Assembly: GCA_028707005.1 (NCBI GenBank) | Contig: JAQTVB010000006.1 | Span: 1 to 49,817 of the forward strand | Direction: 5' to 3' | Length of the DNA stretch: 49,817 bases | Source: Patescibacteria group bacterium | GTDB taxonomy: Bacteria > Patescibacteriota > Patescibacteriia > Patescibacteriales > GWC2-42-12 | Part shown: one piece after another, positions 1-49,817 of the stretch | Position numbering within the stretch: position 1 is the stretch's first letter | How the letters are laid out: every line of letters starts with the position of its first letter | Translations under genes and position numbers: made by a program | Notes under the pieces: generated by a model | Database searches by the model: none | What the model was told of the DNA's origin: nothing | The model's input: the letters and a program-made list of their open reading frames with translations, nothing else

Positions 1-246
1 ACTCCGGCCGCCGACACATCCAAACCGTAAGCGTTTGGAACCTGTAATTTTCCTAAAACTACGGTGGTGGCTTGCGTGCCGCCGATGTTAACGGTGGTGG
101 CCGTGGTGGTGCCGAGGTTTAATACTCCGGCCGCCGACACGTCCAAGCCATAAGCTTTTGGAACCTGTAATTTTCCTAAAACTACGGTGGTGGCTTGCGT
201 GCCGCCGATGTTAACGGTGGTGGCCGTGGTGGTGCCGATGTTTAGC
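1..246. repeat. Tandem 123-bp repeat, two full copies plus a diverged third
   Basis: Bases 1-123 and 124-246 are near-identical direct repeats with about eight mismatches by eye, mostly at the unit edges. A diverged third copy begins at 247. The period is 41 codons, so copy-number change would keep the frame of the minus-strand protein. The contig starting inside this array fits an assembly break at a repeat, so the true copy number is unknown. Confidence 0.9.
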
Positions 247-422
247 ACGCCGGCAGTTGTCGCGTCCAAACCGTAATCGGGAGCTATAGTTATATGACCC
301 CCGGTATCAATACTGGTACCGATAGTAGTTGTGGCGGCGACAATCCCAACCGTGGCAAGCGTGGCAACTATGGAAGCGATAACCACCTGGAAAAACAGTT
401 TTGATTCAAATAGTTTTTTCAT
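1..422 (-). CDS. Partial secreted or membrane-anchored tandem-repeat surface protein (5' part only)
   Basis: Reading the minus strand from the ATG at 422-420 gives an open frame that runs off the left edge without a stop. It starts MKKLFESKLFFQVVIASIVA, a short charged stretch followed by a hydrophobic segment (about residues 10-30) that fits a signal anchor. A Thr/Gly/Val-rich region follows, made of 41-residue repeats with cores such as TTTATTVNIGG and a YGLDVSAAGVLN segment. Low-complexity repeats of this kind are common in CPR surface or fibre-like proteins, often with a C-terminal chaperone domain, but the C-terminus is missing here so the class is inference. About 140 codons are present. 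No clear promoter or ribosome binding site was seen. No function is assigned. Confidence 0.75.
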   Translation of the reverse strand, partial: MKKLFESKLFFQVVIASIVATLATVGIVAATTTIGTSIDTGGHITIAPDYGLDATTAGVLNIGTTTATTVNIGGTQATTVVLGKLQVPKAYGLDVSAAGVLNLGTTTATTVNIGGTQATTVVLGKLQVPNAYGLDVSAAG

Positions 423-596
423 AGTCTTTAATTTTTAGTTTCAATAAAAATTAATATTTAGGCCTAACATATTAATCTTTATTTTTTTGCCTATTAGTTA
501 ATTATTATTTGAATTTATCAAGATAATTGAGTTTAATCCCTAGGTTAAGGGAGTTCGACCTTTTAAACTCGCTTTGATAAATAATTATTTTTTATT

Positions 597-634
597 AAAA
601 AAACCAGCTAAAAAATTTAGCCGGTTTTTTATAT
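597..634 (-). terminator. Intrinsic terminator, possibly bidirectional
   Basis: The arms read roughly AAAACCAGCTAAA and TTTAGCCGGTTTT around a short A-rich loop, with T runs at both ends. On the minus strand it would end transcription of the HTH gene that stops at 760. On the plus strand it could also work. Confidence 0.7.
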
Positions 635-676
635 TTTAAAACCTGTTTTATTTCTAAAAAGAAAATAGAATAATTA

Positions 677-723
677 CAATAACCTCCTAACATAAGCATG
701 GGGATAAGTCTTATGTGTTATTG
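677..723. other. Bulged hairpin containing an orphan AGGAGG on the minus strand
   Basis: Two perfect 7-bp stems, CAATAAC/GTTATTG (677-683 and 717-723) and ACATAAG/CTTATGT (690-696 and 710-716), stack with a 6-base bulge on one side only. The bulge and flanking base read CCTCCT on the plus strand, a perfect Shine-Dalgarno AGGAGG on the minus strand. No start codon with a following open frame lies at a useful distance. It sits in the 3' region of the HTH transcript. Confidence 0.5.
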
Positions 724-742
724 TTTATATTATAGCATAAAA

Positions 743-781
743 TTATCCACAGGACAATTTTATTGCTTCCATTTATCCACA
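743..781 (+). promoter_or_regulatory. Two perfect DnaA-box 9-mers, 30 bp apart
   Basis: TTATCCACA occurs at 743-751 and again at 773-781 in the same orientation, exactly 30 bp start to start. A one-mismatch copy (TTATCCCCA) is on the minus strand at about 700-708. The second box overlaps the last codons of the HTH gene. The surroundings are AT-rich. No dnaA, dnaN or other replication gene is in the window, so origin function is not shown; a DnaA-titration site or chance are alternatives. Confidence 0.45.
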
Positions 782-1056
782 TATTGGCCCAAACCAAATT
801 GATTTAATTTGTTTTTGAGCTTTTTTTTAGTGTGCAAATATAATATTAAGGTAGGAAAGTCAATTAAATAGCGGTTGCCGATGATTTTATATTTAACATA
901 GTTATACTGTATAGCTCGGCGGATGGTTTTTGTTTGTACTCCGCCTAATTTTGCGGCTTCAGAAACAGAAAGCCATATAGGCTTAATTGCCTGATTTAAT
1001 AGTTGATTATTAGCGAGATCAGATGGATTGATAACCATTTTTGGAGTAAAGTCCAC
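760..1056 (-). CDS. Small helix-turn-helix DNA-binding protein (excisionase/MerR-like fold)
   Basis: This 98-residue basic protein has an HTH-like segment at about residues 28-60 (WLSVSEAAKLGGVQTKTIRR), a short wing (KYKIIGNRYLIDF), and a basic tail ending FGLGQYVDKWK. This resembles the excisionase or MerR-type winged HTH used by small regulators, and similar small HTH proteins are frequent in CPR genomes. The listed start is a GTG at 1056-1054 with only a weak purine stretch before it. An in-frame ATG at residue 7 (1038-1036) is an alternative and would leave all three upstream dyads outside the gene. The gene is alone on the minus strand, followed by a terminator. Its target is unknown; autoregulation through the dyads is inferred. 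Confidence 0.75.
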   Translation of the reverse strand: MDFTPKMVINPSDLANNQLLNQAIKPIWLSVSEAAKLGGVQTKTIRRAIQYNYVKYKIIGNRYLIDFPTLILYLHTKKKLKNKLNQFGLGQYVDKWKQ

Positions 1057-1176
1057 ATTCTTGTAGACTTAAGTTTATGTTTAAATTGACTTTAGTCCAC
1101 GCTACTGTAGACTAAAGTCGGGGTAAATGGTTAATTATATTTATATAGTAAAGTCTAGATTACTCTAGACTTAAGT
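1045..1176. promoter_or_regulatory. Three operator-like dyads with identical half-site spacing
   Basis: Three inverted repeats lie at 1045-1074, 1088-1119 and 1147-1176. Each has GTC facing GAC across exactly 12 bases: AGTAAAGTC-N12-GACTTAAGT, GACTTTAGTC-N12-GACTAAAGTC and AGTAAAGTC-N12-GACTTAAGT. The middle copy is a perfect 10-bp dyad. The centres are about 44 and 58 bp apart. The first overlaps the GTG start of the HTH gene. They look like binding sites for a dimeric regulator, most simply the HTH protein itself. Confidence 0.65.
1134..1139 (-). promoter_or_regulatory. Candidate -10 box (TATAAT) for the HTH gene
   Basis: The minus strand reads TATAAT here, between the second and third dyads. 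A -35 box at 17-bp spacing would fall at about 1157-1162, in the centre of the third dyad, but its bases are a poor match. This placement fits repression by the dyad-binding protein. The call rests on the -10 match alone. Confidence 0.4.
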
Positions 1177-1507
1177 AATGTATTTATATTTTTGCATATT
1201 GTTTTAAATAAATCAAGTAGAGGATAATCACGTAGCATGTATCACATAACACATAACAAAATTTAGCTAATCTTTATCTATTTATTATTTCGTGTTTTGT
1301 GCTGCTTGTTGCCTAATCCGGTTTGCCTTTCACCGATATATATGTTATTATTCATTATAATTCTTTTCTCTAAGCTGGACGGAATCCCGCATGGAGACAA
1401 ATAGCTAATTTTAGCTAATATTTTTATATACATAAACACCCCCCTGAATCGCGGGGTAAATTATCGGTGGTTACTGTAACAATATTATAAATTTTACGTA
1501 TTATTAA
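1177..1507. other. Intergenic region upstream of the ECF sigma gene
   Basis: No gene was recognised. Bases 1234-1264 contain seven-base-period units such as ACACATA. A TATAAT lies at 1356-1361 without a fitting -35 box. GTTACTGTAAC, an 11-base palindrome at about 1470-1480, lies close to the sigma gene start and could be an operator or part of a promoter. A CCCC/GGGG hairpin sits near 1440-1456. Confidence 0.45.
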
Positions 1508-2098
1508 ATGAAAACAGGAAAAATTGAAGAAAAGTTATTGCTATATAAAATAAAAAAGAATGACAAGGCCGCCTTTATAAAGGCTTATGATCTGTATGTT
1601 GATCAGCTTTACAGATTTATTTATTTTAAAGTAGGAAATAAGGAGGAGGCGGAAGATTTATGCTCATCAGTGTTTTTAAAGACCTGGAATTATATTTTAG
1701 AGAACAGCCTTACCGATCATAAAACTTTAAAAGCCTTGCTTTACAGAATCTCCAGAAATTTGATAATTGATCATTATAGAAAAAACAAGGCAGGAGGAAC
1801 TTTTGGTTTGGACGATGAGAGGGTGACGCAAATATCCGATGAAAAACAAAATCCGCGCAAGAACTTGGAATTAAAAGCCGATTTGTTGGTTCTGGAAACT
1901 AAATTGCCGGAACTGAAAGATGAATACCGCGAAGTAATAATTTTGCGATTCGTCAATGAACTTTCCATAAAAGAAATCGCTGACATTTTGGATAAATCAA
2001 AAGGCAATGTAAGAGTTTTGATTTATCGGGCGCTCAACGCTTTAAAAGAACTCTTAAGCCAGGAAGAAAAAATTAATAATATAGGTAATACGAAATAA
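1508..2098 (+). CDS. ECF-family RNA polymerase sigma factor
   Basis: The 196-residue protein has the two domains expected of an extracytoplasmic-function sigma factor. Sigma region 2 spans about residues 22-95, with EEAEDLCSSVFLKTWN (46-61) and the basic RISRNLIIDHYRK segment (80-92) for core binding and -10 recognition. Region 4 spans about 133-183, with LSIKEIADILDKSKGNVRVL as the HTH for the -35 element. The length is normal for the family. No strong ribosome binding site precedes the ATG. It is followed after 40 bases by a DUF5667 membrane protein, a pairing that resembles sigma/anti-sigma modules. The S-layer-like gene downstream is a plausible target, but this is inference. Confidence 0.92.
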   Translation: MKTGKIEEKLLLYKIKKNDKAAFIKAYDLYVDQLYRFIYFKVGNKEEAEDLCSSVFLKTWNYILENSLTDHKTLKALLYRISRNLIIDHYRKNKAGGTFGLDDERVTQISDEKQNPRKNLELKADLLVLETKLPELKDEYREVIILRFVNELSIKEIADILDKSKGNVRVLIYRALNALKELLSQEEKINNIGNTK

Positions 2099-2129
2099 AT
2101 AGGATGAATATTTAATAGCGCATAGAAAC

Positions 2130-2145
2130 CTTTCATATATGAAAG
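2130..2145. promoter_or_regulatory. 16-bp perfect palindrome across a start codon
   Basis: CTTTCATATATGAAAG is a perfect palindrome that includes the ATG (2139-2141) of the DUF5667 gene. As RNA it could form a weak hairpin hiding the start codon; as DNA it could be an operator. Function is not shown. Confidence 0.4.
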
Positions 2146-3029
2146 ATCAAGAGTTGCTAAAAAAATTAAATAATTTCCAAGAGATTAAACCTGACCAGGC
2201 TTGGAAGAAAAGCTATCGGGAGATTTTGTTTAGCCAAATTTCCGCCAGCCGTCCGATTGCGGCGCCGCAATCGGATATCAGAATAATTTGGGAAAGCATC
2301 ATGCCGTGGCAGATTTTAACGAATTTGGCCAAACCGGTTTGGATGGCGTCTTTGGCCAGCGTCTTAATAATGGTGGTTGGCTTGGGCGGCGTTTACGCTT
2401 CAAAGAATTCTAAGCCCGGCGATTCATTATATATCGCGAAAATTATCAGCGAGAAAGCGCAATTTGCCATGGCTTTTGACGAAAAGGATAAAGCCAAACT
2501 GGGAGTGGAGTTCGCCTCTAATCGTACCAGGGAGATTATTGAGGTTTTAAAAGAGTCGGACCAGGCCGCGGCAACTAATGATAATAAGCTTGAAACTTTA
2601 TCGCAGAATTTTAAAAAGGAAATCAGCCAGGTAAAAACCCGGTTGTCCACGATTAAGAAATCCGATGGCCAGCCGAAAGACGACGAGACCGAAGTTTTTG
2701 GCGCCAATTTAGGAAAAAACGATCAAAGAATGGAAATTGCCGTACCGGCCGCGCCCGCCGGACCGCAGATAAAATCGGAGACACCCAAGCCAATAACCGC
2801 GGCTACGCCGGAGATGCTCGCCCCAAAAAATTCTAATATAAGCGATGCTACCTCTACGCCAAGCTCTGCCCGAGCCGATAAGATGCTGGAGGAAGCGGAA
2901 AAATTGTTTGATGAAAAAAATTATGATGGCACGATTAGCAAATTGGAAGAAGTGAATAAAGCCATTGATCAATCTGGATCCGGCCAGGTTAAGGGCGAGA
3001 GTGAAACCGCGAGCAGCACGGGGAAATGA
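2139..3029 (+). CDS. DUF5667-like membrane protein, candidate anti-sigma factor
   Basis: The 296-residue protein has a cytoplasmic N-terminus of about 65 residues, one transmembrane segment at about 68-86 (WMASLASVLIMVVGLGGVYA), then an outer domain starting SKPGDSLYIAKIISEKAQ, the signature I associate with DUF5667. A proline/alanine-rich linker (about residues 200-245) and a charged helix with TPR-like character (KMLEEAEKLFDEKNYDGTISKLEE) follow. The position directly after an ECF sigma gene, with a single-pass topology, suggests a regulator that holds the sigma factor at the membrane. No zinc-binding HxxxCxxC anti-sigma motif is visible, so this role is inferred from context. The gene ends in TGA, which supports the standard genetic code. 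Confidence 0.75.
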   Translation: MKDQELLKKLNNFQEIKPDQAWKKSYREILFSQISASRPIAAPQSDIRIIWESIMPWQILTNLAKPVWMASLASVLIMVVGLGGVYASKNSKPGDSLYIAKIISEKAQFAMAFDEKDKAKLGVEFASNRTREIIEVLKESDQAAATNDNKLETLSQNFKKEISQVKTRLSTIKKSDGQPKDDETEVFGANLGKNDQRMEIAVPAAPAGPQIKSETPKPITAATPEMLAPKNSNISDATSTPSSARADKMLEEAEKLFDEKNYDGTISKLEEVNKAIDQSGSGQVKGESETASSTGK

Positions 3030-3076
3030 ATTAAGAATTAAGAATTAAGAATTAAGAATTATGAATTATGAATCAT
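3028..3076. repeat. Seven-copy heptanucleotide repeat abutting a stop codon
   Basis: Seven units of 7 bp run from 3028: GAATTAA four times, GAATTAT twice and GAATCAT once. The array begins within the TGA stop of the upstream gene. The same NNGAATT type recurs at 17564-17605 and, inside a coding gene, at 22239-22273. Confidence 0.85.
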
Positions 3077-3519
3077 GGAGAAAAAGACCCCTTTTGTCTT
3101 ATGCGGCGATTGCCTTAGGGCATTAGGATAAGATTAAGAAATGATTAATGCGCGTTAGACTGTTTGTCTCAAAAGGCGAATAGTCTAATCCGCATTAAGC
3201 GGGTAAGATAAAGTTTGAAAGGTCGATCTGCTTCAAGTGGAGACTTTATCAAATTAATTAATCAAACTTGTTTTTTAAATTCAATGCCCGGACTTGTTCC
3301 GGGATTAAATCCGGCGATTGATCGTCGCCAGATATCAAGCAAATCAGCAAGCTAACCGCAAAGACATTTTCGATTTATGATTTTCGAATTACGATTTCGA
3401 AATCTAAAATCGAAAATCTAAAATCGTAATTTTTTTGTGGGGCGGGATTCCGGTTGATTTGCTTAAGATCGCCTCATTTATGAGGCATGAATTTAAAAAC
3501 GAGTAAAGGAAAATTTACT
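3077..3519. other. Structured non-coding leader before the S-layer-like gene
   Basis: No gene was recognised in this stretch. It holds a hairpin with a 17-bp stem carrying two mismatches (3145-3161 with 3182-3198, 20-base loop), and a second stem GATAAAGT/ACTTTATC (3207-3214 with 3243-3250) that competes with AAGTTTG/CAAACTT (3211-3217 with 3263-3269). It also has a CCCGG/CCGGG hairpin near 3287-3305, a heptamer-built hairpin (3371-3433), and GCCTCAT/ATGAGGC (3471-3486) just upstream. No convincing sigma-70 promoter was found, so an ECF-dependent promoter is possible. Confidence 0.55.
3371..3433. repeat. Nine heptamers forming an inverted pair of arrays
   Basis: Four units of CGATTTT type (3371-3398) are followed by five units of the reverse type such as AAAATCG (3399-3433), then a T run. 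The two halves can fold back on each other, for example AATTACGATTT with AAATCGTAATT. It may act as a terminator or attenuator ahead of the S-layer-like gene. The unit matches the CGATTTT array inside the GT gene at 13576-13603. Confidence 0.7.
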
Positions 3520-6500
3520 ATGGAAAGATTCAAACAAATCTTTGCCGCAGGCGTAATTTTTGTCACCGTTCTATCAATGAGCGTGGTTACGGTCCCTCAG
3601 GCCCAAGCCGCCGCTTCAGCCGGTGACTTAATCAAGATGGCCGGACTTTCTTCCGTCTATTACTTGGCCGCTGATGGCAAGAGATATGTTTTCCCTAATG
3701 AGCAAACTTATTTTTCCTGGTATAGTGATTTCTCCGGAGTGGTGACCGTTCCGCAAGCGGAACTGGAATCATATCCTCTGGGAGCTAACGTTACTATTAG
3801 ACCAGGTACTAAATTAGTTAAAATTACTACTAATCCGAAAGTTTACGCTGTTACTTCGGGCGGCACTTTAGTTGCTGTTCCTGATGAAGCAACGGCTTCA
3901 ACTTTATACGGAACTAATTGGAACAAGAGAATTGTTGATGTTCCGGATGCTTTCTTTACCAATTACAAGACCAGCGCGTCTACTGTGAGCGCGACCGCTT
4001 ATCCACAAGGCAGTTTGGTGAAATACTCCGGTTCAGCTGATACTTATTTAGTAAATGCTGACGGCACGGTTTCCAAGATTGCCACTGAAGCGGCTTTTAC
4101 CGCTAACAGATTCAAATGGGCTGATGTTGTTACTGCCACGATTGCTAAACCAACCTCTGGCGCTGACATCACCGCCGCCGTTGCCACTCTTACCGACACT
4201 TCGTCAGGCGCGGGTGGAACCATAGCTGTCGGCGCGGGTACGGGCGTGACTGTTGCTTTGGCTTCAGATACTCCGGTTTCGGCCACTATAATCACCAATA
4301 CTACGGTTACTACCGGCAACGGCCAGGCCTATGTTCCTTTCTTGAAGATTAACTTCACCGCGGCCGCTGATGGCGATGTTAAAATAACCAATTTGAAGGT
4401 TAAGAGAACCGGCATTTCAGCTGATGCTGATATTGAAAGCTTGTATCTCTATGATGGAACTACCAGATTAACCGCCGAAGCTTCCATCTCTTCAAACGTT
4501 GCTACCTTTAACAACGCTTCCGGCTTATTCACGGTTACCAAAGGCACGACTAAATCAATTACCTTGAGGGGCGATATGCTTTATAGCGCCACTTCAGGCA
4601 AGACCATTGGCTTTAGCATAATTGCGGCTACGGATGTTACCACTAACGGCGCGGCCGTAAGCGGTTCTTTCCCTGTCACCGGCAATTTAATGTCAACCGC
4701 CAATGCGACTGATTTGGGCAAATTGGTAATTACACGCAGTTTCCCAACCGATACTGATCAGACAATTGACCCTGACACTAAAGAAGCTGAAGTGGCGAAA
4801 TTTAGTTTCGCCGGTTCAGAACAAGCTTTAAGCGTTGAGAAGATTATCTTCACCGAAATCGGCAGCGTGCAGACAGATGATCTAGCTAACTTCAAGCTAT
4901 TGGATCCGTCCGGTACCGTTATTGGTACGGTTGCTGCTATGAATTCTAGTTATGAAGTTGTTTTTGATTTAAGCGCCAAGCCATACGCGATGGCCAAGGG
5001 CGTGACCAAGATTCTAAGCTTAAGGGCCGATATAGTTAAGGGTTCAACCAGAACTTTCTACTTCTCGGTTCAGAATAAGTATGACATCTTAGTCAAGGAT
5101 ACGAGCTATGCCGTTTATGTTGAACCATATTCTGCCGGTTCATTTACGGTAGCTGCTCCTGATACAGGCGTTGAATTCACCATTAACTCCGGCTCTCTAT
5201 CCATCGCCATCACCACCGGCGCCCCAAGCGGCAATATTACCTTGGACGGCACCAACGTGGATGTGGGTGAATGGGATTTTAGAGCTTCCGGAGAAGATAT
5301 GAAGGTTAAGGATTTGACGGCCGCGGTTGTTACCACCGGCGCAGTTAAGGGCGGTTTGGATAACGCCAAAATCTATGTTGACGGCGCTCAAGTCGGCTCA
5401 ACCAAAGATTTGACCGATACTCTTTATGACGGCACTGGCGAAAATATTACGACCTGGGGCTTTGGCTCATCCTTTATCGTTAAAGCCGGCACTACGGCCA
5501 AGGTGAAAATTTTAGCGGATATTAAGACCGCGACTTCCACCAGCTTTACCGGCAACGAAACCGTCCATGTTAGAGTTTCTACCGGAGCTTCCGACGTGCA
5601 GAAAATGAGCTCCTTGGGTTACCAGGCCGCGATTGGCGCGGTTTGGGGAACGGCCTCTACTCTGGCTGTAACGTCCGCCGCTTTAACCGTTTCCAAGTAT
5701 TCCGGCTACGGCAACCAGACAGTAATTCGCGGCACCTCAAATCAGAAAATGGGTGCATTCGTAGTCACTGCCGGTACCTCTGAAGGAGTAAGCCTGTCTT
5801 CCATCACGGTAAATTTAGCTACATATGAGGCTACGACCATAACCAACATGTACCTAAAAGACAATGTTACCGGAGCGGTTATTGGCTCGGCTAAGAATGT
5901 TCCCGGCACTTCCAACATCTATTCTTTGTCGCCCAACATTACTTTGGCCGCTAATGGCTCAAAAACCATTAATCTATACGCTGACGTGAAGTCTGACGCG
6001 GCTGCTCATGCTTGGGCCGCCACGGTTGATGCTGATGGCAGCGGCGTAGTTACCGGTAATTCGGTTTCAGCCTCCGGCTCGGGAACCGAGATTCAGACCA
6101 TGACTATAGCTGCCGCCGGCACTTTAACTGTCACTAACGGCAGCATGCCTGACGCGGCTATTGTCTTGGCTGGTTCAACCGGCAATTCCATGGCGCAGTA
6201 CACTTTCAGCGCGGTTAATGAAGGCTTTACCGTTGATGAATTGAAGTTAAAAACGGCGAATGGTTTCGCGACTTCAACCAATCAGGTAACCATCAAGTAC
6301 ACTGATAAAGCCGGCGTAGCTCAACAGGCGTCCGCGTCATTCATTTCCGGCACGGAACCTAATTCCACGGCGACTTTCACCGGTTTAACTATCTATGTAC
6401 CGGCGAATAGCGACGCTTCAATCAATGTTTATGTTGATATGGCCACCTTGTCTCAAAGCGGCGCTTCGCAGTCAGGCCAGAGCGGCACGATTATCCTTGA

Positions 6501-7161
6501 TTACGATGAGGGCTTTAACGCTACCGGCGATGCCGGCACGGCGATAGAAACCCCGACCAACAGCACGGGCGATTTCACCAGCAATTCTTTCTACAACAGA
6601 AAGAGCAAACCGACCTTTGCTAAGCTTGACGCGGGTGCTGATCCGCTTAACGGACCTTTGTATAAGTTCTCGGTTGTGGCCGATAGTGTGGGAGGCAATA
6701 TTGAGATTAAGCAATTAAGCTTTACTGTCGCGACTACGAACTGCGAAGTAACCAGCTTATATCTCTATGACACGAGCGCTTCTTTGGCTTTAACCGACGC
6801 TACTAGGCCGATTACAGTCCTTGAAGGAGCCGCAGTTGCCGTGATAGTCGGCGGCAGTACTCCTCTGGATAACGATGTCTTAACTATCGGTAGCACCGCC
6901 AAGACTTATGAATTAAGGGGCGCGGTTACCGGTTATAGCGCCGCTGGCGACCAGATTACCGTTAACTTCCAGCAAGATACTTCCACTATATCCAACACCA
7001 CTGCGTTTTTAGCTGGCGCTGACGGCACCGATGCGGGAACTTCCCTGAAGTACAACGTTTGGTCTGATAGATCAGCCAGCGCTCATACGACCGCCACGCT
7101 TGATTGGTTCAACGGCTATCTGCTAAAGGACATGACGCAATCCCAGAGCTTCTCTAAGTAA
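3520..7161 (+). CDS. Large secreted S-layer-like surface protein
   Basis: From the ATG at 3520 the protein is 1213 residues. This start is preferred over the ATG at 3487 because AAAGGA lies about 10 bases upstream and it gives a clean signal peptide (MERFKQIFAAGVIFVTVLSM, cleavage after about residue 30, AQA). The N-terminal domain (about 35-210) has repeated motifs such as YYLAADGKRYVFPN, KVYAVTSGGTLVAVP and TYLVNADGTVSKI, a pattern typical of CPR surface proteins. Roughly six Ser/Thr/Gly-rich beta-sandwich-like domains follow, with recurring motifs LYLYDG, TKSITLRGDM and TKILSLRADI. Cysteine is nearly absent. It is likely the main cell-surface protein and a possible carrier of the glycans made downstream. 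Terminator 7185-7227 follows. No membrane anchor is obvious at the C-terminus. Confidence 0.85.
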   Translation: MERFKQIFAAGVIFVTVLSMSVVTVPQAQAAASAGDLIKMAGLSSVYYLAADGKRYVFPNEQTYFSWYSDFSGVVTVPQAELESYPLGANVTIRPGTKLVKITTNPKVYAVTSGGTLVAVPDEATASTLYGTNWNKRIVDVPDAFFTNYKTSASTVSATAYPQGSLVKYSGSADTYLVNADGTVSKIATEAAFTANRFKWADVVTATIAKPTSGADITAAVATLTDTSSGAGGTIAVGAGTGVTVALASDTPVSATIITNTTVTTGNGQAYVPFLKINFTAAADGDVKITNLKVKRTGISADADIESLYLYDGTTRLTAEASISSNVATFNNASGLFTVTKGTTKSITLRGDMLYSATSGKTIGFSIIAATDVTTNGAAVSGSFPVTGNLMSTANATDLGKLVITRSFPTDTDQTIDPDTKEAEVAKFSFAGSEQALSVEKIIFTEIGSVQTDDLANFKLLDPSGTVIGTVAAMNSSYEVVFDLSAKPYAMAKGVTKILSLRADIVKGSTRTFYFSVQNKYDILVKDTSYAVYVEPYSAGSFTVAAPDTGVEFTINSGSLSIAITTGAPSGNITLDGTNVDVGEWDFRASGEDMKVKDLTAAVVTTGAVKGGLDNAKIYVDGAQVGSTKDLTDTLYDGTGENITTWGFGSSFIVKAGTTAKVKILADIKTATSTSFTGNETVHVRVSTGASDVQKMSSLGYQAAIGAVWGTASTLAVTSAALTVSKYSGYGNQTVIRGTSNQKMGAFVVTAGTSEGVSLSSITVNLATYEATTITNMYLKDNVTGAVIGSAKNVPGTSNIYSLSPNITLAANGSKTINLYADVKSDAAAHAWAATVDADGSGVVTGNSVSASGSGTEIQTMTIAAAGTLTVTNGSMPDAAIVLAGSTGNSMAQYTFSAVNEGFTVDELKLKTANGFATSTNQVTIKYTDKAGVAQQASASFISGTEPNSTATFTGLTIYVPANSDASINVYVDMATLSQSGASQSGQSGTIILDYDEGFNATGDAGTAIETPTNSTGDFTSNSFYNRKSKPTFAKLDAGADPLNGPLYKFSVVADSVGGNIEIKQLSFTVATTNCEVTSLYLYDTSASLALTDATRPITVLEGAAVAVIVGGSTPLDNDVLTIGSTAKTYELRGAVTGYSAAGDQITVNFQQDTSTISNTTAFLAGADGTDAGTSLKYNVWSDRSASAHTTATLDWFNGYLLKDMTQSQSFSK

Positions 7162-7184
7162 TTGTTGAAATTCAGATATACTAA

Positions 7185-7227
7185 AGCACCCGCCCAGCGC
7201 GCAAGCGCCTGGGCGGGTTGCTTTTTA
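7185..7227 (+). terminator. Strong intrinsic terminator after the S-layer-like gene
   Basis: A GC-rich stem pairs CCGCCCAG with CTGGGCGG around a small loop containing GCGCAAGCGC and is followed by CTTTTTA. It closes the transcript of the S-layer-like gene. Confidence 0.9.
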
Positions 7228-7246
7228 CTAGGGAATTGGCTATAAT
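7218..7246 (+). promoter_or_regulatory. Sigma-70 type promoter for the TPR/ligase operon
   Basis: TTGCTT (7218-7223) and a perfect TATAAT (7241-7246) are separated by 17 bp. The -35 box overlaps the 3' side of the terminator, so the two transcription units are packed end to start. The next gene starts at 7285. Confidence 0.6.
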
Positions 7247-7284
7247 TTAGAGGCAATCTCTTTAATTACGAGATAATAAAATAT

Positions 7285-8010
7285 ATGGCTAAAAACAATA
7301 AAATTTTAATTATCGCTTGTTTAATTCTGATTATCGCGGCTGGCGCTTGGTATGTTAAAAACTATATGGGCGGAGATAAAGATAAAGACCAAATCGCTTT
7401 TTCTACCGGTTTTACCATGCTGGATGATGAAAAAAATTTAATTTGGTCTGAAGCCGTTAAATTAAGCGATGAGACGCGCGCGCAGTTTGAAAAAAGATTA
7501 ACGGAAATTAAAGCCGATCTGGTTACGGCCGAAGGGAAAGACCAGCTGTTGGCCGATTACAATAATTTAGCTATTTATGAAAAATATTTGGGCAATTACC
7601 GCGAATCTTATTACGCTTACCTGGAGTCGCTGAAACTAGAAAATCGGACGAGAATTTCTTGGCAGAATTTTGCCGATGTTTTATTGGAAATCAGAGCCTA
7701 TAAAAGCGCGGAGATGGCTTATAAAAAAGCCGTAGAATTAAATAAATATATTCCGGAAAGTTATGTAAAGTTAGCCAATTATTATCAAGCCATGAATAAT
7801 AACGCGCAAGTGGAGGCGACTTATAAACTGGCGATTGTTACGATTAAAGAAAGCATGGAAAGCGATACTTTAATTTTAAGCGATTATGCCGATTGGCTGG
7901 CCGGCAAAAAAAGAAATGACGAAGCCATAAAAATTTATCAGGAACTGATCGTTAAGCAGCCGGGAAATAAAACGGCGATTAAGAGGAAGATTGAGAAATT
8001 GAGAAATTAA
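7285..8010 (+). CDS. Membrane-anchored TPR protein
   Basis: The 241-residue protein has one N-terminal membrane segment (about residues 6-23, ILIIACLILIIAAGAWYV) and then tetratricopeptide-like helices. Recognisable units include YNNLAIYEKYLGNYRESYYA, SAEMAYKKAVELNKYIPESY and NDEAIKIYQELIVKQPGNK. TPR domains mediate protein-protein contacts, so this is likely a scaffold or assembly factor on the outer face of the membrane. It shares a promoter with the two O-antigen-ligase/TPR proteins downstream. A 180-base repeat-rich spacer separates it from them. A specific partner cannot be named. Confidence 0.82.
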   Translation: MAKNNKILIIACLILIIAAGAWYVKNYMGGDKDKDQIAFSTGFTMLDDEKNLIWSEAVKLSDETRAQFEKRLTEIKADLVTAEGKDQLLADYNNLAIYEKYLGNYRESYYAYLESLKLENRTRISWQNFADVLLEIRAYKSAEMAYKKAVELNKYIPESYVKLANYYQAMNNNAQVEATYKLAIVTIKESMESDTLILSDYADWLAGKKRNDEAIKIYQELIVKQPGNKTAIKRKIEKLRN

Positions 8011-8029
8011 GAATACTTGTTTAACTGTC

Positions 8030-8178
8030 ATTGCGGCCTTTGAGCCGCAATCCAGAAACGTGTTTGTGGCACTGAACCCTGGATTCCGGGTCACCTGCCC
8101 GCAACGCTTCGCCCTGGCCGCCTCGCCTTGCTTGGCTGGCGGGCTGGCTTGCGAGGCGGGCGGGAGCCCGGAATGACA
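8030..8178. repeat. REP-like cluster of nested GC-rich palindromes
   Basis: This spacer contains ATTGCGGC/GCCGCAAT (8030-8051), ATTCCGGG/CCCGGAAT flanks, and CCGCCTCGC/GCGAGGCGG inside. These are typical extragenic palindromic repeats. A spurious upstream reading frame crosses it from a TTG at 8128 and should not be used as the start of the next gene. Confidence 0.7.
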
Positions 8179-8190
8179 ATCAATGTCATC

Positions 8191-10425
8191 ATGTTTGAGC
8201 TAAAATTAGAAAAAATCGCAAAAATTATTTTATATGCCGCGCCTTTTTTGGCGCTGATTTTTATTGAGGGTTTTTATTTTCCTTTCATGATAACCAGAAC
8301 GGTTTTTTTCCGCCTGCTTATAGAGTTGGGGCTGTCAATTTATTTACTGCTGTTGGCCTTAAATTTTAAAAAATACTCGCCTCGTCTTCGACAAGTCGAA
8401 GCGGGCCGGCCGCGCTTTAATCTGGCATTGGGGCTGGTCGTGATTTTTCTTTTATTTCAACTGGTTGCCGCCATATTGGGCTATGATTTTTATAAAAGTT
8501 TTTGGTCTGATTTTGAAAGAATGGAAGGCGTCATTAGCTTGATTTATCTGGCGATTTATTTATTTTTATTGCAAATTTTTTTAAAAGACAAGCAAGACTG
8601 GCTATTTTATATCAGATTGATTTTAATCGGGAGCGTCCTTGTTTCTTTATATGGTTTAGTGCAGAAATTTGATATTTTGCCCGTCTTTGCAGCCGGCGTC
8701 GGACGCGTGGCATCAACCATCGGCAACGCGGCTTTTTTGGCCGGTTATTTATTAATTACCGCGGGTCTCGGGGTATATTATTATTTTAACGAATCCAGAA
8801 AAAATTATAAATATCTGGCCTTGGCCGCGAGCGGGCTTAATTTAATAGTTCTGCTTTTAACCTCGACTCGAGGCGCGATTTTAGGCTTGGCCATAGGAAT
8901 TTTAGTTTTCATCCTGCTAAATACGATTTTTTTAACCGGACAGATCAGAAAGCGTTTTTTAGTGATTTTAATAATCATCGCCGCGCTTGGCTTAACCTTC
9001 TTTCTATTCAAAGGAAAATTGGCTAATTCCAAGATAGAATTTATTAAGCGCATAGCCACTATTTCCACTGCCGACAGGTCGGTAAGCAATCGTTTAACGG
9101 TTTGGCGCATGGCTCTTAAAGATTTTAAATTTCATCCCTATTTCGGCATCGGCATGGAAAATTTTGAGGTGATTTATAATAAATATTTTACCCCGAACAT
9201 TTCGGAAAATTGGTTTGACCGCACGCATAACGTTTATCTGGACGAGCTTATGGCCGGCGGCGCTTTAGGCCTGGCGGCTTATTTGGCGATTCTATTTTAT
9301 TTGTTCTATTTATTATTTAAAAAAAGGCGAGAAGATTATTGGCAATTCGCGGTTTTAAGCGGCCTGCTCGTCGCTTATGGCATTCATAATTTTTTCGTCT
9401 TCGACACTCTGAATACTTCTTTTATATATTTTTTCTTAATTGGGCTGATCGGTTTTAAGGACGCTGGTGCGGCTTCAACTACCCCCCCTGATAAAGGGGG
9501 CGAAGGGGGATTAAACGAGCCTAATAACCGGGCGTTTAATTGGGTTTTTATTGTTTTGCTGATCGCGAATATTTTTATTTTTTATAAGTTGGTTTATCTG
9601 CCACTAAGGATTAATCGCGCCATTTTCGTCGGCTATTATTATGTTTTAGCTGATTCGTTCCGTTCTTATGAAAATTTTAAATCTGTTTTAAAATATAAAT
9701 TCGGCAGCGTGGAAATCGCGGTTCAGCTTAATAAAATGAATGAGGTGGTTAACGCCCAGCCGAATATCAGCGCGGCGATTAAAGAAAATTATTACAAGCT
9801 TGACCGGGAGAAATTAAAATTTGCCTCGGATAGTTTCCCTTATGACATAAAAACCAAAATATATTTGGCCCAATTGATTTTAAATAATTATCAGGATATT
9901 AAAGAACTTGATGAGGCGGAAAGTTTGTTAAAACGGGCGATTGAATTAAGCCCGAACAGAGTGGAAGCATCTTATTTATTGTATAATCTGTATGCTAAAA
10001 GAGGGGAGAAAACGAAAGCGCGCGCTATTTTGGAAGATTTAATCAAAGAGTTGCCTTGGTATGGCGGCGTTAAAATTATGCTAATGAGCGGTCTTTATAA
10101 AGAAAACCCGACCAGAGCCGAAGAGTTGTACCAAGCGGGAATCAGGCAATTCGGTTATGCGGATTTCGGCGGCTTAATAAAAATAATCACTTATCTTTTG
10201 GATGGTAAAAAATATCAAGAGGCCATTCCGTATTATAATCAACTTATAAAATCCGAATCGGCGAGGTATGATTATCGGCTGGATTTGGCCAAAGTTTATT
10301 ATTTATCCGGCGACTTTGGCGCCGCCGCGGAGCAGATTAATATCATTAGCTCTAATTCGCCGGAAACTTTAAAGGGATATGAAGACTTTATAAATAAGAT
10401 AAACGAAGCGTTCAATAAAAAATAA
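8191..10425 (+). CDS. O-antigen ligase/polymerase (Wzy_C) with C-terminal TPR domain
   Basis: From the ATG at 8191 the protein is 744 residues (MFELKLEKIAKIILYAAPFL). An upstream TTG start at 8128 is rejected because its extra 21 codons translate the palindromic repeat. The N-terminal 450 residues hold about ten membrane segments. They include family-like motifs TSTRGAILGL and RTHNVYLDELMAGGALGL, as in WaaL/Wzy-type enzymes that transfer or polymerise lipid-linked glycans outside the membrane. The C-terminal part (about 480-744) is TPR-like (LDEAESLLKRAIELSPNRVEASYLLY). Two palindromic elements lie in frame: LRQVEAG (8386-8401) and TPPDKGGEGG (9481-9511). The next gene is a paralogue, four bases downstream. 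Confidence 0.88.
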   Translation: MFELKLEKIAKIILYAAPFLALIFIEGFYFPFMITRTVFFRLLIELGLSIYLLLLALNFKKYSPRLRQVEAGRPRFNLALGLVVIFLLFQLVAAILGYDFYKSFWSDFERMEGVISLIYLAIYLFLLQIFLKDKQDWLFYIRLILIGSVLVSLYGLVQKFDILPVFAAGVGRVASTIGNAAFLAGYLLITAGLGVYYYFNESRKNYKYLALAASGLNLIVLLLTSTRGAILGLAIGILVFILLNTIFLTGQIRKRFLVILIIIAALGLTFFLFKGKLANSKIEFIKRIATISTADRSVSNRLTVWRMALKDFKFHPYFGIGMENFEVIYNKYFTPNISENWFDRTHNVYLDELMAGGALGLAAYLAILFYLFYLLFKKRREDYWQFAVLSGLLVAYGIHNFFVFDTLNTSFIYFFLIGLIGFKDAGAASTTPPDKGGEGGLNEPNNRAFNWVFIVLLIANIFIFYKLVYLPLRINRAIFVGYYYVLADSFRSYENFKSVLKYKFGSVEIAVQLNKMNEVVNAQPNISAAIKENYYKLDREKLKFASDSFPYDIKTKIYLAQLILNNYQDIKELDEAESLLKRAIELSPNRVEASYLLYNLYAKRGEKTKARAILEDLIKELPWYGGVKIMLMSGLYKENPTRAEELYQAGIRQFGYADFGGLIKIITYLLDGKKYQEAIPYYNQLIKSESARYDYRLDLAKVYYLSGDFGAAAEQINIISSNSPETLKGYEDFINKINEAFNKK
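8386..8401. repeat. In-frame palindrome CTTCGAC-aa-GTCGAAG
   Basis: A perfect 7-bp inverted repeat lies inside the first ligase gene and encodes part of LRQVEAG. It sits in a loop between membrane segments, where an insertion would be tolerated. Confidence 0.6.
9481..9511. repeat. In-frame C-run/G-run palindromic element
   Basis: A C7 run pairs with two GGGGG runs across TGATAAA. It encodes TPPDKGGEGG, out of character with the hydrophobic surroundings, at the junction between the membrane domain and the last membrane segment. It resembles an extragenic repeat that entered the gene without breaking frame. Confidence 0.6.
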
Positions 10426-10429
10426 AGCC

Positions 10430-12727
10430 ATGTCGTTAAAAATTTATTTGAATATATTAAAAATCGGAGTATATCTGTCTTTTTTGTCGGTTTTTTTGGT
10501 ATTCACCAATTTGTTATTTCCCTATATAACTTCCAAGCAGATTTTTTTCAATATTCTAGTGGAAATATTGATGGTTTTTTGGCTGGCGCTGATTATAAAA
10601 TATCCGGAAGTTCGGCCCTTCGGCAAGTTTCGGGGCGAGCCGAAAAAGTCATTAATTACTTACGGCCTGGCGGCTTTTTTCGCGGCCTTGCTGGTTTCAA
10701 CTATTTTTAGCGTTGATTTTAATTTAAGTTTTTGGGGCGACATTGAAAGAATGCTGGGCTGGTTTCATGTGGTTCACTTTTTTCTATACTATTTAGTCAT
10801 CATTACGGTTTTTCGCGGCTCAAAAGATTGGCGCAATTTATTTATAGTTTCCATCGCCGCGGCCGTCCTGGTTTCTTTTTACAGCTTATTTAAAACTCCT
10901 TACAGCACCATCGGCAACACGGCCTATGTTTCCGGCTACGTGATTTTTAATTTATACTTCGCCTTGATTTTATTTTTTAGCTTGCCCCTCCGGCCCGCCT
11001 GGCCGGCAAGCAAGCAGGCCGGGCGCTATGGCGAAGCGCAAAATAAAGGCGGCGCTTGGCTTATCGGCGCGCCTTATCTGATCGTCGTCTTTATTATGCT
11101 TTCGGTATTGAAAGTGACCCATACCAGGGGCGCTTATGTCGGTCTGGGCGTAAGTTTTATCCTGTTTTTTATTCTCTTTGCTTTTTACAGTAAAAGCAAA
11201 AAAGTGAAAATTTACAGTGTTTTAAGTTTGGCGGCGATAGTGGCGGTGGCGGGGCTGGTATTTATGTTTCCGCAGAGTAAAATAGCGGCCAACACTCCGG
11301 TTTTAAATACCATAACGCAAATTTCGTCCAAGGCATCTACTTTTCAGACCAGATTGATTTCTTGGAAAGCGGCTTTAAAAGATTTGCCCAGCCATATTTT
11401 TTGGGGCACGGGCTATGGCAATTTTGCCATTACTTTTGATAAATATTTTGACCCGAAATTTTATAGCTATACGCCGACCGAAACTTATTTTGACCGGGCG
11501 CATAATAATTTAGTGGATATTGCTTCAACCGCCGGCTTAATGAGTCTTTTAGCTTACTTTTCAATTTTTACGGCTGCCGGCTACTATCTGGTCAAAGGCA
11601 AAAAACAAAATAAAATTTCCGTTAACGAATTTATTTTGTTAATTTGTGTGTTGGTTGCTTATTTTATTCAGAACCTGGCGGTTTTTGATTCATTGGTTAC
11701 TTATATTTCGTTGATGCTTACTTTGGGTTATATTTATTGGTTAATGAATAGAGATGAGGCTGAAGCGGCGGAGGCGGATGCGGCCGGGGGATTAACCAAC
11801 AAGGAATTGGCGGTTTTAGTTATAACCGGGTTGGTTGCTTTAGCCATTGTTTATCAATATAATGTCAAGCCTTTAATGATGCTGGACGGCACGATTAAAG
11901 GCCAAATGAAATTTTCCCAAGGCAATCTTACTGGCGGAGAGGAAGAATATAAAAAGGCCTTAAGCCATGAGACGGGGCTGGATCGCGACAGCCGCGCCAG
12001 TTTTATCAACGCCATCAACGCGATGCAAGGCAGTTTATTGTCGATTGATAAGAGCGAAGCTAAAGAGATAGCGGATTATACCGTAAGTTTGGCAGAGGCT
12101 AACGTAAAGTTAAACCCGTCGGATAGCATGATGCAAATGCAATTGGCGCTGGCGCTAAACACGGCCGCCGCGATTAATGGCGACGACGCGAGAAAATTTT
12201 CCTTCTACTCGGACCGCGCTTTAGCGGCGATCGACGAATCCATCAAAGCCAGTCCGGGGCGAGTTACGATATATTTTTCCAAAGCGCAAATATATCTGGC
12301 GAGAAACGAAAAAGACCGGGCGATTGAAACTTTAAAATATGCCTATGGTTTGAATGAAAATTACGCCGAAGCCGCCTGCTACTTGGCTAAAGCGGCGATT
12401 TATTTGGAAGAGCAAGATGTCGGCTATAGCGCTTTAGATAAATGCCTTGATTTGAGCGGCAGCGCTTATTTAAATCCGATTGATTTGATAAAAATCGCCA
12501 TTAATCATTATAACGAGAAAAAAGATTTGCCTCATATGCTGATCTTATACGAAAGATGGACGGATATGGAGCCGAGTAATGTTAAAGTTTGGGTTAATTT
12601 GTCTTTGCTTTATGAGCAAGTGGGAAAAAAAGATCAAGCTATCAATGCGGCGAAAAAAGCCATGGAGCTGGACGCATCATTAAAACAATCGGCCGAGGAG
12701 TTTATTTGGAAACTTGAGGGTAAATAG
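10430..12727 (+). CDS. Second O-antigen ligase/polymerase with C-terminal TPR domain
   Basis: This 765-residue protein repeats the architecture of its upstream neighbour: about ten membrane segments, then TPR-like repeats from about residue 490 (ALAAIDESIKASPGRVTIYF, DRAIETLKYAYGLNENYAEA, DQAINAAKKAMELDASLKQS). Family-like motifs are THTRGAYVGLG and RAHNNLVDIASTAGL. It probably acts outside the membrane in glycan transfer or polymerisation. Two tandem paralogues suggest different acceptors (for example S-layer protein and lipid) or polymerase plus ligase, but this is inference. In-frame palindromic insertions encode RPFGKFRGEPK (10611-10645) and RPAWPASKQAGR (10987-11026). The operon ends here, facing the minus-strand GT gene across a 177-bp inverted-repeat element. 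Confidence 0.88.
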   Translation: MSLKIYLNILKIGVYLSFLSVFLVFTNLLFPYITSKQIFFNILVEILMVFWLALIIKYPEVRPFGKFRGEPKKSLITYGLAAFFAALLVSTIFSVDFNLSFWGDIERMLGWFHVVHFFLYYLVIITVFRGSKDWRNLFIVSIAAAVLVSFYSLFKTPYSTIGNTAYVSGYVIFNLYFALILFFSLPLRPAWPASKQAGRYGEAQNKGGAWLIGAPYLIVVFIMLSVLKVTHTRGAYVGLGVSFILFFILFAFYSKSKKVKIYSVLSLAAIVAVAGLVFMFPQSKIAANTPVLNTITQISSKASTFQTRLISWKAALKDLPSHIFWGTGYGNFAITFDKYFDPKFYSYTPTETYFDRAHNNLVDIASTAGLMSLLAYFSIFTAAGYYLVKGKKQNKISVNEFILLICVLVAYFIQNLAVFDSLVTYISLMLTLGYIYWLMNRDEAEAAEADAAGGLTNKELAVLVITGLVALAIVYQYNVKPLMMLDGTIKGQMKFSQGNLTGGEEEYKKALSHETGLDRDSRASFINAINAMQGSLLSIDKSEAKEIADYTVSLAEANVKLNPSDSMMQMQLALALNTAAAINGDDARKFSFYSDRALAAIDESIKASPGRVTIYFSKAQIYLARNEKDRAIETLKYAYGLNENYAEAACYLAKAAIYLEEQDVGYSALDKCLDLSGSAYLNPIDLIKIAINHYNEKKDLPHMLILYERWTDMEPSNVKVWVNLSLLYEQVGKKDQAINAAKKAMELDASLKQSAEEFIWKLEGK
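10987..11026. repeat. In-frame GC-rich palindromic element in second ligase
   Basis: CCCGCCTGGCC and GGCCGGGCG arms flank a CAAGCAAGCA loop. The peptide RPAWPASKQAGRYGEA interrupts the membrane domain in a loop. A smaller element with TTCGGC/GCCGAA arms is at 10611-10645. Confidence 0.6.
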
Positions 12728-12779
12728 CGTAAGATCATTAAGCGCGTTCGTTGATCGTGCTGATTAGGCGGTAAAGTTT

Positions 12780-12956
12780 CTTGGCTAAATTTGTTTAATT
12801 TTTTCGCTGCGCCTGCCTGCCGGCAGGCAGGGAGCTCGCCGGCCGTTGACTTTGCTGAAATTATCCGAGGCCAGACCGAACTAGCTGGTGTTTTTTTCGC
12901 GAGCTGGAGATGGCTCAAACAATCCTCGCTTCAAAAATTAAACAAATTTAGCCAAG
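12780..12956. repeat. 177-bp non-coding element with perfect 24-bp terminal inverted repeats
   Basis: Bases 12780-12803 and 12933-12956 are perfect inverted copies 24 bp long, starting CTTGGCTAAATTTG and ending CAAATTTAGCCAAG. They enclose 129 bases with no open frame, including the perfect 20-bp palindrome CCTGCCTGCCGGCAGGCAGG at 12812-12831. The element fills the gap between two convergent genes. It may be a MITE-like element, a large bidirectional transcription barrier, or a structured RNA. No target-site duplication is obvious. Confidence 0.75.
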
Positions 12957-13018
12957 ATTAACTGAATCAATTAGCATAAATCATGTAAAGTATATTAGCT
13001 TAAATTTAGCTTAAAAAT

Positions 13019-14236
13019 TTAGCTGTCAAGCCGGTAAAGCCTCTTTGTTGCCTCAACCATCTTTTCCAAGCCGAACTCTGTGATAGCTTTAATTTTGGCG
13101 CGCTGGCCTAACTTTTGAGCCAGCGTTTTATTATTGAGAAGAATTTTAATTTTTTCTGCCAGGTTATCGGCTTCGGTCGGTTTGGCAAGCAAGCCGGTTG
13201 CTTGTCCCGAGCTGGCCGAAAGATCCTCAACCATTTCCGGAATGCCGCCAACGTTGGTTGTGACAATGGGCAGGCCGGCTTGCATGGCCTCTAAAATAGA
13301 GTAGGGAAAGCCCTCTTTGACTGAAGAACAGACATAAAGATCAAGAGCCGGCAATAATCTGGCGGCATCATCAAGCTGGCCGGTTAAAATGAAATTATTT
13401 TCTAAATGGTATTTTTTGATTAAATCTTCCAGGTTTTTTCTTGCCGCGCCTTGGCCGATAATAATGAAAGTGGCTGATGTGCGGCGCTCATGAATTAGTA
13501 TGTAAGCCGCTTGGACAAAGTATTCATAGCCTTTAGTTTTATACAAGTTGCCGATGGAGCCGATTAGGAAATTTTCGATTTTCGATTTTCGATTTTCGAT
13601 TTTAGCAAACAACAACCTTTTTGCTTCTTCCCTGGAGTAGAAATTTGTGGGTGCCAAGCCATTGTGGATGGTAGTTAATTTGTAAGCTGGCGCGATTTTA
13701 TGTTTTAGCGCAATTTGTTTATCATACTCGGAAACGCAGATTATTTTATCCTTAAAGCGAGCGGTAAATTTCTCCGCGTGTAAATAAAAATATTTTAACC
13801 AACCGGGCAGAGGTTCGTTAAAGACCCAGCCGTGAACCGTATATATAATGCGAATATTGCGAATGGAATGCGAATATTGCGAATGGAATGCGAATATTGC
13901 GAATATGCGAATTATATATGCGGCCAAGGAACCAAGTATGGAAATTTTGGAACTATTGAGATGAATTATGTCGGGGCGGTAATTCTTGATTAGCTTAATG
14001 ATGTCAAAAAAAGCTAAAAGATCGTTTAGAGGCGAAAGGTTGCGTTTTAGATGGGGGATAATGAAAAATTTTATGTTATGTTCAACTAGAATCTTGGCTA
14101 ATTTTCCACTATTTCCTTGTTCGCCCATGGCTACCGCCACTTCATAATCAGCCCTTAAATTATTGGCTAAATCAAAAACATAGCGTTGGGCGCCGCCGAA
14201 TTCCGATTGGGTAATAAAATAGAGGATTTTTTTCAT
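13019..14236 (-). CDS. GT4-family glycosyltransferase with two internal tandem repeats
   Basis: The 405-residue protein starts MKKILYFITQSEFGGAQRYV, typical of GT4 (GT-B fold) enzymes. The donor-binding domain has the E-x7-E motif at E308/E316 (EGFPYSILE) and the following AGLPIVTTNVGGIPE. It transfers a sugar from an NDP-sugar to a growing glycan in the cytoplasm. Two short tandem repeats lie in frame: a 20-bp unit encoding IFAIFAFHSQYSHS (about residues 108-131) and CGATTTT units encoding IENRKSKIEN (213-222). Neither unit length is a multiple of three. It is the only minus-strand gene of the glycan locus and is read from its own promoter at 14270-14298. Confidence 0.9.
   Translation of the reverse strand: MKKILYFITQSEFGGAQRYVFDLANNLRADYEVAVAMGEQGNSGKLAKILVEHNIKFFIIPHLKRNLSPLNDLLAFFDIIKLIKNYRPDIIHLNSSKISILGSLAAYIIRIFAIFAFHSQYSHSIRNIRIIYTVHGWVFNEPLPGWLKYFYLHAEKFTARFKDKIICVSEYDKQIALKHKIAPAYKLTTIHNGLAPTNFYSREEAKRLLFAKIENRKSKIENFLIGSIGNLYKTKGYEYFVQAAYILIHERRTSATFIIIGQGAARKNLEDLIKKYHLENNFILTGQLDDAARLLPALDLYVCSSVKEGFPYSILEAMQAGLPIVTTNVGGIPEMVEDLSASSGQATGLLAKPTEADNLAEKIKILLNNKTLAQKLGQRAKIKAITEFGLEKMVEATKRLYRLDS
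13186..13204. repeat. In-frame inverted repeat CAAGCAA-N5-TTGCTTG
   Basis: A perfect 7-bp inverted repeat lies inside the GT4 gene near its C-terminus, in the segment encoding SSGQATGLLAKP. It is a weaker example of the palindromes found inside genes here. Confidence 0.4.
13576..13603. repeat. Perfect tandem CGATTTT heptamers inside a GT gene
   Basis: Four perfect copies of CGATTTT, with a partial fifth (ATTTT) before them. On the coding (minus) strand they read AAAATCG and encode IENRKSKIEN. Gain or loss of one 7-bp unit would shift the frame by one base. Confidence 0.9.
13850..13904. repeat. 20-bp tandem repeat inside the same GT gene
   Basis: The unit GCGAATATTGCGAATGGAAT occurs at 13850-13869 and 13870-13889, with a partial third copy from 13890. 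It is built mostly of GCGAAT-type words. Because 20 is not a multiple of three, unit gain or loss would change frame. Confidence 0.88.
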
Positions 14237-14269
14237 AAATCATGGTTGACTTTCGCGCTGTTTTATTTA

Positions 14270-14298
14270 ATAATAACTTATAGAACAAGATAAATCAA
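14270..14298 (-). promoter_or_regulatory. Sigma-70 type promoter for the minus-strand GT gene
   Basis: On the minus strand TTGATT (14298-14293) and TATTAT (14275-14270) are separated by 17 bp. The gene start is 34 bases downstream. Confidence 0.6.
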
Positions 14299-14301
14299 CC
14301 C

Positions 14302-14330
14302 TTGACTAAATAGCTTAAATTTAGTATTTT
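14302..14330 (+). promoter_or_regulatory. Sigma-70 type promoter for the nucleotide-sugar operon
   Basis: TTGACT (14302-14307) and TATTTT (14325-14330) have 17-bp spacing. The ATG at 14349 lies about 12 bases after the expected transcription start, so the leader is very short. It is divergent from the minus-strand promoter next to it. Confidence 0.65.
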
Positions 14331-14348
14331 TTAAATTCACCAAAATTT

Positions 14349-15764
14349 ATGAAAATTTTATATTTTGGCGCCGGCTATGTGGGGGCCTGCTCGGCCGCCA
14401 TCAGCGCCGATAGCGGCCATGAAGTTTTAGTCTATGACATTAATCAGGCCTTGGTGAAAAGCTTATCGTCTAACGACAAAGATGTTATTGAATCAAAACT
14501 TTACGAAAAGGGTTTGGGTGATTTAATTATCAGGAACAAGCAAAGAATAAAATTTACTGACAATTTAGCCGATATAGAACAATATATTGACGCGGTAGAA
14601 GCGGTTTTTATGTGTTTGCCCACGCCGGAAAAAGACGGCAGCGGCGAAACGAATTTGGCTTTTTATGAAAATGCCGCCGAAACTTTAGCTGAAATTTTGG
14701 CTAAAAGAAATTATGGCGCGCAAAGCCAGTATGTTTTATTGATTAATAAAAGCACGGTGCCGATTGAGATGGTTAATCGGACTAAAGAAATCATGGAGGC
14801 GGCCGGGGTAAAAAATTTCAGCACCGGTTCCAATCCGGAATTTTTGGTTGAAGGCAAGGCGATTGAAGGATCGATCCGGCCGGAGAGGATTGTTGTGGGC
14901 GCTTGGAGCGAAAAAGATTTTGCCATTTTTCGGGATATTTACGATCGTTTTATAGAAGCGCCTAACGTGAATTATATAGAAGTTAATCCGCTGGAAGCGG
15001 CCGCCAGCAAATTGCTGGCCAATTTCATGCTTTTTAACCGTTTGGCAAATTGTTTCGACGTGGTTGGCCGGGTTTGCGAGAAGTTTGCGGGTTTGCATTT
15101 TGAGAATATCCGCAAAATTTTAATCGCCGACAGTCGGATCGGCGATTGGGGCTTTTATGACAGCCTCTATGCCGGCGGCAGTTGTTTTATCAAGGACGCG
15201 CGCTCTTTATCTTATCAATTAAAGAGTAAAGGCGGCCGGCCGGACTTGGTGGACGATTGTTTAGCGGCGAATCATAGGCAATTAGTTGATTTTTTAAACA
15301 GGGCGAAAACAGAAATTGATTTTAACTGGTCGGACAAAACCGTGGCGCTTTTGGGCCTATCTTTTAAGCGCGATACCAACGATATTCGCAATTCGGCCGC
15401 GATAGAAGCAGCTAAATTTTTATTGGCAGCCGGTGTTAAAAAAATTAAAGCCTACGACCCGGTGGCTGGCAATAATTTTTTAAAATATTTTTCCGGCCCG
15501 CCGGCGCAGGCGGGACAGCCGGCAGCCGATAAAATTATTCTGGCGGACAGTGAAACTGGGGCCATGTCTGGCGCGGAAGTTTTGATTATCGCCGGCGATT
15601 GGCCGCAGTTCAGGGAGCTGGGAGAGTCAATTATGCGGAACCTGCCCAAAGGGGCGATCGTCATGGACGGCCGCCGGATGCTGCAGCAGAAATATCAGGA
15701 GCTGGCCCAAGCCGGCTATAATATCATCGCGGTCGGTTCACCGCTGATGAAAGCGGTCAAGTAA
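14349..15764 (+). CDS. UDP-glucose/GDP-mannose dehydrogenase family protein (likely UDP-glucose 6-dehydrogenase)
   Basis: The 471-residue protein has the full three-part family layout. The N-terminal NAD domain carries GAGYVG (residues 7-12) and CLPTP (89-93), followed by NPEFLVEGKAI (162-172). The middle domain carries the catalytic cysteine in AGGSCFIKD (Cys279), and the C-terminal domain carries LLGLSFKRDTNDIRNS. The family oxidises a 6-hydroxyl of an NDP-sugar to a carboxylate with two NAD+. The nearby UDP-glucuronate decarboxylase makes UDP-glucose to UDP-glucuronate the best guess, but a UDP-HexNAc substrate is possible. PAQAGQPA near residue 385 comes from an in-frame palindrome. It opens the plus-strand glycan locus behind a clear promoter. 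Confidence 0.88.
   Translation: MKILYFGAGYVGACSAAISADSGHEVLVYDINQALVKSLSSNDKDVIESKLYEKGLGDLIIRNKQRIKFTDNLADIEQYIDAVEAVFMCLPTPEKDGSGETNLAFYENAAETLAEILAKRNYGAQSQYVLLINKSTVPIEMVNRTKEIMEAAGVKNFSTGSNPEFLVEGKAIEGSIRPERIVVGAWSEKDFAIFRDIYDRFIEAPNVNYIEVNPLEAAASKLLANFMLFNRLANCFDVVGRVCEKFAGLHFENIRKILIADSRIGDWGFYDSLYAGGSCFIKDARSLSYQLKSKGGRPDLVDDCLAANHRQLVDFLNRAKTEIDFNWSDKTVALLGLSFKRDTNDIRNSAAIEAAKFLLAAGVKKIKAYDPVAGNNFLKYFSGPPAQAGQPAADKIILADSETGAMSGAEVLIIAGDWPQFRELGESIMRNLPKGAIVMDGRRMLQQKYQELAQAGYNIIAVGSPLMKAVK
15497..15514. repeat. In-frame palindrome CCCGCC-N6-GGCGGG
   Basis: The element lies inside the dehydrogenase C-terminal domain and encodes PPAQAG. It is another GC-rich palindromic insertion that keeps the reading frame. 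Confidence 0.6.
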
Positions 15765-15794
15765 TATATATAAAGATCAAATAATCATTAAATT

Positions 15795-16649
15795 ATGCCT
15801 AAAATCGGTTTTATCGGCCAGGGCTGGATCGGCAAAAATTATGCCGATAACTTCGTGGCGCGCGGCTTTGAAGTTGTCCGCTATGGCTTGGAAGCGGAAT
15901 ATAGCGGCAATAAGGGCAAGATAAAAGATTGCGCAATTGTTTTTATCGCCGTGCCCACGCCAACCACGCCTAAAGGTTTTGACGATAGCATTCTAAAGCA
16001 AGTAATAAAATTAGTTGGCGACGGTAAAATTGCGCTAATTAAATCTACTATCACGCCGGGCACGACTGAACATTTGCAGAAAGAAAATCCGCATATTTTC
16101 GTTTTGCATTCACCGGAATTTTTGACTCGACATACGGCCGCTTATGACGCGGCCAACCCGACCAGAAATATTATCGGCCTGCCGGAAGATAAGGAAATTT
16201 ACAGAAAAAAAGCGCGGGAAGTCATGGATATTTTGCCAAAAGCGCCTTACGAAATCATTTGCGGTTCGCTTGACGCCGAATTGGTAAAATACGGCGGCAA
16301 CTGTTTTTTTTATTTTAAAAACGTTTTTTTCAATCTGCTTTATGACTTGTCGCGAAAAGCCGGCGCTGATTGGAAAAACGTCCGAGAAATAATCGCGGCC
16401 GATCCGCGGATCGGCGCCGAACATACCTCTCCGGTTAATCAAGGCGGCCGCGGCGCGGGCGGCGATTGCTTGATCAAAGATTTTGAGGTTTTTATCAGGC
16501 TTTATGCAAGTCATGTTGGAGATAAAGCCGGTTTGAATGTTTTGGCTAATGTAAAAGATAAAAATATCAGCCTGCTTAAAGAGAGCGGAAAAGATTTGAA
16601 TTTGTTGGCGGGTGTTTACGGGGATGATATTTTAAAGAGTAATAAATAA
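15795..16649 (+). CDS. Short NDP-sugar dehydrogenase lacking the C-terminal domain
   Basis: The 284-residue protein has an NAD-binding N-terminus (GFIGQGWIGKNYADN), AVPTPTTPKGFDD (53-65), HSPEFL and a catalytic-type motif GAGGDCLIKDF (Cys225). It then ends about 60 residues later, without the C-terminal domain that family enzymes use for sugar binding and dimer contacts. The next gene starts 11 bases on and shows no leftover of that domain, so this is not a recent frameshift. The glycine motif is GxGWIG rather than GxGYVG. It may be a specialised short dehydrogenase, a partner of the full-length enzyme upstream, or act on a different NDP-sugar. Confidence 0.78.
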   Translation: MPKIGFIGQGWIGKNYADNFVARGFEVVRYGLEAEYSGNKGKIKDCAIVFIAVPTPTTPKGFDDSILKQVIKLVGDGKIALIKSTITPGTTEHLQKENPHIFVLHSPEFLTRHTAAYDAANPTRNIIGLPEDKEIYRKKAREVMDILPKAPYEIICGSLDAELVKYGGNCFFYFKNVFFNLLYDLSRKAGADWKNVREIIAADPRIGAEHTSPVNQGGRGAGGDCLIKDFEVFIRLYASHVGDKAGLNVLANVKDKNISLLKESGKDLNLLAGVYGDDILKSNK

Positions 16650-16660
16650 CATAAAATTTT

Positions 16661-17563
16661 ATGCCAAAATGCTTAGTTACCGGCGGCGCCGGCTTCATCG
16701 GCTCCAACTTGGTTGATGAATTGATTAAGCAAAACAACCAGGTGGTCGTGATTGATAATTTATCAACCGGTAAAAAGGAAAATTTAAATCCTCGGGCCGA
16801 ATTTCATGAATTGGATATAAGAAATTTGGAAAAAATCAAGCCGCTGTTTGCCAATATAGATTATGTTTTCCATCTGGCCGCCTTTCCCCGAGTTCAGCCG
16901 TCAATTGAGGATCCGGCGACTGCTAACGATATAAATTTAAACGGCACGCTGAATGTTTTGTTGGCCGCGCGCGACGCCAAAGTGAAGAGAGTGGTTTACA
17001 GCGCTTCCTCCTCGGCTTATGGCGATCAGACAAAAATGCCGCTTACGGAAAATATGCCGGCTCACCCTTTAAGCCCTTATGGATTGCAGAAATATGTCGG
17101 TGAATTATATTGCCGATTGTTTAGCGATATTTTCGGCCTATCAACCGTGAGCCTGCGCTATTTTAACATTTATGGCAAACGGCAAGCTCTGGTGGGCGCT
17201 TATTGCCTGGTGATGGGAACGTTTGTGAATCAAAGATTAGCCGGCAAGCCGCTGACTATTACCGGCGACGGCAATAATCGCCGTGATTACACCTCGGTGA
17301 TTGATGCGGTCAAGGCCAATATTTTAGCGTCCCGGAGCGATCGGGTGGGCAGGGGAGAAGTCATCAATATTGGCCGCGGCCATAATTTCAGCGTTAATGA
17401 ATTGGCGGCCATGATCGGCGGGCCGACCGTGCACATCGCTCCGCGCCTTGAGCCTAGGGAAACTTTAGCGGATAATTCGCTGGCAAAAAAGTTGTTGGGC
17501 TGGGAGCCGACCGTTAATTTGCCCGAGTGGCTGGAGGGCTACAAGAGAGAAATGGGGCTCTAG
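16661..17563 (+). CDS. NAD-dependent sugar-nucleotide epimerase (SDR, GalE/WbpP-like)
   Basis: The 300-residue protein is an extended short-chain dehydrogenase. It has the NAD motif TGGAGFIG (residues 7-14), SASSSAYGD (114-122) and the catalytic Y140xxxK144 pair in SPYGLQKY, then SLRYFNIYGKRQ. Such enzymes interconvert C4 epimers of UDP-glucose, UDP-GlcNAc or UDP-uronic acids. The sequence context (next to dehydrogenases) makes a uronate epimerase possible as well. It lies 11 bases after the short dehydrogenase, so they are probably co-transcribed. The exact substrate cannot be assigned by eye. Confidence 0.85.
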   Translation: MPKCLVTGGAGFIGSNLVDELIKQNNQVVVIDNLSTGKKENLNPRAEFHELDIRNLEKIKPLFANIDYVFHLAAFPRVQPSIEDPATANDINLNGTLNVLLAARDAKVKRVVYSASSSAYGDQTKMPLTENMPAHPLSPYGLQKYVGELYCRLFSDIFGLSTVSLRYFNIYGKRQALVGAYCLVMGTFVNQRLAGKPLTITGDGNNRRDYTSVIDAVKANILASRSDRVGRGEVINIGRGHNFSVNELAAMIGGPTVHIAPRLEPRETLADNSLAKKLLGWEPTVNLPEWLEGYKREMGL

Positions 17564-17605
17564 AGCAATTAAAAATTATCAATTACGAATTAGGAATTAA
17601 GAATT
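17564..17605. repeat. Six heptamers of NNNAATT type directly after a stop codon
   Basis: Units AGCAATT, AAAAATT, ATCAATT, ACGAATT, AGGAATT and AAGAATT follow the TAG at 17561-17563 without a gap. The same unit type starts at a stop codon at 3028. Confidence 0.75.
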
Positions 17606-17626
17606 TAAAAGTCGTGATCATTTTCT

Positions 17627-17654
17627 TGTCATTCCCGCGAAAGCGGGAATGACA
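17627..17654. repeat. Perfect 12-bp inverted repeat, REP-like hairpin
   Basis: TGTCATTCCCGC and GCGGGAATGACA flank a GAAA loop. The same TGTCATT/AATGACA ends occur in the repeat cluster at 8030-8178. It sits between two sugar-nucleotide genes, 13 bases before the next start, and could alter translation or mRNA stability. Confidence 0.85.
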
Positions 17655-17667
17655 GATAAGAGATTTT

Positions 17668-18603
17668 ATGAAAACCATTTTAGTTACCGGCGGCGCCGGA
17701 TTTATTGGATCGCATTTATGCGCCAAACTGCTGGAACAGGGGCATAAAGTGATTTGTCTGGATAATTTTTTCACCGGCAGCAAGAAAAATATTGAATCTT
17801 TGCTGATGCAGAAGAATTTTAAGCTGGTTGAGCACGATATTATTGAGCCGTATTTTACCGAAGAACGCATTGACCAGATTTATAATTTAGCCTGTCCGGC
17901 TTCGCCGGCGCATTATCAATTTAACGCTATTAGGACGATAAAAGCCAATACTATCGGCGTTGTCAATATACTGGGACTGGCCAAGCTGCATCAGGCGCGC
18001 ATTCTGCAGGCTTCAACTTCGGAGATTTACGGCGACCCGACCGAGCACCCGCAAAAAGAGAGCTATTGGGGCAACGTCAATACGATCGGACCGCGGGCCT
18101 GCTATGACGAAGGCAAGCGCGTGGCCGAAACATTATTTTTTGATTATCACCGGAAGCATAGCCTGGAAATCCGCGTGGCCAGGATTTTCAACACTTACGG
18201 GGAGAAGATGGCGGAAAATGACGGCCGGGTAGTTTCTAATTTTATCACGCAAGCGCTTTCAAACAACGACATCACCATTTACGGCGACGGCGCGCAAACC
18301 AGGTCATTCTGCTATGTTTCGGACTTGGTAAATGGCTTAGTTAAATTGATGAATCAGCCTGATTTTATCGGGCCGGTTAATCTCGGCAACCCGATTGAAT
18401 TGACGATCAAGAGAATCGCGGAGAAAATTATTACTCTTACCGGCTCCAAAGCGAAATTAATTTATAAGCCTCTGCCCCAGGATGATCCGAAACAGCGCCG
18501 GCCGGACATAGCGCTGGCTAAAGAAAAATTAAATTGGCAGCCGGAAGTCAAACTTGAAGACGGGCTTAAAAAAACCATAGAGTATTTTAGAAAGATCATT
18601 TAA
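17668..18603 (+). CDS. UDP-glucuronate decarboxylase (UDP-xylose synthase type)
   Basis: The 311-residue SDR protein shows the hallmarks of UDP-xylose synthase. These are [11 protein letters not shown] (residues 7-17), [44 protein letters not shown] with the catalytic Y146/K150 pair, and [10 protein letters not shown]. The enzyme converts UDP-glucuronate to UDP-xylose with bound NAD+. It does not carry the formyltransferase half of ArnA. With the dehydrogenase at 14349 this gives a two-step route from UDP-glucose to UDP-xylose, so xylose or a derivative is probably part of the glycan. It starts 13 bases after a strong hairpin. Confidence 0.9.
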
Positions 18604-18639
18604 GATAAAGTTTGGATAATTATAGGGAAAAGCTTACTT

Positions 18640-19800
18640 ATGAAAAAAATTTTAATTTTCTCTACCGCCTATTTACCCATGGTCGGCGGCGCGGAAATTG
18701 CGGTCAAAGAGCTTACGGACAGAATTGTCGGTTATGAGTTTGATCTCATAACCTCGCGGCTGGACCGTAAGCTGCCGATCTTTGAAAGGTTGGGCGGGGT
18801 AAACGTTTATCGGGTCGGTTTTGGCAATAAATTTGATAAGTTTTTATTGCCCCTTTTCGGCCTATGGCGATCTATCCGCCTGGATCGCGTAAAGCATTAT
18901 CAGATCATTTTCTCCTTGCTGGCCAGTCAAGCGTCAATTGCCGCGGCCCTTTTTAAAATTATTCAACCAGACAAAAAATTGGTTTTAAATTTACAGGAAG
19001 GCGACGAAGAGGAGCATCTAAAAAGATATGCCCTAGGCAATGATTTATTGTATAGAATTTTCATTCGTCCTTGGCATTTGTTGGTTTTTAAAAAAGCGGA
19101 TTTGGTTGTTGCCCTAAGCGGTTATTTAAAGAATCGAGCCCTAGCCAATGGCGTTAAGTGCCAGGTTGAGGTTGTGCCAAACGGAGTGGACGTAAAAAAA
19201 TTTAAAGTTGAGAATTTAAAGTTTAAAATTAAGGAATTAAAAGATAAATTAAATATTAAAGAATCGGATAAAGTAATCATAACGATTTCTCGGCTGGTTA
19301 AAAAGAATGGAGTGGGGGATTTGATCGAGGCGGTGCGCTATCTGCCGGCGAATGTTAAATTAATAATAATTGGCGGAGGAGAATTGGAGTCAAGTTGCAA
19401 ATTGAAAATTTCCCATTTAAAATTAGCCGACCGAGTGATCATGCTTGGAGCAATGAATAATGGAGTCGTGCCGGAATATTTGGCCATTGCCGACGTGTTT
19501 GTGCGGCCGTCTCTTTCCGAAGGCCAGGGTATCTCATTTTTGGAAGCCATGGCCGCGGGCGTGCCGGTTGTCGCCACGCCGGTCGGCGGCATAGTAGATT
19601 TTTTGCATGATGGCCAGACCGGTTTGTTCTGCGAGGTCAATAATTCCCAAAGCATTGCCGAAAAAGTAAAAATATATCTTGCCAACAGGGAATTAACCGA
19701 AAAAATTAAAACCCAGGCCAGAGAATTAATAATAAAAAAGTATGACTGGGGCTTGATTTCGGAAAGAATGAAAAATATTTTTAATGAGTTGACAAGTTAA
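18640..19800 (+). CDS. GT4-family glycosyltransferase
   Basis: The 386-residue protein starts MKKILIFSTAYLPMVGGAE, a typical GT4 acceptor-domain start with a glycine loop. The C-terminal domain carries EGQGISFLEAMAAGVPVVATPVGG with the E-x7-E donor-binding motif. Two stretches of degenerate seven-base repeats lie in frame: KVENLKFKIKELKDKLNIKE (19204-19259), at the junction of the two GT-B domains, and CKLKISHLKL (19391-19425). A truncated GT2 gene follows immediately. The sugar and acceptor are unknown. Confidence 0.9.
   Translation: MKKILIFSTAYLPMVGGAEIAVKELTDRIVGYEFDLITSRLDRKLPIFERLGGVNVYRVGFGNKFDKFLLPLFGLWRSIRLDRVKHYQIIFSLLASQASIAAALFKIIQPDKKLVLNLQEGDEEEHLKRYALGNDLLYRIFIRPWHLLVFKKADLVVALSGYLKNRALANGVKCQVEVVPNGVDVKKFKVENLKFKIKELKDKLNIKESDKVIITISRLVKKNGVGDLIEAVRYLPANVKLIIIGGGELESSCKLKISHLKLADRVIMLGAMNNGVVPEYLAIADVFVRPSLSEGQGISFLEAMAAGVPVVATPVGGIVDFLHDGQTGLFCEVNNSQSIAEKVKIYLANRELTEKIKTQARELIIKKYDWGLISERMKNIFNELTS
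19204..19425. repeat. Two degenerate heptamer tracts inside a GT4 gene
   Basis: At 19204-19259 eight units such as AGAATTT, AAAGTTT and AAAATTA run with a 7-bp period. At 19391-19425 five more follow: CAAGTTG, CAAATTG, AAAATTT, CCCATTT and AAAATTA. They are less perfect than the other arrays, but the period is kept. Confidence 0.55.
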
Positions 19801-19810
19801 AAAATGGCCT

Positions 19811-19972
19811 ATGCAAAAATTATCTATCGTGATTCCAATTTTTAATGAACAAAGCGCCATTTTGGAAATTTTAAAGAGAATTGAAGCGGTTGCATTGTCC
19901 TGGGAAAAAGAAATCATCCTGGTTGATGATTGTTCGAATGACGGCACGGGCTGGCGGCGGTTTGGCATATAG
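19811..19972 (+). pseudogene. Truncated GT2 (dolichyl-phosphate mannosyltransferase-like) remnant
   Basis: An ATG at 19811 opens a 53-codon frame beginning MQKLSIVIPIFNEQSAILEI and reaching EIILVDDCSNDGT, the conserved start of a DPM-like GT2 enzyme. It closely resembles the intact gene at 27618 (MPKLSIIIPVFNEKSTIAEI...EIIIVDDFSTDGT). After NDGT the similarity stops and a TAG follows within eight codons. In another frame the next bases read ARAGGGLAYSEV then stop, possibly the other end of the deletion. About 180 residues are missing, including the catalytic DxD region. The following GtrA domain is the usual partner of such a GT2. Confidence 0.85.
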
Positions 19973-19999
19973 TGAGGTTTAGCGTTAGAAAATAAAAAT

Positions 20000-21541
20000 A
20001 TGATAAATTTTTTACAAAAGTATAAACAAATAATAAAGTATCTTATCGCCGGCAGTGCGGCCGCTTTGGTTGATTTGAGCTTTTTATATTTTTTTACTGA
20101 TATTCTGGGTATCTGGTATTTAATCTCGGCTGGTTTAGCCTTGGTGGTGGCGTTTTTTGTAAGCTTCTTTTTACAAAAATTTTGGACTTTCAGGGATGGA
20201 AACAGAGAATTGATATATAAGCAAATGGGAGCTTATTTGGCCGTAGCCTTAACCAATTTTGTCATAAATCTTGCGTTGATGTATATTCTGGTTGATGGTT
20301 TAAAAATTTGGTATATGCTGGCGCAATTCATAACTAGCGGTTTAATCGCCATTGAAAGTTATTTGGTTTATAAAATTTTTATTTTTAACGGAAAAAGCAA
20401 ATTTCAAAACGGCAAAATAAAAATTTTAATCGCCACCGGCATCTACCCGCCGGATATCGGCGGGCCGGCGACCATGATTAAAGCTTTAGCGGAAGCTTTA
20501 AAAAAAAGTTTTGACATAAAAATAATTACTTACGCGGACGCGCATAGCTCTCCGGATGAAATAGTCAGAGTAAAAAAATCCGGTAAATTTTTAAAATATT
20601 TGATTTATTTTTGTAAAATGCTGAGGCTGGCGAAGCGGGCGGATATCTTGTATATAACTGAAACCTACAGCGTGGGCTATTTCGCTTATTTGATAAAAAA
20701 AATCACCGGTAAAAAATATATTGTTCGTTTTGCCGGAGATAGCGCCTGGGAGACGGCGGCGGGAGCCGGTTGGACCAATGATTATATCACTGATTTTCAA
20801 AATATAAAGTATGACGGGCGGATAGAAAAATTAAAAGCGCGGCGAAAGAAAATATTAGTTAATGCGGACGCGGTTATAGCGGTGAGCTGTTTTATGTCCA
20901 GGGTAGCGAAGATGATCGGCGTTGATGAAGAAAAAATAACCGTAATTTACAATGCCGTAGATTTTTTTCCCGCTCCGCCGAAACGTCAAGTTCCGTTAAA
21001 TCCGACTTTGATTTACGCGGGCAGATTGGTCCGCTGGAAAGGCGTGGCCATGCTGATTCAAGCGGTTCAAGCATTGAAGGAAAAAAGGCCGAATATTATT
21101 TTTGAAATATTAGGCGATGGGCCGGAAGAAGCCAGACTAAAAAAAATGGTCGGTGATTTGGGTCTGGCTAAAAACGTAATTTTTCGCGGCCGGGTGAGCG
21201 AGGAAGAGAGCCATGGAATTTTTGCCCGCTCCACTGTTTTTGTTTTAAATTCAAACTATGAGGGCATGCCGCACTCGGTTCTAAACGCCATGAGATCGGG
21301 TTTGCCCGTAATCACTACGCCGATTGATGGCAATAGAGAAGTCGTACGGGACGGCCAGAACGGCTTGCTGGCGCCGTACAACGAGCTGGAGGCTTGGGTG
21401 GCGGCGATAAATAAATTATTAAATGATCAAGGCTTGCAGCAAACCTTTTCTAATAATGGTTTGGAGATTGTAAAAAAATTCAAATGGAGCGAAGCGGTGG
21501 AGAAAACTGCGGTTTTAATCCGCGATCTCGGCCAACCATAA
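20000..21541 (+). CDS. GtrA-like membrane domain fused to a GT4 glycosyltransferase
   Basis: The 513-residue protein joins two normally separate units. Residues 1-131 form a GtrA-like domain with four membrane segments (starting FLQKYKQIIKYLIAGSAAAL, with QKFWTFRD in a loop), a family linked to moving undecaprenyl-phosphate-linked sugars. Residues 140-513 are a GT4 enzyme starting KIKILIATGIYPPDIGGPA. The donor motif is EGMPHSVLNAMRSGLP, so the second glutamate of E-x7-E is replaced by asparagine. The linker (GKSKFQNGK) resembles the heptamer-encoded peptides seen elsewhere. GtrA is usually next to or fused with a DPM-like GT2, and just such a gene lies broken upstream. The fusion would place the GT4 enzyme at the membrane. 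Confidence 0.88.
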   Translation: MINFLQKYKQIIKYLIAGSAAALVDLSFLYFFTDILGIWYLISAGLALVVAFFVSFFLQKFWTFRDGNRELIYKQMGAYLAVALTNFVINLALMYILVDGLKIWYMLAQFITSGLIAIESYLVYKIFIFNGKSKFQNGKIKILIATGIYPPDIGGPATMIKALAEALKKSFDIKIITYADAHSSPDEIVRVKKSGKFLKYLIYFCKMLRLAKRADILYITETYSVGYFAYLIKKITGKKYIVRFAGDSAWETAAGAGWTNDYITDFQNIKYDGRIEKLKARRKKILVNADAVIAVSCFMSRVAKMIGVDEEKITVIYNAVDFFPAPPKRQVPLNPTLIYAGRLVRWKGVAMLIQAVQALKEKRPNIIFEILGDGPEEARLKKMVGDLGLAKNVIFRGRVSEEESHGIFARSTVFVLNSNYEGMPHSVLNAMRSGLPVITTPIDGNREVVRDGQNGLLAPYNELEAWVAAINKLLNDQGLQQTFSNNGLEIVKKFKWSEAVEKTAVLIRDLGQP

Positions 21542-21567
21542 TTCGAGATTAAGAAAACATTGATAAA

Positions 21568-22650
21568 ATGAAAATATTATCTTTAGGCTTAGACAATTCA
21601 ATCTTAAATAAATCATCGGCTTTAGCTCGGAGGGTTGTTGAGTATGGTAACTTAGTTGAAGAATATACGGTGATCGTGCCGAGCCAAAAAAATGAAAAAA
21701 TTTCCTTATCGGAAAAAGTAAAAGTTTACGGTTCGGGCGGCGGCAATAAATCAGCGCGGTTGATTAAAATTTATCATCTGGCAAAAAAATTGTTGCAAAA
21801 AGAAAAATACGATGTCATCACTGTGCAGGATCAATACTCTTTGGCATTAATCGGTCTGAAATTGGCGGATAAATTTAACATTGGATTGGAAATTCAGGTG
21901 CATGGTTTTGAAAAGTTCATGGGCTGGCGCAAACTGATTGCCAAATACGTGTTGCCGCGCGCCGACGCGGTAAGATGCGTGAGTAAGAGATTGAAAAAGC
22001 AATTGATTGACCAGTTCGGCGTGAAAGAGGAAAAGATTACGGTAGTTCCGATTTATTCAGAGCGCACAACGCACAACGCACAACGGATAACCCGCCAAGA
22101 CAAAAAGTTTATTTTTTTAACCGTGGGCAGATTGGTGCCGGTGAAAAATGTGGAAATGCAGATTAAAGCTATGTGTGAAGTGGTGAAGGCGCAACCGAAC
22201 ACGGAACTTTGGATTGTGGGAGACGGACCGGGAAGAAAGAATTACGAATTGCGGATTATGAATTATGGATTAGAAAAAAATGTAAAATTGTTTGGTCGGC
22301 AGGATAGTCTGGATAGTTATTATAGCCGGGCGGACGCCTTTGTTTTAACATCTGACGCAGAAGGCTGGGGCTTGGCCGTGATTGAGGCCGCTGCCGCTGG
22401 ATTGCCGATCATTATGACCGATGTGGGTTGCGCCGGCGAAGTGATAAAAAATGGCGAAAGCGGCTTAGTTATTCCGGTTGGTAATAAGCAGGAATTGGTT
22501 GAGGCGATGTTAAAAATTATTGAAGATAAAAATTTAAGAAAAAAATTGGGAGACAATGCCGGGTTGGCGGTAAAGCGGTTGCCAAACAAAGAACAGACAT
22601 TAGCGCTGTATAAAAGATCGTGGGATTTGGCCTTAAAAAACTATGAGTAA
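21568..22650 (+). CDS. GT4-family glycosyltransferase with two in-frame heptamer arrays
   Basis: The 360-residue GT-B enzyme starts MKILSLGLDNSILNKSSALA and carries the donor-domain motif EGWGLAVIEAAAAGLPIIMT (E-x7-E). HNAQRITR (22062-22096), between the two domains, and NYELRIMNYGLE (22239-22273) are encoded by seven-base repeats. Both lie where family members usually have variable loops, so the protein is probably still functional. The gene lies 26 bases after the GtrA-GT4 fusion. The sugar specificity is unknown. Confidence 0.9.
   Translation: MKILSLGLDNSILNKSSALARRVVEYGNLVEEYTVIVPSQKNEKISLSEKVKVYGSGGGNKSARLIKIYHLAKKLLQKEKYDVITVQDQYSLALIGLKLADKFNIGLEIQVHGFEKFMGWRKLIAKYVLPRADAVRCVSKRLKKQLIDQFGVKEEKITVVPIYSERTTHNAQRITRQDKKFIFLTVGRLVPVKNVEMQIKAMCEVVKAQPNTELWIVGDGPGRKNYELRIMNYGLEKNVKLFGRQDSLDSYYSRADAFVLTSDAEGWGLAVIEAAAAGLPIIMTDVGCAGEVIKNGESGLVIPVGNKQELVEAMLKIIEDKNLRKKLGDNAGLAVKRLPNKEQTLALYKRSWDLALKNYE
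22062..22096. repeat. In-frame heptamer array (ACGCACA type)
   Basis: Units GCGCACA, ACGCACA, ACGCACA, ACGGATA and ACCCGCC run in a GT4 gene and encode RTTHNAQRITR. Related ACACATA units occur between genes near 1234-1264. Confidence 0.75.
22239..22273. repeat. In-frame heptamer array (NNGAATT type)
   Basis: Units GAATTAC, GAATTGC, GGATTAT, GAATTAT and GGATTAG encode NYELRIMNYGLE. The same unit type lies between genes at 3028-3076 and 17564-17605. Confidence 0.8.
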
Positions 22651-22690
22651 ATATATTTTGCGTTAAGCAACAAATCAGCAGAATAATATT

Positions 22691-24193
22691 ATGCCTGGAA
22701 AAAAAATCACCTTGATATCGCTCTATCCTGAAAAAACTATGCCGATACCGCCGTCGGCTCTTTTGTATTTAGCCACGGCTTTAAATAAAAATGGCCATGA
22801 AGCTCAAATAATATATAAAGCGGCGGATGATCCGGCCGGGGTGATAAAAGAGGTAGACGGCTTTAAGCCCGACTTAATCGGCATGTCCGTTTTTACTGGT
22901 TTTTGCAATAAAAAATACGTTGAATTAAGCCGAATTTTAAAAGAGCGGGGCTATAAAATAGTCTGGGGCAACGCGCATCCAGCTTTAGTGCCCAGACAAA
23001 CTCTAAATGAGCCCAGTGTGGACTTTGTCGTGATTGGCGAGGGCGAAGAAACTATTGTTGATTTAACCAACAAGCTGGACGCGCCGGCGCAATATTATTC
23101 TATTCCGGGGATCGGCTTTAAAGATCAAAACGGTAAAATAATTATAAACGATAAAAGGAATTTTATTGACATGGATGATTATTTAATAGACTGGACGTTG
23201 GTCAATCTGGAAAACTATTTATTTCCTTATTTTTCCAATCGATACAAGCGAGTTTTATCCATAGTTACCTCGCGCGGCTGTCCCTTTAATTGTCAATTTT
23301 GCTATAATTTGGTTTTTAATACCAGGCGGTGGCGGGCGCACGACGCGGAAAAAATTGTCGCTAATTTACAACCAATCATTGAAAAGTATAAGGTTGATGC
23401 CATTCGTTTCTTGGATGATAATTTTTTTGTGGATAAAAAAAGGGCTTTGGCGATTGTTCGGAGCCTGGGGCTGCCTTATTCGGCCGATTCTAGGGTTGAA
23501 TATGTTGACGAAGAATTCGTAAAAAATCTTAAAGAAACCAAATGCTTGGAATTAACTTTCGGCTTTGAGTCCGGCTCGGAACGAGTTTTAAGAGAGGTTG
23601 TCCAAAAAGGAACGGGTACGGAAAAAATTATTAAGGCGGTGACATTATTAAAGAATTCAGGAACCATTGCCACCGGGGGCATAGTTTTCGGCCTGCCCTC
23701 CGAAACTAAAGAAGAATATTGGGAAACCATGAAGTTTATTGTGAGATTATTAGAAATCAACCGCGATGTCGCTTTTACCTGCGGTTGGTTTTTGCCCTAC
23801 CCCGGCACCGGCCTCTACGAAAAAGCGAAAGAAAAAGGATTCATACCGCCGGAAAAAGTCGAGGATTGGGATCAGTTTGATCGGTGGCGCGATGACTATG
23901 AGATGATTTGGCTTGATTGGGATTATAAGCAAGCGGTTAAATATTCAAGAAAAATCGTTCATCTCTTAGCCTTGGCCTATAAAAGAAATATTCCGATTAT
24001 AAAAAACATTTTAAAATGGAGAGTTGAGCATTTAAATTTTTATTGGCCGATTGACATTTATCTTTTTTCCAAGCTAAGAAATATTTATTTGTTCAGCGGC
24101 AATAATAATTTTATCAACCGTACCGTAAAAAAAATAATTATTAAAATAATTTTGCTTAAGCGAAACGGACAATCTGGAAAAAATATAAAATAA
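22691..24193 (+). CDS. B12-binding radical SAM enzyme
   Basis: The 500-residue protein has an N-terminal Rossmann-like cobalamin-binding region (about 1-140: SALLYLATALNKNGHEAQ, IGMSVFTG, VWGNAHPALVP, DFVVIGEGEE) and a radical SAM domain. The 4Fe-4S motif is C197-PFN-C201-QF-C204, with the downstream GFESGSERVLREVVQKG motif. It lacks the histidine of a classic DxHxxG box, so base-off cobalamin binding may be altered. Such enzymes methylate unactivated carbon or rearrange lipids and sugars. Sitting among glycosyltransferases, it may modify a sugar or the lipid carrier. The product is unknown. Confidence 0.88.
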   Translation: MPGKKITLISLYPEKTMPIPPSALLYLATALNKNGHEAQIIYKAADDPAGVIKEVDGFKPDLIGMSVFTGFCNKKYVELSRILKERGYKIVWGNAHPALVPRQTLNEPSVDFVVIGEGEETIVDLTNKLDAPAQYYSIPGIGFKDQNGKIIINDKRNFIDMDDYLIDWTLVNLENYLFPYFSNRYKRVLSIVTSRGCPFNCQFCYNLVFNTRRWRAHDAEKIVANLQPIIEKYKVDAIRFLDDNFFVDKKRALAIVRSLGLPYSADSRVEYVDEEFVKNLKETKCLELTFGFESGSERVLREVVQKGTGTEKIIKAVTLLKNSGTIATGGIVFGLPSETKEEYWETMKFIVRLLEINRDVAFTCGWFLPYPGTGLYEKAKEKGFIPPEKVEDWDQFDRWRDDYEMIWLDWDYKQAVKYSRKIVHLLALAYKRNIPIIKNILKWRVEHLNFYWPIDIYLFSKLRNIYLFSGNNNFINRTVKKIIIKIILLKRNGQSGKNIK

Positions 24194-24256
24194 GCGACCA
24201 TGCTGACGGTTGCCGGCCTAAATTTTAGAGTAAAAGGCGGAAAACCAATAAAATTT

Positions 24257-25318
24257 ATGAAATTACTTATCGTAACGCAAAAAGTTGATGTTAATGATGA
24301 TATTTTAGGATTTTTTCATGGCTGGGTTGAAGAATTCTCTAAACATTGCGAGAAGTTGACCGTGATTTGCCTGGAGCAAGGTAAATTGAGTTTGCCCCCA
24401 AATGTGGAAATTTTATCGCTTGGCAAAGAAGCCGGAAAATCGCGCCTAAAATATCTTTGGCGTTTCTACAAATATATTTTACAAAAGAGAAATGACTACG
24501 ATAAAGTGTTCGTGCATATGAACGCGGAGTACGCGATTTTAGGAGGAATCTTCTGGCGGTTATCGGGGAAGAGCGTAAGTTTATGGTATCTGCATAAGGC
24601 CGTCAATTTTAAGTTATGGCTGGCTGAAAAATTTGTTAATCATATTTTTACCGCCAGCAAAGAAAGTTTTCGGATGAAAAGTCAAAAAATAAAAATAGTG
24701 GGGCATGGAATTGATATAAAAAAATTCAGGCCGCGGCCTGAAGCTAACAAGCAAAATAAAATTATTTATGTAGGCAGAATCAGCAGGATTAAAAATCAAG
24801 AATTATTAATCAGAGCAGTCAACCTGTTGGTCAATCAAAATAATTTAGCAAGCATCAAGATTGATTTGATTGGCGGGGCGATTACCGCTAAAGATGAAAA
24901 ATATTTAAACGGCTTAAAGCTTTTGGTCAGGGAGTTTAATTTAGATGATTATATCAGTTTTATAGGCAGCGTAGCCAACCAAGAGATAGTCGATTATTAT
25001 AATCAAGCCGGTTTAAGCGTAAATTTATGCCCGACCGGCGGAGTTGATAAAGCGGTTTTGGAGTCAATGGCCTGCGCGGTGCCGACGATTGCTTTCAACA
25101 AAGCGTTTACCGATATCTTCGGCGAATATAACGGTCTATTGATTTTAAAGCAAGCCGACGAGAATGAGCTGGCGGAAAAAATATTCCGCGTTATGATGCT
25201 ATCTGACGCGGATAGGAAAAATCTCGGGGAAGCTTTGAGAAAAATTATTGTTAATCGTTTTAGTTTGGAAAATTTAGTCGATAATATCATAAAAAACATA
25301 AATTATGTCACGCATTGA
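24257..25318 (+). CDS. GT4-family glycosyltransferase
   Basis: The ATG at 24257 (MKLLIVTQKVDVNDDILGFF) is preferred over one at 24200, because GT4 enzymes of this type begin here and the extra 19 residues look unrelated. This gives 353 residues. The donor-binding region is GGVDKAVLESMACAVPTIAF, a variant in which the first glutamate of E-x7-E is glycine; this occurs in some GT4 subfamilies. It is followed by a methyltransferase whose start overlaps its end by 14 bases, so translation is probably coupled. Confidence 0.87.
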   Translation: MKLLIVTQKVDVNDDILGFFHGWVEEFSKHCEKLTVICLEQGKLSLPPNVEILSLGKEAGKSRLKYLWRFYKYILQKRNDYDKVFVHMNAEYAILGGIFWRLSGKSVSLWYLHKAVNFKLWLAEKFVNHIFTASKESFRMKSQKIKIVGHGIDIKKFRPRPEANKQNKIIYVGRISRIKNQELLIRAVNLLVNQNNLASIKIDLIGGAITAKDEKYLNGLKLLVREFNLDDYISFIGSVANQEIVDYYNQAGLSVNLCPTGGVDKAVLESMACAVPTIAFNKAFTDIFGEYNGLLILKQADENELAEKIFRVMMLSDADRKNLGEALRKIIVNRFSLENLVDNIIKNINYVTH

Positions 25319-25892
25319 ATTTTTATTTGAATATTTAAAAAGTGGAAAAATATTAGATATCGGCAACATTAGCGGCCAAGGTGAAATCCACCAAAAAATA
25401 ATAAATAAATTTCCCGATGCCGAAATTTACGGCCTGGACGTAACCGATCAAAAAGAATCCGGCCTTAATTTTAATAATCAAACGATTGGTAGCGCCGAAA
25501 ATATGCCCTACCAAGAAAATTTTTTTGATTTTATATATATCGGCGAAGTCCTGGAGCATAGCTGGCGGCCTAAAAAAATATTGGAAGAATGTTTTCGCGT
25601 TTTAAAAACCGGTGGATTATTAGTTGCTGATGTGCCGAACATTTACGCTCTCTCGCGCGTTATTCGTTATTTTTTTAAAGGCCGCGACGTCATCCTGGGC
25701 GATCCTGATCATAAAATATTTTTTTCTCGAGCCATGCTGGAAAATATGATTGAAAAATCCGGGTATGTCATAATTAAAATTGCTACCGACAGGAGATGCA
25801 CCGTTAAATGCCGGAATCTTATTTTGCCTAATTTCGGCTCCTTTGTTTTTATGGGTGAACATTTAATGATTGCGGCTCAAAAGCCAAATTAA
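25305..25892 (+). CDS. Class I SAM-dependent methyltransferase
   Basis: The 195-residue protein has motif I KILDIGNISGQGE (about residues 16-28), an acidic residue after beta-2 (YGLDVTDQ), and YIGEVLEHSWRPKKILEECFRVLKTGGLLVADVPN, typical of Methyltransf_11. It overlaps the GT4 gene before it by 14 bases. A role in O-methylating sugars of the glycan fits the context, but the acceptor cannot be read from the sequence. Confidence 0.85.
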   Translation: MSRIEFLFEYLKSGKILDIGNISGQGEIHQKIINKFPDAEIYGLDVTDQKESGLNFNNQTIGSAENMPYQENFFDFIYIGEVLEHSWRPKKILEECFRVLKTGGLLVADVPNIYALSRVIRYFFKGRDVILGDPDHKIFFSRAMLENMIEKSGYVIIKIATDRRCTVKCRNLILPNFGSFVFMGEHLMIAAQKPN

Positions 25893-25902
25893 AATTGAAA
25901 AT

Positions 25903-26973
25903 ATGACGATTTGTTATTTTGGATCATACAAAATGGATACGCGCAATAAAATAATTTTTCAGGGCTTAAGGGAAAACGGCGTTAAAATAATTGAATGCCA
26001 GAGCCGGGCAGCCGGAGTCAAAAAGTACGTGGAATTGACAAAAAAATTCTGGCCGATTAGGCATGAATGCTCGATTATTTATGTGGCTTTTGCCGGATAC
26101 GTCATAGTACCTTTGGCCTGGGTATTAGCTAAAATTACAGGAAAAAAGATTGTTTTTGATGCTTTTATGTCTGTTTATGATTCTATGATTTTAGATCGAA
26201 AAATTTATAAAAAGTTTAGCATAAAATCACTTAAGTATTTTTTTCTTGATTGGCTGTCCTGTAAGCTGGCTGGCATAATTTTTTTAGATGCCGATGAATA
26301 TATAAAATATTTTGTAAAGACTTTTAGGATAAAAAAATTCAAGTTTAGGAGAATTTTTGTTGGATCTGACGATAGCATCCTGCGCCCGCGGGAACAAAAA
26401 AAAGCCAATAGCAGTTTCTTGGTCCATTTTCACGGCTCATCCAATCTCCCGCTCCATGGCGTTGATTATATAATAAGAGCGGCTAAGATTTTAGAAAAAG
26501 AAGATATCAAATTTGAGATAATCGGTCGGCTCGACACTTATCGGGAAGCAATAAATTTAAGCGGAGAATTAGGATTAAAAAATCTTGATTTTATTGATTT
26601 TGTCCCTTACGAAAAGTTGGGCGATTATATAGCGCGAGCCGATGTTTGCCTTGGGAAATTTGGAGTTTCCGAGAAAGCTTCGCGCTGCAGCTCTTTCAAA
26701 GTGATCGAAGCTGCCGCCATGGCAAAACCCCTGATTACCGGCGACACGCCGGCCATGAGGGAAATACTTGAAGATAGAAAAAATTGTTTATTTTGCAAAA
26801 TGACGGATGCTGAAGATTTGGCGATAAAAATATTAGAGCTTAAAAATAATCCAGGCCTAAGGAAAGAAATCGCGAAAAATATTTACCAGACATATTTAAA
26901 ATATTTCACCCCCAAGGCCATCGGCCTGGAAATCAAAAATATTTTCGCGGAAGCGCTTAAGCAATCTGCTTGA
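25903..26973 (+). CDS. GT4-like glycosyltransferase
   Basis: The ATG at 25903 (MTICYFGSYKMDTRNKIIFQ) is chosen over an upstream one at 25870 that overlaps the methyltransferase, because the CYFGSY start with a following RN is typical of this GT4 group. This gives 356 residues. The C-terminal domain (about 170-350) has FHGSSNLPLHGVDYIIRAAK and a donor region SRCSSFKVIEAAAMAKPLITGD, a diverged form of the GT4 motif. The unusual central cysteines (around CSSFK) are in the donor region. The function is inferred from fold and context. Confidence 0.82.
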   Translation: MTICYFGSYKMDTRNKIIFQGLRENGVKIIECQSRAAGVKKYVELTKKFWPIRHECSIIYVAFAGYVIVPLAWVLAKITGKKIVFDAFMSVYDSMILDRKIYKKFSIKSLKYFFLDWLSCKLAGIIFLDADEYIKYFVKTFRIKKFKFRRIFVGSDDSILRPREQKKANSSFLVHFHGSSNLPLHGVDYIIRAAKILEKEDIKFEIIGRLDTYREAINLSGELGLKNLDFIDFVPYEKLGDYIARADVCLGKFGVSEKASRCSSFKVIEAAAMAKPLITGDTPAMREILEDRKNCLFCKMTDAEDLAIKILELKNNPGLRKEIAKNIYQTYLKYFTPKAIGLEIKNIFAEALKQSA

Positions 26974-27004
26974 TTAGAACATAAAAAATTAAACTAGTTT
27001 TATT

Positions 27005-27604
27005 ATGAAAACCTTTTTTCTTAGAGTAATCAATAAATTATTAAGAGCCAATCTTCCTCCGGCGCGTTATGCGGTTAAATTAAAAAGGCAATACAGGCTA
27101 AGGTCGTTTGGGCGGTCGGATAAAAAAGTGTTGGAAATTTGCGGAGGAATTCTACCAATCAGCCGAGCCAATATCAATGTCGATATTTTGGATGACCCGA
27201 TGGTAGACGTAATCGCCAACTTGCATGAAAAATTGCCCTTTCCCGACAATAGCGTAGATAAAATTGTTTCTATCGCCACCCTAGAACATTTCAATTTATC
27301 TGATATGAGAAAAGTTTTAAAGGAATTCCAGCGGATTTTAAAAAGAGGGGCCGTCTTAGAGGTAGGCGTTCCGTCTCTAGAAAAAATTTTTAATTATTAT
27401 AAAAAATACGGCCTTGATGATGCCTGTCTGCGGCAATTGCATGGCGCGCAGAAAGATGAATATGACATACATTTATGCGTGTTAGATTTTGTTAAGATGA
27501 AAAAAGAATTAGAGGCTTTGGACTATTCCGGCATCATTGAACTGAAATACGATTATCCCGTCCAGGACGAGAGATTTTTTATGAAAGTGCGAGCTTACAA
27601 ATAA
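27005..27604 (+). CDS. Class I SAM-dependent methyltransferase
   Basis: The 199-residue protein has a diverged motif I (KVLEICGGILPISRANINVD, about residues 40-59), an acidic DVIANLHEKLPFPDNSVD segment, and IATLEHFNLSDMRKVLKEFQRILKRGAVLEVGVPS. It resembles the short methyltransferases common in CPR glycan loci and the one at the right end of the window (49145), which also has LPFxDNSxD and a LEH motif. The acceptor is unknown. It precedes a GT2 gene by 13 bases. Confidence 0.82.
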   Translation: MKTFFLRVINKLLRANLPPARYAVKLKRQYRLRSFGRSDKKVLEICGGILPISRANINVDILDDPMVDVIANLHEKLPFPDNSVDKIVSIATLEHFNLSDMRKVLKEFQRILKRGAVLEVGVPSLEKIFNYYKKYGLDDACLRQLHGAQKDEYDIHLCVLDFVKMKKELEALDYSGIIELKYDYPVQDERFFMKVRAYK

Positions 27605-27617
27605 TAATTGATCTTAT

Positions 27618-28313
27618 ATGCCAAAATTGTCCATAATTATACCAGTTTTTAACGAAAAAAGTACCATCGCTGAAATTATCAAAAGAATCGAGGCGGTTGA
27701 TTTGGGCGTGGCCAAAGAAATAATCATAGTTGACGATTTTTCGACCGATGGAACCAGAGAGATTTTAAAATCGCTGGAAAATAAATATAAAATAATTTAT
27801 CAGACAAAGAATTTAGGCAAAGGCGCGGCTTTGCGCGCCGGCTTTAAGCAGGCCACCGGGGATTGGCTGGTAGTGCAGGACGCCGATTTGGAGTATGACC
27901 CTGCTGATTTTAAAGACATGCTGAAAACGATAGCCAAGGCCGGAGCGTTAGTGGTTTATGGCTCTCGCCGTTTGGAGCATAATTATTTTAAAAGACGCCA
28001 TTCGGGTTATATTTATGCTTGCGGCGGGATTTTCATAACCTGGTTTACTAATTTGCTTTATGGCACTAAGATCACCGATGAGCCGACTTGCTATAAAATG
28101 TTTAGAACTGATTTTTTGAAAAGTATAAATTTAGAATGCAAGCGGTTTGAATTTTGTCCGGAGATTACGGCAAAAATTGCCAGGCGCGGCATAAAAATTT
28201 ATGAAGTGCCGATCAGCTATCGGCCGCGCCATAAGAGCGAAGGCAAAAAAATAAATTGGCGCGACGGTTTAGAGGCGCTTTGGACTTTATTAAAATATCG
28301 TTTTACAAAATGA
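27618..28313 (+). CDS. GT2 glycosyltransferase, polyprenyl-phosphate (DPM1-like) type
   Basis: The 231-residue protein starts MPKLSIIIPVFNEKSTIAEI and has IIVDDFSTDGT, the acidic DADLEYDP motif for metal and nucleotide, and a C-terminal RPRHKSEGKKINWRDG segment typical of polyprenyl-phosphate mannosyl/glucosyl transferases. These load one sugar onto undecaprenyl-phosphate, giving a donor for GT39-type membrane enzymes such as that at 29725. It is the intact relative of the truncated gene at 19811. No membrane segments follow the catalytic domain. The stop overlaps the next start. Confidence 0.9.
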   Translation: MPKLSIIIPVFNEKSTIAEIIKRIEAVDLGVAKEIIIVDDFSTDGTREILKSLENKYKIIYQTKNLGKGAALRAGFKQATGDWLVVQDADLEYDPADFKDMLKTIAKAGALVVYGSRRLEHNYFKRRHSGYIYACGGIFITWFTNLLYGTKITDEPTCYKMFRTDFLKSINLECKRFEFCPEITAKIARRGIKIYEVPISYRPRHKSEGKKINWRDGLEALWTLLKYRFTK

Positions 28314-29728
28314 TGGCCAATCAGCAAAAAAAAATTCTATTAATTAATCCGCCCTGGGTTATCGGTGAAGATAAAAATTTATGGAAGCAAGTCGGTAGCT
28401 GCTGGCCAAGCTTGGGTTTGGCTTATATCGCGGCCGTGCTTCTACGCGCCGGCTGTTCCGTAAAATGCGTTGATTGTTCCGCTGAGCGATTTACGGTTAA
28501 TGATACGATCGAGGCTCTTAAAAAGTATCAAGAAAATTTTGATTTTATCGGTTTAACCGCTACCACGCCTTTAATCAATAATGCCCTGGCGATTGCCCGG
28601 GCGATTAGAAAAATTTTTCCCAAGGCTAAAATAATTTTTGGCGGCGTCCACCCCTCGGTTTTGCCGGACGAAGTTATGGCGCGTCCGGAGGTTGATTTTG
28701 TGGTTGTTGATGAGGGTGAAGAGACTATGAAAGAATTGGTTCAGGGCGGTGATTTAAAAAGTATCTTAGGTTTGTGCTATAAAGAAAACGGGCAAATTAT
28801 TAAAAATAAACCAAGGCCGCTCTTGAAGAATTTAGACGATATTCCTCCGCCGGCTTATCATCTCCTGCCTATGGATAAGTATTATCCGGCGCTGGGGAGC
28901 TTCAAGCGCTTGCCGGCGATGATTTTATTCGCCACCAGAGGTTGTCCTGGCCGGTGCACCTATTGCCATCGCGCCTTTCGGGGGATTGTGCGCAAACGTT
29001 CGGCTCGGAGTATTTTAAGCGAAATTAAAATTCTTCAACTGAATTATGGTATTAGAGAAGTTGCTTTTTATGATGATACTTTTACTTTGTTTAAAGACGT
29101 GGTTAAGGAATTTTGCGAGACGATTATTAAAGAAAAAATCGACATTGCTTGGACGTGTTTTACTCGGGTTGACTGTGTTGATGAAGCAATGTTAATATTA
29201 ATGAAGCAAGCGGGTTGCCATTTAATTTTATTTGGCGTGGAATCGGCCGATGAGCAAATTTTGAGAAATATTAAAAAAAATATTTCCTTGGAGCAGGTAA
29301 AAAAAATAGTCAGGCTGTCGAGGGCCATAGGCATAGAAACACGCGCTTCTTTTATGTTTGGCAATCAGGGAGAGACGGAAGAAACCATAAAAAAGACCAT
29401 TGATTTTTCCCTCAAGCTTGACCCGGACGAGGTGCAGTTTAATATCGCTACCGCCTATCCCGGCACCGAATTTTTTAATTGGGCGAAAGAAAAGGGTTAT
29501 ATAAAAAATTTTAATTGGGACGATTACAGCATGTCCAACGTGGTATTGGAGTTGCCTAATTTAAGCAAAGAAAAATTGCAATATTATTATGGCTTGGCGC
29601 ACCGCCGATTTTATCTGCGGCCTAAAATAATTTTGCGCCGACTCGGCCGCGTTAGAACTTACGAACAATTAAAACAGGAAATTTGGGGCGCGCTGATGAT
29701 TTTTAATTTTATTTTTAATAAAAAATGA
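28310..29728 (+). CDS. B12-binding radical SAM enzyme
   Basis: The ATG at 28310 overlaps the preceding stop (ATGA). A TTG at 28256 would add residues that only read the upstream GT gene in another frame, so it is rejected. The protein has 472 residues with an N-terminal cobalamin-binding-like region (KKILLINPPWV, GLAYIAAVLLRAG, IIFGGVHPSVLPDEV, DFVVVDEGEET). The radical SAM motif is C212-PGR-C216-TY-C219, then GVESADEQILRNIKKN. It belongs to the HpnJ/BchE-like superfamily, which acts on lipids, tetrapyrroles or sugars. Translational coupling to a polyprenyl-phosphate GT suggests a modification of the lipid-linked sugar. Confidence 0.88.
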   Translation: MMANQQKKILLINPPWVIGEDKNLWKQVGSCWPSLGLAYIAAVLLRAGCSVKCVDCSAERFTVNDTIEALKKYQENFDFIGLTATTPLINNALAIARAIRKIFPKAKIIFGGVHPSVLPDEVMARPEVDFVVVDEGEETMKELVQGGDLKSILGLCYKENGQIIKNKPRPLLKNLDDIPPPAYHLLPMDKYYPALGSFKRLPAMILFATRGCPGRCTYCHRAFRGIVRKRSARSILSEIKILQLNYGIREVAFYDDTFTLFKDVVKEFCETIIKEKIDIAWTCFTRVDCVDEAMLILMKQAGCHLILFGVESADEQILRNIKKNISLEQVKKIVRLSRAIGIETRASFMFGNQGETEETIKKTIDFSLKLDPDEVQFNIATAYPGTEFFNWAKEKGYIKNFNWDDYSMSNVVLELPNLSKEKLQYYYGLAHRRFYLRPKIILRRLGRVRTYEQLKQEIWGALMIFNFIFNKK

Positions 29729-31071
29729 ACAGAGAAAAATGGCTGTTTTTTTGGTGGCAGAACAGAATCTTGATTTTAATTTTGGTCGGGTCTTTTTTGC
29801 TATGCCTGGCTTACTCTTTTTATTTTAAGATTGAACCGGCCGTTGATGCGTTGGCTTACGATAAAATTGCTCAAAATATCGCCAATGGCAACGGCTATCG
29901 AGAGAATTTGCAAACCGACCTAATCCATGATTCCGCCATTGCCCGCGTCGGACCGCTTTATGAATATTTTTTGGCCGGAATTTATAAGATTTTTGGCCAT
30001 CATTACGGTTCGGTTTGGACGATCCAAGCCATACTGCACAGCCTGGCCGCTTGGTTGGTTTATCTAGTATCAATTTTAATTTTTGCCGATAGCGAACAGC
30101 GTAAGAAGATAGGACTATGGGCGGCGGCAATGGTTGGTTTTTATCCGGATTTAATTGAAATTTCCGCGATGCTCATGACCGAAACATTGTATTTATTTTT
30201 CATTTGTTTGTTTTTGTATCTTTTTTTTCGCTTTTTTTACCAGCAAAAAAATTGGCTTTTAATTTTTTTGCTGGGCGCAGTTTCGGGTTTGGCGGTTTTG
30301 GCGCGGCCGCCGGTTTTATTTTTATTGCCGGTAGTTTATTTTTTGTTTTTTAGAAAAAAATTATTTTGGCAGGCCGTGGTTTTTTCCGTTGTTTTATTTT
30401 TGGTTTTTACGCCCTGGACAGCCAGAAATTATTTTACCTATAAAGAAATTATGCCTTTTGGCGCAGCCGGCAATTTTAATTTTTGGATAGGCAATTATCA
30501 CGGCGGCAGCGGTGAACAAGAGCCGACCGAAGAACATATTCAGTTTGCCGCCACGCACGGGGTTAAAGAAATCAACGGGGAATCAATCAGGCAGTTTAAG
30601 AGTTTTTTATTTAACCATCAGTTTGAGTTTATTAAATTAACTTTTTTAAGAATAAATAAATATTTCAGCATAATCAGGCCAATGGGATTTTGGTTTTACC
30701 AGGTCGGCTGGAGCCAATTTTTGTTTATAATTTCTTCGGCCTTGGTTTCTGTTTTTTTGTTTGTCTTGAGTTTGGGCGGAGCGATTAAGGCTTCTATGGC
30801 GCACGAGGAGAAACTCTGTTATTTATTGGCTCTGACGATTATTACTCCGTTGATAATTTTTATAACGGTGGTGGAAACCAGATATCGATTTCAAATTTAT
30901 CCTCTCTTGGCTATCTTCGCCGGGTATTTTATGGTTTTGTTAAAAAAAGAATCCAAGCGCTGGACCAATAAAATATTATGGCTGGCGATTGCTTTAATTT
31001 TCACTAACGGGCTGGTTGACTTAGTGTTGAGCCTGGCGAGATTGAAAGAGAGGCTGGGTCTCTTTTTTTGA
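29725..31071 (+). CDS. GT39-like membrane glycosyltransferase (GT-C fold)
   Basis: The 448-residue protein has about ten membrane segments and an N-terminal outer loop (YFKIEPAVDALAYDKIAQNI) that matches the position of the catalytic acid loop of GT39/ArnT-like enzymes. These use polyprenyl-phosphate sugars as donors on the outer face of the membrane. The usual Asp-Glu pair is replaced here by VDALAYD, so the exact catalytic residue is uncertain. It overlaps the radical SAM gene by four bases. A candidate terminator coincides with its last codons. Confidence 0.85.
   Translation: MNREKWLFFWWQNRILILILVGSFLLCLAYSFYFKIEPAVDALAYDKIAQNIANGNGYRENLQTDLIHDSAIARVGPLYEYFLAGIYKIFGHHYGSVWTIQAILHSLAAWLVYLVSILIFADSEQRKKIGLWAAAMVGFYPDLIEISAMLMTETLYLFFICLFLYLFFRFFYQQKNWLLIFLLGAVSGLAVLARPPVLFLLPVVYFLFFRKKLFWQAVVFSVVLFLVFTPWTARNYFTYKEIMPFGAAGNFNFWIGNYHGGSGEQEPTEEHIQFAATHGVKEINGESIRQFKSFLFNHQFEFIKLTFLRINKYFSIIRPMGFWFYQVGWSQFLFIISSALVSVFLFVLSLGGAIKASMAHEEKLCYLLALTIITPLIIFITVVETRYRFQIYPLLAIFAGYFMVLLKKESKRWTNKILWLAIALIFTNGLVDLVLSLARLKERLGLFF
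31045..31069 (+). terminator. Candidate intrinsic terminator at the end of the GT39-like gene
   Basis: AAAGAGA pairs with TCTCTTT around a 7-base loop (GGCTGGG), followed by seven Ts reaching the stop codon. The stem is AT-rich and so only moderately strong. It would separate the upstream run from the SPASM gene at 31124. Confidence 0.5.
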
Positions 31072-31123
31072 AATTAGCCTGTCATAGAAATGCGCAGAAG
31101 GATAAAATTTAATATAGTCATGT

Positions 31124-32221
31124 ATGATTGCAGAAACGTCCAAATATTTTAAATATTTTAAAAATCAGCTTTCTTTTGAAAAAAAATTGAATTTTTTGAT
31201 TCTTTATGTTACCTCCCGTTGCAATTTTAAATGCCGCACTTGTTTTTTCCATCAAAATATTAACCGGGAGGATGATTTATCTCTTGAAGAATTCGATCGG
31301 ATTTCCCGAAAATTAGGCCGATTTTCCATTTTGCTTTTTGGGGGAGGGGAGCCTTTTTTGCGGCCAGATCTCAAAGAAATAGCTGTGCTTTTCGCGCGTC
31401 GGAATAAAATTGACACTCTTTATATTCCAACCAATGGTTTTTTGGTCGAGAAAATTTTGTTAACCGCAAAAACATTGCTTGAGAGTTTACCTGATCTTAC
31501 AATTGCGATAAATCCTTCTTTGGATGGCTTGGAGACTTATCATGATGGGTTGAGAGGCATGCCGGGAGCGTTTAAGCGCGCCATGGAGACGATCAGGGGT
31601 TTAACCAGCTTAAAAAAGCGATATAAGAATTTACAGGTCATTGTTAATTCGGTGATTCATCAAGAAAATATTGATGAGCTGAAAAAGTTGGCGGTTTTCT
31701 TAAGGCAGTTTGATATCGATTACCACGCTTTTGAAGTTTTAAGAGGCGAGGCGCGCGATAAAATGTTGATCGCGGCTAGTTTGCAAGCAGTGCAAGAGAT
31801 GCACGATTTTATTTTGGAAAATCGTCGATGGTATTTTAAAAAACAAGTCATAAAAAATTCCCTTTTTGGTTTTATTAACCGATTGGTGACGCTTGGCCAT
31901 CTTGCTTATACTCAGTATTTGAAAGAATTGGCTCTCTCCGGCAAAACCTGGCCGATGAAATGCGCCGCCGGAGATTCCATAGCGGTTATCTATCCCAACG
32001 GCGGTGTCGGTCTTTGCGAGTTGTTGGAGCCGGTTGTAAATTTAAGGCAACATGATTATAATTTAAATCGGATATTATTAAGTCCCTTAGTCAAAGATCG
32101 CCGCGAAATAATATGTAAAAATCGCTGTAGTTGCACGCACAATTGTTTCATAAACGCTAGTATCGCCCGCGATTGGCAGACCGCGTTAAAGCTGCCTTAT
32201 TTTTATTTTAAAGGCAGATAA
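31124..32221 (+). CDS. Radical SAM/SPASM-like enzyme
   Basis: The 365-residue protein has the radical SAM cluster motif C33-NFK-C37-RT-C40 directly after YVTSR, then FGGGEPFLRPDL and a partial TIM barrel. The C-terminal part has extra cysteines (KCAAGDS, VGLCELLEP, CKNRCSCTHNC) that fit a SPASM-type auxiliary cluster domain. These enzymes often modify peptides, but also sugars and cofactors. No precursor peptide gene is seen beside it. It starts a new transcription unit after the candidate terminator. Confidence 0.88.
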   Translation: MIAETSKYFKYFKNQLSFEKKLNFLILYVTSRCNFKCRTCFFHQNINREDDLSLEEFDRISRKLGRFSILLFGGGEPFLRPDLKEIAVLFARRNKIDTLYIPTNGFLVEKILLTAKTLLESLPDLTIAINPSLDGLETYHDGLRGMPGAFKRAMETIRGLTSLKKRYKNLQVIVNSVIHQENIDELKKLAVFLRQFDIDYHAFEVLRGEARDKMLIAASLQAVQEMHDFILENRRWYFKKQVIKNSLFGFINRLVTLGHLAYTQYLKELALSGKTWPMKCAAGDSIAVIYPNGGVGLCELLEPVVNLRQHDYNLNRILLSPLVKDRREIICKNRCSCTHNCFINASIARDWQTALKLPYFYFKGR

Positions 32222-32238
32222 TGCTTTAAATTTTAATT

Positions 32239-33174
32239 ATGAAGTTCAGCGTCATTATACCTACTTATAATAGGTGCGCGACATTAATGGAGACTTTGTC
32301 CGCCATCGAGTTTCAAACTTTTTCTAAAAATGAATTTGAGGTTATTGTCGTTGATGATGGGAGTGCGGATGGTACAAGGGTCGCAGTGGAAAATTTTTTA
32401 AAGAAGAATCTTTTTAATATTAAATATTTTTTTAGGCAGCATGAGGGGCCGGCTCAAGCCAGGAATTTTGGTATTGATAATTCCCGGGGAGAAATAATTC
32501 TGTTTTGCGGAGATGATACTATTCCCGATTCCAGGCTGATAGAAAATCATAATGTAGTTTACCAACGGGAGAAAGAAGACAAGATGGCGGTTCTGGGGAT
32601 CGCGCTATGGGACAAAACGGTGCTAATTGGCGATTTTATGAGATTTGTCGCGTCGGCTGGGCCGCAATTTCATTTTAATAATATAAAAAATATTAATAAT
32701 GTCGGCTGGGATCATTTTTATACTTGCAATATTTCCATTCCTCGTTCAGTGATCGGCGATTTGCGATTTGACGTGAATTATCCTTATGCGGCCTTTGAAG
32801 ACATTGATTTCGGCTGGCTTTTAGCCAGACGGGGTTTAAAGCTTTTCTTTAATCGGCAAGCGATCGTTCACCATAAGCATTTTTATGAACCGGCATCGCT
32901 TTATCAGCGGATGTTTTTAATCGGCAAAAGTTTTGTTATTTTTAGCCACAGATATCAAAAAAATAAATTTGATCAGTGGCGTTTGAAAATAAAATACGCG
33001 CCTTTTGATTTTTTTTTCGGAACGGGGTTGGTAATTTTTAATTTTTTTAGCCGGCAGTTAGCCGGCTGGGCTTGGCTGAAGAAAAATAATCAGCGGTGGC
33101 ATTGGTTTTTCAATGTTTGTTATTATTATTCTTCTGGTATGAAGGAGCAATACGCCATCAATAAAAAATTATGA
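32239..33174 (+). CDS. GT2-family glycosyltransferase
   Basis: The 311-residue protein starts MKFSVIIPTYNRCATLMETL with VVDDGSADGT and FCGDDTIPDS (DxD type), and AFEDIDFGWLLARRG (ED motif), all standard for GT-A fold GT2 enzymes. A C-terminal tail (about 240-311) is hydrophobic and basic and may contact the membrane. Its last four bases overlap the next GT2 gene. The transferred sugar is unknown. Confidence 0.9.
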   Translation: MKFSVIIPTYNRCATLMETLSAIEFQTFSKNEFEVIVVDDGSADGTRVAVENFLKKNLFNIKYFFRQHEGPAQARNFGIDNSRGEIILFCGDDTIPDSRLIENHNVVYQREKEDKMAVLGIALWDKTVLIGDFMRFVASAGPQFHFNNIKNINNVGWDHFYTCNISIPRSVIGDLRFDVNYPYAAFEDIDFGWLLARRGLKLFFNRQAIVHHKHFYEPASLYQRMFLIGKSFVIFSHRYQKNKFDQWRLKIKYAPFDFFFGTGLVIFNFFSRQLAGWAWLKKNNQRWHWFFNVCYYYSSGMKEQYAINKKL

Positions 33175-33902
33175 GTCAATTGGCCAAAAATAAAAAAATT
33201 ATCGTGATTTTGCCGGCTTATAACGCCGAAAAGACCTTGAGAAAAACCTTGGATGATTTGCCCATGGCCTGGGTGGATGATATTATTTTGGTTGATGACG
33301 CGAGCCAGGATAACACGGTTGAGTTGTCTAAAAGCCTGGGGCTTAAAACTTTTGTCCACCCCAAAAATAGGGGCTATGGCGGTAACCAGAAAACTTGTTA
33401 TAAGAATGCGCTAGCGCTGGGCGCGGATATTGTTGTTATGGTTCATCCAGACCATCAATATGACCCTAAATCCATTCCGGACTTGGTTGGGCCGCTGTTG
33501 TCAGATGAAGCTGATGCGGCTTTCGGGTCAAGGATGATGATTCCCCGGAACGCCATTCGCGGGGGCATGCCTTATTGGAAGTTTGCGGCCAATATTTTTT
33601 TGACCGCGATAGAAAACGCGATTTTAGGCTTTCATTTAAGCGAATACCATTCTGGCTTCAGAGCGTACAGCAGTCGGGTTTTGAGGGCGGTTCCTTTTGA
33701 AGAAAATTCCGATAATTTTGTTTTTGACACGGAAATTATCGTTCAGATGAGGAAAGCCGGATTTTTTAGAATAAAAGAAATTTCCATTACTACCCGTTAT
33801 TTTCCCGAGGCCTCGATGATTGGCTTGCGGAAAAGTATTTTTTATGGGCTGTCTATTCTTTGGGTTATGATTAAATATTTATTATGGAGGATCAAACATT
33901 AA
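33171..33902 (+). CDS. GT2 glycosyltransferase, DPM1-like
   Basis: The 243-residue protein has IIVILPAYNAEKTLRKTL, ILVDDASQDNT, and VHPDHQYDPKSI in place of the usual DADxxxDP metal motif. GFRAYSSRVL is also typical of the family. These enzymes make polyprenyl-phosphate sugars. The gene overlaps both neighbours: four bases with the GT2 gene before and 19 bases with the methyltransferase after, so the three are probably translated together. Confidence 0.88.
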   Translation: MSQLAKNKKIIVILPAYNAEKTLRKTLDDLPMAWVDDIILVDDASQDNTVELSKSLGLKTFVHPKNRGYGGNQKTCYKNALALGADIVVMVHPDHQYDPKSIPDLVGPLLSDEADAAFGSRMMIPRNAIRGGMPYWKFAANIFLTAIENAILGFHLSEYHSGFRAYSSRVLRAVPFEENSDNFVFDTEIIVQMRKAGFFRIKEISITTRYFPEASMIGLRKSIFYGLSILWVMIKYLLWRIKH

Positions 33903-34855
33903 GCAAGCATTTTTGCTATGCCTGCGGGGGCGTTTTACGCTATCTATTTTCCGCCGCCGATTATATCAGCGCTGAAATTTTTGCCGTTTATCAATGTCCG
34001 GCCTGTTCTTTGGCGGCAACCAAGCCAAACCCGCGGCCGGCCGATTTCGCGAAATATTACCCTAGGCTATATTATGGCAGCAGAAAATCGTTTACCGACA
34101 GCTTGATCAACAATTCCCGACGGCGGAAAATAAAAAAAATTGTCGTTATAGCAAAGAAGAGTGTTGATAAAAGATCGCTTTTGGACATAGGCTGTGGCGA
34201 CGGCGGTTTTATTGCCCTTTTAGCCGCCGCTGGCTGGCGAGTGGCGGGTACGGAAATGGCCGCTCCAGGCAGCCATAAGCAGTCAGCCTCGGTCTCAATC
34301 TATCGCCGGGAACTTCTTAGTTGCGGTTTTGCCAAGGCCGATTTTGATCTGGTCACTATGTGGCATTCTTTAGAGCATTTGGCCGAGCCGTTGATTTATT
34401 TGCAAGAGGTCGGCAGGGTTTTAAAAAAAGAAGGGGCGCTTTTGCTGGAGGTGCCGAATTTTAATTCCTGGCAATCGGTAATTTTTAAAAATAACTGGTT
34501 TCATTTAGACGTACCGCGGCACATTTTCCACTACGATAAAAAAAGTTTGGAATTGATTTTAAAAAAGGCGAATTTCAAAATCACCAAAGTTTCTTATGGC
34601 TCTTTAATCTACGGCCTGTTTGGCTGGATTCAAAGTTGCCTTAATGTTTTTTGCCGAAGAAAGAATCTTTTATTTGATTTGTTAAACGGCAAAGCCGGCT
34701 GGGCTGGTTTAAAGACGCGTTCGATTGGCGCCAAAGATTTTGCTTTTATTTTTATTTTAGCGATTCCGGCGGCAATTTTTTCGTTGCCGTTTTTTATGTT
34801 GGAAGTTATCTTTAAGAGGGGAGGCATTATTACCGTTTGGGCGGAGCGCGAATGA
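33884..34855 (+). CDS. SAM methyltransferase with N-terminal zinc-ribbon-like motif and membrane tail
   Basis: The 323-residue protein opens with a CYACGG...CPACS pair of CxxC knuckles (about residues 11-45) that could bind zinc. A class I methyltransferase domain follows with motif I SLLDIGCGDGGF, TMWHSLEHLAEPLIYLQEVGRVLKKEG and LEVPNFNSWQ. The last 50 residues are hydrophobic (FAFIFILAIPAAIFSLPFFM), suggesting membrane attachment. Such zinc-ribbon methyltransferases act on sugars in other bacteria. The gene overlaps the preceding GT2 by 19 bases. Confidence 0.87.
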   Translation: MEDQTLSKHFCYACGGVLRYLFSAADYISAEIFAVYQCPACSLAATKPNPRPADFAKYYPRLYYGSRKSFTDSLINNSRRRKIKKIVVIAKKSVDKRSLLDIGCGDGGFIALLAAAGWRVAGTEMAAPGSHKQSASVSIYRRELLSCGFAKADFDLVTMWHSLEHLAEPLIYLQEVGRVLKKEGALLLEVPNFNSWQSVIFKNNWFHLDVPRHIFHYDKKSLELILKKANFKITKVSYGSLIYGLFGWIQSCLNVFCRRKNLLFDLLNGKAGWAGLKTRSIGAKDFAFIFILAIPAAIFSLPFFMLEVIFKRGGIITVWAERE

Positions 34856-34867
34856 AAAATTAATTAT

Positions 34868-36364
34868 ATGCTTAATTTTTTTAAAAAACACCTTTTTGCA
34901 TTGCTGCTGTCGGCGATTATTTTGGGCGTTTTGATTTTTTCTTTGCCTACTTTAACCACTAAACCGCAGCTTTGGACGGATGAAGCTTTGAATATTGAAC
35001 TGGCCAGGAATTTTTTATCTTATGGCCGTCTGGGTTTAGTCGTTGAACCGGGCGTATTCTCCGACGTTCCCTTTTTACTGCAATCAACCGGCTATCCGCT
35101 CACCATTGCTTTGGCCGCCGTTTTTAAAATTTTTGGCTTTGGTTTAGCGCAGGCTCGGTTATTCGTTCTGGCCCTGATGATTATTTTGTTGGTTTTGGTT
35201 TATTGGTTCGCCAAGAAGTTGTTTGGCAAGACGCAAGCGCTTTGGGCCACGCTGTTAATCGCGACCTTTGCCCCATTTTACGGTGACGGGCGGTGCGTTA
35301 CCGGAGAAATTTCAGGTTTTATTTTTCTTATTTTCGGCCTTTATTTTTTGTTTTATCCGCCGGAGCAAAATGACCATTTAAAAATATTCAACCCCAGGCA
35401 GTTTTTAGCCGGTATTTTTTTAGGATTGGCTATTGTCACCAAGCCATCAGTATATTTAATGCTTTTGCCGGCCGTTTTCATCACTTTATTTTTTTTAAAG
35501 CGCCGATTTTACAGCAGAGCCTTTAACGTTTTGATTGGTTTGGCGCCGGCGGCATTTTTTTGGCTGATTTTAAACGTTCCGAATTTTCTGGCTAAAGAGC
35601 CTTGGCTTAAAATTATAAATTATTATAAAAATCCTTTCGCGCCCTTATCTGTTTCCGGCAATGTCTTTTTAAATTTTGCCGGTCTGCCGCACAACACGAC
35701 TTTGATTTATTTTTTTGTGTTGCTGGCCATAATTTTTTGGGCGGTTTTAAAGCGGGACGTTTTTTTAAAACCGCATCAAGGCTTATTGTTTTTTTTCGCC
35801 AGCTACGGCGCCTTAGCCCTGATTTATTTTTTTAAAAGTCCTGGCTGGCTGCGTTATTTAATAGCCGTTGAGCTTTTTACTTTTATAATTTTAGGGCCGG
35901 CGCTTAAGGCGATTTTGAGTTCATTGAATTTTAAAAATTATTGGTTTGGCAATAAGGCAAATTTATTGGGCGCCGCCCTGCTCTTTTTGGCCGCGTTTCA
36001 GACCTGGCATCTTTTTAACGGGGCTGATTTATTTTATTCAGACACCCCCGAGAGGGTGGCTGAATTCGTTCAAAGCCGCTCGTTAGGCAAAACGGTGGGA
36101 ATTTACAATGCCCTTACTATTGCCTGTTTGATTTCTCCGGAGAAAAAATTTCAAATGATTGACATCATGCTGGGCTTGCCGGTTTTAGGAAAAGATTTTT
36201 TGGCGGCCGAAGAGAATAAATGGCCGGATTTTATCGTTTCCTCCCCGGAAGAAGCGCTGTTTATTTCCCATAAAAGCGCCATCAAAAAAAAGTATGAATT
36301 AGTTTATTCAAACGGCGGCTATGACGTTTTTTATTTAAAAAGCGAGCGGAATAAACTAAAATAG
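34868..36364 (+). CDS. GT39-like membrane glycosyltransferase (GT-C fold)
   Basis: The 498-residue protein has about ten membrane segments. The first outer loop carries PQLWTDEALNIELARNFL, with the Asp-Glu catalytic pair (DE) expected in GT39/PMT-like enzymes, followed by STGYPLTIALAAVFKIFG. It probably transfers a sugar from a polyprenyl-phosphate donor outside the membrane. The two GT2 genes nearby could make that donor. It begins 12 bases after the methyltransferase. Confidence 0.87.
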   Translation: MLNFFKKHLFALLLSAIILGVLIFSLPTLTTKPQLWTDEALNIELARNFLSYGRLGLVVEPGVFSDVPFLLQSTGYPLTIALAAVFKIFGFGLAQARLFVLALMIILLVLVYWFAKKLFGKTQALWATLLIATFAPFYGDGRCVTGEISGFIFLIFGLYFLFYPPEQNDHLKIFNPRQFLAGIFLGLAIVTKPSVYLMLLPAVFITLFFLKRRFYSRAFNVLIGLAPAAFFWLILNVPNFLAKEPWLKIINYYKNPFAPLSVSGNVFLNFAGLPHNTTLIYFFVLLAIIFWAVLKRDVFLKPHQGLLFFFASYGALALIYFFKSPGWLRYLIAVELFTFIILGPALKAILSSLNFKNYWFGNKANLLGAALLFLAAFQTWHLFNGADLFYSDTPERVAEFVQSRSLGKTVGIYNALTIACLISPEKKFQMIDIMLGLPVLGKDFLAAEENKWPDFIVSSPEEALFISHKSAIKKKYELVYSNGGYDVFYLKSERNKLK

Positions 36365-36386
36365 AAAGACGACGAGACATCTTGTT

Positions 36387-37520
36387 ATGAAGCTATACTA
36401 TTTATCAAATTTAAGAATACCGACCGAAAAGGCGCACGGCATACAAATAGCGAAAATGTGTGAAGCTTTCGCTTTAAACGGTTTAGACGTGGAGCTGATT
36501 GCGCCCGTTAAATTCAATAAAATTGATCAAGATCCTTATAAGTATTATAATGTTAAAAAAAACTTTAAAATAACTAAGCTATTTTGCCTGGACACTTTAA
36601 GATTTTTTCATAATAAAATCAGCTTTTTTATTCAAACGATTATTTTTTTAATTTCCGCTAGAATATTTTTGTCTTTTAAACAAAAAGGAGTTCTCTATAC
36701 GCGAGAAATATGGGCCGGTTTATTTTTTAGCGGTTATGTGGTTGAGATCCATTCTTTGCCCAAAAGAATAAACTGGCTGGTTTTAAGGGGTTTGCGCCAA
36801 GCCGGCCGGCTGCTGGTTTTAACTGATTTTTTAAAAAAAGAAATAGCCGCCCTGGGCATTGATCAAAATAAAATATTTGTTTCTCCCGACGGAGTTGATT
36901 TAAAGAATTTTGATATTGATATTGGCCAAGGCGAGGCCAGAAAAATGGTCGGCCTGCCTGCGGATAAAAAAATAATTTTGTATAGCGGCAGCTTCTATTT
37001 ATATGACTGGAAGGGAGTCGACGTTTTGCTTGATACCGCTAAATATTTATCCGATAATGAATTGATTGTCCTCTTGGGCGGCCAGGCGGAAGAAATAAGC
37101 CAAATTAAGCGGCGCGGCCCAAGCGACAGAGTGTTGTTAATCGAGCGACAGTCGTATAAAAAAATCCCCGTTTATTTGAAAGCGGCCGATACTTTGGTTT
37201 TGCCGAACAAAAAAGGGGATAGCATGTCGGAAAAATACACTTCGCCCTTGAAGCTTTTTGAGTATATGGCCAGCCAGAGGCCGATTGTGGCCTCGGACTT
37301 GTTTTCAATTAGGGAAATATTAAATGAAAACAATTCGATTTTAGTTGAATCGGATAATCCGGCGAGCTTGGCCGAAGGTATAAAAAAGGCGTTAGAGGAT
37401 AATCAATTGGCGTCGCAAATTTCCGGACAAGCCCTGAAAGATGTTCAGCAATACAGCTGGCAAAAAAGGGCGGAGAAAATAATTGAATTTATTAATTTTT
37501 CACATCATTATGGAAAATAA
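36387..37520 (+). CDS. GT4-family glycosyltransferase
   Basis: The 377-residue GT-B enzyme starts MKLYYLSNLRIPTEKAHGIQ, with donor-domain motif KYTSPLKLFEYMASQRPIVASD. The C-terminus reads LASQISGQALKDVQQYSWQKRAEKIIEFINFSHHYGK. A second, partly similar copy of this C-terminus lies downstream at 39022-39149 behind a radical SAM gene. The last residues after FIN look added by that junction. Its end overlaps the radical SAM start by 11 bases. Confidence 0.9.
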   Translation: MKLYYLSNLRIPTEKAHGIQIAKMCEAFALNGLDVELIAPVKFNKIDQDPYKYYNVKKNFKITKLFCLDTLRFFHNKISFFIQTIIFLISARIFLSFKQKGVLYTREIWAGLFFSGYVVEIHSLPKRINWLVLRGLRQAGRLLVLTDFLKKEIAALGIDQNKIFVSPDGVDLKNFDIDIGQGEARKMVGLPADKKIILYSGSFYLYDWKGVDVLLDTAKYLSDNELIVLLGGQAEEISQIKRRGPSDRVLLIERQSYKKIPVYLKAADTLVLPNKKGDSMSEKYTSPLKLFEYMASQRPIVASDLFSIREILNENNSILVESDNPASLAEGIKKALEDNQLASQISGQALKDVQQYSWQKRAEKIIEFINFSHHYGK

Positions 37521-39021
37521 AATATTATTGGTTTCCTTTCAGAGCAATACTGATACGATCGGCTTGAAATATATACAGTCGTATCTGGTGAGAAATAACA
37601 TAAACTCACGTATTTTGTTTATACCGCAGTTCAACAAAAAAGACCTTCTCTCAGTTGAAAAATTTTTGAAAGATTATGAACCAAAAATTATAGGCATTAG
37701 TTTAATGAGTCCTGAATTTTTTAAGGCAAAAGAGTTTTCATTATATGTTAAAAAGGTTTTTCCGGAGATCATAATCGTCTGGGGCGGGATACACCCCACA
37801 GCTGATCCCAAGGAATGCATAAACTACGCCGATTATGTTTTTATGGGTGAATCTGAACAGGCATATTTGGAATTTGTAAACGCAATCTCGGAAAATAAAC
37901 CCGTAAATGACATATCAAATTTAGTATATAAATCATCTAAGGGGATTAGCATAAATAAATTGAGGCCATTCAATGAAAATTTGGATGCATTGCCTTTCCC
38001 GGAACACTTTCCTCAAAAAAGTTTAGTTTTACATAATGGAAATATTATAGAATTAAGCAAACATTTTTTTAAAAAATATACAAGATATTCGGGGAAATTT
38101 TATAGCTTGACAACAACCAGAGGATGTCCTTTTTCTTGCGCTTATTGTTGTAATTCTGTTTTTTCTAAATTATATGGCATAACTAAAGTTAGAAAACGCA
38201 GCGTTGAAAATGTTATTGAAGAAATGGAACATGCGATTCAACTTTTTCCTGATATAATTTACTTTAATATTCAAGATGATAATTTTTTCTCGTATGATAT
38301 TCATTGGATGAAGTCTTTCGCGGACGCATCTGAAAAAAAGATTAAAAAGATGATTGTTTGCAGAACAACCCCCGCGCATTTAAACGAAGAAAAAATTTTT
38401 ATACTAAAAAGAGCAGGATTATCATGGATATTTATGGGTTTGCAGTCTGGTTCGCCAAGAATCAATAAAGAAATATACAAAAGATTTGTACCAAACGAGA
38501 AATTTATTGAAGCCGCTAAAGTAGTTTTTAAAAATGGTATAGCCGGCTATTATGATGTGATTCTTGATAACCCTTACGAAACCGAACAGGATATAATGGA
38601 AACAATAAATGTTATTTTGAAGATTCCAAAACCATTTATGTTGCAATTATTTTCATTATGTTTTTACCAAGGAACTGAAATTTATGAGCGGGCGTTAAAG
38701 GAGAATTTAATAATTGAAAATCCTCTCAAAAAAAACTATGCTAAATATCAACCAACCTATCTTAATAAAGTTATAAAACTTTGTCCGGTTCTTCCAAGGT
38801 GCTTTATTAAATCAATGGTAATAAATAGAAAGTCTCAATGGGCAAAAATTTTAGTAAATTCGATTTATCTTCCATCTATCCTGATTTTAGAACCATTCGT
38901 ATGGTTCAAATTAATTTTAATCTCTTTTGATTATAATATTTTTAGTACTGTTAATATGATTTATGCGTTTTTCAAAACAGGATTTAGTGAAATGATTTTA
39001 AAAAAATTTTTAAGGAAATAA
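37510..39021 (+). CDS. B12-binding radical SAM enzyme, apparently inserted
   Basis: The ATG at 37510 (MENKILLVSFQSNTDTIGLK) is preferred over a TTG at 37483 that overlaps the GT gene. This gives 503 residues with a cobalamin-binding-like N-terminus (IGISLMSPEF, IVWGGIHPTADP, YVFMGESEQAY) and the radical SAM motif C206-PFS-C210-AY-C213, then GLQSGSPRINKEIYKRF. By eye it uses more AT-rich codons (ATA, AGA, TTA) and fewer GCC/GGC words than neighbours. It is flanked by two copies of a GT C-terminus. Together this suggests a recent acquisition. Its substrate is unknown. Confidence 0.87.
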   Translation: MENKILLVSFQSNTDTIGLKYIQSYLVRNNINSRILFIPQFNKKDLLSVEKFLKDYEPKIIGISLMSPEFFKAKEFSLYVKKVFPEIIIVWGGIHPTADPKECINYADYVFMGESEQAYLEFVNAISENKPVNDISNLVYKSSKGISINKLRPFNENLDALPFPEHFPQKSLVLHNGNIIELSKHFFKKYTRYSGKFYSLTTTRGCPFSCAYCCNSVFSKLYGITKVRKRSVENVIEEMEHAIQLFPDIIYFNIQDDNFFSYDIHWMKSFADASEKKIKKMIVCRTTPAHLNEEKIFILKRAGLSWIFMGLQSGSPRINKEIYKRFVPNEKFIEAAKVVFKNGIAGYYDVILDNPYETEQDIMETINVILKIPKPFMLQLFSLCFYQGTEIYERALKENLIIENPLKKNYAKYQPTYLNKVIKLCPVLPRCFIKSMVINRKSQWAKILVNSIYLPSILILEPFVWFKLILISFDYNIFSTVNMIYAFFKTGFSEMILKKFLRK

Positions 39022-39149
39022 GCATCGCGCCCGGCAATATGATATTTAATTGCGGTTTAACCGAAAAAATATCCGAGCAGGCTTACCGGGATGTTAAAAA
39101 ATATACTTGGGAAAGAAGAGCGGAGAGAATAATTCGATTTATTGAATAA
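39022..39149 (+). pseudogene. Remnant of a GT4 C-terminus
   Basis: The frame ending at the TAA 39147-39149 reads LTEKISEQAYRDVKKYTWER then RAERIIRFIE. This matches the end of the intact GT4 at 36387 (LASQISGQALKDVQQYSWQK then RAEKIIEFIN). There is no start codon suited to a gene and no upstream domain, because the radical SAM gene ends directly before it. It is best read as the leftover tail of an ancestral or duplicated GT4 gene after an insertion or recombination. Confidence 0.82.
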
Positions 39150-39181
39150 GATGATCAAGGGTATAAAAAAGCGGCAATAAT

Positions 39182-39190
39182 TGGTATAAT
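39182..39190 (+). promoter_or_regulatory. Extended -10 promoter (TGGTATAAT)
   Basis: A perfect TGnTATAAT lies 34 bases before the next start codon. No good -35 box is seen, as is common for extended -10 promoters. It would drive the methyltransferase at 39224 after the scar. Confidence 0.6.
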
Positions 39191-39223
39191 TTAAATAAGA
39201 TAATTTTAAAATAGTTAAATTAT

Positions 39224-39940
39224 ATGTCAACCATACATTTTAGGAGATATATTATAAAGAAAGCGCGCCAATCGGGGTTAATGCCGATTATTAATTCAAT
39301 TTCCAATTTTCGGTTTCTTTTGGTAAAAAAATATTGTTTATTGAGAAAAAAAAATTGTATTGAATATATCTATAATGATAATTTTTTTAAGATTGTCAAT
39401 CGTAAATACATTCTTAAGGATTCGCCAAAAATTATAGCCGAAGTTGTTAAGGCTTGTTATGCTCCTAAAAGTGTTATGGATGTTGGTTGCGGCAGCGGTC
39501 TTTATTTGCGTGAATTGAACAAGTTGGGCATAGAAATTTTTGGCGTTGATGGCAGTGCGGCGGCTTTAAGGAATTTGGTAATTGATAAAAACAAATTTTT
39601 ACTTCAAGATGTCACTTGTAATTTTGTCTTACCGCGAAGATATGATTGCGTGATCTGTTTTGAGGTGGGCGAACACATTCCGACGGTAAAATCCGATATT
39701 TTAGTGGATAACATCATCAAGATCAGTGATTTGGTCATTTTCGCCGCCGCCTCAAAAGGCCAGGGCGGGCGTGATCATATAAATGAGCAAAGCGCGCAAT
39801 TTTGGGTTGATATTTTTGATAAAAAAGGATATTCTTTATTAGCAGAGGATACAAAAAAGATTAGGGCAACATTATCTGATCGCGAAGCGGCTTTTTGGTT
39901 GATAGAAAACATTTTAGTTTTCAAGAGAAGGGCGGGGTAG
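39224..39940 (+). CDS. Class I SAM-dependent methyltransferase
   Basis: The 238-residue protein has an N-terminal basic stretch, motif I SVMDVGCGSGLYLRELNKLG (about residues 85-104), IFGVDGSAAAL with the acidic residue of beta-2, and CVICFEVGEHIPTVKSD. This fits the Methyltransf_11/23 group. It has its own extended -10 promoter and so may not depend on upstream genes. A 112-base spacer with another promoter follows. The acceptor is unknown; a sugar is likely from context. Confidence 0.85.
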   Translation: MSTIHFRRYIIKKARQSGLMPIINSISNFRFLLVKKYCLLRKKNCIEYIYNDNFFKIVNRKYILKDSPKIIAEVVKACYAPKSVMDVGCGSGLYLRELNKLGIEIFGVDGSAAALRNLVIDKNKFLLQDVTCNFVLPRRYDCVICFEVGEHIPTVKSDILVDNIIKISDLVIFAAASKGQGGRDHINEQSAQFWVDIFDKKGYSLLAEDTKKIRATLSDREAAFWLIENILVFKRRAG

Positions 39941-40003
39941 TCAAGCTACCTGAATCTGGAAAAGACATGTTGCAATATATAAAAAATGAACTTTATTTTA
40001 GCG

Positions 40004-40032
40004 TTGACGCGGCAAATTGCAAATATTATTTT
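40004..40032 (+). promoter_or_regulatory. Sigma-70 type promoter for the flippase-like operon
   Basis: TTGACG (40004-40009) and TATTTT (40027-40032) are separated by 17 bp, with the ATG at 40053 about 20 bases further. This is the same layout as the promoter at 14302-14330. Confidence 0.6.
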
Positions 40033-40052
40033 TAAATTGACTAGGCGTTGTT

Positions 40053-41030
40053 ATGAATAAACCATGGTTAAAAACAGGCTTAAAAGTTTTAGTGGCAATC
40101 AGTCTTTTAAGCTGGTTTTTATATCACAGCGATATTGATAAGATTTTTGAAAATTTATCCAGCTTATCTCCCAGGGTTCTGGCGGCGGCGATTATTTTAA
40201 GTTTAATTTATCAGGTTATAAAATCTTTCCGCTGGTGGCTGTTGTTGACGCAATATTCTTTTTTTAAATTAATCAAGTTAAATTTAATCAGCCAATTTTA
40301 CTCATTATTTTCTGTCGGACAATTCGTGGGCGAAGGCGCCAAAATTTATATCTTAGGCAAGGGCCAAAAAGAGGCGGGTCGGATTGCCATGTCGGTTTTA
40401 ATTGATAAAATTACCGGCATGATTGGTCAGGTGATAGTGGCCATATTCGGCTTAGCGTTTACTAAAACTATTTTGCCCAAAAGTTTAACCTGGACTTTTA
40501 TCGCGGCGGCGATTTTATGTTTATTTTTAATATTTTTAATCAGGCTAAAATTTGTTTATAATTTTTTATCAAAAATTTTAAGTGATTGGTCGGCCGTGGC
40601 GATTAAGTTAAGAAGGTTTGTCGGCTGGGCAATTCGTTTATTAGAAGCTTGGCATAGCTATTCCAAAAAGATAAAAATTATTTTTGTTTGTATTGTTTTA
40701 AGCATGGTTTTTCAGCTGGTCCTGGCCGGCGTCTATATGATATTAAGCCATGGTCTGGGCATTAATATTCTTTTTTTGGATTGGTGCTGGATACTCGGTA
40801 TTCTTGCCGGTTTTTTAGTTCTGCCGATTACTGTCGGCGGCCTTGGGGTTCGCGAGGGTTCGTTAGTGGGGCTATTGGGAATTTTCATGATAGCGCCAGA
40901 GCAAGCTTTGGCTTTGTCTTTTTCCTTCTTCGGCGTGCAATTGGTCCTGGCCGTTATCGGCGGAATGATTGAGGCGCAAAGAATAAAAATGTTTAAAATC
41001 GGATTGCCGAATAAAAGTTTAAATATATAA
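40053..41030 (+). CDS. YbhN/AglD-family membrane protein (flippase-like)
   Basis: The 325-residue protein has about seven to eight membrane segments and motifs of the lysylphosphatidylglycerol-synthase transmembrane family: FRWWLLLTQY, SVGQFVGEGAKIYIL and LPITVGGLGVREGSLVGLLG. Members are found beside glycan genes and may help move or handle lipid-linked intermediates; the mechanism is not settled. It sits at the head of an operon that continues for at least two genes, with the GT39-like gene only one base behind it. Confidence 0.87.
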   Translation: MNKPWLKTGLKVLVAISLLSWFLYHSDIDKIFENLSSLSPRVLAAAIILSLIYQVIKSFRWWLLLTQYSFFKLIKLNLISQFYSLFSVGQFVGEGAKIYILGKGQKEAGRIAMSVLIDKITGMIGQVIVAIFGLAFTKTILPKSLTWTFIAAAILCLFLIFLIRLKFVYNFLSKILSDWSAVAIKLRRFVGWAIRLLEAWHSYSKKIKIIFVCIVLSMVFQLVLAGVYMILSHGLGINILFLDWCWILGILAGFLVLPITVGGLGVREGSLVGLLGIFMIAPEQALALSFSFFGVQLVLAVIGGMIEAQRIKMFKIGLPNKSLNI

Positions 41031-41031
41031 T

Positions 41032-42771
41032 ATGCCAATAGAAAAAAATGAAATTTCCATTAAGGTAAAATTATTGAATTTTTTACAAGCCCAGGGCTTG
41101 CGCTTGATTATAATTATATTTTTTATTGTAGGTATTACCGGCATATTTTATGACTATTCTTTAAATACGGGCGGAGATGAAACCGTCTTGATGGCGGCTG
41201 CCATAAAAATGATTTCCGAACACACTTTAAGGCCTAATTATCCGACCTTTTATCATCTGCCGGCGGGAGCTTATTTCTATTTGCTGCCCTTTATTCTATT
41301 TTTTATTCTTTTAAGATTATTGGGGGTTTTTACGAGTTTAAGCTCCTTAAAAGAATTTGGCACGATAGATTATCTAAAATTTTTGCCCTTTGCCAGGTTT
41401 TTGACGGTTCTGATGGGCATGATTTCCATTTATTTTTTATATAAGATTACCCAAAAAATATTTAATAATAAATGGGTTTCTTTGTTGGCCGCGTTTTTTT
41501 TGTCTTCAAGTTTGATGTTTGTCCAAGTAGCGCATTTAGCCAGGGTTTGGATTCCGCAAGTCATGACTATTCTTTTGGCTTTTTGTCTAATTATAATTTT
41601 ATATCAAAGGCGGGAGGATAAATTAAAAGATTATTTGCTCGTTGGCTTAAGCATTGGTCTGGCTTTTGGAACTCATGTGGTCGGCCTGGCGGTTTACGCG
41701 TCTTTTTTTACGGCCCATTATTTAAAAAACGCGTCAAAAAAGATTAAGGACATATTTATATTAAATAAATATTTTTGGCTGGTTAATCTCGTGATAATCA
41801 TGTGTTATTTTTTGTTATTTTATCTTAATCCTTATGGCTTTAAAAATTATATAAACAAGCAAGGCAGAATTTTACCTAATATTAGTTATTTAAGTCAAAA
41901 CAATTTAAGCGATGATATTGCCAACGCCGGACTGCACCGAGATTTTTTTGATAAAATGGCTTATTATCCGAACGCCTTGCTTCAGCACGAACCTTTATTG
42001 GTTTTGCTTTCTCTTTTGGGGTTTGTTATTTTGTTTTTAAGAGAAAGAAAAATATTTTATATTATTGTTTCTTTTATCATAGTTTATTATCCGGTTATCA
42101 GTTTTGTCGGCTGGGAGCCGCGCTATATCTTGCCGGTAGTTCCCTTTATGGCCCTGGCCGCCGGCTATGGCATCTCGGCGCTTTATAAAAAAATAAATAA
42201 AGCCGCGGTAATAAGCAGTCTGGTGCCGATAATGATAATTATTTTTGCCATTCCGCTAATTTGGGATTATCGGATAATTCAGCCGGGCACCAGATTGACG
42301 GCCAGGGGTTGGATTTATAAAAATATTCCTGCCGGCAGCAGTATTATAAATTTTGATCCGGCTTTGGAACTAAATGAAAACCAGTCGTGCCTGGCTGATA
42401 TTAATAAATTCGCCAGCAGCTATTTTACAAAAAAAAGAGCATATTTATTATCTCAACCGGAAGAGGAATATCCCGGGCCCAATTATTATGTTCTTAATTA
42501 TGGCTACTTCAACGATTTACCCAAAGAATTGCTTAACAAAAAATACGATTATTTGATCATTGGTTGGAGCGACAAAGCGCAATTAGAAAAAGAGCTGGAT
42601 CAGGCCGAGCCGTTTAAATTACAGAATAGTTTATTAAAAAGATTTCCCGAATCAGCCGATGAAAATGGCCGCTATCAAGATTGGTGGGATATGCCGAGGC
42701 CGATTTATACCATTATTCATGACAACATCAAAGCGCCGGTAATAGATATTTATAAATTGAAATCTGAATAA
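41032..42771 (+). CDS. GT39-like membrane glycosyltransferase (GT-C fold)
   Basis: The 579-residue protein has about eleven membrane segments. The first outer loop carries SLNTGGDETVLMAAAIKMIS, placing an Asp-Glu pair as in GT39/ArnT-like enzymes. A soluble C-terminal part follows (about 430-579). The C-terminal loop contains WDMPRPIYTIIH. It probably transfers a polyprenyl-phosphate-linked sugar outside the membrane. It is one base from the flippase-like gene and two bases from the aminotransferase, so the three are co-transcribed. Confidence 0.85.
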   Translation: MPIEKNEISIKVKLLNFLQAQGLRLIIIIFFIVGITGIFYDYSLNTGGDETVLMAAAIKMISEHTLRPNYPTFYHLPAGAYFYLLPFILFFILLRLLGVFTSLSSLKEFGTIDYLKFLPFARFLTVLMGMISIYFLYKITQKIFNNKWVSLLAAFFLSSSLMFVQVAHLARVWIPQVMTILLAFCLIIILYQRREDKLKDYLLVGLSIGLAFGTHVVGLAVYASFFTAHYLKNASKKIKDIFILNKYFWLVNLVIIMCYFLLFYLNPYGFKNYINKQGRILPNISYLSQNNLSDDIANAGLHRDFFDKMAYYPNALLQHEPLLVLLSLLGFVILFLRERKIFYIIVSFIIVYYPVISFVGWEPRYILPVVPFMALAAGYGISALYKKINKAAVISSLVPIMIIIFAIPLIWDYRIIQPGTRLTARGWIYKNIPAGSSIINFDPALELNENQSCLADINKFASSYFTKKRAYLLSQPEEEYPGPNYYVLNYGYFNDLPKELLNKKYDYLIIGWSDKAQLEKELDQAEPFKLQNSLLKRFPESADENGRYQDWWDMPRPIYTIIHDNIKAPVIDIYKLKSE

Positions 42772-42772
42772 T

Positions 42773-44008
42773 ATGGCGATACCACGAACAAAAATCGGCT
42801 TTAAATATAGAGACATAATCAAATTTTTATTTGAGCTGGTTTTGCCCGCTGCGGGCGCCCAAGGAGAAAAAATAATCCAAGAATTTGAGGAAAAGTATGC
42901 CGCAAATTTCGGCTTGCCCAGAGCCGTAGCTTTCAGCAAGGCGCGCATGGGCTTATATTTTTTGTTAAAAAATCTGAATCTTAAGCCGGGCGGCGAAGTT
43001 ATAATTTCCGCCATTCATGTCGCTGATTTTGTCAACATTATTTATTCGGCCGGTTTTAAGCCGGTGGTCGTTGACGTAAGCGCGGAAACATATGGCATTG
43101 ATTATGATGATTTAGAAAAAAAGATAAATCATAATACGGTTTTAATGTTTATTACTCATTTATCAGGCCTGGCGACAGATATGGATAAAATTATAAAAAT
43201 CTCCCGGGCGAGGGGAGTCCCATTTGTTGAGGATTGCTCCCAGGCAGTAAGCTCTTACTACCAAGATAGAAAGTTGGGCACTTTCGGTGTGGCGGCGATT
43301 TTTAGTTTAAGTTTGTTAAAACCCGTTTGCACTTTCTTTGGCGGCGTTGTAATATCAGCGGATAAGGGATTATTAGAAAGAATTCGCCAGGAAAAAGAAA
43401 AAATAGTTTCCGTTGCTAAATTGCCGCTGGCGGCCGAGGCGATAAAGCATTTGATTATTAAGCTGGCCACTGAAAAAATTATTTTTGCCTTGTTCGTCTT
43501 TCCGCTATTGCGCCTTTTTTCGGCGCCTTTTGATTTTTTTTCCCAATACCAAAGGCATAATAAAAAAGTGGTTTTCAGGGAAGAATTGCCTAAAGGTTAT
43601 TTCGTAAAGTTTATTTGGCCGCAAGCCCTATTGGGCTTAGGGCAGCTCGCCACGCTGGGGATGAGAGAAAGAAAGAAGATAGATAATGCCGAGCTGTTAT
43701 ATTCGCGCTTATCCAACGAGCGGCGCGTTAAAAAAGCGAAGTTGCTTGGAGAAGGGAAAAATTCTTTCTGGACCTTTCCGCTTTACGTTGAAGATATCGC
43801 TGATTTTAAAAAATACCTGGCCAAGCATGGCATAGACAGCACCGCTTATTTGCTTAGCGTTTTGGGCGATGAGCCGTCACTCGCTCGTTTTAACTTTACC
43901 AACCCGCAAGCCAGCCGGATAAAAAAACACACTCTGCTTATGCCAATGTATGCGCAGTTAACCGGCCAGGAAGTGGAGCATATGGCTGCGGCGATTAATA
44001 AGTATTAA
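42773..44008 (+). CDS. DegT/DnrJ/EryC1/StrS-family PLP aminotransferase
   Basis: The 411-residue protein has AFSKARMGLYFLLKNLNLKPG, the cofactor-binding VEDCSQAVSSYY (Asp154), and AIFSLSLLKPVCTFFGG, in which Lys183 is the likely Schiff-base lysine. These enzymes aminate keto-sugars or act in related steps of amino-sugar synthesis. The family's usual partner, a 4,6-dehydratase, is not in the window, so the substrate is unknown. A role in an amino-pentose route next to the UDP-xylose enzymes is possible but unproven. A membrane-like stretch (IIFALFVFPLLRLFSAPFDF) is unusual for the family. Confidence 0.85.
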   Translation: MAIPRTKIGFKYRDIIKFLFELVLPAAGAQGEKIIQEFEEKYAANFGLPRAVAFSKARMGLYFLLKNLNLKPGGEVIISAIHVADFVNIIYSAGFKPVVVDVSAETYGIDYDDLEKKINHNTVLMFITHLSGLATDMDKIIKISRARGVPFVEDCSQAVSSYYQDRKLGTFGVAAIFSLSLLKPVCTFFGGVVISADKGLLERIRQEKEKIVSVAKLPLAAEAIKHLIIKLATEKIIFALFVFPLLRLFSAPFDFFSQYQRHNKKVVFREELPKGYFVKFIWPQALLGLGQLATLGMRERKKIDNAELLYSRLSNERRVKKAKLLGEGKNSFWTFPLYVEDIADFKKYLAKHGIDSTAYLLSVLGDEPSLARFNFTNPQASRIKKHTLLMPMYAQLTGQEVEHMAAAINKY

Positions 44009-44047
44009 AAATTTAAGAGATGCATAAAATAGCTGATCAGAATACTT

Positions 44048-45199
44048 ATGTTTAATAAAAAAGCAAAATTATTCCAAAATAGTTCATCGTTCGTTATAGA
44101 TTCGTCTCTCTTAAAGGCCAGTGTTACCTTTTTATCAAATATTGTAAGAACCAAAATATTTAATATTGACGCTAAGCGGGGACCACTTTTCATTTCTTGG
44201 CTATGCACTTACAGATGCAATGCCAATTGCCGGTTTTGCAATACGCATGAGATGAATAAGCGTTACCCCGAGGGCCTTTCTTTGAAGCGAGCCTTGGAAA
44301 TAGCGCATGAAATCGGTCGGGCCAAAACTTGGGTAGTGGGGTTTACCGGCGGCGAAGTATTGCTCTGGCCTTACCTTTTTGATGTTATAAAAGTTTTAAA
44401 ACAATATGGAGTAAAAGTATATTTTATAACCAACGGCTTGTTATTGAAGAAGAATGCGGAAAAAATTATTGAGGCCGGCGTAGATACCGTAGTGGTAAGC
44501 TTGGACGACTTAAGCGCCGCAGAACACGATGATAACCGAAGAGTGCCCGGAATATATAACTTAGCCATCGAGGGCATTAAGTTTTTAAAAACGAACAGAA
44601 AAGGTCAAAAGCCGATTATCAAATCAACTACCGTGCTTTCAAAAAAAACCTACCCTAAAATTGAACAAATTATCAGTCATTTGGCCGAGCTGGTTGACGT
44701 TACCGCCGTTCAGCCGGTAGTAACCGGCTATGCCAATGGTCCGCACGATATCAGTCAAACGGAAAAATCGTCTTTTTTGCCGGAGCCAGGAAAGAAGCGC
44801 TTGGTTGAGGAGGCCATTCTGCGGCTAACCAGACGGTATCCCGCGTTTAATAATTTCTATTTTAAAAATATTTCCACCTATTGGTTTAATCCGGAAAAAT
44901 TGTTAAAAATTAATTGCTGGTCGCCCTTTTTGCGCTTATTGATAATGCCGGACGGAAGCGTTTCTCATTGTCCGGTCAATCCGAAATATTCAACCGTGGG
45001 AAATCTGAAAAGCTTATCTCTTATGGAGGCTTGGAACAGCCAAGCCATAAAAAGACAGCGCGAAGAAATACGCAGGCATAACAATAACTGTGTTTGCTGG
45101 AGCCAGGACACTTCCTTTAACGCTTTTCTCCACGGTTTACCGTTAATCAATAAACTGCCCATCTTTAAAAATAAGAAATTTAATAATTCAAATTTATGA
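44048..45199 (+). CDS. Radical SAM/SPASM-like enzyme
   Basis: The 383-residue protein has C57-NAN-C61-RF-C64 and TGGEVLLWPYL typical of radical SAM enzymes. The C-terminal region has CWSPFLRLLIMPDGSVSHCP, GNLKSLSLMEAWNS and a final CVCW, the layout of a SPASM or twitch domain. In other glycan loci such enzymes act on sugars or peptides. No small peptide substrate is visible. It overlaps the next GT2 gene by four bases. Confidence 0.88.
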   Translation: MFNKKAKLFQNSSSFVIDSSLLKASVTFLSNIVRTKIFNIDAKRGPLFISWLCTYRCNANCRFCNTHEMNKRYPEGLSLKRALEIAHEIGRAKTWVVGFTGGEVLLWPYLFDVIKVLKQYGVKVYFITNGLLLKKNAEKIIEAGVDTVVVSLDDLSAAEHDDNRRVPGIYNLAIEGIKFLKTNRKGQKPIIKSTTVLSKKTYPKIEQIISHLAELVDVTAVQPVVTGYANGPHDISQTEKSSFLPEPGKKRLVEEAILRLTRRYPAFNNFYFKNISTYWFNPEKLLKINCWSPFLRLLIMPDGSVSHCPVNPKYSTVGNLKSLSLMEAWNSQAIKRQREEIRRHNNNCVCWSQDTSFNAFLHGLPLINKLPIFKNKKFNNSNL

Positions 45200-46137
45200 A
45201 ATTATCCTTGGTTTTGCCCATATATAACGAGGAGGAAAACATAGTTCAATTGCTAAAAGAAATTAAAGAGGCGATGTTGTCTTTGTCTTTAGAATATGAG
45301 GTTATTGCCATCAACGACGGATCTAAAGATAAGAGTTTGGCTGTCTTAAAAGAGGCGGCGACCGAGGATAAGCGAATAAAAATTATTAGTTTTAAACGGA
45401 ATTTCGGCCAGACCGCCGCCCTGTCCGCCGGTTTTGATCATGCCACGGGCGAGGCGGTAATTCCTTTGGATGCTGATTTGCAGAATGACCCTAAAGATAT
45501 CTCCTCGTTGCTTGATAAATTAAGCGAGGGCTATGATATCGTTTCCGGCTGGCGTAAAAATCGCCGGGATAAACTAGTTTCCAGAAAAATACCGTCCTGG
45601 ATTGCTAATTATATCATTTCTAAAACAACTGATGTTCATTTGCATGATTACGGCTGTACCATGAAAGCTTATCGCCGAGAAGCTTTACAAGAAATAAAGT
45701 TATACGGCGAGATGCACCGTTTTATTCCCGCCATAGCGGTCTGGCATGGGGCAAAGATAACCGAAATTGCCGTTAATCATCGCGAACGGGGATTCGGTAA
45801 AACCAAATATGGAATTTCACGGACTTTCAGGGTGGTGTTGGATCTATTGACCGTAAAATTTTTAACAAAATATTTGACCCGTCCAATGCATTTTTTCGGC
45901 GGCGTTGGCATTTTTTCCTTCGTGCTGGGCACTGTTAGTTTTATTGCCGCCCTATATCTGCGCTTTATCGGCTACGCCACTTTAATTGAAACGCCCTTGC
46001 CGTTGATCGGCGTCTTTTTTTGTTTGATGGGCGCCCAGCTGGTCTTGATGGGTTTACTGGCAGAAATGATTATGAGAAATTATTTTGAAAGTCAGGGCAA
46101 GCCAACTTATATGATAAAAGAAAAAATAAATTTTTAG
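45196..46137 (+). CDS. GT2 polyprenyl-phosphate glycosyltransferase with two C-terminal membrane segments (GtrB/ArnC-like)
   Basis: The 313-residue protein has SLVLPIYNEEENIVQLLKEI, AINDGSKDKS, PLDADLQNDPKDI (DxD) and REREG-type VNHRERGFGKTKYGISR before two membrane segments (about 235-260 and 268-295). This is the classic GtrB/ArnC architecture: it makes undecaprenyl-phosphate-linked glucose or a related sugar. It could feed the GT39-like enzymes of the window. It overlaps the SPASM gene by four bases. Confidence 0.92.
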   Translation: MKLSLVLPIYNEEENIVQLLKEIKEAMLSLSLEYEVIAINDGSKDKSLAVLKEAATEDKRIKIISFKRNFGQTAALSAGFDHATGEAVIPLDADLQNDPKDISSLLDKLSEGYDIVSGWRKNRRDKLVSRKIPSWIANYIISKTTDVHLHDYGCTMKAYRREALQEIKLYGEMHRFIPAIAVWHGAKITEIAVNHRERGFGKTKYGISRTFRVVLDLLTVKFLTKYLTRPMHFFGGVGIFSFVLGTVSFIAALYLRFIGYATLIETPLPLIGVFFCLMGAQLVLMGLLAEMIMRNYFESQGKPTYMIKEKINF

Positions 46138-46171
46138 AATGAGATGGTGGTAAAACTATTTTATAAAAATT

Positions 46172-48067
46172 ATGTGCGGCATCGCCGGATATTTTGGCCA
46201 AGGCAGCCAAGAAATATTGAAAAAAATGACTGGAGCGCTTCGCCATCGGGGGCCTGATGACGAAGGTTTTTATGTTGATAATAATGTCGGCCTGGGGCAT
46301 AGGCGGCTGTCGATTATTGACCTGTCAGCCGGCGGCCATCAGCCGATGAGTAGCCATGACGGCAATATTTGGCTAGTTTTTAACGGAGAAATTTATAATT
46401 TTAAAGAGTTGCGCGCGGGTTTAGAAAATAGAGGGCATAAATTCAAGAGTCATTCCGACACGGAAGTGATTTTATCGGCTTATGAGGAGTACGGCGGCCA
46501 ATGTTTTGAATATTTTAACGGCATGTTTGCCGTCGCTTTATATGACGCGAGGAATAAAAAACTTATTTTAGCGCGCGATAGAATGGGCAAAAAGCCGCTT
46601 TATTGGGGGATCTTTAACAATACTTTGGTTTTCGCTTCGGAATTAAAAGCGCTGCTTAAGCATCCGCGAGTTTCGGCGGAGCTGGATTTATCTTCGCTTA
46701 ATAAGTATTTACTCCATGAATATGTTCCCACGCCGCATTCGATTTTGCAAGGAATCAAGAAGCTGGAACCCGGCCATTATCTGGAATATGACGGCCGCGC
46801 GGTAAAAAAGAAAAAGTTTTGGGACATAACTTTTCAATCATCAATTACGTCCGCCAGCTGGCGTAATCAATTACGAATCGAGGAGGCCGTTGCCGAATTA
46901 GATAACATTATAAACCAAGCAGTGAAAAGCAGATTAATGAGCGATGTGCCGTTGGGAATATTTTTGAGCGGAGGAATAGATAGCAGCACCATTGCTTATT
47001 ATGCCCAAAAAAATAGCGCGCGCAAGATAAAAACTTTTTCCATCGGTTTTAAAGAAGGAAGTTTTAACGAATCAGGCTATGCCAGGCGAGCGGCCAATTT
47101 TTTAGGCACCGAGCATTATGAGAAAATATTAAGCGCTGATGATAGTTTGAAACTAATTCCAAAAATTGCCGATTTGCTTGACGAGCCGATGGCTGACGCT
47201 TCTATTATTCCGACTTATCTATTATCCGAGTTTACCAAGCAGGCGGTGACGGTCGCTTTAGGCGGTGACGGCGGCGATGAATTATTTTGCGGCTATGATA
47301 CTTTTATCGCCCATAAAATCGCCGCAATTTATGATAAAATCCCTTTAGCAGTTAGAAAAAAAATAATTGAAAAAATAGCCTTAAGTTTGCCAACCTCATT
47401 TAACAATATCAGTTTTGATTTTAAGGCAAAAAAGTTTATCGACGGTTTCTATGGGAAAAAAGAATATCGCCATCAAAGATGGCTTGGCGCGTTCAATAAA
47501 AATCAACGCGAAAAATTATTTTTGCCAGAAGTTTGGGGAGAATTAAAAGATCAAAATGAGTTTATTGAAATCGATAACTATCTGGTTAATCTGAAAGAGG
47601 AATCGTATTTTAATCAAATGATTTATCTTTACTTGCGAATGTACCTGATGGATGATATATTGGTGAAAGTAGACCGGGCCAGCATGTTTAATTCGCTGGA
47701 AGTAAGGGCGCCGCTCCTGGATTATAGAGTAGTTGATTTTGTAAATAGTCTGCCGCTTGATTTTAAAATAAACGGTTTTAAAACCAAGCATATTCTCAAG
47801 AGGTTAATGGCGGATAAGTTGCCCAAAGAAATTATCTATCGCCCCAAAAAGGGTTTTGGCCTGCCGCTGGCGGCTTGGCTCACCAAAGAGTTAAAGCCGT
47901 TAGTTGTGGATTTATTGAGCGAGACCAGAATTAAAAAGCGGGGGTTATTTAATTATCAGTATATAAATCAATTATTAGAGGATCATTTTTCCCGCCGGGC
48001 GGATAATCGCAAACTAATCTGGACTTTAATGGTATTTCAGATGTGGCGGGAAAAATGGTCGATTTGA
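46172..48067 (+). CDS. asnB: Asparagine synthase (glutamine-hydrolysing) type amidotransferase
   Basis: The 631-residue protein begins MCGIAGYFG, so Cys2 is the glutaminase nucleophile. The class II amidotransferase domain (about 1-210) has RHRGPDDEG and VFNGEIYNF. The synthetase domain carries the ATP pyrophosphatase motif SGGIDSS (266-272), GGDGGDELFCGYD and RAPLLDYRVVDFV. The length is normal for AsnB. In glycan loci, homologues amidate uronic acids, which fits the dehydrogenases at the start of the locus, but true asparagine synthesis is also possible. It is not a lasso-type enzyme, since the glutaminase is intact. A cysteine-rich small protein follows. Confidence 0.92.
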   Translation: MCGIAGYFGQGSQEILKKMTGALRHRGPDDEGFYVDNNVGLGHRRLSIIDLSAGGHQPMSSHDGNIWLVFNGEIYNFKELRAGLENRGHKFKSHSDTEVILSAYEEYGGQCFEYFNGMFAVALYDARNKKLILARDRMGKKPLYWGIFNNTLVFASELKALLKHPRVSAELDLSSLNKYLLHEYVPTPHSILQGIKKLEPGHYLEYDGRAVKKKKFWDITFQSSITSASWRNQLRIEEAVAELDNIINQAVKSRLMSDVPLGIFLSGGIDSSTIAYYAQKNSARKIKTFSIGFKEGSFNESGYARRAANFLGTEHYEKILSADDSLKLIPKIADLLDEPMADASIIPTYLLSEFTKQAVTVALGGDGGDELFCGYDTFIAHKIAAIYDKIPLAVRKKIIEKIALSLPTSFNNISFDFKAKKFIDGFYGKKEYRHQRWLGAFNKNQREKLFLPEVWGELKDQNEFIEIDNYLVNLKEESYFNQMIYLYLRMYLMDDILVKVDRASMFNSLEVRAPLLDYRVVDFVNSLPLDFKINGFKTKHILKRLMADKLPKEIIYRPKKGFGLPLAAWLTKELKPLVVDLLSETRIKKRGLFNYQYINQLLEDHFSRRADNRKLIWTLMVFQMWREKWSI

Positions 48068-48086
48068 CGTTTTTTAGAAAAATATT

Positions 48087-48356
48087 ATGTTATCTGATAT
48101 TTATAAAATTATACGTCGCAGGCTGATTTACGTCTTCGCGCCCTGGTATATCTTAAGGCAGCTTAAGTTAAGGCAGAGTTCGTGCGGCGATTGCACTTAT
48201 TGCTGCGATAAAAAAATATTATGGTTCAAGTGCAAATATTTTAAAGACGGCAGATGCGGCGTTTATAAAACTAAAAAAATGCCAACTTTATGCTGGATTT
48301 ACCCGATAGATAAAAAAGATATTTGGCATAATGATAAATGCAAATTTTGGGAGTAA
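48087..48356 (+). CDS. Small cysteine-rich YkgJ-like protein
   Basis: The 89-residue protein has CGDCTYCCDKK, WFKCKYFKDGRCGVYKTK, TLCWIYP and a final CKFWE, giving nine or so cysteines spaced as in the YkgJ family, thought to bind a metal or iron-sulfur cluster. The function of the family is unresolved. It starts 19 bases after the asparagine-synthase gene and 27 bases before a methyltransferase, so the three are likely co-transcribed. A pairing with radical SAM or amidotransferase chemistry is possible but not shown. Confidence 0.8.
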   Translation: MLSDIYKIIRRRLIYVFAPWYILRQLKLRQSSCGDCTYCCDKKILWFKCKYFKDGRCGVYKTKKMPTLCWIYPIDKKDIWHNDKCKFWE

Positions 48357-48383
48357 TGATTAAAAATATTTATTGACAAAATT

Positions 48384-49148
48384 ATGAGTTCAGAAGCGCG
48401 CTTCGGCTACGAATGGAATAAATATTCTGCCCTAGACCCAAATTACGAAAAGCAGTTTATTAATTGGATTTTTCCTTTAGGCGCGGATTTTTTTAAGGGT
48501 AAAAAGGTTTTGGATGCCGGCTGCGGCATGGGGCGGAACAGCTATTGGCCGTTGAAGTGGGGAGTGGGCGAAGTAACCGCTTTTGATTATGACCAGAGGT
48601 CCGTGGCGGCGGCAAAAAAGAATCTGGCTGATTTTAAAAACGCGCGAGTTTTATTCAAGAGCATCTATGAGATAAGCTGGCAAAATGAGTTTGACGTTGC
48701 CATGAGCATCGGCGTGATACATCATTTGGCCGAGCCCGAACTGGCCTTAAAAAAATTAGTCCGGGCGCTTAAGCCCGGCGGAACTTTAATCGTCTGGGTG
48801 TATAGTTATGAGGGGAATGAATGGATAAAAAAATATGTCAGCCCGATCAGGAAAAGTCTAACCTCAAAATTATCCGTCGGTTTAGTGCATTGGTTAAGTT
48901 ATTTTTTTTCCCTTCCCCTTTGGCTATTTGTAAAAATATTTAAAGGCCCTGGCGATTATTTCCAGCAGTTATCAACTTTTAAATTTTGGCATGTCCAGAG
49001 TATTGTTTTTGACCAGCTTATTCCCGAGGTGGCCAACTATTGGACTAAAGATGAAGTGCGGAATCTATTCAAAGAGTTGGAGCTTACAGATATTAAAATC
49101 AACCGTCCGCCGAATAATTGCGGCTGGACGGTAATTGCTAAAAAATGA
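48384..49148 (+). CDS. Class I SAM-dependent methyltransferase
   Basis: The 254-residue protein has FGYEWNKYS near the N-terminus, motif I KVLDAGCGMGRNSYWPLKWG, TAFDYDQRSV for the acidic residue, and SIGVIHHLAEPELALKKLVRALKPGGTLIVWVYS. The C-terminal half includes a hydrophobic segment (LVHWLSYFFSLPLWLFVKIF) that may contact the membrane. It overlaps the next methyltransferase gene by four bases (ATGA). The acceptor is unknown. Confidence 0.88.
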   Translation: MSSEARFGYEWNKYSALDPNYEKQFINWIFPLGADFFKGKKVLDAGCGMGRNSYWPLKWGVGEVTAFDYDQRSVAAAKKNLADFKNARVLFKSIYEISWQNEFDVAMSIGVIHHLAEPELALKKLVRALKPGGTLIVWVYSYEGNEWIKKYVSPIRKSLTSKLSVGLVHWLSYFFSLPLWLFVKIFKGPGDYFQQLSTFKFWHVQSIVFDQLIPEVANYWTKDEVRNLFKELELTDIKINRPPNNCGWTVIAKK

Positions 49149-49794
49149 ATTCAGAAGCTGAACAAAATAAAACCGAAGATAATTTTACTTTAGTTATCAA
49201 GCAAAAAACGCTGTTTTTTAAAAAAAATAGAAGCGGCTTTTTTATTAAAAATGGCCAGGCGCATTTTATAAAAAATGCCGATCAGGGATTCAGACAAGGC
49301 AATAATGACACTTTAATCAATCAATTTAAGCTTGCGCTTAAAAAATATCCTAGAATTTTTTCTTTTTTATATTTTATTCTGGGCTCTTCGGCCGTCGGTA
49401 AGAGCCCTAAGGAGGCGATTAAAAATGTTGACCCGAACAAGATAATCTTAAATCTCGGCTCGGGCATAAAAAGAATCAGAGCCGATGTGATTAATGTTGA
49501 TTTTTGTCCTTTTGACAATGTGGACATTGTGGCCGATATTTCCGACCTGCCGTTCGCCGATAATTCGATTGACGCGGTCATTAATGAGTATGTCTTAGAA
49601 CACCTGCATAATCCGGAGAAAGTAGTGGGGGAAATGCATAGAGTGATGAAGCCCGGCGCGATACTCTATCTGACGGTTCCGTTCGTGGCTAATTTTCATT
49701 CTTCACCCAACGATTATTATCGTTGGAGCAAAATCGGGCTCAAAACTTTGATTAAAGATTTTCAGGAAATAGATTGCGGAGTAAGAAGCGGCCC
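49145..49794 (+). CDS. Class I SAM-dependent methyltransferase, truncated by the contig end
   Basis: About 216 genuine residues are present. An N-terminal domain of about 90 residues precedes motif I IILNLGSGIKRIRADVINVD, then DIVADISDLPFADNSIDAVI, EYVLEHLHNPEKVVGEMHRVMKPGA and PFVANFHSSPNDYYRWS, all typical of Methyltransf_11. The apparent stop at 49814-49816 belongs to adapter sequence, and the last residues (RKSVV) translate the adapter. The real C-terminus is missing. It resembles the methyltransferase at 27005. Confidence 0.88.
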
Positions 49795-49817
49795 AGATCG
49801 GAAGAGCGTCGTGTAGG
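49795..49817 (+). other. Illumina TruSeq adapter contamination
   Basis: The last 23 bases begin AGATCGGAAGAGC and continue GTCGTGTAGG, matching the reverse complement of the TruSeq universal adapter as I know it. It is read-through that survived trimming and was built into the contig end. It should be removed before annotation. Confidence 0.97.

Follow-up and report, generated by a model that had tools for sequence, protein, structure and literature searches.

An orphan glycosyltransferase gene end beside an AT-rich radical SAM gene: a probable mosaic breakpoint in a Patescibacteria surface-glycan locus

The stretch of 49,817 nucleotides analyzed here (positions 1 to 49,817 of contig JAQTVB010000006.1, assembly GCA_028707005.1, from a Patescibacteria group bacterium; hereafter the window) carries a glycan locus in which a radical SAM gene stands between an intact GT4 glycosyltransferase gene and a short stretch reading RAERIIRFIE, which resembles the RAEKIIEFIN of the GT4 product (Table 1). 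The first-pass annotation had taken these two tails for two copies of one GT4 C-terminus left on either side of an inserted gene. Are the two flanks copies of a single GT4 end, or did they come to lie on both sides of the radical SAM gene in another way?

Table 1 Features of the glycan locus discussed in the text (positions in the window).
Feature	Position	Strand	Evidence or remark
Scar of a GT2 gene (46 initial and a few final codons)	19811..19993	+	G007 has an intact GT2 there (78% aa)
Radical SAM and GT2 pair, clean 2.1 kb indel	31077..33185	+	Lacking in G007 at this site; flanks clean
PMT-type membrane glycosyltransferase	34868..36364	+	Last gene of the G007-shared block (73% aa); DNA similarity stops at about 36241
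Intact GT4 (GT-B) glycosyltransferase, 377 aa	36387..37520	+	Pfam PF00534 (Glycos_transf_1) 1.8e-22
Maximum-likelihood AT-rich segment	37477..39436		GC 0.294 vs 0.395 around
B12-binding radical SAM gene	37513..39021	+	Pfam PF02310 3.2e-17, PF04055 5.4e-20
Orphan tail (3' end) of a different member of the GT4 family	39048..39149	+	About 33 codons and stop
Methyltransferase	39224..39940	+	64% orthologue in G173 (another family), different neighbours

The stretch downstream of the radical SAM gene translates as SIAPGNMIFNCGLTEKISEQAYRDVKKYTWERRAERIIRFIE* in a frame that is open from 39021 to 39149. Aligned locally to the neighbouring GT4, it reaches a BLOSUM score of 90, while shuffled sequences gave a mean of 25 (sd 3.8) and a maximum of 42. 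In addition, a tail profile built from 25 GT4 tails, from which the remnant had been excluded, recovered it with E=1.4e-14 (model positions 16-48, window 39048-39146). These two results indicate that the resemblance is not due to chance, and the GT4-like tail reported at this place is indeed present. By the same E-value it is a truncated gene end with intact homologues, as expected of a relic. The SW..RA..II.FI motif, which is general to the GT4 family, is intact in the remnant, and the tails of several relatives score against it as high as or higher than that of the neighbouring GT4; the GT4 tail of G007, a genome of the same family but of another genus, scores 94. No matching tail was found in close genomes, where the best reached 56% aa. 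The remnant is apparently a fragment without evident function, and it is recent enough for its reading frame and conserved motif to have persisted. Out of 192 genomes containing about 38 strong tails of this GT4 family, it is the only internal orphan, and a recurring mechanism targeted to the tail is thus unsupported. Tail matches in G028, G173 and G176 were rejected as further orphans because all three sit at contig ends.

We then compared the two tails directly. They are identical at 57 of 90 aligned nucleotides (63%) and differ at the other 33, and the encoded peptides share 16 of 30 residues (BLOSUM 88), with conservative replacements and no stop. When the tail of the neighbouring GT4 was allowed to decay neutrally in silico to an equal distance, none of 20,000 simulations attained the observed similarity, and 82% of the trials gained a stop. 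This indicates that the tails accumulated their differences under selection, each as part of a working gene. As a DNA repeat, they share at best 24 nt at 75%. With the topology of the GT4 tree fixed, placement of the remnant beside the window GT4 was disfavoured (lnL -4.5, AU 0.014), as was placement on the stem of the congeners (AU 0.005); the other positions were not separated by 34 residues. Judged by its sequence, the remnant is the end of a different member of the same GT4 family and not a decayed copy of its neighbour. The description of the flanks as two copies of a GT4 C-terminus was consequently misleading, since the simulations and the tree placement point to different family members rather than to one gene split or duplicated by an insertion.

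The intact gene was assigned to GT4 by its Glycos_transf_1 domain. It had been described as ending with RAEKIIEFIN; the motif is contained in the open reading frame, but seven further residues (FSHHYGK), encoded across the radical SAM start codon, close it. In the GT4 tree the enzymes of the congeners G001-G003 and of G007 form one group and that of the window lies elsewhere, its named relatives being from Giovannonibacteria and other Parcubacteria; forcing it into the G001-G003/G007 group was rejected (AU 0.003). By this phylogenetic placement the window GT4 is of a foreign clade and not of the type of its sister genomes. Its C-terminal part is closest to congener G002 (69% aa), and a MaxChi crossover signal of 35.8 between the N- and C-terminal parts was obtained (permutation null, 95% level 15.7). 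Most members of the family give comparable signals, however, and neither grouping is rejected by the tree of the C-terminal part, so that domain chimerism is no more than suggested.

The radical SAM gene starts at ATG 37513, the mechanically called reading frame beginning at TTG 37483, and overlaps the GT4 stop by 8 nt. Its product has both domains and an intact CxxxCxxC motif (CPFSCAYC), which places it among the B12-binding radical SAM enzymes. The domain pair and the motif are common to this protein and the HpnJ/BchE/AprD4-like enzymes; in contrast, the matches to NCBIfam models (HpnJ, BchE, AprD4 and others) all fall far short of the cut-offs. The best relative of solved structure is AprD4 (6fd2, E 5e-6). 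From the context, our guess is that the enzyme modifies a glycan or a lipid-linked precursor. At the thresholds used, searches of 192 relatives, 380 genomes of the phylum and 111 of the order gave no homologue above about 34% identity (best 33-34%), and neither the relatives nor the phylum sample nor the order yielded a donor in which a GT4 adjoins this gene. Plasmids gave only matches of 24-28%, and the literature searched yielded nothing specific on radical SAM transfer in Patescibacteria glycan loci. The glycan locus contains five radical SAM genes in all (22691-24193, 28310-29728, 31124-32221, 37513-39021 and 44048-45199), three of them with a B12-binding domain.

Base composition sets the radical SAM gene apart, as the first-pass annotation had noticed. 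With a GC of 0.301 and a GC3 of 0.278 it ranks last in GC3 among the window's complete genes, the others ranging from about 0.36 to 0.56 (GT4, 0.415). At the scale of the genome this value is low but not unique, being equalled or undercut in 6 of 127 sampled open reading frames of at least 200 aa. The maximum-likelihood AT-rich segment does not halt at the tails: it runs across the remnant into the start of the methyltransferase gene, and its right-hand boundary is gradual. Composition therefore gives no cassette bounded by the tails, and it supports a separate history of the AT-rich stretch. A uniform composition and a history shared with the neighbours had been named as observations that would speak against an insertion; instead, the radical SAM gene departs from its surroundings in composition, and no close relative of it turned up in the genomes searched.

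Comparison with related genomes shows where conserved gene order ends. In G007 the genes from 27618 to 34868 are orthologous at 73-87% aa, except for the pair at 31124-33174, which is absent there, and the genes to the left of the block 27617-36241 match at 42-67% aa. Being much closer to G007 than the left-hand genes, this block was likely exchanged between lineages. Among 145 genomes, an orthologue of the upstream gene at 34868 was found only in G007. After the PMT orthologue, G007 has one intact GT4 and no radical SAM gene, and synteny then ends. A relative with an uninterrupted GT4, as the first-pass annotation had suggested looking for, thus exists, but its GT4 is of another clade (42% to that of the window). 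On the other side, the genes that follow the radical SAM gene, as far as about 44,000, likewise lack close matches in congeners; the gene is therefore no solitary insertion into otherwise conserved surroundings. The foreign-clade GT4, the radical SAM gene without close relative and a methyltransferase with its orthologue in G173 make the region rightward from the GT4 a patchwork, in which neighbouring genes have the different phylogenetic histories expected around a relic. Elsewhere in the locus, the GT2 scar represents an internal deletion of about 500 nt. Together with the clean 2.1 kb indel, it indicates that the locus both gains and loses genes. The idea that the glycan locus takes up modifying enzymes as cassettes holds as far as gene traffic is concerned, given these indels and scars, but nothing indicates a dedicated cassette mechanism.

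In all, we favour, with a probability of about 0.8, a mosaic breakpoint in a surface-glycan locus of fast turnover in this Paceibacteria-like genome, where repeated replacement and deletion left a truncated GT4 as a fossil. The locus would formerly have held another GT4 of the same family, beside or instead of today's GT4, and the recombination that imported or relocated the AT-rich radical SAM gene would have deleted this former GT4 except for its last 33 or so codons, arrival and truncation presumably being a single event. The fragment, its family, its not being a decayed copy of the neighbour, the placement of the intact GT4 in a foreign clade and the indels and scars of the locus are established; no genome with an intermediate or donor arrangement was found, and the order of events was not observed. 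Against this explanation stand the AT-rich segment, which outruns the tails, and the low support for the congener stem (AU 0.005), which would have been the simplest source of a replaced resident. Of the proposed gene insertion with partial replacement of the host tail, the gain of a gene with partial loss of a GT4 remains the best reading, but the two tails come from different family members. The event is of a known kind, an ordinary gene-shuffling fossil rather than a new insertion mechanism. In pneumococcal cps capsule loci the first 153-174 nt of aliD persist as a pseudogene, along with other small fragments (PMC5111408). There, too, the short end of a lost gene lies within a polysaccharide locus that exchanges genes; in contrast, the fragment of the window is a glycosyltransferase 3' end beside a radical SAM gene, in Patescibacteria, and has no close strain with an intact gene. 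Orphan gene ends, clean indels and clade switches are physical traces of the remodelling of surface-glycan genes in ultra-small bacteria.

The former GT4 may have stood in either of two places. Two GT4s may have stood in tandem, the second being lost except for its tail while the radical SAM gene joined in the same or a separate event. This version of the mosaic breakpoint is quite possible, though its chances are somewhat short of even: contig C111 of G024 carries two family members 2.1 kb apart, the remnant represents a distinct lineage and internal deletions are known in this locus, but most genomes with the family, including G001-G003 and G007, have a single member. Alternatively, a single resident GT4 was replaced, the present GT4 and the radical SAM gene having arrived together on a single donor segment, with the end of the resident left as the orphan tail. 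We hold this second version tentatively. It would account for a foreign-clade GT4 where G007 has one of the congener type, and for the G007 tail scoring above the neighbour's against the remnant. However, the difference in GC3 between the GT4 and the radical SAM gene does not suggest one piece, the window GT4 is nearest to congener G002 in its C-terminal part, and the AU test speaks against placing the remnant on the congener stem.

We also considered that exchange in Patescibacteria glycan loci might occur preferentially at the 3' end of this GT4 family, with acceptor domains and modifying genes swapped up to the conserved tail and an orphan tail as by-product. Crossover signals between the N- and C-terminal parts of the window GT4 and of several relatives are suggestive of this, and we regard it as unlikely. 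Very unlikely is an assembly chimera. The window belongs to a draft assembly (43 contigs) and shows shifts in composition, but a chimera would require two internal junctions, the overlap of GT4 stop and radical SAM start is what a normal operon would show, and composition changes gradually on the right.

Even less credit goes to the idea that the radical SAM gene was inserted with duplication of its target, in an event of the Nobusato/Kobayashi or a transposon-like type, so that both tails would copy one GT4 end. The tails do bracket exactly one gene and belong to the same family, but their 63% identity, the selection-like conservative character of their differences, the rejected neutral decay, the short DNA repeat and the disfavoured placement beside the neighbour all argue against it, and no transposase or integrase was seen among the open reading frames scanned nearby. 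A recent target duplication is refuted, as the flanks are not copies of the same target. In the insertions with long target duplication of Nobusato et al. 2000, as described in PMC1643837, a gene likewise lies between two related flanking stretches; according to that description the flanks copy one target, whereas those of the window are diverged family members. A repeated C-terminal motif beside a foreign-looking gene should thus be tested for divergence before target duplication is invoked. Least probable of all is that the remnant is a functional short reading frame (36 codons from ATG 39039) or a selected recombination landing site. Its frame is open and its motif intact, but no ribosome-binding site was seen upstream of ATG 39039 and the other 191 genomes have no internal orphan counterpart.

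Some further genes of the window deserve mention. Just downstream of the GT2 scar, at 20000-21541, a GtrA/DPMS membrane domain is fused to a GT4 enzyme. A protein of 1224 aa encoded at 3487-7161 has no Pfam match, a GC above that of most of the window and a 63% aa match in congener G001. At 8128-12727 lie the genes of two adjacent 765-aa proteins, each combining a Wzy_C O-antigen-ligase domain with TPR repeats.
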